Source of the DNA: Gracilariopsis chorda
Lineage: Eukaryota; Rhodophyta; Florideophyceae; Gracilariales; Gracilariaceae
NCBI GenBank assembly: GCA_003194525.1
Contig: NBIV01000417.1
Location: 1-45,012 of the forward strand
Length of the DNA stretch: 45,012 nt
Direction: 5' to 3'
In this document: piece after piece, positions 1 to 45,012 of the stretch
How the letters are laid out: each line of letters begins with the position of its first letter
Position numbering within the stretch: position 1 is the stretch's first letter
The notes under the pieces: generated by a model
What the model was told of the DNA's origin: nothing
What the model saw: only the letters and a program-made list of their open reading frames with translations
The model's database searches: none
Program-made: the position numbers and the translations under genes

Positions 1-75
1 GGCCAAAAGAATGGAGCAACTACGAGAAACGACGAAATTGTTTGGCCAAAAGAATGGAGCAACTACGAGAAACGA
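1..75. repeat. Short direct repeat, 43-bp period
   Basis: A 32-nt sequence beginning GGCCAAAAGAATGG occurs at 1-32 and again, without change, at 44-75. The period is 43 bp and the window edge cuts the array, so the true copy number is unknown. No coding function is visible. Confidence 0.85.
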
Positions 76-942
76 TATCCTTCGGTAGTAGGTAGCTGGG
101 CTGGAAACGGCGAATTTATCTCCACGGGTAACAACAGTGCTGAAAAAGTCGCCGAGCATGTTGGATGGGACGATGGCTGCATCTCCTTTAATAGATCACT
201 GACCGAAGGGTAAAGGACCTGTTCCGCCGTTTTATCCACCAAGGAGGTTCTTGTAATTTTCGTCAAAAGAGTTGAAGTCAGGAGAGCAAAGAAACAGAGT
301 AACTGCCGAGATCATATCAGTTTCGAGTGGCAAAGCACGCGTTCCGTCAAACCATGAATGAGAAACGAACGAACGAACGAACAAGAGAAAGTTATGTACA
401 GTATAACTCTCCTAGAAATCTTGATCTTGGATTTCGAACTGCCAAAAGCGGCGTCAACCTCATTCCATTCAGCAAAGGACAACGATAAATTCTAACAGCT
501 CTTCCGCCAAGCATGCCGAGCAGCAGCTGCTCGGAGAACAGAAATCGTCCAGCATAAGCCTTACACAAAAGAGGCCAAGACATGAAGAGTACGTGTACAT
601 ATGAGCTACTCTGTACAGGTATTCCTGTTACACCCTTGGAATTACAGTTGCAATCGTCTTCTGTAAACCTCTTGCAACTTTGCGCAGCTCGACAACTACG
701 TGTAGTAACGAATTCATCATTCTCCGTCACCTTCGAAGACCAAAGCCTTGGTGATCTCAACTTTGAGCTCAAGGCCATTGTCACATTAACGAACGACAAA
801 CCGATCGTGATGGGTGTTTACATTATCACTAAAGCTCGTGGTGTCCTCGCATCTGTTTCTGAACAAGCAGCATCTCTACATCGCTACAGTGATGTAAACA
901 CACCCCCAATCTACAGGTGAATAGAGAACATTCCAAACATCA
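76..942. other. No recognisable gene (867 bp)
   Basis: Open frames here overlap on opposite strands, for example plus-strand 582-920 (112 codons from a real ATG) against minus-strand 392-799. Neither shows a signal peptide, a membrane segment or a domain I recognise. A GAAC tetramer run (about 366-383) is the only simple repeat. I see decayed intergenic DNA, with a small chance that 582-920 is a lineage-specific small protein. Confidence 0.4.
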
Positions 943-1420
943 TTACGACTTCTGTGATATCATTCGAGACAAAATGAAAAGCTCTTTCTTGTCCTTTATT
1001 TCTTCCTTGATCGACATCCATGTGTTGTGAACATCTTCATCGCCAATCTGCTCATCCTGAGCCAGTGCGTTCGCAAGACCTGAACGTGCAGCTGCATCAT
1101 TGCTTTCATTGACTCTTTGTTGATAGAGTTCTATCGCTTTTTCCCGGTTCTGACAAAACTCCGCCAATTCCGTGCAACAACACATACCCCAAGTTTAAGA
1201 CTGCTACTAATTTCTGATTGCTACGCACCAGCTTTCCAGTAACCTCAACGCTTCCTCGCCGTTGCGCTTGTCTTCGGGTGCTCTCTCCAAAAGCAAGCTG
1301 GTCAGGTTCAGCGTTTTCGCTTTCCATACGGTTCCAATACGTTTCATTCCGTCCGTCATAATTCTGCAATCGCCGCGAAAACGGTAAAGGAATCTTTCCC
1401 ATTCGAATATACACTGGCAT
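943..1420 (-). pseudogene. Sel1-like repeat protein, frameshifted fragment
   Basis: Two minus-strand frames are needed to read this locus: 1420 down to about 1190, then 1185 down to 943 in another frame. The first frame ends in a stretch containing NLGYVLLHGIGG, and the second contains REKAIELYQQ and ESNDAAARSGLANAL. Both match the Sel1/TPR-like helical repeat pattern (NLG...GxG, KAxELYQxAxxxGNxxAxxxLAxxL). Sel1 proteins are solenoid adaptors; the substrate cannot be inferred. The frame break falls inside one repeat, so this copy is probably dead. A small intron is a less likely explanation. Confidence 0.55.
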
Positions 1421-1423
1421 TGA

Positions 1424-1490
1424 TATAAAAGATATGAGATTCCAGTACAGGACGACCAGGCAGAGCGCCGGAATTGCTCAGTTGTTTACA
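1424..1490 (+). repeat. Dispersed repeat, copy 1 of 2
   Basis: About 65 bp (core ACGACCAGGCAGAGCGCCGG, then AATTGCTCA) recur at 32174-32240 with only a few differences. The second copy has an open frame reading RRPGRAPELL across it, but the first copy has stops. It is probably a fragment of an unidentified mobile element or of a duplicated gene. Confidence 0.6.
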
Positions 1491-1588
1491 TAGGCATCCA
1501 GACCAAATCGTTCCGCACACTACCGTTCATCAAAAGGCCTCGAAAGCGCTCCTTCGCCTCTCTCAGGCCGGCTTTACGCCTAGTTTCA

Positions 1589-1934
1589 CTAAGTGTTATG
1601 GCATGAACCAATTCCTCTGCTGATTTCTGTTCCCTGCGCCGACTCGGAGCGCGCCAGCTTCACGTTGAGCTTCGGCTCACTCTTTTTGAATCGTAGCAAT
1701 GAAGCATATACGCCGTACTTGTCCGTTTGATTATGAAGCTTGAAATGATATTTCATCAAACCTGCAGCCGCTGCTAAACATGATTTGTAGCCTTTGGTAC
1801 CACTCCAAAAACATACCGCAAGCTTTGGATATTCCAAACGCATTCCCGTGGACAGCATCATCCAGGAAGAAAGACAAATCACGATTATGATCGGGACCAT
1901 AGAATTCATCTCCCAACAATAAGAGACTAATCAA
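1589..1934 (-). pseudogene. Possible upstream piece of the Sel1-like pseudogene
   Basis: Two overlapping minus-strand frames (1934-1731 and 1909-1589) look like one reading frame broken by an indel near 1780. The first contains AVHGNAFGISKACGMFLEWY, loosely like a Sel1 repeat helix pair. The second contains ACLAAAAGL-type alanine-rich helix followed by KYHFKLHNQTDKYGVYASLL. It lies upstream, in the minus-strand sense, of the clearer Sel1 fragment at 943-1420, so both may derive from one gene. Homology is weak and rests on pattern only. Confidence 0.3.
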
Positions 1935-2294
1935 CCGAGCACGCGCGGCAGGTGCACCATAGTGTCAAGGTTCTGATTTTGGAATGTTCCAGATTTGTAC
2001 CTGGGCCTCGCGTGATTTGGGATCCGAGCCGTCTTGCTCTGTTTCGTGGTCGAGAGAATACGACGTTCTCTTGTAAGATGAACCACAGTGTAGCGCGCAC
2101 ACGAGGGAAGGGAGCGCGGTAGTACAGTCCCTGAAACGCATATAGATCCAAAAGATATCCAAGCTCCACACAAAAAGAGCACAACAGAAACCTCTGTAAG
2201 CGTGTTAGTACTTAAAGCGTAGTAGGACTCACAAAATGAGGCCATGAAGCCACGAAAACTACTTAGCATAGATGAATAAAGAACAAAAAACAAG
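1935..2294. other. No recognisable gene (360 bp)
   Basis: Several overlapping minus-strand frames exist between 1927 and 2293 but none has a domain or consistent composition. The stretch ends at the left terminus of the mariner element. Confidence 0.4.
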
Positions 2295-2340
2295 CATCGA
2301 AACTTTTATAAATCCACGAAACTTTATATAGACCAATAAA
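2295..2340 (+). repeat. Left TIR of the mariner element
   Basis: Imperfect inverted repeat of 8961-9007. Matching blocks include CGAAAC, TTATA and AGACCAA. The outermost bases are not certain because the two copies have diverged. Confidence 0.6.
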
Positions 2341-2423
2341 AGTATTGCTTTACAGAGACTCCATCTAAAGCGCGCCAAAATTCAAACTCAGCGTATGTTT
2401 CTATTAGCACAAGACGAGTACGA

Positions 2424-2615
2424 GTGCAAAGTTCAGTCCGCTCAGCGATCAAACATGCCGCAAGGGCAATTTTATCTGATAAAAGGAAGGGACTGATTCT
2501 CGCTCATCATTCAAATGAAATGTCCCGGAGAAACATTGCCGAAGAACTCAGACGAAGTCGAGTGTGCACACAGAAGTTTCTGAACAACCCATATCCAATC
2601 CATCAGCTAAAATTC
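2424..2615 (+). pseudogene. Tc1/mariner transposase, N-terminal helix-turn-helix (truncated)
   Basis: The frame reads KRKGLILAHHSNEMSRRNIA followed by EELRRSRVCTQKFLNNP, the first helix-turn-helix (paired-like DNA-binding) subdomain of Tc1/mariner transposases, which binds the terminal inverted repeats. The coding sequence is cut at about 2616 by the A1 repeat of the DIRS-like element and resumes at 8109. No in-frame protein can be made. Confidence 0.7.
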
Positions 2616-2774
2616 ATAGAATTTCAAGCAACGTGTAGAAGAATATTTATTTAATTCTGGAGAATGTCGAGGACGATGGCTTAAGCTTAGTGAGCGCCGG
2701 CGATCGATCGCGTCGCTCACACACAGATCGAGCATCGTTTTCATTGGTTTTGTAGTTCGTAATCATTTTCCTTT
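2616..2774 (+). repeat. A1 split direct repeat of the DIRS-like element
   Basis: It begins TAGAATTTCAAGCAACGTG and ends ATCATTTTCCTTT. The same sequence is found at 7903-8060 (A2) with only TT/CC differences near the motif GAGCATCGT. It includes an inverted pair GTGAGCG ... CGCTCAC around a CGATCGATCG palindrome (about 2689-2720), which could form a cruciform. Confidence 0.9.
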
Positions 2775-2783
2775 TATCCTCTC

Positions 2784-3960
2784 ATGGTCTTTCTACCGTC
2801 TGCAAGTCTCAGCGAAGCAGCGAGATCAATGCTATTTGTTTTCGAATCTGATCCGAAGTCCACCTGCTTATCTCCAGATATAACTATCCCTCTCACTCAA
2901 ATTGCATCAACAACTTCAACATACACACCTCCAACGTCGCTAGAGACGAACAAAACTCTCTCAACCCTCTCCAAATGCCTGAACTTCAACATAACACTTG
3001 ATCCAACCTGTCTCGTAGACCCCGATCTGTTTTTCTCGGACAACCCTCTTATATCCGAAACAATTAATGCATCAACAAAACAGAAGTACTCAATGGCATT
3101 AAGAAATTTTATACGCGCAAACCATGATCTACGACACGAAACTATTGTTGTTGACTTCGTCATTGCTGCTTACATTCAACAGTGTTTTCTGGCCGACCCG
3201 CGACCTGGAAAACGACAAGAGATGAGCAATTTGGTTTGCATGCTTCTCATTATGGTTCCAATCCTGAAATCCAAAACTTGGGTTATCCCGTCGTTGCCTC
3301 AGTGGATGGAAACACATTAAGCCAGCGCAGTGTGCAACTCCGCTTACGAAACAGATGGCATTTGCATTCGCTTGGCATTTAATGCAGACCTGTAAGGCAA
3401 AGGCGGCGGCAGTTCTTCTACTGTCCTATGGTGCCTTTCTGAGATCTAACGAGGCTCTGAATCTTCAATGGAAGCAGCTTGCACTTCCTGGCGATGTTTG
3501 TCTCTCAGCATATGGCCCAAGAACGGCAGGAGTCAACATCATCGACGCCAAAACGTCGCGTCACACAGGACGGCTACAGTTCGTTCCAATAACCGATCCT
3601 CACATTATCTGTTTCCTTGTGAGGTACAGATCAGCAAACCCAACGCAGAGATCGTTTTCTCTTCGCCTTCGTTACCAGTCGTACTTGCAACTTATCAAGA
3701 GCACTGCCAGTAGCTACGGCATCTCCAATGCCAGGTTCTTAACGCATTCGGCTCGCATCGGGAAAGCTACAGACGACTATATTCAAGGGCTGCCGGTGGC
3801 TCAAATCGCAATCAATGGTCGTTGGAAGTCTATAAACTCTCTCCGCTACTACTTGAATAACGGAAAGTCATGGCTGCTGAACTTATCGATCTCACCCACC
3901 CAACGCAAGAGAATGGTAGATAGCGCTTCACAACTCGAACAGGGACTTCAACGTTTCTGA
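2784..3960 (+). pseudogene. Tyrosine recombinase (YR) of the DIRS-like element, frameshifted
   Basis: Two frames cover the gene. 2784-3320 (ATG start) encodes the N-terminal part, with a core-binding-like helical segment from about residue 94 (STKQKYSMALRNFIRANHDL). The catalytic part runs from about 3319 in the next frame to 3960. In the 3355-3960 reading the expected residues are present: the first arginine in YGAFLRSNEAL (R30), the HxxR box in LTHSARIGKATD (H131, R134), a tryptophan in NGRWKS (W157) and the nucleophile tyrosine in LRYYLNNG (Y165 or Y166). Such enzymes integrate circular element DNA by strand exchange at short identical sites. The frame change at about 3318 has no intron signals and is probably an inactivating +1/-1 indel, although programmed slippage cannot be excluded. 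Confidence 0.8.
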
Positions 3961-4032
3961 TTTTCTACTGGAGCTCTGGACCAGTGCGCAACTTTCGAAA
4001 ACACTTCCATAACGGTCCTTTTCTCATTCTAT

Positions 4033-5580
4033 ATGCCTCTTGTTCCCTTTCATCCTGATATCTGTCGCTTCCGATCGCTTCCGAAATTCCTAACACAGAA
4101 ATCCACCTGCAGCAAATCTCTCATGGATTCCCGCATGCACTCGACTCCCGCATCCAACCCACAAGAAATCGGCTTTCATGGACCGCATATCAACCCCCCA
4201 GTCTCTCAGACGGAAAATCCTCGACCCCCGCCAAATCCGAGCCAGCTTGCCTCCGCAAACATCAATGGTCTCGGTTTGAGCGCACAACCAAACCCCACAC
4301 AGGCTGTTCAGTCCCTCTTCTCTTCTGCTCAACCAGTACCCGACCACCCACCCCCTTCGGCCTCGATCGCTACCCAGTCGTATGGTAACATTCGATTGAT
4401 CAACCCCGTTGTCATTTGCACTCAACTCACAAATGCACAGCTTCTCTCTATCACGCAGTCAGCCCCACTCGCCGAGCGAACGGCGTTCGGCCCCTTTCCG
4501 ACTAAGGAGCAGCTAATTACCGACTTCTTCCGCCTGCGAGACCTTGAGGTTTCTTCACTCTCACTATCTTCCAACGAGGCGAAAGCAGCTCTTCAGAAGC
4601 TCATGAAGCTTACACCTCAACAAATAATAGACATGGCCGCAACCGCAGGAGAAGATCTAGTGAAACTCATGAACTCTGCCCTAAAGGCAGAACCAAATCT
4701 CTTCCCGCGAACGATTCCTTCTCACCCTCATCAGGCTGCGTCTATAGCCATAACCTGGCTCTTCTCAGCTTACCGCCAAATTCATCCCACCCAACGGCAA
4801 ACTACACCACAGCCTGTTACAACGCAAAACCTGCGATCCATCACACCTCTTCTGTCCATTGCACGTCCCTCTCTCTCAGGAGTACCGCAAGCTACTGATC
4901 AAGAGTCTTCAGACGATGAAGAACCCTCCGCAGCCCACAAATCAAAAAAGCAGTTCATCGTCCCCAAGAACTTCTCTTTCGGGGTATCCAACTCGGAAAA
5001 ATCTCTGCTCCTGCATTATCCGGGGAAGGGTACGACGTCGACAACTCTAAGAGTGCAGGAGCTAATGGGCCCCGCAATTCTTTCCATGATGATATCCTCA
5101 GGAACCGACATCCCGACTTTCCTGCAGCACAGTTTTCAGCATTGGAAACGATCGCCATCGGGGCAACCATATGCCTCGGAGATCGACGCAGTCACGCTCG
5201 GGAGGATAATACACATCGAGATGTTGATTCACGACTCTCCAAAGCAAGCCCTGGAGCAGAGGCCTTCTCTCGAAGTCGCACTGCGTCGCCTTTACGCCAT
5301 TCTTCACGTCCAGGAATCAATTTCAACAGGTGTAGACAACGACTACAAGGACGCCTGGGAGGAAGTGGAGCACATCCTGGAAATAATGCCACAGGGAACT
5401 GTACGATCTCAAGAACTCGAAGAGCACATGACAAGGCACATCTCTCTCAAAAAGAGAAGATGCACCGGCATCAAATCTATTCAGGAGTTCCGCACGAAGA
5501 AGCGCAACTCCAAAAGCCATCGAAATTCTCGCGCCAACGACGCGGACAAAAGCGAAAAAGAACGCCAGGGCAGATCGTGA
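4033..5580 (+). CDS. Gag-like ORF of the DIRS-like element
   Basis: A 515-codon frame from ATG. The first 280 residues are proline/serine/glutamine-rich and low in order. Residues about 165-200 form an amphipathic helical stretch (SSNEAKAALQKLMKLTPQQI). An acidic patch (ESSDDEEPSA, about residue 290) follows, and the C-terminus is very basic (KKRRCTGIK, then lysine/arginine-rich to the end), as expected for a nucleic-acid-binding gag tail. No CCHC knuckle is present. The position between recombinase and RT, and the overlap with the RT frame, suggest that it is the structural protein; assignment is by position and composition, not sequence identity. It is the longest undamaged ORF of its frame in the element. 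Confidence 0.6.
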   Translation: MPLVPFHPDICRFRSLPKFLTQKSTCSKSLMDSRMHSTPASNPQEIGFHGPHINPPVSQTENPRPPPNPSQLASANINGLGLSAQPNPTQAVQSLFSSAQPVPDHPPPSASIATQSYGNIRLINPVVICTQLTNAQLLSITQSAPLAERTAFGPFPTKEQLITDFFRLRDLEVSSLSLSSNEAKAALQKLMKLTPQQIIDMAATAGEDLVKLMNSALKAEPNLFPRTIPSHPHQAASIAITWLFSAYRQIHPTQRQTTPQPVTTQNLRSITPLLSIARPSLSGVPQATDQESSDDEEPSAAHKSKKQFIVPKNFSFGVSNSEKSLLLHYPGKGTTSTTLRVQELMGPAILSMMISSGTDIPTFLQHSFQHWKRSPSGQPYASEIDAVTLGRIIHIEMLIHDSPKQALEQRPSLEVALRRLYAILHVQESISTGVDNDYKDAWEEVEHILEIMPQGTVRSQELEEHMTRHISLKKRRCTGIKSIQEFRTKKRNSKSHRNSRANDADKSEKERQGRS

Positions 5581-7730
5581 TGTCTCCTTGCAAGCGTACT
5601 CTCGTCTTCCCCATCCCACCCCTTCCCCTTTCCATCCGACACTGCACTACAGCCAATGGCGTTCTGGATACGCTCAACAGCCTCTTCGCCGGTCCAAATG
5701 CTTCCGCTGCGTTACATCTTGCGAAAAATACCCCATCTCTTCCACAACTTCGCGCCCAAGAAGCCGTCTCAGAAGCTCTTCATTGTCACCGTTCTCAATC
5801 ACTCGGTATATGCAGGGACTCGCAGACGCCCTTAGAGACATCCTATGTATCTGATATCCAGCTTCAAGATCATCTCAAACTTCACTTTCGCAACCCTACC
5901 TTGGCTTTTCAGCGAGGCGTGTTCAAGAGAATCGACCCCTTTCGCATCGCCCTTCCAAAGAACCGGTCTTCCCCAGACCACCGCAGCGCCCTGCATTGGA
6001 TATATCGGATGCCGCCGGAAGTACAGCAGCTCTTTCCAACCTCTAGTGCAAGTCCCTTCGAAACAAACATATTCGAAGCGACTTACGGACCTGATAGCCA
6101 CGAATTAAGAGCCTCGCTTCCCAAACCCATTACCCATACAACTCCACGAAAGTACGTGAAGCTCCTCGAGAGGATTCATAACGCGGGCATGGTTACATGG
6201 TCTGTGGTCTCCGACGAAAATCCGAACTACTCAAAACTTGCCGACGCAATCCAGCTTTCGCTCTTCGCTGTATCTAAGTCACCTGATGATGACAGACTAA
6301 TTTCTTGGCCTCGTGTACAGAATGAACTGTTTCAAGATCCTCCATATACTTCGCTCCCCGATCCAGGTCTCTTCTCATCTATCACCGTCTCTGGTGGCCT
6401 TTCGGCGTTCTACTTTGACGTGGCGAACATGTTTCACAATATATCGCTGCCAAAATCACTCTCCAGCCTCTTTCCGTTACCCAAGGTCAAGTTTAAAGAC
6501 CTCCCTCCCCTGCTTTCCGAATGCCTTCGAAAAACCTTTTGCGGCAAGCTCAACGACGAAACTACACTTCGTCCTTGCCAGGCTTCGATGCCTATGGGTT
6601 TCAAATGGTCAGTGTTCGTCAGCCACACCTTCGCAAACTCCCTCATACAACAGTCTTTCTGCATATTCAGACAATCCCGTCTCGTGCCTTTTACAAAATT
6701 GTCGATTGTCGCCTTGGCAAAGGAGAATACCCCAATCAATATCACCTCACATGTTGCGCTTCTTCTACACATCATTGATGATATTGCGGTAGTATTGAAA
6801 GACTGGCCTCCGCGATCAGTAATTTTACTGCACAGGATTATGAGAACCATTTTTCTGTCTGCAAAATTACCGATCAAGGAGTCCAAATCGTGTCCGGTAA
6901 CGAAAGTTGTAACAAACGAGCTAACATTTATTGGCTGCACTTGGAATTTACTTGATAATCGTATCTTTACCGAAGCGTCGAAGGTTTCTTCTCTGCAGAG
7001 TACCTTATCCCACGTCTTGCAATGCACTTCGATCAACCAATCTGACTGGCAATCTATTCTTGGGAAAATAATCTGGCCATGTCTTCTAAACAGACCACTT
7101 CTCTCCTGCTTATCTAAAGTTTTCCATTACGCAAATGGAATTAAAACGTCGATACTACTGTCTGAGGCCATGAAGCGGGAGCTACTCATGGTATCTCATC
7201 TGGTACCCCTTGCAACTGTAAATCCATCACTATCCGTTGCGGACACGATCATCACTTTCGACGCATCCCCCCACGCAGGAGCCGTCTTGTACGCTCAAGT
7301 CAGCAGTGACATTTCATCATCGTTGTGGAACATTTCTCAAGCCTTAAAATGTACCCCCACTCCCAGTAACAAAGCCACTTCGTTGAAGCAGAAGGTGGCG
7401 GGGATCTACGCTACTATCAAATGGAAACGTGTTTTAGTGCACAGATGGCGAAAGGAAGAGCATATCGATGGTCTAGAAGCATCCACTGCAGTACTCGCCT
7501 TGAAGTGGGCCGTATCGAACAATATTTCGAACTGTCGTCTGGTTGCGTTTACAGACTCTCTAGTCACACTCGGTGCCTTGAATAAGGGACGGTCGCCTTC
7601 GACAATGATGTTGATTCGTTGCAGACGGATTGCTGCGTTGTGTTTAGCCTTCAACATTCGTTTGTCATTGCTTCACATTCCTTCAAAGCTTAATGCGGCG
7701 GATGGCCCTTCACGGCCCAATCTCGCCTAA
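5142..7730 (+). CDS. Reverse transcriptase-RNase H of the DIRS-like element
   Basis: The open frame begins inside the gag-like ORF; the recognisable protein starts after about 5590, so the upstream 440 bp may be read only by frameshift or may be out-of-frame shadow. RT motifs in order: motif A FYFDVANMFHN (catalytic D codon about 6417), motif B QASMPMGFKWSVF, the catalytic pair in HIIDDIAVV (6771-6782; IIDD instead of the usual YxDD), motif D KLPIKESKS and motif E FIGCTWNL. RNase H follows with ITFDASPHAGAVLY, STAVLALKW, VAFTDSLVTLGAL and HIPSKLNAADGPSR, giving the D-E-D-D set. No methyltransferase domain follows. It would copy element RNA into DNA. The frame is intact to its stop at 7730. 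Confidence 0.85.
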   Translation: METIAIGATICLGDRRSHAREDNTHRDVDSRLSKASPGAEAFSRSRTASPLRHSSRPGINFNRCRQRLQGRLGGSGAHPGNNATGNCTISRTRRAHDKAHLSQKEKMHRHQIYSGVPHEEAQLQKPSKFSRQRRGQKRKRTPGQIVMSPCKRTLVFPIPPLPLSIRHCTTANGVLDTLNSLFAGPNASAALHLAKNTPSLPQLRAQEAVSEALHCHRSQSLGICRDSQTPLETSYVSDIQLQDHLKLHFRNPTLAFQRGVFKRIDPFRIALPKNRSSPDHRSALHWIYRMPPEVQQLFPTSSASPFETNIFEATYGPDSHELRASLPKPITHTTPRKYVKLLERIHNAGMVTWSVVSDENPNYSKLADAIQLSLFAVSKSPDDDRLISWPRVQNELFQDPPYTSLPDPGLFSSITVSGGLSAFYFDVANMFHNISLPKSLSSLFPLPKVKFKDLPPLLSECLRKTFCGKLNDETTLRPCQASMPMGFKWSVFVSHTFANSLIQQSFCIFRQSRLVPFTKLSIVALAKENTPINITSHVALLLHIIDDIAVVLKDWPPRSVILLHRIMRTIFLSAKLPIKESKSCPVTKVVTNELTFIGCTWNLLDNRIFTEASKVSSLQSTLSHVLQCTSINQSDWQSILGKIIWPCLLNRPLLSCLSKVFHYANGIKTSILLSEAMKRELLMVSHLVPLATVNPSLSVADTIITFDASPHAGAVLYAQVSSDISSSLWNISQALKCTPTPSNKATSLKQKVAGIYATIKWKRVLVHRWRKEEHIDGLEASTAVLALKWAVSNNISNCRLVAFTDSLVTLGALNKGRSPSTMMLIRCRRIAALCLAFNIRLSLLHIPSKLNAADGPSRPNLA

Positions 7731-7770
7731 GATCGACAGCGTTTCTACACACTGTGCATGGGAATCGGGT

Positions 7771-7798
7771 ACAGCTCAGTCTGCTGGGACTGAGCTGT
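7771..7798 (+). other. Perfect hairpin 1 downstream of the RT stop
   Basis: ACAGCTCAGTC (7771-7781) pairs perfectly with GACTGAGCTGT (7788-7798) across a 6-nt loop. It lies 40 nt after the RT stop and just before hairpin 2 and the B1 repeat, so it could be a 3' RNA structure used for template jumping or 3' end formation. Confidence 0.85.
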
Positions 7799-7825
7799 GA
7801 GCGGCAAGGTTACGACCTACCACTC

Positions 7826-7849
7826 GATGAGAAGCTTATACTTCTCATC
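7826..7849 (+). other. Perfect hairpin 2 before B1
   Basis: GATGAGAAG (7826-7834) pairs with CTTCTCATC (7841-7849) across a 6-nt CTTATA loop, 10 nt upstream of B1. Confidence 0.85.
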
Positions 7850-7859
7850 TAATCCCCTT

Positions 7860-7902
7860 CACACCAAGCCATAAAGATCGTAAACCGGAAGAAGAAAAAT
7901 AA
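7860..7902 (+). repeat. B1 split direct repeat
   Basis: A 43-nt sequence beginning CACACCAAGCCATAAAGATC. It is identical to 8064-8106 (B2) and abuts A2 directly. Confidence 0.9.
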
Positions 7903-8060
7903 TAGAATTTCAAGCAACGTGTAGAAGAATATTTATTTAATTCTGGAGAATGTCGAGGACGATGGCTTAAGCTTAGTGAGCGCCGGCGATCGATCGCGTC
8001 GCTCACACACAGATCGAGCATCGTCCTCATTGGTTTTGTAGTTCGTAATCATTTTCCTTT
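7903..8060 (+). repeat. A2 split direct repeat
   Basis: Second copy of A1, with two substitutions, sandwiched between B1 and B2 exactly as expected for split direct repeats. Confidence 0.9.
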
Positions 8061-8063
8061 GAA

Positions 8064-8106
8064 CACACCAAGCCATAAAGATCGTAAACCGGAAGAAGAA
8101 AAATAA
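8064..8106 (+). repeat. B2 split direct repeat, right end of the DIRS-like element
   Basis: Identical to B1 (7860-7902). Mariner transposase coding sequence resumes within 3 nt of its end. Confidence 0.9.
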
Positions 8107-8108
8107 AG

Positions 8109-8938
8109 GCAAGAAAAGTGAAACTTTCTAACACCACTGTCTGCCCCAACGTATGTCATGCCTCATGCTTCCACAGAAGTGCTGCTGATATACAAAAGCA
8201 GTACGGCCAGCCTGTAATCGTCCATACAGTACGACAGATCTTGATCGACAGACCCATTTGCGTAACCAACGAGCTTAGAAACGATCGTATATGAGCAAAA
8301 AACACAAAAAACCAAAACGGAGAGAGCACGAAGTAATTTTGAGATTGTTAACATCAAATGGAAAAGGATCATTTTCAGTGACGAAAAGAAGTTTAACTTA
8401 GATGGTCCAAATAGACCTGCATCTTATTAGTATGATTAACGGACGACTGTAGAGCTGTTCTCAAAACATAAGAAAGATGGAGAGTTTACAATGATTTGGG
8501 TGCAATTTCATACTATAGTATAAGCGATTTGGATCTCGTTAACGTCAATCAGGACTCCGTTAAGTATTGCAAAACTTTTTTGCAAACTTTACTTCCCTTT
8601 GCAGCGGACGTATGTGGGGAAAGATGGACGTCGATACATGATAGAGCCTCAACACAACGCTCTAATCACATTAAAAATGACTCTCTGAGGACAATGTGGA
8701 TGTACTGAACTGGCCTGCAGAATCCCCACGCCTTAAGACTATAGATAATATTTGGGGTCGTCTTGCTAGAATTGTCTATGGAGGTGAAAAGCAGTTCGAC
8801 AACATTGAGGAACTTGCGAAAGCGTTTGTTGATTGTTCGCACAAAATTGATGACGAATACATAAGGACGTTGTACTATTCGATGCCACGTCGTCTTGTTT
8901 CTGTAATTGAACGCAAAAGAGCTACTACAAAGTACTAG
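8109..8938 (+). pseudogene. Tc1/mariner transposase, second HTH and DDE domain (broken)
   Basis: The sequence resumes right after B2. It contains the second HTH (SAADIQKQYGQPV, then VHTVRQILIDRP), the first catalytic Asp in IIFSDEKKFNLDGP (about 8363), the second in IHDRAS (about 8640) and the third in LNWPAESPRL with LKTIDNIWGRLA (about 8705-8760), followed by VYGGEKQFDNIEEL and the C-terminal YYSMPRRLVSVIE. The spacing of the last two acidic residues fits the DD34D/E group. Stops after about 8290 and frame changes between 8500 and 8700 show that it is dead. Confidence 0.8.
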
Positions 8939-8960
8939 TTCAAATGAAGTGCGAGGTTTT

Positions 8961-9007
8961 GTTTTTTGGTCTTTATAATGTTTCGCGGCTCTATATAAAT
9001 TTCACTG
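8961..9007 (-). repeat. Right TIR of the mariner element
   Basis: Inverted match to 2295-2340. It ends CACTG followed by TA at 9008-9009. Confidence 0.6.
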
Positions 9008-9386
9008 TAGCATTTCTATAATAAAAATGAGCTTCTTGGTTCTACTTGTGGCTTTATGGTGTCCTTTTGTTTTGCTCTGCGTCCGTTTCATGGCTACACG
9101 CGAGAAAACGAGCTGTTCTGTGTAGTTTCGGCCTCCGACCGGCCTCTAAAAGGATTTATAGCCGTTTCGCGCACTGTAGGTTCGTGCACGGCATGACCGC
9201 CGGCGAGCAGCCCACTTGCCGGGGACGGTTGTGCAAATATTTATTTGATGCAAGCTACCGGACATCGCGCTGTGCGCACTGGACAGCGTTGCGCAAACGT
9301 GTCGTGTCCTCATGGCACTCGCCTCGCCAGAGGTCAACGGGCTGTGACATACGGAGTGTCTCAATGGAGATGGAACGAACCACTCT
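9008..9386. other. Probable 5' LTR-like sequence of a third LTR family
   Basis: No gene is seen. The stretch contains CTCTAAAAGGATTTATAGCC (about 9145), similar in placement to the TAAAAGGAG-type TATA boxes of the LTRs at 9630, 30950 and 42980. It ends in TGTTACA directly before a primer-binding-site-like GTTGGTAGCATC. I read it as U3-R-U5 of a truncated element, start not determined. Confidence 0.35.
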
Positions 9387-9629
9387 GTTACAGTTGGTAG
9401 CATCTAATGGAATTCTTTTCTACAAGAATTGTTCAGTACGCGCAGAAGAATGCCGTGTGCGACGCGAAGCAAGGAGTCTGGAGATCAGAATTCTGCAGAT
9501 GACAGTCCGACGCTGAATGCTTTGCAAGATGAATTGCAAAGCTTAAAGAATACCTTGAAGAACCAGATCGAGTTGATTGAAAAGTTACAAGCACGTCTGG
9601 AAGGTACGAACGAGGCAATCGATGCAATC
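9387..9629 (+). mobile_element. LTR-retrotransposon stub: LTR end, PBS and start of gag
   Basis: The terminal GTTACA (9387-9392) is followed by TTGGTAGCATC (9394-9404), the same primer-binding sequence found after the LTRs at 31164 and, on the minus strand, below 44412. An ATG at 9450 opens a frame whose residues 18-60 form a heptad-rich coiled coil (ALQDELQSLKNTLKNQIELI), typical of gag N-termini. The frame is cut at 9630 by a solo LTR. It may be the only trace here of the autonomous partner of the short LTR elements. Confidence 0.5.
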
Positions 9630-9854
9630 TGTAATACAAACGTAGAGCTACAAGCTCGTCTCACGCCAGATTAGCACGATCGGCTTGTAGCTCACGCTTT
9701 AGGAGACAGTAGATCACAACGCTGAGACATGTCAACGAGCGTGTAGCCTTGCCAAAGAGTTAGGTAGACAGCTGCAACATTATAAAAGGAGCGTCAGCTG
9801 GCCTTCCTCTCCATTCGGGGAAGGCCAGACTCCATTCATCATCATTGTGTTACA
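9630..9854 (+). repeat. Solo LTR, family X
   Basis: A 225-bp sequence that begins TGTAATACAAACGTAGAGC and ends CATTGTGTTACA. It matches, in the opposite orientation, the LTRs at 42980-43203 and 44413-44636 over its length. It contains the inverted pair GAGCTACAAGC / GCTTGTAGCTC and a TATA-like ATTATAAAAGGAG. The flanking five bases differ (CAATC and TTATT), so no target-site duplication is visible; rearrangement or deletion after insertion is likely. Confidence 0.75.
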
Positions 9855-12498
9855 TTATTGTAATACAGTAACGTACTTCAAGCTATTGTGTCACGTAGGT
9901 TATAGTACATAGACTGTTCTAGACTTTGTAAGGCACAAGAGACAGTTGATATCAAAGAGCTACAGCTAGATTTGTGAGTATAAATATCTGTGAAGAGCTG
10001 CCGCTAAAAGTAATCAAAATAGAAGGCAAAACTGGAATAGTTCGACCTATTCCAGCCCTTTCACCCAAAGTGATCACAGAGTGTTTCATAGAAATCTTCG
10101 AATTTTCTTGCTCTGGTAAGATTCGGTTGATAGACAGGAAGTTCCTCTACGAAACCACTTGTATTGAACGTTTTGAGCGTAATAAAAGGCGGAAATCTCT
10201 CGAGTTCTTGGTACACTGAGTGCTCGGTGTCTTTGACGCATCGGATTCTCTCACGGTCTTCGGATTCGAACGTTACTTTTATGACTCTTGCAAGGAGCCA
10301 GCCTCGCTCATCCCATGACGCACATCTGGAGAACATTTCCCTTGGCAGCAATTGAATGTGGTAATAGAGAAGCCGGAAAGATCATCCTCTAGAGGATCAA
10401 CGATATATGGCAAAGCTCCTTCTGGGAAGACAGCTGTGCATTTTGATTGCATGTTGAGCTAATTGGAGGAAACTCTTTGAAAAAAGTAGCGTTTCTAGAC
10501 GTGTTGGAGTGTTCAACAGAACTGGAACAATGTCCAAAATTCAACGCTAATAAATAGATTTCTTATAAATGTATCAATAGAGTTACAAAACGGTTATTAT
10601 TTCAGAAAAAATTATGCGCCATGTCACACGGAGCATTTTGTGCTCTTTTTTGGAGACACGCACTGTTTGGATCAGTTTGCTACCAGCAAATGGAATTCTG
10701 AAGAAAAAAACATATCTGGCTGGCCCTGAATTCGGATGATGAAAAGAACACATGCCAAAATGTTAGTTTTCTTTGACACTCTCCTACGTGGAACAATACC
10801 AATAGTTTGGTATGGTGGAAAGGGTTCACACAATTTCCAATTTATCATGTCCTAAAATGGGAAGTTTTTTATGGCAATATGGATATTTTTGAAAATCGAA
10901 AACAGTTTATTCAATTCTAAAACGAACGTTAAGTTCTAGAGCAACTTTAGTCAAAATTTTGCATCATCTTATCTATACAAGAAGAATTGCTAGTGAAAAA
11001 GTAATAAGACTGTAACTATAATAGAACGTTTGATATACTACGGGCATGTGTTTAGCACTAATTTACGTCCATCGTATTACAGTAACCTTTTCTTTACGCG
11101 TGCACGACAAGAGCTTTGCTTGCTTCTCGAAGACATCCTGTACAAAACAGACGATTCTGCGCAAAATCTGTGTCTTGTGCGATATAACAATGTTATAACA
11201 CCCAAAACAGAGTAACTACTCAAAAAGACAGCCATGGTACAGCGATTTGTAAATTGCGCAGATTCTGACAACGCAACAAAAATCAGAGTAAACATGTACA
11301 AACTAAATGACAGAGCAAATAGAGAAATTAAGATGAAAATTATTGCTTTCTACGTTGAAACAACTTTATTGCGTATAAAACCGATAGATTCTTGTTAGCG
11401 CTGCATTTCTTAATTCTAAGCTACACCATTCCTATCATGGCGACCATAACTCCCGAACATGTACAGGGCGAAGAAAAGGCGTCGTGCGGAACCTTCATAT
11501 CGCCAGATCGGTCTGACGAAGATACAATTGAGCCGCGCAACTAATTTAATTTTGCGCAAATACGGATATATGCGCATTTGCTGCGCATTTGCTCTAAATA
11601 TTAGTATGTTTCTCTATTGCTGGGTTATTAAGTAAAATAAATGTATTGCGTTGTTATCAAGGTTTTGAACAAAATAGGTCTTACTACGTGAAGATCCAGT
11701 TATTGCACAATCACTTCATTTTTGCAGTGTAGATCTATTGATACCGTTCTGCAGATTCGCTGAAGCCAATGGTCGTTCTGAGCGTTATACGAGCCATGTC
11801 TCAAGATATATGGTGAGAGCAATGCAAACGACCCGAAGGAGGAAGAGAGGAGCATGTGAAAATTGACGAAGGAAGAGACATTCGTTCCATAAGCGGCATT
11901 TGATGGGTTTTCAAACGCAAAAACTGTAGAGCAGTAGATTGTTAAAGTTCAGCGCGGATGGGCGAGGTTTGCTCTCGAGTGCATTGCCCGCTGTTGGGCT
12001 GTGTTGCCTAAAGGTAAAGCGGCAACAAAAAAACCACAACATCTGCAGACTCCTGCGCGGCTGTGAGCTGACGAGCTGTCGATTGCAGCGGTTGATGCAG
12101 ACGTATATGCCCTTTAGAACATTTTATGATTCTTTAGCCTGCTCTCAGCAGTTGAAAAGACTAGTAAATGTCGAAGGGCTAAAATATGTTGATTGATTCA
12201 ATGTAGATAGATGAGAGTTGAGTTGCTCAGACAGTAGTCTCTCTCTCTTCTTTATTCCTGAAGTACGCATAAATCATCACCAGTATCGATCGTAAGGCAT
12301 GGCAGTTGCAAGGCATCCTAAGAGGCGTAATTACACGCAAATGCTTGTATCTATTTCTATAAATTACTCATAGAACATATCGTAGACTCATATACGCATT
12401 CATTGAAGAAGGATTCCACTTCTGTGCTCATGAGGATAATGTTAAGTGTTATTCGGATAAAAGCAAAGTATCCAGTGCAGTCATATCGTGGTAGACAT
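9855..12498. other. 2.6 kb with no convincing gene
   Basis: AT-rich, with many stops in all frames. The longest frame with non-random look is minus 10351-10061 (containing WDERGWLLARVIKVTFES), which might be a protein remnant but matches nothing I can name. A TTTGCGCAAAT / GCGCATTTGC cluster lies at about 11550-11595, and a CTCTCTCTCTTC tract near 12238. I see no RNA gene and no complete transposon. Confidence 0.4.
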
Positions 12499-12700
12499 TC
12501 AATCTATTCTGCGTGCGCTCCGCTCACCAATTGACAATGGTTCGTACTTGAATGGGGGGTTTTCCCTTTTCGGCGCGTTTTGTGTTAAGAAATGATGGTA
12601 CGGGAGATTTGGAGCGCAGCAACAAGGGAAAGAGCAGTTCGAAGATAGAAAAATGAAGGGGGCGATAATGCCCGTACCGAATTGTGAAAGTGAATCAAAA

Positions 12701-12731
12701 GGGGTGTCCCAGGACATCCCTGGGACACCCC
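12701..12731 (+). other. Perfect hairpin, 13-bp stem
   Basis: GGGGTGTCCCAGG (12701-12713) pairs perfectly with CCTGGGACACCCC (12719-12731) across a 5-nt loop. It stands 25 bp before another perfect hairpin and 80 bp before the GC-rich minisatellite. Confidence 0.85.
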
Positions 12732-12756
12732 GTTGTGACATATTGTCAGCAAAGTT

Positions 12757-12783
12757 CGGAGATATCTGGTTCAGATATCTCCG
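12757..12783 (+). other. Perfect hairpin, 12-bp stem
   Basis: CGGAGATATCTG (12757-12768) pairs perfectly with CAGATATCTCCG (12772-12783) across a 3-nt loop, immediately upstream of the minisatellite. Confidence 0.85.
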
Positions 12784-12814
12784 AGCTGCCGCAACAACCG
12801 CCACCATCAACGCG

Positions 12815-13048
12815 CCGCAACGCGGCACACCGAACAGAAGTGGTTGGTGCGGCGCCTCCGCGGCGCCGCGCCGCAACGCGGCACACCGAACAGAAGTGGT
12901 TGGTGCGGCGCCTCCGCGGCGCCGCGGCGCAACGCGGCACAACGAACAGAAGTGGTTGGTGCGGCGCCTCCGCGGCGCCGCGCCGCAACGCGGCACACCA
13001 AACAGAAGTGGTTGGTGCGGCGCCTCCGCGGCGCCGTACCGCAACGCG
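12815..13048 (+). repeat. GC-rich minisatellite, 56-bp unit, four copies plus a partial
   Basis: Units start at 12815, 12871, 12927 and 12983, and a partial unit at 13039. Each carries CCGCAACGCGGCACACCGAA, then CAGAAGTGGTTGGTGCGG, then the dyad GGCGCCTCCGCGGCGCC. Copies differ by a few bases. Because 56 is not a multiple of 3, the long frames across it in all directions reflect lack of stops in GC-rich DNA, not a gene. Confidence 0.9.
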
Positions 13049-13450
13049 GCAGCAACAGTGTGGTGGCGGCGCTCGCGCGCCGCTGCCCGAGGCAGCGACA
13101 AGGAAAGCGTGGTGGCGGCGTTTGCGCGCCGCTGGCCAAGACAGCGAAGCGGCAACCGTGAAACCCGCAGGGAGGCCCCGGCGGCGCCGCCACCAGCAAG
13201 ACGTGTTAAGATTGTGAGGCGGCGCGCGCGCTGCGCGCCACCACCACCGCTACCACTGCTGTCGCTGCTACTGCTGCGCACCACCGCTACCACTGCTGTC
13301 GCTACTACTGCTGCGCGCATTGTCGCTACTACTGCTTCGCGCTGCCGCTGCTACTGCCGCCACTGCCGCACTGTCACTACTGCCACCGCTGCGCGTCACT
13401 GCCGCTGTGCGTCGCTGTCGCGGCTGCCCCTTCCGCCGCGTTTGGAACAA
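13049..13450. repeat. Low-complexity GC-rich tract (imperfect repeats)
   Basis: A two-copy imperfect repeat built on GTGGTGGCGGCG / GCGCGCCGCTG lies at about 13067-13145. It is followed by CTGCTGTCGCTACTACTGC-type triplet-rich repeats at about 13235-13425. No credible coding sequence; the long frames on both strands are compositional. Confidence 0.7.
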
Positions 13451-13531
13451 CCAACTCATAGTGCTTTAAGCAAGAAGGGGAGACAACACAATGTAAGAGG
13501 TAACGCAAACCGCTACTCGCAACGAGCGTGA

Positions 13532-13969
13532 CTAGAAGCGTGACCTCGGGGCAGCGGAATCACTCACGCGATCAGGACGCAACGTGTCAGCAGCCTCCAT
13601 ATCTTCCACCACGCGTCTGACGCGGCGAAGAACAGCCATACGAGGAAGAGAATTACGGGAGAGCACGGATAGTTCCAATCCAAAGGCAAGTCCACGCACA
13701 AACAACGACGGAGAGGAGCGAATACCCTGATAGACAGTTGGGGCGTACCAAGGATCACCGAATAAAAGAGAACAGAGGGTATCTTCGAGGCCGACGATCG
13801 CCGCTTCATCGCGCTCGTCATTGTTATCAATGGCAGGAGACTCCGTAGCAGATTCGTCGGGGGCAACTTCAGCAGCTTCAAGGTCCAAAACGGACGAGGG
13901 TCGTGGGGGACTCGGTGCGCGGTTGCCATCATCATCCGTCAGTTGACGAATGGAGTCTGTGATGTTCAT
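13532..13969 (-). CDS. Small acidic protein, unknown function
   Basis: A 145-codon frame from ATG (13969) on the minus strand. Residues 15-60 are acidic, rich in Pro, Glu and Ala (probably disordered). Residues about 62-135 look folded, with CSLLFGDPWYAPTVYQGIRS, FVRGLAFGLELSVL and MAVLRRVRRVVEDMEAA (amphipathic helix). A TATA-like CTATATTA (minus strand, 14066-14059) sits about 90 bp upstream of the ATG, and TCTACTCACAAG lies 11-12 nt before the ATG. I do not recognise a family. Its minus-strand, TATA-driven form resembles the antisense ORFs of the Ty3 element, so it may be the equivalent of an older element, but that is conjecture. Confidence 0.5.
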   Translation of the reverse strand: MNITDSIRQLTDDDGNRAPSPPRPSSVLDLEAAEVAPDESATESPAIDNNDERDEAAIVGLEDTLCSLLFGDPWYAPTVYQGIRSSPSLFVRGLAFGLELSVLSRNSLPRMAVLRRVRRVVEDMEAADTLRPDRVSDSAAPRSRF

Positions 13970-14058
13970 CGTGGTGTAGGCTTGTGAGTAGACGACTGTT
14001 ACCAGACAGAGTGCGAGCTTACCAGACGGGTAAAGGTTAATGCAAGAGATTGTGATCT

Positions 14059-14066
14059 TAATATAG
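14059..14066 (-). promoter_or_regulatory. TATA-like box for the 13532-13969 gene
   Basis: CTATATTA on the minus strand, about 90 bp before the ATG. The sequence and distance are similar to the CTATATAA box of the antisense ORF at 20297-20887. Confidence 0.4.
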
Positions 14067-14171
14067 GAAGAGCGCCTCGACTACTGGCAAGACCGCTGTA
14101 CTATATGGCTTTCGACCAACATGGGACAACTAATACCAGGACGAGGTGTCTAAGTGGAATGGAAAATGGAA

Positions 14172-14840
14172 CTGTAGCGCTACCCTACAACATGTCCGAC
14201 AGTCCACGGCAACATGGGTATAACCACAAGTGAATCAAAGGACCCTTACCTAGGTGGAAGGGTGGACCCAAGGCGCACCTGGAAGTGAATCGAAAAATTC
14301 GTGTAGTTTTACGAGATGTTCTATTCAACATTAGAGTACATACAATAACATCCTTGTCTATATAAACCCCCGAGTTGAGTGCCAAGCGGCCATCTCAGCT
14401 CGGGCAGACCACCTTCCCCTCTCAACAACTTTCCCCTTTGGCAATCGCCCCCTACCTTTTAGCACAGTCAGTGCCTCCCTGCCTTCAACCTCCCATCTCT
14501 CTCCCTCTTTCTCTCCACTATCCCCTGGCGGCTCGGTCTCCCGCCTACGCCTACCACCAACCACACTCCCGCTCGCGTAGCCCTATCAAGGGTTCGTGAT
14601 TACGCTTGCGGCTGCCATTTGTTGTTGTGGTGGTTATTGTCTGTGCTTATCTCTTCGTTGTTTGTTGCTGTTGTCTATCGTTGGTTTTTGCCGGTTGCTG
14701 TTTGTGTCGTTCTGCAGTCCCGGCTGTTCCGATTCAGATTCTAAGCTCTACGGACTTGGGCGGTGTTTCGTTGCCTGGACTGTCTGGTTGCAAGCACTAG
14801 CTGGGCACGTGTTGTTGATTGTTTATTGCCTGTTCTGACA
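14172..14840 (+). repeat. Possible solo LTR with TATA box and pyrimidine-rich leader
   Basis: A purine run (GGAATGGAAAATGGAAC, ending 14171) precedes TGTAGCGC, as a polypurine tract would precede an LTR. A TATA box TATATAAA is at 14359-14366, followed by a long C/T-rich leader (14400-14530) and a T/G-rich tract (14610-14720). The stretch ends near TTCTGACA (14840), and TGGTACCCCCTGGC follows, which could be a primer-binding site. No second copy in the window tests this, so it could equally be a host promoter with a 5' UTR. Confidence 0.3.
14359..14366 (+). promoter_or_regulatory. TATA box
   Basis: TATATAAA followed about 30 bp later by a long C/T-rich stretch, the usual look of a plus-strand RNA polymerase II start region. 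No convincing downstream ORF is attached. Confidence 0.5.
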
Positions 14841-15107
14841 GGCTGGTACCCCCTGGCATTTCTTCAACTGGGTTGTAACCACCCGCGTCATTGGCCTCCC
14901 CTGTTGCCCAAAAATGACGTCCACACGAATGGCAGAGTTCGCATGGCGAGCACTCGGCGAAGGGGAACGAGTGCTCAAAGGGAACGAGTGCTCAAAGGGA
15001 ACGAGAGCGAGGAGAAGGATGGAAGGAGGATCTCCTAGTTAGGATGGCGCTCTCACCTGTCAGAGACTGATTGGTGGAGGGACGGATTGGAGGGACTCAT
15101 TTGTCAT
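14841..15107. other. Non-coding stretch with a 17-bp tandem repeat
   Basis: GGGAACGAGTGCTCAAA is repeated at 14963-14979 and 14980-14996, with a third partial copy to about 15005. No gene is seen before the next LTR-like start at 15108. Confidence 0.6.
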
Positions 15108-15156
15108 TGTTGGATAATGCAGGAGCACGTGTGCCCGCAGGCATTCGTAAAGTGAC
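15108..15156 (+). repeat. First fragment of a probable older LTR, split by the Ty3 insertion
   Basis: It begins TGTTGGATAATGCAGG, the TGTTGG start common to copia LTRs (compare 35195). It runs into GTGAC, the Ty3 target duplication, and would resume at 22855. See 22855-23231. Confidence 0.35.
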
Positions 15157-15422
15157 TGTCGCGTGCCTGTGGTGCACACGCATTGATCTAGATATAGTTT
15201 TTATTCTGCACATTTTTATTGGGCGCTGCCCAGCTTCCAGCATGGAAGCTGAGCATTGCGCCCGCATAAATACTCGCCTCTCACACTGGCGGCTTCACCG
15301 CTCGAGGGGGGGGAGGCAGGAAGCAACCCGCACACCAAAAGAGTCAGTGGCCCCCCCTTTGTCGCCATCACCTCCACCCCTACAACAACAACGCGCGTCC
15401 TCCCCCGTTTCCTTGCGCAACA
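15157..15422 (+). repeat. Ty3 5' LTR
   Basis: 266 bp, TGTCGCGTGCC ... GCGCAACA. It carries a stem CAGCTTCC / GGAAGCTG nested between GGGCGC and GCGCCC (about 15221-15264), a TATA-like CATAAATA at 15265-15272, and a C/T-rich U5. Confidence 0.95.
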
Positions 15423-15436
15423 TGGTACTCTCGAGG
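15423..15436 (+). promoter_or_regulatory. Ty3 primer-binding site
   Basis: TGGTACTCTCGAGG begins directly after the LTR. TGG complements the tRNA 3' CCA. The tRNA cannot be named from the sequence. Confidence 0.7.
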
Positions 15437-15457
15437 AGGGCTGATGCTTCAAATAGT

Positions 15458-18400
15458 ATGGCCACTAAACTAATGTTTGACGGTAAAAAGTGTCGAGGTT
15501 TCAAAGTTCTTTTTCTACTTCGAGAATGTGTTGATGAGAGGTAAGCCTGAAGATGAAAACGCAACTGAGCTTCTCTGTCATCTTGAGGGAAAAGCCTTTG
15601 ACTACTACTATAACACCTATGCAGCGGATGGCATATTGCTTCCCGCAGCAGATGACTACGAGGCCGTGAAAACCGGGTTCTTCAAAGAGTTTACAGAAAA
15701 TGTCGAGCCTCAAGAATACATCCGAAGAGCAATGATGTGTAGATTACGCCCTGTTGATACACTGGCATCTCTTCAAGAGATGGATACCTGCTTCAACAAA
15801 GCTGGATTCAATATGGAAGCCAAGTTTGGACTGCTAAGGAATGCAGTGACCGAACATATGGACATGACACAGTTCGTTCTTCTTCGTGGTGTTACTGACT
15901 ATAATTCTCTGAAGGCAACAATCAGAGACTTTGTGGCTTGCCGAGAAACTCTAAACTCTTCTGTCAAGGCCAGAACGCCGCTGGGTACGGAAAGATCTGA
16001 GAGAAGGTGGATTCTTCGCCGACCAGAGCAGACGGTGCAGAGCCTGGAGTCCAAAGTGGAAGACTTGACAGACAAGCTTGCACATCTCACACTACTGGTA
16101 CAAAAGAAGCAAAGTGTCCAAATTGTTGACGCAAATGTGAGAACTTGTTCTTTCTGCCAGAAGCCAGGACATGGCGCCAACAGGTGCCCCTCAAACCCAC
16201 ACCGTGACACAAGATGTGGGCGCTGTCATAAGCTTGGGCATTCTAAGGCTACATGTTGGTCCCGGTCCCCTATTGAGAAAGAAAAACACGTTCGACTTGC
16301 GGAAGCAAACGTCGAATCCAAGGCAGAGGAACCTCTGAGAAAGAGGATTCCTCTACAGGATTCAGAGGCCACTGCCGCACAGGTCACTGTAGTCACCGAA
16401 GAACAAGAAGAGGATCCTGTGGTGGCAACGAAACGCGGTCCAGATGGCGAAGCACTTCTTAAGCAACCAAAAACCTCGAGGGTTGATATCGGCTCACTGC
16501 TAAACCCGAAAGACCAATTTCCATCTACAAAGTCCAAAGGTATAATAGACCTAACCGGCCCACCGGTGTACAGACAACGCAGAAAAGCGGCTTCACGAAG
16601 GAAAGGTGCGAAAAAGAAGCCAGTAACCCGAGGCAAACAATCAATTCCAGAACACGTTGGAAGGTACAATGTCTTAATCGAGCTCGCTAATGCCTCTTGT
16701 GGATTCAAATTCGGCCAGTTACTACGTGGAGACGCCGAGGAGGCCAGACGCGAAATTAGAAAGTTGTTCGTAAAGGGAACTACCCCACGAAAGGTAGCAG
16801 CGGTGGAAACCGGGACCAGCCCGAGGAGACTTAAGGTAGTAACCGTGAAGCTATACGGTACGACCGTACGAGCACTGCTCGACTCTGGAGCCGTACCCAA
16901 CCTTTTATCCACGAAACTATGCGAACGGCTGACCCTCTCTCCAGAACCTAGTGTCAGGAAGATTAAGGTCGCCGATGGGACTTCTTCCACAGTTCGAGGG
17001 GTCCTTCGCGACGTCCCTGTTGTCTTTGGAGATTCAAAAGTCACATTGAACTTTCTCGTTGTAGATGACCCCCCGGTTGATGTCATAGTTGGTTGCCCAG
17101 TGTTAGAGGAAATAATGGCTTGCATCGATCTTGGGAATCAAACCGTTTCTGTTACTATCGACGGGGTAACATCTGTGTTAGAACTAGAGTATGATCAGAG
17201 AATTTCTGAGTTATTAGAATCCGAGACAGATAGTGAGGATTTCACGTCCGACTCGGACCTTGTTCCGTTATCATCGAGCTCAGAAGAAGAGAACGATGAC
17301 CTGGTACTGTCCGTGAGAGACGTCGAACCGTTTGAACCGGACCTCTTAACTGCAGGGGAAGCTGAAGAACTTCCAGATCTCATCGAAGAAGATTCAGAAG
17401 AAGAGGAATACGGCCACGACAAGGAGATCATAACCATGCAAGACCACAACGATGATGATGAGAAATCCCTACTTCTCGCAGCAAAATTGAGATATTTACC
17501 GACAAAGATTCAAAAAGAATTCATGAGGATGCTAAGAGATGAAAATCTCGCGGCCTGGTCCCTGAATGACTTGCGTCCTTCGGACGTGCCAGTGAAGCAC
17601 TATTTTGAACTCAAAGATAATAACCCAATCCACTACCCTGCAAGGCGCCTCTCACCACGCCATAACGACCTCGTCAAAGCAGAAATTGATAATATGTTGA
17701 AGACAGGTATCATTACGCCCGCCACCTCAGCATGGTCCTTCCCGATCGTCATAGCCACTAAGAAAGATGGCAAGCCACGATTCTGTGTGGACTACCGAAC
17801 GCTCAATGCCAGGATGAAGGCTGATAGATGGCCTCTCCGGAAGATTGAGGAGATATTTGACGATCTAAAGGGAGCCCACATCTTCACGACACTAGACCTT
17901 TTTTCCGGATATTGGCAGGTTCGGGTATCGGAGGATTGTAAGGACGCCACCACCTTTGTTTGTAGATTTGGCACGTACAAGTTCGAAGTAATGCCGTTCG
18001 GACTTATGAACGCGCCAGCTACATTTCAGCGGATGATGGATGTTGTCCTTAGAGGATTGAAGTATGCTCGGGTATATTTAGATGATGTCGTGATATATTC
18101 GAAATGTATAGACGACCATCTGACACATTGTCAAAGTGTGTTCGCTCGTATCCGAAACAATGGTTTGAAATTGAAAGTGACAAAGTGTAGTTTCGCCCAG
18201 TCCAGAGTCAAGCTATTAGGACACATCGTGGACAAGACAGGAGTTCATGTAGACCCAGAGAAAATCACGGCCATACAGAAGGCCCCGAGCCCCTCGTCGA
18301 CAACGGAACTTCGAAGCTTTCTTGGCCTAGCGGGGTACTACAGAAGATTCATTCCAAATTTTGCGGAAGTCTCAGCCATTCTTCATGAAGCCACATCGTC

Positions 18401-18635
18401 AAAGAAGCAGTGGAGTTGGACCCCGGAGATGCAAGATGCATTTAACCATCTTAAGAACAGAATGACGTCACCCCCTGTGCTTACATTCCCAGACTTCAAT
18501 CAACCTTTCATAGTAGAGACCGATGCGTCATCGATATCACTGGGCATCGTACTATCACAAAAGAAGGACGATGGGAAGATCCACCCTATTCAGTACGCTA
18601 GCCGCACTATGAACAAGGCTGAACGCCGCATGTGA
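15458..18635 (+). pseudogene. Ty3 gag-protease-RT (frame broken at both ends)
   Basis: An ATG at 15458 opens gag (MATKLMFDG), but the main open frame (15477-18635, 1052 codons) is in another phase from the AAAAAG run near 15485, indicating an indel. Then come a gag capsid-like region, two CCHC zinc knuckles (CSFCQKPGHGANRC and CGRCHKLGHSKATC, nt 16143-16260), an aspartic protease (ALLDSGAVPN, flap VIVGCPVL), an acidic linker and RT with CVDYRTLN, TTLDLFSGYWQV, MPFGLMNAPATF and the catalytic YLDDVVIYSK (about 18075-18105), then the start of RNase H (VETDASSISLG). The frame ends at 18635 because a few bases are missing in the RNase H motif near 18622. Confidence 0.9.
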
Positions 18636-20142
18636 AAGGGAAGCTCTAGCAGTAGTCTTTGCTCTTAAGAAGTTTAGGGTGTATCTCTTGTCATCAATGC
18701 CCTTCACACTAATCACTGATCATCAGGCGTTACAGTACGCTTTTCGAAAGAAAGATATCCACGGTAGACTAGCCAGGTGGATGGACCTTTTGGCAGAGTA
18801 TGACTTTAAGATTCAATACCGAGCCGGTAGCAGCAATCAGGCCGCGGACTACCTTTCTAGAATTGACATACCGGAAACGGTGAGAGAGGGAGAATTAAGT
18901 CTGGTCGTACAGAACATAACGCTAGACAACGATCTTGAAGACGAGTTGGTGGCTACAAAAAGATTTCTTTCTGGCGTGGAAATAGGAATTGAAGACGCAC
19001 AACGAAAACGCACAATTAAAAGGAACGCAAAAGGATTCATTGTTTGGAATGGAAGGCTCATGAGGAGAACATCAAAGGGATTGCGATCGATCCCCTTCCG
19101 AAATGACAGAAAAGTGATCTTAAGAGCCTTTCACGACGACATCGGTCATTGGGGAATAGACTCTACCAGGAGTTTCGTATTGGAAAGGTACTGGTGGCCG
19201 AAGATATATCGTGACATCTTGGACTATGTGAAGAGCTGCAACGGGTGTCAACGAGCGGTAGGCATTCCGGCGTATAAGACTGGCCTTAAGTTTCCCTTGA
19301 CTGGGCTCTTTCATGCGTTTTCTACCGATTTTGCGGGACCACTACCTACATCCCAGAAAGGAAATCGATTCATACTAGTATGTGTGGAACACGTGACGGG
19401 ATGGCCGATTGCTCGAGCCACTGGAATGGCTACGACCCAAGTAGTTATAAAATTCGTACGCGAAGAGATCATACAGCCATTCGGTCTTCCCATGCTCATT
19501 ATATCTGATAATGCAACCTGTTTCCGAGCTAAAGCACTAACGGAATTCATGAAAGAAAAGGGTATCACGTGGAAAACGGTACTCGCATATGCACCCATGT
19601 CAAATGGGAGAGCAGAACGGATGGTTGGTACCCTGAAAAGTGCGATAGCCAAAGAGGTTATCCAAAGAAATGAGGAATGGGACGTAGTTCTATCAAGAGT
19701 GCTTTACGGATATCGAAGACGCCAGATGATAGATGGGAAGTCCCCATTTGAGCTACTATATGGCACAGCACCTCGAATGAACAACCACGAGCCCGCCGCG
19801 CTTGTTGCTCACTACAGTAGTATCCACAGGAGATTAGAGCTAATGGACGCAGAAATAGGTAGAGCAACTCGTGCCTTACGCCAGGAAGAAATTCAGCGTG
19901 ACGAAAGCGGAGTAATTCGCTTCAACGTTGGTGACGAAGTGCTCGTAGCAAAAGGACAAGCACTCAACGCCAAGAAGAAATGGACTCCATTTCAGTCCCG
20001 GTTCTACGGCCCCTGCCAAGTAATAAGATCATCTCACCCACGCTATGTTCTAAGTAGCTCACATCGAAGGGTGTCCCGAGAACCTATACACTCCAGACGG
20101 CTGGTATTGTACTATCGACGTCCTGCTCATCTGCAGGAGTAG
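18622..20142 (+). pseudogene. Ty3 RNase H remainder and integrase
   Basis: The frame after the break reads AACEREALAVVFALKKF and LITDHQALQYAF (RNase H), then integrase: the zinc-binding HHCC region (FHDDIGHWG ... CNGCQ, about 19131-19250), the catalytic core with D in STDFAGPL, D in ISDNATCF and E in SNGRAERMVGTL, and a C-terminal domain with YGPCQVIRSSHPRYVL. The open frame from 18679 to 20142 is intact (487 codons). Integrase inserts element DNA with a 5-bp stagger, matching the GTGAC duplication. No chromodomain follows. Confidence 0.9.
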
Positions 20143-20296
20143 ACTATACAAGCAAATGTGATAGGAATCACTGCGTACAACTTAAGATAATATAGTAGCT
20201 GCTAAGAAGAACGATTATCCGCAGCTACCTGCGTTTATTTATGCAAATAGCATCCATCCATAGTATCAACCGAAAAGCTAGTTCGGAACCAGCTCA

Positions 20297-20887
20297 TCAA
20301 TTTCCGCTTTCGACTTCATCATGGGGCAAATACTTGATGGAACTTTCACCTGGGTCTTTGCGATAAGCCCATACATGACGACCGTCCGAGAACTGAACGG
20401 GATGGGGAAACTCAGCAAGAGCTCGGCCACCTAGTTTAGTGGCAGAAGACAGGACTTGGCGAACCTTCTTCTCTCCAGCCATGATAGGTACCATTACGGC
20501 ATGAAATCGAGGGTCATCGTCCTTCCGATCGACGAGGCGGGAGCTACTAGAACGTCTCGTAGGACCTTTGCAGGCTGCACGGTGAACTGGAACAGACTCG
20601 ATTATCACACGAACCTCGCCCAAAGTAGCCTGAGGGAGAGCAGCGTAAGCTCTGAAAAGTTCCGGCTCATGGCGATAACTAGCTCGAGTAATTCTAGTTG
20701 GCGGCGTCTGCAAGGCCCCACGACCTATCGGAGGGACGATACCAATGGCATTGTCACCTTGCTCGACATGCGTGCCTCTACCAACGGATGTGTAGGGATC
20801 TTGAACCCCCCGGAAGCGAGTATAACGTTCCCTCAACTCCGGACAAAGGCAGTCAAAGCCAGTAATTTCATCACCGGATTGACTCAT
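20297..20887 (-). CDS. Antisense ORF 1 inside the Ty3 element, unknown function
   Basis: A 196-codon frame from ATG (20887) to a stop at 20297, opposite in direction to gag-pol. The product is mixed in charge, without signal peptide or membrane segment. It has a Ser/Arg run (RRSSSSRLVDRKDDD, about residue 130-145) and an ordered-looking C-terminus (FSDGRHVWAYRKD). I do not recognise a family. A minus-strand TATA box CTATATAA (20972-20965) is 78 bp upstream. It shares strand, location and promoter type with antisense ORF 2, suggesting that both are expressed genes of the element. Accidental openness is possible but less likely given two adjacent ORFs with matching promoters. Confidence 0.55.
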   Translation of the reverse strand: MSQSGDEITGFDCLCPELRERYTRFRGVQDPYTSVGRGTHVEQGDNAIGIVPPIGRGALQTPPTRITRASYRHEPELFRAYAALPQATLGEVRVIIESVPVHRAACKGPTRRSSSSRLVDRKDDDPRFHAVMVPIMAGEKKVRQVLSSATKLGGRALAEFPHPVQFSDGRHVWAYRKDPGESSIKYLPHDEVESGN

Positions 20888-20964
20888 GACTGGAAGAACT
20901 TATCTAAACGAACGGGTGACTTCGGTGAAAGGAAAGACTAACGCAATCATCTCCTGAACAGCTC

Positions 20965-20972
20965 TTATATAG
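20965..20972 (-). promoter_or_regulatory. Antisense TATA box for ORF 1
   Basis: CTATATAA on the minus strand, 78 bp before the ATG at 20887. The identical octamer precedes antisense ORF 2 at 22541-22534. Confidence 0.55.
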
Positions 20973-21122
20973 AGGAGCATTGCAAAGCGAGTGAAGACCA
21001 CTTTGTAGTTATGTCTACACCGGAGAAAAGCCTCAAGAAGACAAGATGTATACACAGAAAGAAGAATCATTTATTGGGCTCGAAGGAACACCATACGCAT
21101 AGGAACTATGAGGACAATTCAC

Positions 21123-22304
21123 TTAGTCTCGGCGACCTTTTGGACAGAGCTGACGGACCTCAATGATCTTCGAATACCGGGGATGACCCCCAGCGACTAA
21201 GAAGAAGGAATCCTTACAGAGTCGCAAGGGATGGCGCTCTGCACTATCCAGTATCATTCGGCGACGTCCATCGACCGCGACCAAATGGTTAAAGCGGGAT
21301 GAAGCATGACGGCCATCATACACGATACGCACTAGGTAGTAGCCAGAAGTCACGTTATCCCAAGCGGGGAAGTTCCGAAGCTCGATAGAAGTTTTTCGAA
21401 GCTCGACCTTAAAAGGGAGCCTCGTCACGAAAGAGCTCATCTCCCGCAGACTCGCGAATGTAGTAGGATTCGTCTCGAAGTACTCGGACAACCTGTTGGC
21501 ATCATCTCGACCACATGTCGCATCTATGACATTCAGGAGGGCAGCTTGCATACACTCACCATCGTTACTGCGAGTGTAAATGCGACGCTCGTCTCGTATG
21601 CTGAACTCCAGCAAACGAGTATCCAACGGACGCGCCCCTGAGCCTTGAGAGATGGAAACAGCGAATCCGGGATTCGCTTTGCACCATTCGATGATCAAAC
21701 TACGGCAGTCTCTACCATCGATATCAACGCCAGACCCTGGAGCAACGGGCGGACTAGGCGTATGTCCACTCTTCGCAAGATTCTTCGCGGCGGTCGCCAT
21801 CGGAGCAATACGAAAAGCCGGGCGAAATAAAGTCGTGTCGAACATCTGCAGTGTCCATATGTCAATCACCTGGAATCCGGAGAGTCCAACTTGTCGTCCA
21901 CTTGCTCCTCTAAACTGTCCCTCGAAGAAGAGTATGCGGTCTACTTCCCATCCGGAGTGGCGTGAGCTCGATCTCGCAGAGTTGGATATTGAGGGAGCAT
22001 CGTGGGCATGCGCCGAAGAAGAACCAGCTTTAAAAGGACCAGACCTTTCTCGAGGGGATCGATTATTACTCGCATCAGAGTGATGCGACCCTTTCTCTTG
22101 ATCGGCGACGCGAGAAGTCGGAGCTGGCACGGAGCGTAGTCGTGGCGGCATCGGCAGATTTGTCTTTCCAGCGAACGATTTTCTGGGGGCCTTTTGTCCT
22201 TGAGGACTAGGTTTGTGTCGAGTTGACCGTTTGGATATCGATTCGGTAGGACCTTGTTTCCGAAGTTGTTGCTTACGTCGAGCGTTTTTGCCACCTTTTC
22301 CCAT
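21123..22304 (-). CDS. Antisense ORF 2 inside the Ty3 element: putative papain/OTU-like cysteine protease
   Basis: A 393-codon frame from ATG (22304). Residues 1-120 are basic and Ser/Pro-rich, starting MGKGGKNARRKQQLRK, probably disordered and possibly nucleic-acid-binding or nuclear-targeting. The folded part is about 121-393. It contains NDGECMQAALL (C251), the form of an OTU/papain nucleophile motif (DGxC at the start of a helix), then RFNHLVAVDGRRRMILDS with H340 before a beta strand and D353 after it, the order Cys-His-Asp of papain-fold peptidases. If active it could process a protein, or remove ubiquitin-like modifiers if OTU-like. The gene is antisense between pol and the 3' LTR, with its own TATA. 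The family match is by motif pattern only; catalysis is not shown. Confidence 0.65.
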   Translation of the reverse strand: MGKGGKNARRKQQLRKQGPTESISKRSTRHKPSPQGQKAPRKSFAGKTNLPMPPRLRSVPAPTSRVADQEKGSHHSDASNNRSPRERSGPFKAGSSSAHAHDAPSISNSARSSSRHSGWEVDRILFFEGQFRGASGRQVGLSGFQVIDIWTLQMFDTTLFRPAFRIAPMATAAKNLAKSGHTPSPPVAPGSGVDIDGRDCRSLIIEWCKANPGFAVSISQGSGARPLDTRLLEFSIRDERRIYTRSNDGECMQAALLNVIDATCGRDDANRLSEYFETNPTTFASLREMSSFVTRLPFKVELRKTSIELRNFPAWDNVTSGYYLVRIVYDGRHASSRFNHLVAVDGRRRMILDSAERHPLRLCKDSFFLVAGGHPRYSKIIEVRQLCPKGRRD

Positions 22305-22533
22305 GGTTTCTCTTCCTACCCGAACACTTATCCCTCTTCTACAACGTTAGTGTAGATCGATTTTGGAGGCGAAAGGATCGCAGGAAGATATTCCCAATGG
22401 GCGTTGCCTAGTCGTGTAGTTCACTTTCGGCTTAGTACCTAGTCACGCTAGAAGCGTTTTCGGTGTGGTCCCGTATCCGCTCGCGCTTGAAGGTTGCCAA
22501 GCGGGAGAGCACGGAACCCGGACGGAAGGCCTG

Positions 22534-22541
22534 TTATATAG
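22534..22541 (-). promoter_or_regulatory. Antisense TATA box for the protease-like ORF
   Basis: CTATATAA on the minus strand, 230 bp before the ATG at 22304, next to a near-palindromic GC box (CGCCGCCCGGGGCGGCG, about 22550-22566). Confidence 0.5.
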
Positions 22542-22570
22542 TGCTGAAACGCCGCCCGGGGCGGCGGTGT

Positions 22571-22582
22571 GAGGGGGGAGTG
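22571..22582 (+). promoter_or_regulatory. Ty3 polypurine tract
   Basis: GAGGGGGGAGTG-like purine run directly before the 3' LTR; it would prime plus-strand DNA synthesis. Confidence 0.7.
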
Positions 22583-22849
22583 TGTCGCGTGCCTGTGGTG
22601 CACACGCATTGATCTAGATATAGTTTTTATTCTGCACATTTTTATTGGGCGCTGCCCAGCTTCCAGCATGGAAGCTGAGCATCGCGCCCGCATAAATACT
22701 TGCCTCTCACACTGGCGGCTTCACCGCTCGGGGGGGGGGAGGCAGGAAGCAACCCGCACACCAAAAGAGTCAGTGGCGCCCCCCTTTGTCGCCATCACCT
22801 CCACCCCTACAACAACAACGCGCGTCCTCCCCCGTTTCCTTGCGCAACA
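22583..22849 (+). repeat. Ty3 3' LTR
   Basis: 267 bp, nearly identical to 15157-15422, and followed by the GTGAC duplication. Confidence 0.95.
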
Positions 22850-22854
22850 GTGAC

Positions 22855-23231
22855 ATTGACGCGTCAAAGGGCGCATGTCCGGCGCATGTTGAGCATCTAA
22901 CTATTGACGAGGCTCATACAGGTGCATTCGGTTGTAAAGTTAGACAGCGAGTGGCCTCATGCAAGGCACTAGTAGACACTAGCCTTATGCAAGGCACAAG
23001 CGTGGACACACATACCATATAAAGTGCACGGGCGTCTCGGCGGCGGCGCTCAACGGCGGCGAGAATAAGGCGTTTGTTGCTTCCGATCCACACGATTGTG
23101 CGCGCGCTACATGGGTGCAACTTGTGTATACGTATACATATATTCTATTAGATTAGTTGTACTCCAATCTATAATACACGGTGTATTGCTGCTGCTTCAC
23201 ATGCAAGTAAACTTTACTTATGGGTTATATG
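22855..23231 (+). repeat. Second fragment of the probable older LTR
   Basis: No gene is seen. The piece has a TATA-like CATATAAAG at about 23009 and would continue the TGTTGG-starting sequence at 15108-15156 once the Ty3 element and one GTGAC copy are removed. It is cut again at 23231 by the copia element. After that element, GGATATCGGGGCACGAG (about 28670) resembles a tRNA primer-binding site. The reconstruction is plausible but rests on one copy. Confidence 0.35.
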
Positions 23232-23442
23232 TGTGAAAGGTTGTGGAAGGTGTTCCCTCCGGCCGGTGGTGCTCGGGTCAGCGCCGCCGGCCGCTCTTTA
23301 TAGTCCTACAATTCTTATTAAAATGTACGTAATTAGGAGAGGTCTGCATTTGTAATCAAGAGAGTTGGACAAGATTACAAATGCAACTGACACTAAATTA
23401 CAACAGCCGATAGTGCAGCCGTACAAATTGCGTGTCCTCACA
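23232..23442 (-). repeat. Copia-1 3' LTR
   Basis: 211 bp; TGTGAAAGG ... CCTCACA when read on the plus strand. On the minus strand the purine-rich GCGAGGGACAG lies just upstream of it and would be the PPT. Confidence 0.93.
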
Positions 23443-23686
23443 CTGTCCCTCGCAAACAACTCTAAAGTTATTTGCGCATCATTAATGCCACCGTTAAAAA
23501 CCTAAATATCAGCAAAAACCATATAGGATAAAAAGCTGCATAGTTAGGAAAAGGTATAGCAATGTAATACTTATCTAAGTCCAAAATAGTGTTTTCAAGA
23601 ACAGATAATCTGGATAAAACGCATAGAAACAAAAACAAAACAAGAAACAAACAAAAAAAAAAAATTGGTCAATAAATGTTCAACAG

Positions 23687-26600
23687 TTATTGTAGTCCGC
23701 ACAAAACAGAAAGTTGGTATAAGCTTTCTCGGTTAGCAGCTTTTGTCATTATGTCAGCCGGCTGGGAATCAGTTCTGATCTCAAGTATTTTCAGCATTCC
23801 AGACTTCACAAGGTCTTTGACATGATGGTATTTCAGAGAAATATGTTTGTTTCTCTCAGACGTTTTTGAAGTCTTTGCAATAGAGTTTGCCGTAGAACTG
23901 TCTGTATAGATACAGACGGGATACATTCCGATAGGCTCTTCTTGCAGAATTTGGCAATGATGAAGCTCCCAAAATAGTCTTCGGATCCAAGTCACTAACT
24001 TAGCGCAATACGATAAAGCAATGTATTCAGCTTCTCCCGAAGACAAAGCCACGATTGTCTGTTTCTTGCTAGTCCATAGGATTGGAGCATCGTTGACTTT
24101 GATCAGTACTCCTGTCGTTGACTTCCTTGTTTCTCGGCATCCTGCCCAGTCCGCATCGCAAAAACCTTCCAAAGGTGATACACTGGTTGCGGGAAAGTGC
24201 ATACAAAGGTTCTTTGTTCCCTTTAAATATCTAAGCACTCGCTTTGCCAAAGCTAAGTGCCTTAAACAAGGTTTATGAACCTGTCTCGCCAGCATTGAAG
24301 CTGCAAACATGACGTCTGGTCTAGAAGCCACGGCTAGATACATCAGTTGTCCTACCAGTTTCCGATATTTCCGGTGGAGTGGAGGAGGCAGCTTCTGTTC
24401 CTGTTCGCTTGTACCCATGATAGAGTAGCCATGGTGCAACGGTGTTTGCACAGGGTTTGCGTTTCCGAGGTTATATTCTCGTAGCAGCTTATCCACATAC
24501 GTTTCCTGACTAACCTTGATGCCATGTCTGTCCCGACTGAGATGAAGTCCGACGAATGATTTGGCTTCTCCCAATAGTTTCACTTGAAAACGTCTCTTCA
24601 TTTCGGCTTTAAAGTCGTCCAGAAGAGACCTCGAGTCAGACGACATCAGTATGTCGTCCACAACGATGACGAGGATCAGTATCCCACTGCTTGATCGATA
24701 TATATAGAGACGGTAGTCCGTTTTCGATTGACGGAATTGCAGTGTGATCAACGTCGTGTGTAGAAACGATCCCCAGATCTGTCCAGCCTGCTTTGCCCCG
24801 TATAATGATTTCAGCAGTAGACATACTTTTCCCGGAACGTATGAAGTTCCAGACGAGTTCTGGGGTTGTTCCATGATCAATGGTTCATCGAGGTCGCCGT
24901 ACAGGTAGGCGTTGCTGATATCCATTGTTTCCAGCAAAAGGTCTTGCGCAGCAGCCTTTGCCAATGCCAACCTTATTGTCTCAAGTCTTGCGACTGGGGC
25001 ATAAAGGTTTTCAGGGTCGTAATCGATGTACGGTTTCTGCATGTCCCCTCGCGCTACACAACGTGCCTTAGGAAGGATATCCAAAGGTTTTGCGCTGAGT
25101 TGTTTTGCCGTAAATGTCCAAAGGAATGGGATTGGATTCATTCCTGGTTTTCGGTCAATGAGCTTCCATGTTTTGCGTTCGATGAGAGCGTCATACTCTC
25201 GGTCGATTGCGTCTGCCCATTCTGGTATTGTCCTTGCTTGGGAAAATGTCTTTGGTACTTTTTCCAGCTCACTGTTATTTGTTGAACGAGTGTGTGCCAC
25301 TAGACAATGTTCCAAAGCTGAGTCCAAGTGTTCTTCATCCACTTCGTCATTACGTTCTTCTGCTTCTGTCCTGCCCAAGGACGAGAAGTCGAGAAGCTCG
25401 TTGATGGAAGGCAGTATTTTCTTGGCCATCTTAAAGTCCCTTTGCCTCACCATGATCACTTTCTTTTGGGAAGGTATGTATACCCGATACAGTGTTTGGA
25501 AGCTCTCCATTCCAACGAAGTGGCCGTAGATGGCGCGTGGGAGTATTTTCTTGTTGGGAATGGTTTCCGACCTGTATATAAAGGCGTGGCCATCTTGTCC
25601 AAACTTCAGTAATGTATCGAACGATGGATTTTGTCCAAACCACTCTTTGTAGGGGATTCTCATGTCAAGTCGTGAGTTTGGAAGGCGGTTTCGCAGCCAG
25701 TTTGCATGCGATATCGCTTCTTCCCATAGTTCGAGTGGTAATTTTGATGCAAAGAGCAGAGTTCTGGCCGTTTTCCATAAGTCTTGGATAATTTTCTCCG
25801 CTGCGCCGTTAGACTCATGTGCATGTGGAGGAGTGTACTCCAAGAGGATCCCGTTATCTAATGCGTAATGGATGAACTCATTAGACCTATTCTCACCAGC
25901 TCCGTCGAGGCGAACGTGGTACAAACGGTTTTGGGGTTGTTCGTTTTCTGCGAGAGCCTTGTACCAACGTATTGATTGCGTGAATTGGTCTTTCTTAGTC
26001 AGGAAGTATATTGATGATGCCCTTGTATTGTTGTCAAGTATTACCTGCATGTACTTTGATCCTTGTAACGAAGGTGGGGATATTGGGCCTGTGAGGTCTG
26101 TGTGTGTCAAAGCTAAGGGGTGGTTTGCCACTGAATGCAAGCGTTGGGTTGGAGATCGCCTCGATTTTGCCTCAATGCATGGACTGCAATGTATGTTTTC
26201 GATTTCCGTCGGCGGCAGGTTAGGAATTCGTGAAGATTGCAGGATTGTGCGAAGCAACCTGTCCTTGCCGGGGTGTCCGAGTTTTTCATGCCAGTCAATT
26301 GCTGTGTTTCCGGGCATGACTTGTGCGGTTTGGGCTGTCGATGGAGCGATCGGCTTTGGTAGTGGGTACAAACCGCTTTTAGCTTTGCAGCGATGAAGTT
26401 CTTTCCCGTTTTTGACGTCACTTAGGACAAATCCATGAAAGGAGTCTTCGTTGGAAAAGGAAACGTTTGTGTGCTGTGATAAGACGTATAATGAAATAAG
26501 GTTTGAGTCAAACGAAGGTGTGTGCTTCGCAGGTAACCTTATTCCGTCTCCTACTGGCAGCATAATTGTCCCTGCTCCAACTATTTCCGATTGTCTGTCG

Positions 26601-27667
26601 CATGTTCGGACGGACTCATTTTCCACAGGCTCATAATCCCAGAAGAGGTTTCTGTCGTTTACAAACACATGAGTTGCTCCACAATCCAGCCAGGTTGTAG
26701 TTCCATTGTTCACTGAACAATATTTAGCTTCGGCAATAGCTACGAAACCTCGGGGCTGGGGGTTGCGGTTGTAGTGACTTGAGGGTTTGTTTGATCCTCC
26801 GTTGGAGTCCCAGTTCCTGTTTCCAGTACTAGATAATTGGTGTTTGTGTTTGTTGGCTTGGGGACCCCTGCGATGGTTTTGGTTGGGGTTGTTTTCTTTT
26901 CTCAACCGGCATTCGGAACGAATGTGACCTAGTTTTCCACAATGCCAACATCTAACGGATTTAGACTTCCTTTTCTTCACGGAGGAAATTAAGGATGTCT
27001 TTCTCGCAGCCATGTAGGGGTGCTGTGTATTTGGTGGTGGAGGTGCGGGGCTTGTTTGGTTTCTCGAGTCCCTGTGTTTGCGTCTGTCCATTTCTGATCT
27101 TATCAAAGAAGCAACTTGGTCATGTTCCATATCGTTGGCGTCTGCAAGTAGTGTGATAGCCATAAGAGAGTCTGGTAGAGTTCTGAGTAAGCAAGCAGTT
27201 CTCTCCTTATCGTTGAGAGCATCTCCTAGGCGTGCCAGTTCTAGAAAGATTGTTTCCATTTCGTGGAGATGTTCAAGGATATTTCCATCGTCCTTGAAAA
27301 CGAGATTGTTCAGGCGCTGTCGAAGGTTCATCTTGGTTTGGATGTTATCCTTCTTGTACGTACCCTCCAGTTTCCTCCAGACGTCCAACGCAGAACATTG
27401 TTCGCGTTCCAGTAATTCAGAAACGGCAACTACTGGTTGTGTTCCAAGGTTTTGAACAATAATCGAACGAGCTTTTCGATCCGCATCATCCCATCGGCGG
27501 CGGGCTTGGGCTGAGCTCTCGCCTTCCAATGGTCTGGGTTCGGTTAAGACGAAGAGAACTTGGTCAACATTCATCAAGTCCCTTATGTAGATCCTCCATG
27601 TGTAATAGTCCGAGGATCCTTTAAGGCGGGGAATAGTGCGCTTGCCTTCTTCTCTGTTCTCACTCAT
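23687..27667 (-). CDS. Ty1/copia gag-pol polyprotein, intact
   Basis: 1326 residues from a true ATG (27667). Gag (about 1-235) includes the copia gag helical pattern with LEHLHEMETIFLELARLG. A CCHC knuckle CWHCGKLGHIRSEC spans residues 240-253. The protease active site is WLDCGATHVF (D329; Cys replaces the usual Ser). Integrase has HEKLGHPGKDRL and CSPCIEAKS (zinc site), then D in HTDLTGPI, D in RLDGAGENRS and E in SNGAAEKII. RT has SLYGAKQAGQIWG and the catalytic IVVDDILMSS (VDD). RNase H has GFCDADWAGC and LSSGEAEYIAL, ending with the typical HVKDLV and DIMTKA motifs. The order protease-integrase-RT-RNase H defines Ty1/copia. The polyprotein would be cut by its own protease. Confidence 0.95.
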   Translation of the reverse strand: MSENREEGKRTIPRLKGSSDYYTWRIYIRDLMNVDQVLFVLTEPRPLEGESSAQARRRWDDADRKARSIIVQNLGTQPVVAVSELLEREQCSALDVWRKLEGTYKKDNIQTKMNLRQRLNNLVFKDDGNILEHLHEMETIFLELARLGDALNDKERTACLLRTLPDSLMAITLLADANDMEHDQVASLIRSEMDRRKHRDSRNQTSPAPPPPNTQHPYMAARKTSLISSVKKRKSKSVRCWHCGKLGHIRSECRLRKENNPNQNHRRGPQANKHKHQLSSTGNRNWDSNGGSNKPSSHYNRNPQPRGFVAIAEAKYCSVNNGTTTWLDCGATHVFVNDRNLFWDYEPVENESVRTCDRQSEIVGAGTIMLPVGDGIRLPAKHTPSFDSNLISLYVLSQHTNVSFSNEDSFHGFVLSDVKNGKELHRCKAKSGLYPLPKPIAPSTAQTAQVMPGNTAIDWHEKLGHPGKDRLLRTILQSSRIPNLPPTEIENIHCSPCIEAKSRRSPTQRLHSVANHPLALTHTDLTGPISPPSLQGSKYMQVILDNNTRASSIYFLTKKDQFTQSIRWYKALAENEQPQNRLYHVRLDGAGENRSNEFIHYALDNGILLEYTPPHAHESNGAAEKIIQDLWKTARTLLFASKLPLELWEEAISHANWLRNRLPNSRLDMRIPYKEWFGQNPSFDTLLKFGQDGHAFIYRSETIPNKKILPRAIYGHFVGMESFQTLYRVYIPSQKKVIMVRQRDFKMAKKILPSINELLDFSSLGRTEAEERNDEVDEEHLDSALEHCLVAHTRSTNNSELEKVPKTFSQARTIPEWADAIDREYDALIERKTWKLIDRKPGMNPIPFLWTFTAKQLSAKPLDILPKARCVARGDMQKPYIDYDPENLYAPVARLETIRLALAKAAAQDLLLETMDISNAYLYGDLDEPLIMEQPQNSSGTSYVPGKVCLLLKSLYGAKQAGQIWGSFLHTTLITLQFRQSKTDYRLYIYRSSSGILILVIVVDDILMSSDSRSLLDDFKAEMKRRFQVKLLGEAKSFVGLHLSRDRHGIKVSQETYVDKLLREYNLGNANPVQTPLHHGYSIMGTSEQEQKLPPPLHRKYRKLVGQLMYLAVASRPDVMFAASMLARQVHKPCLRHLALAKRVLRYLKGTKNLCMHFPATSVSPLEGFCDADWAGCRETRKSTTGVLIKVNDAPILWTSKKQTIVALSSGEAEYIALSYCAKLVTWIRRLFWELHHCQILQEEPIGMYPVCIYTDSSTANSIAKTSKTSERNKHISLKYHHVKDLVKSGMLKILEIRTDSQPADIMTKAANRESLYQLSVLCGLQ

Positions 27668-28440
27668 GTTGATGCCTTGTGAGTAGAGAAAGAGTGAATT
27701 GACCTCTGGTTATCGAGGTACCTTTTGTTAGTCTGCTTGACCTCTGGCTAGCGAGGTACCTTTTATTAGTCTTCCTTCGAGCGGGCGCACTGACAGGAGA
27801 AACTACCTCCGCTACCCTAAGGGTTCAACCCCTGGAACCGGGTCACACTCTCCCGGTGAGTCGCTTTGATCTGCCTGCTAAGCTTCTCGCGAAAAGAAGC
27901 AAAGTGCCTTGAATCCTTACGAAGCTTCCAAGGGAGGTTACTAACTGAAGATAAGTTTTCACCAGTTGACCCCTTCTGGCCTCTTGCAGGAATGCTGCGC
28001 GGCGTTCTTCGGAGCGATAAGTTGAAGGAGATAGTACAAAACTCCACCGGCGTATGCGGTAGCTTGGGCCAAACGACGACACACCGTGTCACCACTAGCA
28101 GACAGAGCCTCCCCCAGCAGAGCCGGTTATCCGGAAGGAATGTCAAATCTAGCAGATTACTTCAAGTGCCCAATCGATTCCCGTACCGGTGCTCAGCTTG
28201 CAAGCTACCACGCCTTTATCCGTTCGACGAAAAGAGATGAAAAAAAGAAGAAAAACAAATACCACAAAGATACAAGATGAAAAAAAAAGCCTTTTATCAG
28301 CGAGAAGAGAAAGGTTGTATGTTGATGCTTCCGTGGGTCCAAGGAATGGTTCGGTACAGAGCGTTGCGGGGCGCCGGTTGAAGTTTGGTCAGCGGTTGTC
28401 GAGGGGAGAGGCGGCGGGGAGGGTTGAGCGAGTGCTACCA
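27668..28440 (-). other. Copia-1 leader (773 bp) with an internal duplication
   Basis: A long untranslated leader on the minus strand, with T-rich tracts on that strand near 28230-28285. A tandem duplication lies next to gag: the unit TTGACCTCTGG..CGAGGTACC occurs twice at about 27698-27773. TCTACTCACAAG (minus, 27687-27676) is 8 nt from the gag ATG and has the look of a 3' splice site, so a leader intron is possible. Frames here are short and unconvincing. Confidence 0.5.
28426..28440 (-). promoter_or_regulatory. Copia-1 primer-binding site
   Basis: TGGTAGCACTCGCTC on the minus strand, directly inside the 5' LTR. TGGTAGCA complements the TGCTACCA 3' end known from initiator tRNA-Met of animals. 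Confidence 0.7.
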
Positions 28441-28651
28441 TGTGAAAGGTTGTGGAGGGTGTTCCCTCCGGCCGGTGGTGCTCGGGTCAGCGCCGCCGGC
28501 CGCTCTTTATAGTCCTACAATTCTAATTAAAATGTACGTAATTAGGAGAGGTCTGCATTTGTAATCAAGAGAGTTGGACAAGATTACAAATGCAACTGAC
28601 ACTAAATTACAACAGCCGATAGTGCAGCCGTACAAATTGCGTGTCCTCACA
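28441..28651 (-). repeat. Copia-1 5' LTR
   Basis: 211 bp, nearly identical to 23232-23442; it is the promoter-side LTR for the minus-strand element. Confidence 0.93.
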
Positions 28652-28656
28652 ATATG

Positions 28657-29059
28657 CACAACCGAGCGCGGATATCGGGGCACGAGACGGCAAATTATAG
28701 GCGCGAGCCGTAACTTTAGGCGAGCATATGAATATACTCACTATTCAAGTTGCCTGTAGCCGGCTACTAAGTTGTCACACTGGTTTGAGTGTGATAAGCA
28801 AGCACCAGTAAATAATCCAAACTGGTCAAGTTCGATAAGCATACTAATTTAGAGTTTACTAAGCTATTTAAACCATATAAATACATTATCATATTCGCTG
28901 CCACGGGTACGTGCTCGCGCGTGCTCGCAATCGCCCTGAGCCCCTTTTCTGCTTCTTCGAATCTGTGGAAGCTGACGCCATCATGTGTAGCCAAAATCTC
29001 TCTCCACCCTCACCACGGCCGCCGTCTTCCCGAAACGACAGCCTGCAACTCGCACATTC
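28657..29059 (+). promoter_or_regulatory. Intergenic region and promoter of the transporter gene
   Basis: No gene is seen. TATAAATA at 28876-28883 is the best TATA box, about 180 bp before the ATG at 29060. The intervening sequence is C-rich, as expected for a short 5' UTR. The first part may hold the end of the older LTR (see 22855-23231). Confidence 0.5.
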
Positions 29060-30034
29060 ATGAGGTCGCCGCACCTGCCGCAAACCTTACGTGCCCCCAC
29101 CGAAGCCGATGCGCTTCTCTCCCCGTCCAGCGCCGCCACATCGCCCGCCCCTGAGCACTATGGGCTCGCGTGGATCGCTTTGGCCGCGCTATGCTTCTCC
29201 TTCACCACCATTTCCATCCGACTCAGCGCCACCCACTTTGGCTTTTCCACATCTGCCTCCGTGTTGCTCCGCTCCATTGCCCATTTGGTGCTTTCAACCA
29301 TGCTGCTTGTCAGTTTTGTGCATCAGTCACCTCTCAATCTGCCGCCTTTGTATCTTCGCATGCTATTTATCAGGGGCTTGTTTGGGACGGTTGCTATGGT
29401 GCTTGCGTTCAAATCGCTCTCTTATTTGCCTGCCGGTGAGGCTTGTTCCATATTTGCGTGCGGTCCTATTCTCACCATGATACTTTCAAAGCTCGTATTG
29501 AAGGACACTTGCGCTGTACACGATGTGCTGTGTGCGCTTGTGGCCTTGCTTGGTGTGTGGTTGATTGCTGACCCCAGCACAGCTAATTCGAATGGCGGTC
29601 AGCACGTCGTGGGCGCACTGTTGGTGCTTGTCTGCGCTCTTTTTTCGGCGGCTGGCTATGTGTGCGTGCGTGGAATGGGAACTCGTGTTCATTTCATGCT
29701 TTCAGTGTTCGCGCTCGGTATTATTGGCACCCCTGTCACTGCGTTTCTGGGTGGACGCGAAGCGATGCATCAGATCGTATACAATCGCAGGGGAACGGCT
29801 GTGATGTTGTTGGGGTCGTTGTCAGCGTTTTGCGCACAGACCTGTCTGAATAAGGGTCTGCAATCGAGCAAAGCGGGACAGGGTATTATTATGAAGAATC
29901 TTGAAGTTCCGTTTGTATATGTTCTGGCGCTTTTAGTGTTGGGCGAGAAATCGAGTGTGCCAAGAATTCTAGGCTCATTCTTAGTTGTGTGTGCGGTAGC
30001 TATTGTAGGTTGGAGATCTCAGATAAAGTCCTAA
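29060..30034 (+). CDS. EamA/drug-metabolite transporter family protein (SLC35G-like)
   Basis: 324 residues, intronless, from ATG (29060). After a 33-residue Pro/Ala-rich cytosolic tail come about ten hydrophobic segments in two EamA repeats. Repeat 1 runs about residues 34-170 (WIALAALCFSFTTISIRLSA, LPAGEACSIFACGPILTMIL) and repeat 2 about 183-320 (GALLVLVCALFSAAGYVCVR, KNLEVPFVYVLALLVLGEK). The motif in which an acidic residue precedes a helix of small residues (YLPAGEACSI) is typical of the DMT superfamily, and the closest named relatives would be SLC35G/TMEM20-like proteins. Such proteins carry small organic solutes across plasma or organelle membranes; the substrate cannot be told. Length and frame are normal for the family, with no damage, which makes it the clearest host gene here. 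It is flanked by transposon DNA on both sides. Confidence 0.9.
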   Translation: MRSPHLPQTLRAPTEADALLSPSSAATSPAPEHYGLAWIALAALCFSFTTISIRLSATHFGFSTSASVLLRSIAHLVLSTMLLVSFVHQSPLNLPPLYLRMLFIRGLFGTVAMVLAFKSLSYLPAGEACSIFACGPILTMILSKLVLKDTCAVHDVLCALVALLGVWLIADPSTANSNGGQHVVGALLVLVCALFSAAGYVCVRGMGTRVHFMLSVFALGIIGTPVTAFLGGREAMHQIVYNRRGTAVMLLGSLSAFCAQTCLNKGLQSSKAGQGIIMKNLEVPFVYVLALLVLGEKSSVPRILGSFLVVCAVAIVGWRSQIKS

Positions 30035-30040
30035 AAGCAC

Positions 30041-30115
30041 ATTACATTTGTGATAGAAACGTAGAGCTACAAACTTGTTTCACGCTTGATCACCATGATC
30101 CGCTTGTAGCTCACG
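30041..30115 (+). repeat. Fragment of an LTR family X U3
   Basis: About 70 bp starting just after the transporter stop codon resemble the 5' part of the family X LTR (AACGTAGAGCTACAA ... GCTTGTAGCTCACGCTT), with the same inverted pair. The remainder of the LTR is missing. It may act as the 3' flank of the transporter gene. Confidence 0.6.
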
Positions 30116-30949
30116 CTTCTGACGATCTGGCTCGTCCACGTAATATGTTATCTGGACAGCTGTAGTGTAATGCGGAGATTTCCGCGGAGATCGCTTTGCA
30201 AACCGATCTCCGCTCCCCGCTGTTGGGTCTTAAGCGATGGTGGGATGCGTAGAGCCGAAAAGGGAGCTTGAACGCCGGATTATATTGTTGTAACAGCTAT
30301 CTACTGTTGGAACTTTGGAGGAGCGTCTCGCTGCTCCCTCCGGGACCGCCGCCTCTGACGGGGGCGGCCCCAACGCTCGGCAAACCGCCAAGTCCGTCCC
30401 GCAGGGCATCCAGCAACACCTAGTGAACACTACGTGTTTGCGGTGCTTTACCGCATTCTGCTATGGTGAGCGCATTACTATTGTTTCGATAAACTAACCA
30501 TTTCCATTTGCCTTTCTCTTTCGAGCAACTCTATCGACATTAACTGTCTTATTTTGAGACTAATTCAAGCAGAGCTGCCGAACTGGGTACTCGTCCTCAT
30601 GAATAACTCAAAGAATATTGAGCTTTATATGTTGCCTTTCGAGCAGTTGTTTTTTAAAAATGTCTCAAACACGTTCTGTTCTTTTTGGTTTTATTCAACG
30701 TCTTCAATTCCAATTTCATGGAAGAGTCTAGAAGCGCCGCTCATACAAAATTTGCATAAGCGGCTTTTTCTCGTTTAACTTCCCTGTACACGAATATGTT
30801 CGATAAAACAAACAACGTGTTTCTTTGTTCCGAAAAAGTGAAATATATGTAAATTGCTACCAAACGTTATTTATGCACGGAATTAATTTTAGCTTTACAC
30901 TGCACGTAGTACAAAGATTACCCTCCATGTTCCTGATTATCTAACTTTG
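30116..30949. other. No recognisable gene (834 bp)
   Basis: A GC-rich stretch (about 30300-30410) gives opposing short frames without domains. The rest is AT-rich. It ends in CTTTG, the target duplication of the next element. Confidence 0.45.
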
Positions 30950-31163
30950 TGTAACACAGACGTACCTGTAAGGCCACGGAGCTCAGTCGAAGACAGACTA
31001 CTAGCTCTGTCTTCGACGTTAATGTCCCGTAGCGTAGTGTCAGGATCTTCTAGATGTATCGATCGTAGCCACTAGACTCTATTAAAGGAGATGAAGTCTG
31101 GCGTTCTCTCTTCAAAACCAGCCAGACCTTCTATCGTGCCGCTCCTCCAGTTTCAGTGTTACA
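30950..31163 (+). repeat. 5' LTR of the mini LTR element
   Basis: 214 bp. It contains a perfect 12-bp stem GTCGAAGACAGA (30986-30997) / TCTGTCTTCGAC (31006-31017) and a TATA-like CTATTAAAGGAG at about 31078. Confidence 0.92.
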
Positions 31164-31883
31164 TTTGGTAGCATCGCTCCCGATCCTCGCCGTTAGGGTT
31201 CACCACGCGTTCCATTTGCACAACGATTCTCTTGTCATCCGCACTTGTCTCCCCGAATCTGGCTTGAATTCATCTCCTTATCGTCCTGGATATGTCAATC
31301 CGTCTCCACTCCCGGGTTCCTACACTCAGCCTTACGATGGTCACCATCAGTAATTGCATTCTAACGACCGCACCGCTTTCACTGTGTTTGCTCTCATTAC
31401 GGAAACGAAGCTCAAATTTCCGTTTATCGCTGCTCATCGCCGATCTTGAGTAGCCACCTTGACATGGACTTCGACACGATACTGGTGGACTATGCCTTCA
31501 TGTAGTATGGGATGCATGAAGTACGAAATTGGTCTCAGTCTGGGTTCTACTTCTGGACTTTAAACTCTTTCTTGCGCTCTCTACCGCCACATTTCAGCTG
31601 CCATGATTGATGCAAACAACGCTAACTACTGCAAGTGGAATCACTCTCGCTGTGTAGGCCAAATTGGTCAATGCAGCAAGTCTCCGCCCTCCATCCCCGC
31701 CAACCCACACCAGAGTGGTACTGCTGCGGTGGCAGTATAAACAATACCCGCAATGCAAAAAGCCGCACATTGGAAATCCACACAGAGTGGTACTGGGACT
31801 GCAAGCAGCATAAACAACACGCTAACCACCACACATCCTAACAATGAACCAACGAGGACGTTGGCTTTCAAAAAGGGGGTGAG
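31164..31883 (+). other. Interior of the mini LTR element, no clear gene
   Basis: PBS and leader at 31164-31230, PPT at 31867-31883. Between them lies an imperfect internal repeat around AGAGTGGTACTG (about 31711 and 31784). The frames on both strands (60-70 codons) lack domains. Confidence 0.6.
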
Positions 31884-32097
31884 TGTAACACAGACGTACC
31901 TGTAGGGCCACGGAGCTCAGTCGAAGACAGACTACAAGCTCTGTCTTCGACGTTAATGTCCCGTAGCGTAGTGTCAGGATCTTCTAGATGTATCGATCGT
32001 AGCCACTAGACTCTATTAAAGGAGATGAAGTCTGGCGTTCTCTCTTCAGAACCAGCCAGACCTTCTATCGTGCCGCTCCTCCAGTTTCAGTGTTACA
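31884..32097 (+). repeat. 3' LTR of the mini LTR element
   Basis: 214 bp, matching 30950-31163; the stem is kept while the loop differs (CTACAAGC against CTACTAGC). Confidence 0.92.
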
Positions 32098-32173
32098 CTT
32101 TGTAGACAAATATTCTAAATGTTTACAGAAAAGAGCATGAAAAATCAGTGTTCAAAAGCTTTGTCGCTGCATG

Positions 32174-32240
32174 GTTATAAAAGATATGAGATTATGGTAC
32201 AGACGACCAGGCAGAGCGCCGGAATTGCTCATTTGTTTTC
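32174..32240 (+). repeat. Dispersed repeat, copy 2 of 2
   Basis: Matches 1424-1490. The plus-strand frame 32171-32452 runs across it but shows no known domain. Confidence 0.55.
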
Positions 32241-32400
32241 ATAATGGTCTTCACTATGCACTGCATATGCATTACAAAGCAGCAAGAATTACCACAGCAC
32301 TTCTGAAATTCAGACCAGTCCGCGGAGACGCAACGAGCGTGAGTAGAAGAAAACAACACAGTCAAAAACAAGATGCAAATGCCGTTGTTTTACTCTCGGC

Positions 32401-32510
32401 CCAAAACACGATATTGGGCCAGGCAGCGCACGGCCCTCAAGAGTTGAACTAGTTCAATTCAATAGTTCAACTCTTGGGTGTGCGCTGCCTGGCCCAAAAT
32501 CGGGTTTTGG
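32401..32510. repeat. Foldback palindrome, about 50-bp arms
   Basis: Left arm 32401-32451 pairs with right arm 32463-32510 around an 11-nt loop (GTTCAATTCAA). Perfect segments include CAAGAGTTGAACTA / TAGTTCAACTCTTG and GGGCCAGGCAGCGCAC / GTGCGCTGCCTGGCCC. The ends are CCAAAAC and GTTTTGG. It is consistent with a small foldback/MITE-type element or a remnant of one; no target duplication is certain. Confidence 0.85.
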
Positions 32511-33173
32511 ATGGCGACGAGCGAACTATCACGAGCTGAAAGCTGTTGTTTTCAACATCTGCCACTATTGCTTCGAAGTCCTAGCATGAGACGAAATGTC
32601 TCGTCTTCGTAAAGCGCAGACTTTCTGTCATTGAGCAAACACCTTACTCGGTTCTAACAACAGCACATATGATGATAAAGTTCTGGCGTAGTCCACGATG
32701 TGAAATAATTAACGTTGGAGTTAGAATCTCTCTTCGTTTTGAAGCTCTTTCCAGCAGGCCTGATGCTCCAAACGACAACGCTAGTCGGCAGTCCCGTTCG
32801 TGTGTCGCCTAAAGCATAAGATGAAAGCTGAGAACGTAAACTATTTTGGCGTCCGGTGACCCAGACGGCGGGACAATCAATCCAGCCGCGTGCCTAAATA
32901 AGCAAAGACGGATTGCAAATATCACGCAATGTGTGCCGTGTCGATTTTCATGTGCCATGATGCCGTGAGGACGCATCACAAATACAACACGATCGGTGAG
33001 TCGTGGAAGCGAACAGATTCGAAGGTAACTCGACAACATTTATTCGTGGCTTACACTTCTAGATGGATGCAGTAAAACCCTGTAACACCTGCAACCCTCA
33101 ACCCTAGCCCGTCTTCTGACTTCAGGGTACGATAACTAGGAATCCAAAAGTCCTTCACAAAACATCACCTCTA
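32511..33173. other. No recognisable gene (663 bp)
   Basis: Only short frames, mostly stops. It includes the 3' flank of the minus-strand gene that follows. Confidence 0.45.
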
Positions 33174-33911
33174 CTAATAACATTCCGGGAATTCATATCG
33201 AATACCCATCACGGTGTCAAGCGGTGTAAGAACGTCATCGGATGTGACCGGATCGGCGCCCGCATCCTTCATGGACTGCGGAAAGTTTCCGGTCTGGTCC
33301 ATATCTGCAGCGTAGACCGCTTCATTCCAGCTCATGTAATCGTAAGAAGGATAGTTGTTAGTGAAGTTTCCTTCCGGACTCAGTTTGGCTCTCCCGTAGA
33401 TAGGAATAGCAATACCATTCGGGGCTTGATGGAATCCCTGACTGGCATGGTTCCACCCACCATATTTCATTACGATGCCTGAAGAGATGTAGTCATAACC
33501 GTTGGTCACCTTCATGATGATGTCATCGCATGTGCCTGAATAAGTGAATTTTACCACGTCGAAGCCCGACGGCACGAAGCCTTGATACTGTCTGTTAATG
33601 AATATTTCGCAGTAATCGTTAGTCCACACGTAGTAATCCACATTCTCCACAATCTTGTTACACGTCTTGCTTGCGGCACAACCGTAGCCCTCCGCACAAT
33701 CAGCATCGCTAGAACACACTCCACCGGCTGAAACACTGGCAGTACGCGCAGCCGAGCTTGTAGCCTTTGCTGAACAGGTCTTTGAGCTAAGGCGAGATAT
33801 TTGTTCACGTCCACACATTCGCTTGCATGCTTTGAGAGTAAGCTTTTGGGCAAGGCCGTTGCTAAGGAGCAACACAAGACGAGCCGAAGACAGAATAGAG
33901 TAGAATCGCAT
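33174..33911 (-). CDS. Secreted cysteine-rich protein, unknown function
   Basis: An upstream in-phase start at 34016 exists, but the ATG at 33911 is preferred because it opens directly on a signal peptide (MRFYSILSSARLVLLLSNGL), giving 245 residues. The mature part begins with a cysteine-rich segment (CKRMCG, then GGVCSSDADCAEGYGCAASK with a further C) of the small disulfide-rich type. A beta-rich region of about 130 residues follows (YYVWTNDYCEIFINRQYQGF, GTCDDIIMKVTNGYDYISSG) that resembles carbohydrate-binding or cell-wall beta-sandwich proteins in composition, ending YEFPECY. Secretion or cell-wall location is inferred. The CSSDADC motif recalls the CSSSSDCDSG-type modules of the 41157-44936 gene, but I do not claim common origin. 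The frame is undamaged. Confidence 0.75.
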   Translation of the reverse strand: MRFYSILSSARLVLLLSNGLAQKLTLKACKRMCGREQISRLSSKTCSAKATSSAARTASVSAGGVCSSDADCAEGYGCAASKTCNKIVENVDYYVWTNDYCEIFINRQYQGFVPSGFDVVKFTYSGTCDDIIMKVTNGYDYISSGIVMKYGGWNHASQGFHQAPNGIAIPIYGRAKLSPEGNFTNNYPSYDYMSWNEAVYAADMDQTGNFPQSMKDAGADPVTSDDVLTPLDTVMGIRYEFPECY

Positions 33912-35189
33912 TTTGAGAGTTGGAAGGAAGCTGATGAGTATTGGACGCTGGGAATTGTTGATGGTGGCGAGAGTAAGTTGCAGGTGGCCAGTGGCGCCAG
34001 CTCTTAAGTATGCCACTTGCGAGCTCTGGAATTGTCGATAGGAGCCAATGGTGGTTTTCCGCTACCCAGACTTGGATGCAAAGTGCGTCCTCCAAACATG
34101 TCCATGTCCCTTCCACAAGTTGTGCTCCGTTATCGATATTATTTTGTTCCGACTGCAGGACTGACTGGGGCTTGCTTCGAATACTTATTCTAATAGAAAT
34201 CCATTCCATCATGACTGCCTTAAATGTGGGTTGAAGGAAAACAGAATCGGGAATATTTCACTCGTCTTCATAGGTGCAAACGTAGATGCACGTGCTCCAT
34301 CCAATCACAAAATTTTTCCATCAAAGATAAGTCTAGTGCTTCAAATGCCATGCGGGTGGATGAAAGATGTTCCTTCGAGCACGTGAGTGGTAAGCATGTG
34401 GGGAGGCTTGGACCGTATGCACATGATGTCTGGCTTTGTGAAGAGAGAGTATAACTAGAAGAGGGCTCCGAGGGTGGCTTGCAAATGCGCCGAAAACGAC
34501 GATAAGAACGAGCACGTTCTACCCAACTTTTTCCCGCAGGTTCCTTTGTTAGTACCTTTGGTACGAAGGTACTTTCTAAGTGGATTTCGGCTTTCTGCCT
34601 GAACAACCGATAAAAGGAGCTGTACCAACGCGGTCCGCGTAGATGTACTACATGATGCTCATTGTGACAGGTCATTGTCTCGCGGTTCTCGGCACGTGCG
34701 CCATGGTTTCGACTGGCGAAGAACGTGCGTCGCCGCTCGTCATGCAACAATGGAGCGTACCCTCTTCACAACTCATCACGTTTCTTGGTGATGATTGGCA
34801 GATGTGCCTTACAGCGTCATGCAGCCTCGTTACACTGAGCGCGCCCATCGTATGATACGCAATGCTGACGTCGGCGCCTACCAGCTTTTCCCACCGGCTC
34901 TATGTCGACGTGGCGAGGAACAAAATAGCTGTTCGCGATGTATGTGTACATGATGTACACGTACAAGCTGCAAGCAGAGAATCTTTGTGCAGAAGTGTTC
35001 TGTGAGCCAACTGTTTGCCACTATATCATAAAACAGAGAAAGCGCTGTGCGTCAGATATCACCGGCAGGAAGCGCGGCGGCATCGCTTTTCGAAATAAAA
35101 CATCACGTGGCGCACAGCCACGGGAGAGGTCGACTCGACCAGTAACTTACCGTTTCAAGGTCAATTTCAAACGAAGACCTAATCTTACT
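33912..35189. other. 1.3 kb with no convincing gene
   Basis: The longest minus frame (34750-34268) is His/Arg/Ser-rich and shows no domain. An 8-bp stem AGTACCTT / AAGGTACT lies at about 34550. The proximal part (33912-34030, minus) should hold the promoter of the secreted protein gene, but I see no clean TATA box. Confidence 0.4.
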
Positions 35190-35194
35190 GCTAT

Positions 35195-35561
35195 TGTTGG
35201 AGTAGAAATGACGCTTACGAGACTGAAATGGAAGCAACAGTGAAGGGAGCAAGAATTTATTTCATAATCGATGCATTTGCGTTCGTACAATTGGAATCAT
35301 GTCCGTACAGCAAGGCATATGCGTCACTGTACCAAAGGACGCCCGCCGACTTGGTGAGCCTACGAGCTCACCCTGCCCATGTCGGACGTCCGATTCAGGA
35401 CAATGACTCTGCTGATCAGGACGTAGTTTATCACATGAGCTGTTAGAATAATCATCTTCAAAGAAAGTTTGTTGAGTATGTAAACTGCGATGAGACGACT
35501 GGGAGTCAAGAACTTCCGAGGTAGCCTCGTCGCTCAACTATCATTGCCACAAAGTCTAAAA
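35195..35561 (+). repeat. Copia-2 5' LTR
   Basis: 367 bp beginning TGTTGGAGTAGAAATG; the boundary is fixed by the GCTAT duplication and by divergence from the 3' LTR after AAGTCTAAAA. Confidence 0.9.
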
Positions 35562-35580
35562 GGTTATGGGCATCTAACGC
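35562..35580 (+). promoter_or_regulatory. Copia-2 primer-binding site, half-tRNA type
   Basis: GGTTATGGGC starts directly after the LTR. It complements GCCCATAACC, the anticodon-loop region of eukaryotic initiator tRNA-Met, as known for Drosophila copia, which primes with a 5' half of that tRNA. TGG for the tRNA 3' CCA is absent here, supporting internal priming. Confidence 0.7.
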
Positions 35581-35711
35581 TACCCCACGCAGACAAGCCA
35601 ATCCTAAGATCTTCTTTTCTTTTGTGTCGGACACCTTCATCACATTGCATACCACAATTTTACGTGCGTTCATTACGTTTATCAACTGCATTTCTGCTCC
35701 GCACTGAAGCC

Positions 35712-36920
35712 ATGTCAGAGTCAGAAAGGCCACGTATTGAGCCGTTGAGTGAGGGTCAAGACTACGGAATCTGGAAAATTCGAATCGAAGCGGCATGGAA
35801 CGCGAAAGGGTTGTCGAGCACTTTGGAGAGAGAAAACAGCCTCACTGAAGAAGGCGATGATGAATCAAAGTTTCTCTCAGACCAAAGGAAGGCAAGTGGA
35901 ATCATAGTATCCGCACTCTCCAATGAAGCACTACGGGTCGTACGCAACGATGTTAACAATCCGTATCGTATGCTACAAAAACTTGGAGAACGCTATGATT
36001 CAAAAACTGCCGCATCAAGGATTGCCAGAATGACTGAACTAATCTCAATGCGATACTCTTCCATCAAGAGTGATGTTGGAAAGCACATCGATCGGATGAA
36101 GGGTATATTAGAAAAACTAGAGTCAATGAACACTAGTATACCAGAAGAGCTGTCAATTGCACTACTGATATCTTCAATTGATGCAGAGGAACTAATTCCG
36201 GTCACTGCAGCTTTGAAAACACTTTCTGACCGATCTGCTACTTGGGAAACTGTTTCTGCCCGGCTCCTCGAAGAGCAACAAGCAATCAGATCCAAAAGGA
36301 AACGCATCGAACGCGTAAACTCTGCTAAGCACTACTGTCATATATGTGACAAACCCAACCACAGAACGGAAAAATGTTGGTTAAATCCGAAGAACCCTGA
36401 CAACAGGCTACACATGTCAGAGACTGACAAAGAGGCTACAGGAGAGAGGAGCAGAACCAGGTTCATGAAGAGGACGGAGAATAAGAAGAAACAGAAAGAC
36501 CAACCTTCAGTTCGTGCAGCACCCGCCCGATCGGTGACGGGGAACAGCTCTGACTGTGTCATGATGCTCGACTCCGGGACGTCATCGCACATGACTCGAA
36601 CTGAGAGATCGTTGACGGACATCCAGAGTTGCTCTGTACCCATAGCACTTGGGGACAAATCACTGCTCCACGCTGACCGAAAAGGTATCAAGCGTGTGCG
36701 GTGGACCGCGAACAGTTGTACAACCGAAGTCCATTTGAGCAACACACTGTGCTCTTCGGAACTGGCTATGGATCTTCTTTCAGTGCCGGCATTGGCCGAA
36801 AAAGGATTTGTTGTACTGTTTACGAAGGAACAGGCCCTGATTCTTGATCGGACAGAGAACTTCCGTGTTGTCGGCATCGCACCCCGAGACGCAGACGGTC
36901 TGTATTACATTGGAAACTAA
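35712..36920 (+). CDS. Copia-2 gag-protease (ends at in-frame TAA)
   Basis: 402 residues from ATG 35712 (MSESERPRIEPL). The gag domain of the copia UBN2 type has W at about residue 21 (YGIWKIRIEAAW), then a helical region (RMTELISMRYSSIKS) and LSDRSATWETVSARLL. A CCHC knuckle CHICDKPNHRTEKC spans residues 209-222, a basic linker follows, and the protease active site is MMLDSGTSSHMT (D287). The frame stops at TAA just after LYYIGN, inside what should be continuous polyprotein; the pol ORF continues in the same frame. Confidence 0.88.
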   Translation: MSESERPRIEPLSEGQDYGIWKIRIEAAWNAKGLSSTLERENSLTEEGDDESKFLSDQRKASGIIVSALSNEALRVVRNDVNNPYRMLQKLGERYDSKTAASRIARMTELISMRYSSIKSDVGKHIDRMKGILEKLESMNTSIPEELSIALLISSIDAEELIPVTAALKTLSDRSATWETVSARLLEEQQAIRSKRKRIERVNSAKHYCHICDKPNHRTEKCWLNPKNPDNRLHMSETDKEATGERSRTRFMKRTENKKKQKDQPSVRAAPARSVTGNSSDCVMMLDSGTSSHMTRTERSLTDIQSCSVPIALGDKSLLHADRKGIKRVRWTANSCTTEVHLSNTLCSSELAMDLLSVPALAEKGFVVLFTKEQALILDRTENFRVVGIAPRDADGLYYIGN

Positions 36921-36944
36921 TCAGCCAAGTCCTACCACTTTAGG

Positions 36945-39752
36945 ATGGACAAGATAATGATGGCCGCTGTGCAAGAACACACACAACCGACTTCCGTTCA
37001 TAGTTCAACAACTGGTCAGGAAGATTGGAACAGCGAAGACTCTTTGGATGAAGCAAGTAGTCCAAGTGTTGATTGTAGCTCCACCGAGGAAGCTAGAAGT
37101 GCTGAACTGGAATCGAATGAAGAAATGGAACTGGATTTGGATAGGGATGTGGAATTGGAAGAAGTTGAAGTTTTGAAAACTTCGGATGTAGCAATAGGAA
37201 ACAAACTGGAAAACGCTTCGCACCGGCGACTGGCTCACGCAGGATCTTCTGCCGCTGTTAGGAAACTAATCCAGATTGGAGAGCTACCATCAGCAAAACT
37301 ATCAAAACATGAATGCGATCCTTGCGCAAAGGGAAAGTCCAAACGCTCTTACAAAGGAAGCCTGACGAAAGCTCTGAAACCTGGTTCGTTGCACTCAGAT
37401 GTTGTGGGGAAAATCAAGCCCCAAGCTAGGGATCATTCACGCTATTTCTGCACCATTGTCGATGAATTTACAAGATTCACGTATGCAAAACCTATCAGAA
37501 CAAAAGGGGAGGCGTCTGCAGTCATTGAACACTTCATGACATGGTTTGAACGACAATCCAACTACAAAGTAACCTCTCTGCATACTGATGGTGGTCGAGA
37601 GTTTAGTAAGGCGAGGGAGAAATTTGCTAACCTTGGTATATCTGTGCACGCATCTTCCGCATATACGCCAGCGTCAAATGGGCTCGTGGAACGTACGCAG
37701 GGAGTTTTACTGTCTCTAATTCGCACTTGTGTTGCTGAGGCCAACCTTCCGCTGTCATTCTGGTCATATGCTCTCAAGCATGTAGTCGACGCCCGCAACG
37801 TATTTGCGCACAGCAAGACCGGTACATCCCCTCACAAGGCTCTCTTCGGAATATCTCCACCGTATGCTAAGCACATGAGGCCCTTTGGCTGTCGTGTCTT
37901 AATCCAGCCAGCCAGGAAGAAGTGGAAGAAAATGAAGAGTAGAGTTGTCCCTGGTGTACATCTTGGACACCTGGATGGTGGAATGTACCTTATTTTGACA
38001 AGCTCTGGATTGGTACATTCAAAGCATATTCGCTTCTTTGAGACTACCTTCCCTGGTGTTAGAGAAATCAGAGAGAACGAACTCAGGGATGACATGAGAA
38101 GTCAGGGACTTGTTACTTTGGATGCATCAGACGACGAAACGATGTCATTAACCTCAGAAGACCTTCCTGAACCTGATGTTGCAAGCGATGGGAGCAGTGG
38201 AGAATTCGATGACGCTCTCAGTAGTGGCACACACTACCCTGAAATTCCGTCAACGTTTGATGGCACAAGGTATCCTGATGCAAGTGAAAATGTCCCTACC
38301 CCTGCAGGAGCCGATCAAACACCAAATCATCGATATAACTTGAGGTCCCGGGCTACAGTTGCCATGCCACAGTCGATCAGCACATCTGATGAGCCGTCTA
38401 TTAGCGAAGCTCGCGCGTCTCCCGAATGGAAGTATTGGAAAGATGCAATCGAAGAAGAGTTCCAAACGATCAATGATGCTAATACTTACAGTATATCACT
38501 TAAAACCCCATCTTCGCGTCCTCTTCCAACTGCCGTAATACTCAAACTGAAGCGTGACGAATTCGGACTTCCTCAACGATTCAAGGCTCGTCTTGTTGCC
38601 CGCGGAAATCTACAGCGCCTCACTAACATGGAAGCAAAGGGGTGCTATGCACCTGTCGCTGGTTTTGAAGTGTTCAGAGTACTTCTTGCGCTAGCAGTTT
38701 CAAAAGGCTGGGAAAGGCAACACATAGACGTTAAGGTGGCGTTCCTGAATGCCACCCTTCCCGATGACCTCCAGATGTTTGTTCGTCTTCCCGATATTGA
38801 ATACATCTCAGCTGCCAACGGTTCCGTAGCCCGACTGCATAAGTCTCTGTATGGATTGCGAGAAGCACCAAAACTCTGGCACAAGACTCTCTCGTCCTTC
38901 CTGATTAGCATTGGGATGCAGAACATCAGCAGCAGTGACTGTGTCTTTATACGAAGGTCTGAGGCTTCTATGGCGGTAGTACTGGCATATGTTGATGACA
39001 TTGCCATCTTTGGGGACAGACAATCAGTGCTTGATGTGAAAAACTCATTGAAAGAAAAGTACGAAGTCAAAGATCTGGGCAGAAGTAACTTGTTTCTAGC
39101 AGTGACGATCCATGAAGCTCCAGGGGAACTCATGCTGAGTCAGCGTGCATTGATTGGAAAGATCTTGGAAGATACAAATATGATTAACTGCAAGCCAGCA
39201 TCAACACCACTTCCTTTATCGCATGCATTATATGATCCACTTGAGCTGCTTTCGGACGAAGAGAAACTACAGATGGAAAATGTTCCATATCGGGAAACTT
39301 TGGGAAAGCTTTTGTTTCTCTCAACTAGGACCCGTCCAGATCTGTCTACTGCAGTATCCATGCTTGCAAAATATGCGTCGGCTGCGCGTCCGCTTAATTG
39401 GAAGTCTTTGAAGCATGTCTTACGTTACTTGAAGGGTACAATGGATTATGTTCTTCTAATACCCAAGTGCGCCAAAAGCGCGATCATTGCTTGGTGCGAC
39501 GCAGATTGGGGTAGAGATAAGGATTCCCGACGTTCACGAAGTGGACTCTTGATCAAATCATTTGGCTGTTCAGTGATTTGGATTTCTAAGATGCAGCCTT
39601 CAGTTTCTCTTTCAACTTTTGAAGCAGAATTTTACTCCTTATCAGAATGCATCCGCAACACTGTTTGGCTCCAACATTTTCTCGAAGATCTGCATGTTGA
39701 TGTCACACTCCCTACAACTATATTCCAAGACAATTTGGGGAGCATCCAGTAG
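36945..39752 (+). pseudogene. Copia-2 integrase-RT-RNase H (in-frame stops before and at 39750)
   Basis: Same frame as gag. Integrase zinc site HRRLAHAGSS ... CDPCAKGKS; core D in LHSDVVGKI, D in LHTDGGREF, E in SNGLVERTQG. RT: KVAFLNATLPDDLQ, SLYGLREAPKLWH and catalytic AYVDDIAIFG. RNase H: AWCDADWGRD, STFEAEFYSL. TAG at 39750-39752 ends the ORF, but the same frame continues to 39975 with the typical tail VKHISIRYTYVKE and LADSLTKIL, so the TAG is premature. Two stops and no frameshift in 4.2 kb is unusual for random decay and compatible with one or two recent point mutations or with readthrough. Confidence 0.88.
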
Positions 39753-39963
39753 ACTGAAGACGTTCAGGGCATCAGAAATGTCAAACATATCTCAATTCGC
39801 TACACGTATGTGAAAGAAAATATCCAGGATGGAAAGGTTAGGGTAACCTTCACACCATCTGAAACCAATTTGGCGGACTCCTTGACGAAGATTCTAAGTG
39901 GGCCGAACTTTGTGAGACATCGCAACGACCTTGGTGTTGTCCCATTTTGTCCTCGAGGGGGCG

Positions 39964-40329
39964 TGTTGGAGTAGAAATGACGCTTACGAGACTGAAATGG
40001 AAGCAACAGTGAAGGGAGGAAGAATTTATTTCATAATCGATGCATTTGCGTTCGTACAATTGGAATCATGTCCGTACAGCAAGGCATATGCGTCACTGTA
40101 CAAAGGACGCCCGCCGACTTGGTGAGCCTACGAGCTCACCCTGCCCATGTCGGACGTCCGATTCAGGACAATGACTCTGCTGATCAGGACGTAGTTTATC
40201 ACATGAGCTGTTAGAATAATCATCTTCAAAGAAAGTTTGTTGAGTATGTAAACTGCGATGAGACGACTGGGAGTCAAGAACTTCCGAGGTAGCCTCGTCG
40301 CTCAACTATCATTGCCACAAAGTCTAAAA
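39964..40329 (+). repeat. Copia-2 3' LTR
   Basis: 366 bp, nearly identical to 35195-35561, preceded by the purine-rich GAGGGGGCG (PPT) and followed by GCTAT. Confidence 0.9.
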
Positions 40330-40334
40330 GCTAT

Positions 40335-40648
40335 CCCCACGGTTATACCATTGTAGCGTACGTGGGCGGAACATCTTTTAGTGTTTGGGTTGGGGTGGCG
40401 CACACGTGATTTCATCTGCGCAATCGTGGTGCAACATGAAGGCAACACGCGCGCTTCTAGAAAGAAGTTATGTTGTGGTCGGCGCACACATAGAACCACT
40501 TTGATGTCCGCTCATTCCATTCAGAGCATCTTGCACCACGTCGAACATACAATTGGTTCTGGTAAATTATACTTTGTTTCCTCGAAAACCTATTCTTCAG
40601 TCAACACCAGAGATTGAAACACTTTCCAGTTTCAGCAACTCGAGTGCA
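40335..40648. other. No recognisable gene (314 bp)
   Basis: Spacer between the copia element and the foldback element. Only short frames. Confidence 0.45.
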
Positions 40649-40848
40649 CAAATTCAATCAGCTGTTTTCCCATTTGCTATCCGATGCCAGACAGAACACT
40701 CTACCTTTTGGTACAACAGTGTTCTCCATTTCTCGCAATAATCATATAATATAATCATATATTGTTTGCGAGACATGGTGTTGTACCAAAAGGTAGACTG
40801 TCCTGTCTGCCATCGGTGAGCAAATGGGAAAACAGCTGATTGAATTTG
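40649..40848. repeat. 200-bp foldback (MITE-like) element
   Basis: The left arm from CAAATTCAATCAGCTG (40649) pairs with the right arm ending CAGCTGATTGAATTTG (40848) for about 65-70 bp, with mismatches around CTATCCGATGCCAGACAG. Pairing continues weakly toward an AT-rich centre (about 40735-40765), so the whole unit is close to one long palindrome. No transposase is inside. Non-autonomous foldback/MITE is the best reading. Confidence 0.8.
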
Positions 40849-41156
40849 TTTATCGGTCATCCCGCAGGTAATCATAGGCGCCAGTCCATCCCCTCTTTAC
40901 TTAATTTCTATCAGAGAGAAAGAGTGGATACGACAAAGAAGTTGTCTCGGAGGTGAGGGACGCAATGGCTCTCACCTCGAGAGCTTTATATAGAATAGCA
41001 AAGTAGAGTAGAACATAAAATAAAAGGTCGTCTGGGTATCAAAGATACGACCATATAAAATAAGACATTGTGAGACAGACATTAGAGGTCGTAATTCCAA
41101 CAATTTCATCATTCACCTTCGTGGACCCTCTGCTTTTTGCGAACGCTTTTCCTGTC
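40849..41156. other. No recognisable gene (308 bp)
   Basis: Includes a TTTATATAGAAT stretch at about 40985 and the 3' side of the minus-strand membrane-protein gene. A plus-strand frame (41070-41447) overlaps the gene in antisense and shows no domain. Confidence 0.4.
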
Positions 41157-41361
41157 CTAACCAAGACCTACTTCCCGAAGATCCACTTCCGTCCCCACTA
41201 CACTATCGGCCGCAAGCGGTCCAAGCACGCAGTCTTCTCCCATCAGTTCTTTCATGGCCAGAAACGCCACTTCATCAAAGTGAGTCACTCTCGTGTTCAC
41301 TACAAATTGAATCAAAATCACAAGCACGAGAGCTATCAACAGCCATCCATGAGCAATACGG

Positions 41362-42979
41362 TTACTGCTTCACCACAGCTATTGCCGGGTTCATCTGTTT
41401 CAAACGTATACGGCCTTGTGAATACCATGGTAGACCAGTGCTGTTAAGTACGAGATCCATATATCGCAGTTCTGCCATGAACGCCGTTGCGATCGTCTCC
41501 GCAGAATCGTTCCAGTCGTGAAAATGATAAAAGATAATTTCTTCGGCTACTTCTGAAGCACCCTCAAGTTCTTTTCCTGCCCACAATGTATGACGAGTGT
41601 CTAGTTCACTGTATCCCAATCGACGCCGAACACCGTTCAGGATACCGTTTAACAAATGCTTTAGCTCCGGTTCGCTCGAAAGATCTGGACGGAAAGGCAT
41701 CGTTCTAAAACGTACCCCACCTTTCGAGAGCAAAAATGTCGAAAGGTCAATAGTTTTGTAACTCCCATTTCTCGAATGAATATCGAAAATCGTATCCCCC
41801 GAGTAGTATCTCACAGAGAGCTTAATATTCGCTTTGTAAGGTGTAAGCTGGTCGCGGACTTCTGAAACACACTTGAGCACCTTTCCAGATTCGAACAACC
41901 CCCTAGTGGATACGAAAAAGTCATCACAGTCGCTCCAGAGATTATCCACCCTACGTGGCCGTTGTGCACCGCGCACAACAGATATCTTCGGATCAAAGTT
42001 CTGTTCGGCGAAGTGTTGTGAGCGCATTGTTGTTCCCGCAATAATTGTGACGAGCTCTGCAATGTACAAAAGTGCTAAGGCCGTGAGAGGGAACAGAATT
42101 GTTTTCAAACTGTATCCAAATTCTTCTTCCTCTCGGTGTTGGCTGCGTTCGCCAAAGGGTTCTCGCCTCGTGAAAAGTCGGAACAAATACCGGAAGGAGG
42201 CCAGTCGTGAGAATACGACGTAAGAGGAATATCCACGGTTATGAACTCCCGGAAAGAAGTAAATCAGTCCTTTGAAGATCCTATGTAGTTGGGCAACCAC
42301 GATGAGAGATAGAATGCCTCCAGTAAAATCGTTTGCAAGATCATTAGTGGTGAAAGAATTGAAAAGGGATAACGAAGAAACAGAGAACGGCGGCGTATTT
42401 GAGGACACGTTCAAGAATGTCTGCAAACTGGTTGGGTCAAATGGCACAGGGTGCTGGATGCTTGCAATGGGGAGCTCGGAGAGGTTGCCCATGAGCAACA
42501 GTGTTGAAACGGGAACGACCTGTTCATATTCACGAAGAAAAGGCGACAAGCAGAGCGCACGAGTTCTCATTGTTTCATAATCATCATCCATACCGTACGA
42601 GAAAGTGTTCCATGTTTCAAAGATCACAGAGGCACAGATTTCGTTGGAGGAGTCACAATCAGAGGTAGAGGAACACTCATTAAACTCTACAGGCCTACAG
42701 ATGCATGGGTAGGCAGAGACTCGGCAGACAGATGCGTTTTGAAAGCCAGAAAAAGTCGCGTCACCCACACAATTTCGATCGCCACGACAATCGGAAAGTG
42801 AAAAACAACGATCGCCTGTAAGACCAGAACCAAGCAAAGGCGGCAAGGAATCAATTGGCTGTTGTAATACTTGCGCTTTGCGCTCCCCATAGGCGCGGGA
42901 AGAGACACACTTCCCTGACTTAAAGTCCGTCAGTGGAGACCATTCGCAGAATTCTCCAGAATCGCAATCACTTGAAGAT
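41362..42979 (-). pseudogene. Main open segment of the disrupted membrane-protein gene
   Basis: About 539 codons open in one frame. Residue positions here are counted from the LTR junction: cysteine module 2 about 57-130, hydrophobic segments about 219-242 and about 305-328, and a C-terminal region with FWNDSAE-like and LDLVLNSTGLPWY stretches and N-glycosylation-type NGS/NST sites. The start codon that opens the frame lies in the inserted LTR, so it is not the natural start; the true upstream part is at 44637-44936. Confidence 0.7.
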
Positions 42980-43203
42980 TGTAACACAATGATGGGGAAT
43001 GAAGTCTGGCCTTCTCCGATTGGAGGGGAAGGCCGGCTGACGCTCCTTTTATAATGTTGTAGCTGTCTAACTATTTCTATGACAAAGCTACAAGCTCGTT
43101 GACGTGTCTCAACAGAGTGACATGCTGTCTCCTAAGCGTGAGCTACAAGCCGATCATGGTGATCAAGCGTGATACAGGCTTGTAGCTCTACGTTTGTATT
43201 ACA
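42980..43203 (-). repeat. Family X 3' LTR
   Basis: 224 bp. Same family as the solo LTR at 9630-9854. Contains GAGCTACAAGC / GCTTGTAGCTC and, on the minus strand, ATTATAAAAGGAGCG. Confidence 0.92.
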
Positions 43204-43215
43204 CTCACCCCAGTT

Positions 43216-43596
43216 TCAGAGTTCATCGTCCTCGATGAACGAGTTGTAGAATGCGTAGGGGCTGTGCGGTTCTGCTGGCATCTGATGACGTAGAGCGTAG
43301 CCAAAATGAGTCCATAAGACATCGACAAGAGAATTTCTCAGCAATTGATTTAAGTCTATGCTGGAAAATAGACTGAGAACTTCATTTGTGCTTGTGCATC
43401 CCATACTACACAAGCTACCCTCAGAGGTTACTAAAGACATACAGAAGACGGTGGTGACGAGTATCCATTCAAAAAATGAATCCGTAGTTGGCGAAAGTGC
43501 GACACAGAATAGAGAGGCGATGACGAGCAAGAGTCCATGTGTTCTGCGACGGCTCACTTTGATGTGCTTCACAGCTACGTGCGCCTCTTTGCGCAA
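43216..43596 (-). CDS. Hypothetical ORF inside the family X element
   Basis: About 126 codons ending 10 nt before the PPT of the element. It opens with a non-ATG codon and is basic at first (KHIKVSRRRTHG), followed by a hydrophobic segment (LLLVIASLFCVALS) and a second one (WILVTTVFCMSLVTS), then a soluble tail ending YNSFIEDDEL. Composition is that of a two-pass membrane protein, quite unlike gag or pol, so it may be a captured piece of a host gene. No family recognised. Confidence 0.4.
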   Translation of the reverse strand: MRKEAHVAVKHIKVSRRRTHGLLLVIASLFCVALSPTTDSFFEWILVTTVFCMSLVTSEGSLCSMGCTSTNEVLSLFSSIDLNQLLRNSLVDVLWTHFGYALRHQMPAEPHSPYAFYNSFIEDDEL

Positions 43597-43950
43597 TAAT
43601 AACTTGAGTGCGGCCGCTGACGTGTGACAATTATGGGCAAAGAAAGGACAGAGGTGTTACGGTGCACCTCAGTGGTCCATGGAAAGCAGCGGCTTGATCC
43701 TGATGGACGAGCAGAGCCTGTGCGCTGTGATGAAAGCCAGGTCTGCGGTGTTCCGTTTAACGGCGGTGTCAGACGGAAGACAAGTTGAACGAAGTTTTGA
43801 GACTCAACTTGAAATATGGAAAAAGATCCTGAGTGATGAAACCAGATCCAGAGATAAACAGCGCTGACCCTGAGGTAGGCCATGACGAACGGCGCAGTGC
43901 GGTTTCTCTGCGATGAAGGAAGGCAGTGTCCTGCTGATTCTTTTGTTCAC

Positions 43951-44160
43951 GGACGGCGGTGTCCGGGTTCTGGGCGTGACGGACGGCGGTGTCCGGGTTC
44001 TGGGCATTGACGGACGGCGGTGTCCGGGTTCTAGGCATTAACGGACGGCGGTGTCCGGGTTCTGGGCATTAACGGACGGCGGTGTCCGGGTTCTGGGCAT
44101 TGACGGACGGCGGTGTCCGGGTTCTGGGCATTGAAGGACGGCGGTGTTCAGGTTTCTCTG
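43951..44160 (+). repeat. Minisatellite, 30-31-bp unit, about seven copies
   Basis: Units start at 43951, 43981, 44012, 44043, 44074, 44105 and 44136, each GGACGGCGGTGTCCGGGTTC followed by TGGGCATTGAC or a variant. Flanking variants (GGCAGTGTCCTGCTGAT at about 43923 and GGCGGTGTCCTGCTGATC at about 44173, then GGACGGCGGTGTCC) show a higher-order arrangement from about 43885 to 44225. On the minus strand the units read as AQNPDTAVR-like peptides, but the 31-bp period shifts frame, so coding is unlikely. Confidence 0.9.
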
Positions 44161-44397
44161 CGGTGCAGGGATGGCGGTGTCCTGCTGATCCTTTGTTCAC
44201 GGACGGCGGTGTCCAGGTTTCTCTTTGATCGAAGACAGCTGTGCGTTGCGATGTAGAGAGAACAAGGTAATTAATGTCGAAGGAAAGTATGTGTCAAGCA
44301 GATGCACGAAGACTGATGTAACTAGGAACGAGAGAGATAGAGCAAAACGTCGTGCAAAGTGTCAGCGTGGTGGATCCGAGCGGCGAGGATCGGGAAA

Positions 44398-44412
44398 GAA
44401 GATGCTACCAAA
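44398..44412 (-). promoter_or_regulatory. Family X primer-binding site
   Basis: TTTGGTAGCATC on the minus strand, directly after the 5' LTR; identical to the site at 31164. Confidence 0.75.
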
Positions 44413-44636
44413 TGTAACACAATGATGGGGAATGAAGTCTGGCCTTCTCCGATTGGAGGGGAAGGCCGGCTGACGCTCCTTTTATAATGCTGTAGCTGTC
44501 TAACTATTTCTATGACAAAGCTACAAGCTCGTTGACGTGTCTCAACAGAGTGACATGCTGTCTCCTAAGCGTGAGCTACAAGCCAATCATGGTGATCAAG
44601 CGTGATACAGGCTTGTAGCTTTACGTTTGTATTACA
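44413..44636 (-). repeat. Family X 5' LTR
   Basis: 224 bp, nearly identical to 42980-43203; its outer end is fixed by AAGAT. Confidence 0.92.
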
Positions 44637-44936
44637 AAGATGAACAAACACCAATGCCAAATTGTACAGTACAGGAGCACGGTGGGAGTTGGACAGTTGT
44701 TACACACACGATTACCAACGCAGTCTGCAGAGCCCAAACAGGAGTCTTTGGTGAGACCGCGGAGGTTTGAAGGTGGCGGTATCACAAACGCTGGCCAGAG
44801 TGGGTGCAAAGATCTCAAAAATGCGATAGAGATCATCGTACGTGACCGGAATTTGTTCAGCGGGTACTTCATGAGCAAGAGCAGAGAATATTGGGCCCAA
44901 GAGTAGTAACGTTAGGGACAAAGTAAGGAAGAACAT
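44637..44936 (-). pseudogene. 5' part of the disrupted membrane-protein gene (signal peptide and first Cys module)
   Basis: ATG at 44936 opens a hydrophobic signal peptide, then AHEVPAEQIPVTYDDLYRIF. The frame must change at about 44775 to reach GLTKDSCLGSADCVGNRVC and again at about 44695 to reach PCSCTVQFGIGVCSSS, which lines up with the SSDCDSGEFC at the other side of the LTR element. The three-frame pattern shows decay, unless very short introns are present. Confidence 0.6.
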
Positions 44937-45012
44937 AGAGGCGTAAATGATGGCGATGATGCGGAGCTGCTACGTTTTCTGGCAATGTCTACAAGAAGCG
45001 CTCAGATTTGAT

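Follow-up and report, generated by a model that had tools for sequence, protein, structure and literature searches.

An LTR retrotransposon with two genes on its opposite strand

The window, a 45,012-nt stretch of Gracilariopsis chorda DNA (contig C417 of the genome searched here, 91.3 Mb in 1081 contigs), contains a 7.7 kb element that is identified as Ty3/gypsy by its paired LTRs, its target duplication and its PR-RT-RNaseH-INT order, all of which are present (Table 1). The two LTRs (TGTCGCG...GCGCAACA, 266 and 267 nt) align over 268 columns with 3 mismatches and 2 gap columns, of which one reflects a 5' LTR taken one base long, and these few differences indicate that the insertion is young. 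The pol of this copy is broken inside RNase H, between the ORF end at 18635 and the ORF start at 18679. Two further ORFs, of 196 and 393 codons, lie between pol and the 3' LTR on the strand opposite to pol. An earlier note, made from the sequence alone, had drawn the same boundaries from the LTR pair and the GTGAC duplication, and had assigned both antisense ORFs to the transposon. The LTRs and the GTGAC at both flanks were recovered, the ORF coordinates (20887-20297 and 22304-21123) coincide exactly with those it gave, and both ORFs fall inside an LTR-bounded element whose pol domains are recognized by Pfam. The genome itself has seven matches to the phycobilisome linker family. One of them encodes a linker of 351 aa that scores highest in the PDB against a far longer chain (CpcN of 8imn, 565.5 bits in 5 stretches); among single matches over its full length, LR3 of 5y6p (Griffithsia, 467.6 bits) comes first and LR3 of 6kgx (Porphyridium, 291 bits) behind it, and I read the host accordingly as a florideophyte red alga.

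Table 1. Features of the element in the window (positions are those of the window)
Feature	Position	Strand	Basis
5' target-site duplication GTGAC	15152..15156	.	sequence
5' LTR	15157..15422	+	repeat pair, alignment
First part of the gag-pol ORF, with aspartic protease, RT and the beginning of RNase H	15477..18635	+	Pfam
Second part of the pol ORF, with the remainder of RNase H and the integrase (18697-20142 from ATG to stop)	18679..20142	+	Pfam
Antisense ORF, 196 aa; only in the window's element lineage	20297..20887	-	ORF; genome search; dN/dS 0.26-0.31 vs L005, L008, L013
Candidate promoter: TATA-like TATATAAG, 84 nt upstream of the ATG of the 196-aa ORF	20964..20971	-	motif only
Antisense ORF, 393 aa; N-terminus basic, cysteine-hydrolase-like domain in the C-terminal half (about aa 196-389)	21123..22304	-	ORF, conservation, dN/dS
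Asp353 codon	21246..21248	-	counted from 22304; 22/22 rows
His340 codon	21285..21287	-	counted from 22304; 21/22 rows
Cys251 codon, putative nucleophile	21552..21554	-	counted from 22304; 22/22 rows
Candidate promoter: TATA-like TATATAAC, 236 nt upstream of the ATG of the 393-aa ORF	22533..22540	-	motif only
Candidate polypurine tract (purine-rich, before 3' LTR)	22571..22582	+	sequence
3' LTR	22583..22849	+	repeat pair, alignment
3' target-site duplication GTGAC	22850..22854	.	sequence

In the 393-aa ORF, LTR retrotransposons have a genuine accessory gene, carried on the opposite strand and under selection at the protein level. An open frame of 393 codons has a chance probability of about 6e-9 under uniform codon use. 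A six-frame search of the genome with the 393-aa protein gave 107 matches. Close copies and fragments, many of them interrupted by stops, are 53-100% identical to it; in a more distant set, for the most part at 23-30% identity over residues about 204-387, many frames are open. The window gene was compared with 11 of the close copies by the method of Nei and Gojobori. Against L005, L008, L011 and L013 (dS 1.0-1.2), dN/dS was 0.156, 0.168, 0.155 and 0.123, respectively, and against the seven other copies (dS 0.02-0.25) it was 0.235-0.418. The differences between the window and L008 are distributed 70/66/190 over the three codon positions. In the same comparison, the five alternative frames of this DNA contain 9-22 stops per sequence and give dN/dS values of 1.5-2.2, save frame -1, which has a value of 0.280 and 10-13 stops. 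The test on other copies that the earlier note had proposed shows both antisense ORFs kept as proteins, the larger at 0.12-0.17 versus the diverged subfamily.

Distant carriers give values of 0.371 (L041-L044), 0.273 (L042-L048) and 0.293 (L039-L043) for the protease-like gene. Near-identical pairs are close to 1 or above it (L042-L054, 1.109; L049-L051, 0.963; L008-L011, 1.098; L004-L006, 1.205), as expected because single insertions decay, and selection is invisible at that depth. I read this as purifying selection on lineages that are still transposing, single insertions being left to decay. The 196-aa ORF appears in 40 rows of the genome search, in close copies and nearer relatives, the rest being at chance level; beyond the values in Table 1, its dN/dS ranges from 0.22 to 1.00 against six nearer copies. 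An env-like gene was rejected for the larger ORF on account of its antisense orientation and of a highest 19-residue mean hydropathy of 0.77 in the window protein, which has no transmembrane-looking stretch.

The 393-aa gene may have its own antisense promoter, situated between the gene and the 3' LTR. The motif TATAWA, for which I estimate a chance expectation of about 0.2 per 420-nt stretch, occurs 235-242 nt upstream of the gene in the window and in six of eight other close copies (L002, L003, L004, L009, L010 and L012), and also in L041 (-220) and L039 (-196). L005 and L008 have CTACATATTTT at a comparable place instead, and no TATA-like motif was found upstream of the gene in L042 or L054. 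A universal antisense TATA box is rejected, since these last four copies are devoid of TATAWA, and as evidence for a self-promoted gene, as the earlier note had it, the TATA-like sites are suggestive only.

Conserved residues and searches for a known family

Conservation was assessed in an alignment of 22 rows, the window included, which are mostly 17-25% identical to the window protein, some rows being near-identical. It uses 16 of the 18 distant gene regions fetched (L052 and L060, which contain stops, were excluded) and, from the 30 loci of the 393-aa search, L008 and the window's own gene only; some rows are the open parts of copies with stops elsewhere (L040 and L059, for example). Cys251, Gly321, Asp345 and Asp353 are present in 22 of the 22 rows and His340 in 21, the sole exception being L047, which has a Gln. 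The residues that are invariant in a second alignment, of ten representatives, are C251, G321, H340, D345, D353, E356, L362 and G372 (window numbering). Residues 196-393 of the window protein include 6 Cys, 4 His and 14 Asp, of which only C251, H340, D345 and D353 are kept throughout. The Cys sits in a run of the type CxxAAxxN; far downstream comes a hydrophobic run, then the His, which opens another (HVVxVD), and Asp353 lies 13 residues after His340 (ILDS).

The family thus has a conserved Cys, His and Asp/Asn in the order characteristic of papain-like (clan CA) proteins. Cys-His-Asp is the order of papain-like enzymes, in which the His likewise opens a hydrophobic strand-like run; the catalytic order of Ulp1, His-Asp-Cys, is unlike it. 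The Cys-His-Asp set pointed out in the earlier note is therefore found at the residues it named, C251, H340 and D353, and is conserved far beyond the window element. The basic N-terminus was also borne out, with a net charge of +16 in the first 60 residues of the window protein; over 60 N-terminal residues, other members have +15 (L008 and L053), +8 (L042) and +2 (L041). The C-terminal domain, of about 190 residues, is most likely a papain-like (clan CA) cysteine protease or a ubiquitin/SUMO deconjugase of an undescribed family, and a papain-like fold in general is plausible.

Similarity to a known papain-like member was detected neither in PDB profile searches nor with Pfam. The 393- and 196-aa ORFs have no Pfam match, and the family of the 393-aa protein, probed with single sequences and with profiles, gave no significant match in Pfam, NCBIfam, PHROG or PDB, the best E values of two profile searches of the PDB (0.16 and 0.25) being at chance level. 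Weak rows for AEP1 (0.12), a class A beta-lactamase model (0.054) and phrog_22433 (0.018) were obtained with one member each and taken as chance. A database of 5.8 billion proteins returned nothing at E up to 10, with a single sequence or with the 22-row alignment, a negative of limited reach, since a candidate is considered only if it has 5-residue words in common with the query. This database does contain a Chondrus crispus integrase that is 49% identical to the window integrase. As for a viral origin, the window protein found no relative when scanned once against IMG/VR. The N-terminal half of the copia versions gives the impression of a chromodomain, for which Pfam gave no match.

The earlier note had suggested an OTU-type enzyme, and this part of its proposal is not supported: the profile search that it recommended matched neither OTU nor any other peptidase profile to the 393-aa protein. 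An OTU-family deubiquitinase, captured as in Helitrons and Ginger1, would account for the Cys-His-Asp order and for the DGEC of the window, and a small profile-profile alignment (a single comparison, E 0.03) aligns the active-site helices. However, the OTU box DGxC occurs in 2 of the 22 rows, both from the window lineage, and the two residues after the conserved His are VV, VI, TL, LV, CA, VA or VL, never H-Y-like, whereas four OTU domains from the same genome end in H-Y. The Pfam OTU model (PF02338), which finds 6 matches elsewhere in the genome, matches none of the 22 rows even with E allowed up to 10, and hhalign with a small profile of 4 OTU rows gave a probability of 1.6%. I consider an OTU enzyme very unlikely. 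Josephin (ataxin-3 type) was rejected as well, with no PF02099 match (the Josephin model finds 4 elsewhere in the genome) and an hhalign probability of 0.1% for 3 Josephin rows; the CxQxxLxN and H...LDS of the family, which I take to resemble Josephin, did not score. The ordered Cys, His and Asp, with the His opening a hydrophobic strand-like run, fit papain-like enzymes and so argue against a further alternative, namely that these residues are structural or serve other chemistry in a protein devoid of protease activity, be it a nucleic-acid-binding regulator of the TRP28 or gene23 type or a hydrolase of another fold. This alternative, which I regard as unlikely, would suit the basic tails of several members and the lack of peptidase profile matches, and also the plant antisense proteins, which are nuclear or predicted to bind DNA according to the available text of two papers (PMC7264820, PMC11963269).

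Distribution among gypsy and copia elements

Presence of the gene is patchy among related gypsy elements. A survey of gypsy integrases, with 90 rows listed and 89 of 3941 candidates scored, was compared with 66 protease rows, the remaining rows being inspected by eye. Among the matches listed, 30 of the 90 integrase rows (29 elements, C300 occurring twice) have an antisense protease match downstream; the carriers are 16 of the 16 rows at >=60% identity and 14 of the 74 at 51-59%. The 60 rows without the gene, again among the matches listed, comprise 56 at 52-53%, plus C40 (59%), C146 (57%), C186 (54%) and C137 (51%). By eye, no further neighbour was seen in the remaining rows listed, and one same-strand integrase-protease pair within 4 kb was counted among the matches listed. 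The commonest non-carriers are represented by L063 (C573), with a spacing of 5,679 nt. In carriers of the window lineage the gene follows the integrase at 983-1325 nt (1782 in one C300 row), an interval that includes the 196-aa gene; the corresponding distance is 161-166 nt for the C5 lineage and 109-131 nt for that of C42. The earlier note had named the absence of the ORFs from other copies, or random stops and no codon-level conservation, as grounds for giving up its proposal; none of this is the case in the window lineage, but the gene is truly absent from many related gypsy elements.

The same gene family is found, in the same antisense position, in both LTR superfamilies. About 8 kb was fetched around four distant matches, L039 (C75), L040 (C177), L041 (C42) and L042 (C5). 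L039, L041 and L042 are flanked on both sides by direct repeats 6.5-6.9 kb apart and have long sense ORFs, with the gene antisense after pol; no direct repeats were found around L040 within the fetched stretch. Pfam identifies gypsy pol domains (RVT_1, RNase H and INT) in the window, L041 and L042, and the copia reverse transcriptase RVT_2 in L039, L040 and L065 (C369). L068 (C99) resembles the copia pol of L039 in two pieces (46% and 37%). When the pol proteins were searched against 21 stretches around gene members, pol ends of the L039 type were found to adjoin L043, L047, L050, L051 and L052, one of the L040 type L059, and gypsy pol ends L044, L045, L046, L007 and L023. Pol was unmatched in 10 of the 21 stretches (L064, L053, L048, L054, L055, L056, L057, L058, L060 and L020), most of which are short on the pol side; L057 was settled through L068.

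Since the gene has carriers in both gypsy and copia, it appears to have crossed between the superfamilies at least once. In an unrooted, long-branched tree of 21 of the 22 rows (the shortened L040 was dropped), 10 of the 11 copia rows group together with moderate support (94/90) and L059 stands apart, while gypsy rows occur in at least two places. The labels of L008, L048, L054, L055, L056 and L058 were taken from their nearest relatives, no pol being visible in the available DNA beside the last five. A single copia clade is not rejected (AU p 0.351), which limits the claim to at least one crossing.

Origin and possible function

Protease and pol diverge unevenly among the gypsy carriers. The window, L041 and L042 are 57-59% identical in pol/integrase and about 24-26% in their proteases, and the window protease is 25-30% identical to copia-borne ones, so that the gypsy proteases are no closer to it. 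Nearer to the window, the C138/C64 subfamily has an integrase 66% identical and proteases 69-76% identical to those of the window, and among the copia carriers L039 and C369 are 70% identical in pol and 50% in the protease, with no jump of the gypsy kind. The jump among gypsy carriers suggests either replacement of the cassette or a very fast divergence, as in an arms race.

One member stands outside any recognizable element. L053, on contig C439, is an intact 424-codon frame in which Cys, His and Asp are all present. Within positions 1-11500 of C439, no pol match was found at E 0.01 (the best was 0.030), nor any direct repeat (18-mer seed, >500 nt apart). The contig starts with an array of short-unit repeats, and from their translations the frames neighbouring L053 look like host genes. 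L053 groups with gypsy copies in the tree (support 94/88) on a long branch. It may represent an element copy that became domesticated, or else the origin of the gene.

The explanation that I find probable as a whole is that of a selected antisense accessory gene, present in gypsy and copia elements, whose product is likely a papain-like protease or deconjugase acting in trans. The 393-aa gene would be transcribed antisense from a promoter lying between it and the 3' LTR, would be kept by selection as the elements propagate, in the gypsy and copia lineages of the alga alike, and would act on a host or element protein. The simplest action would be to strip ubiquitin-like tags, or to cleave a silencing or turnover factor, and as a result element proteins or integration complexes might survive. 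A main role for the antisense RNA itself, in self-silencing or in regulation of the sense RNA, with the protein secondary, has been raised for plant elements in the accessible text of PMC7264820, and the antisense unit and the 3' part of the sense RNA would indeed overlap. Such a main role is opposed by the amino-acid constraint over long divergence and the residues kept between copia and gypsy carriers; I hold this role to be highly improbable, and RNA as the sole role is largely refuted by dN/dS. Rather unlikely, too, is a history of separate captures, in which each lineage took another member of a host gene family and C439 is a survivor. Such a history would explain why C439 is intact, among host-like frames and with neither pol nor LTRs detected, and why gypsy carriers with integrases about 57-58% identical have proteases that are only 24-25% identical. 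Yet C439 is the sole such case among the contexts that could be examined, it groups with gypsy copies, which makes the element-to-host direction equally possible, and it is less economical to assume several captures that each ended up antisense in one and the same position. A wider proposal I put forward tentatively, as possible but somewhat short of probable: the antisense cassette of a new cysteine protease family would have passed between Ty1/copia and Ty3/gypsy in red algae, and the host would either have domesticated it or have been its donor (C439).

Antisense accessory ORFs as a kind are already known, and the assignment as a protease is putative. The antisense gene of HTLV-type retroviruses, also situated close to the 3' LTR of its element, is HBZ, a bZIP regulator and not protease-like. 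HTLV-type antisense genes are named as a comparison in the available text of two papers on plant elements (PMC7264820, PMC11963269), which describe antisense ORFs between pol and the 3' LTR (aORF-3R) in the gypsy elements Grande (gene23), RIRE2 and Retand (ORF4), report an antisense promoter of its own and a nuclear location for gene23 and TRP28 or SMC-like domains for plant aORFs, and regard what such accessory ORFs do in LTR retrotransposons as undetermined. As far as that text goes, the red-algal gene is like an aORF-3R in that it occupies the interval between pol and the 3' LTR, on the opposite strand, in most copies of its lineage, and with a coding constraint similar to that of other element proteins (0.12-0.17 versus 0.222 for the integrase end between the window and L013). 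It differs in having a Cys-His-Asp set and no Pfam match, where the plant proteins have TRP28, SMC-like, other or no domains, and in occurring in a red alga, in both copia and gypsy elements, where those papers deal with plant elements and one fungal one. The main text of PMC11963269 contains no word beginning with protease or peptidase. In the literature within reach, which leaves out most subscription journals, no antisense LTR-element gene was found that is protease-like or common to copia and gypsy, and titles and abstract openings of the red-algal literature mention no protease-like antisense gene. The earlier note had called the arrangement unusual; this is too broad for antisense accessory ORFs, own promoter included, which are known in plant gypsy elements, but stands, for the portion of the literature seen, as regards a protease-like gene or one shared by copia and gypsy.

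Two other systems offer partial parallels, so far as the accessible text of the respective papers shows. In bdelloid rotifers, ORF3 enzymes (a DEDDy exonuclease and a GDSL esterase) are common to LTR and Penelope-like retroelements (PMC5408684), so that there too the same type of accessory enzyme occurs in unrelated retroelement classes; unlike the red-algal gene, these are different enzymes, described as expressed from spliced messages, and the single use of "antisense" in that paper concerns small RNAs. Ginger1, Mutator and Helitron elements carry protease domains of the OTU and Ulp1 types (PMC2836005), likewise ubiquitin-type cysteine protease modules on mobile elements, but these elements are DNA transposons and their domains align to OTU or Ulp1, in contrast to a separate antisense gene of LTR elements that has no OTU match.

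If the wider proposal of an exchanged protease cassette is true, no enzymatic antisense accessory gene common to LTR superfamilies would have been known before this one. The gene would also add a family to the cysteine hydrolases and show that copia and gypsy elements can share a gene. With a strongly constrained gene, a candidate active site, dozens of copies and two superfamilies at hand, the role of an antisense ORF becomes experimentally testable.

Other elements and repeats of the window

In both Ty1/copia elements of the window, the gap between pol and the 3' LTR measures just about 210-250 nt, and therefore offers no space for a gene of the antisense protease type. Another element-like unit is delimited by direct repeats of 166 nt spaced 5.3 kb and contains two overlapping ORFs; its only match is to RVT_1 and is weak (E 7.6e-4). 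Opposite the gag-pol ORF of the Ty3/gypsy element lies an open frame of 299 codons, for which a single weak Pfam row was obtained (DUF5852, E 0.27). The tandem repeat of 56-nt units falls inside overlapping open frames, and one of the three copies of the dispersed repeat is inverted relative to the other two.

Features of the window outside the antisense gene
Feature	Position	Details
Ty1/copia element 1	23232-28651	pol 27667-23687 minus; RVT_2 match; near-identical LTRs
Ty1/copia element 2	35195-40330	gag 35490-36920, pol 36945-39752, plus; RVT_2 match; near-identical LTRs
Element-like unit	2609-8060	ORFs 4033-5580, 5142-7730
299-codon frame	16226-17125	minus
Tandem repeat, 56-nt unit	12755-13090	frames 12499-13320 minus, 12653-13531 plus
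Tandem repeat, 31-nt unit	43948-44185	
Dispersed repeat, ~160 nt	9699-9859, 42975-43135, 44411-44568	
Inverted repeat, 71 nt	40648-40849	arms 60 nt apart

Loci on other contigs

A gypsy family related to that of the window, devoid of the antisense gene, is found at locus L063 (contig C573) and on contigs C883, C819, C516, C462, C191 and C642. Among the integrase matches listed, same-strand units of this family are spaced about 5.68 kb on several contigs, which suggests tandem arrays with shared LTRs. On contig C43, copies of the antisense gene are spaced about 6.72 kb.

Two stretches, L071 (C758) and L072 (C372), are near-identical to each other and match only the C-terminal half of the Josephin profile; they could represent exons or, alternatively, a gene that is repeated.

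A relative apparently outside elements

On contig C439 (C439:1-11500; L053/L064/L067), a relative of the antisense protease forms an intact frame of 424 codons that retains the Cys, His and Asp. Neither pol nor LTRs were detected around it on this stretch, and its surroundings are host-like reading frames. Judged from sequence, this relative would be either a domesticated copy or, alternatively, an ancestral host gene.
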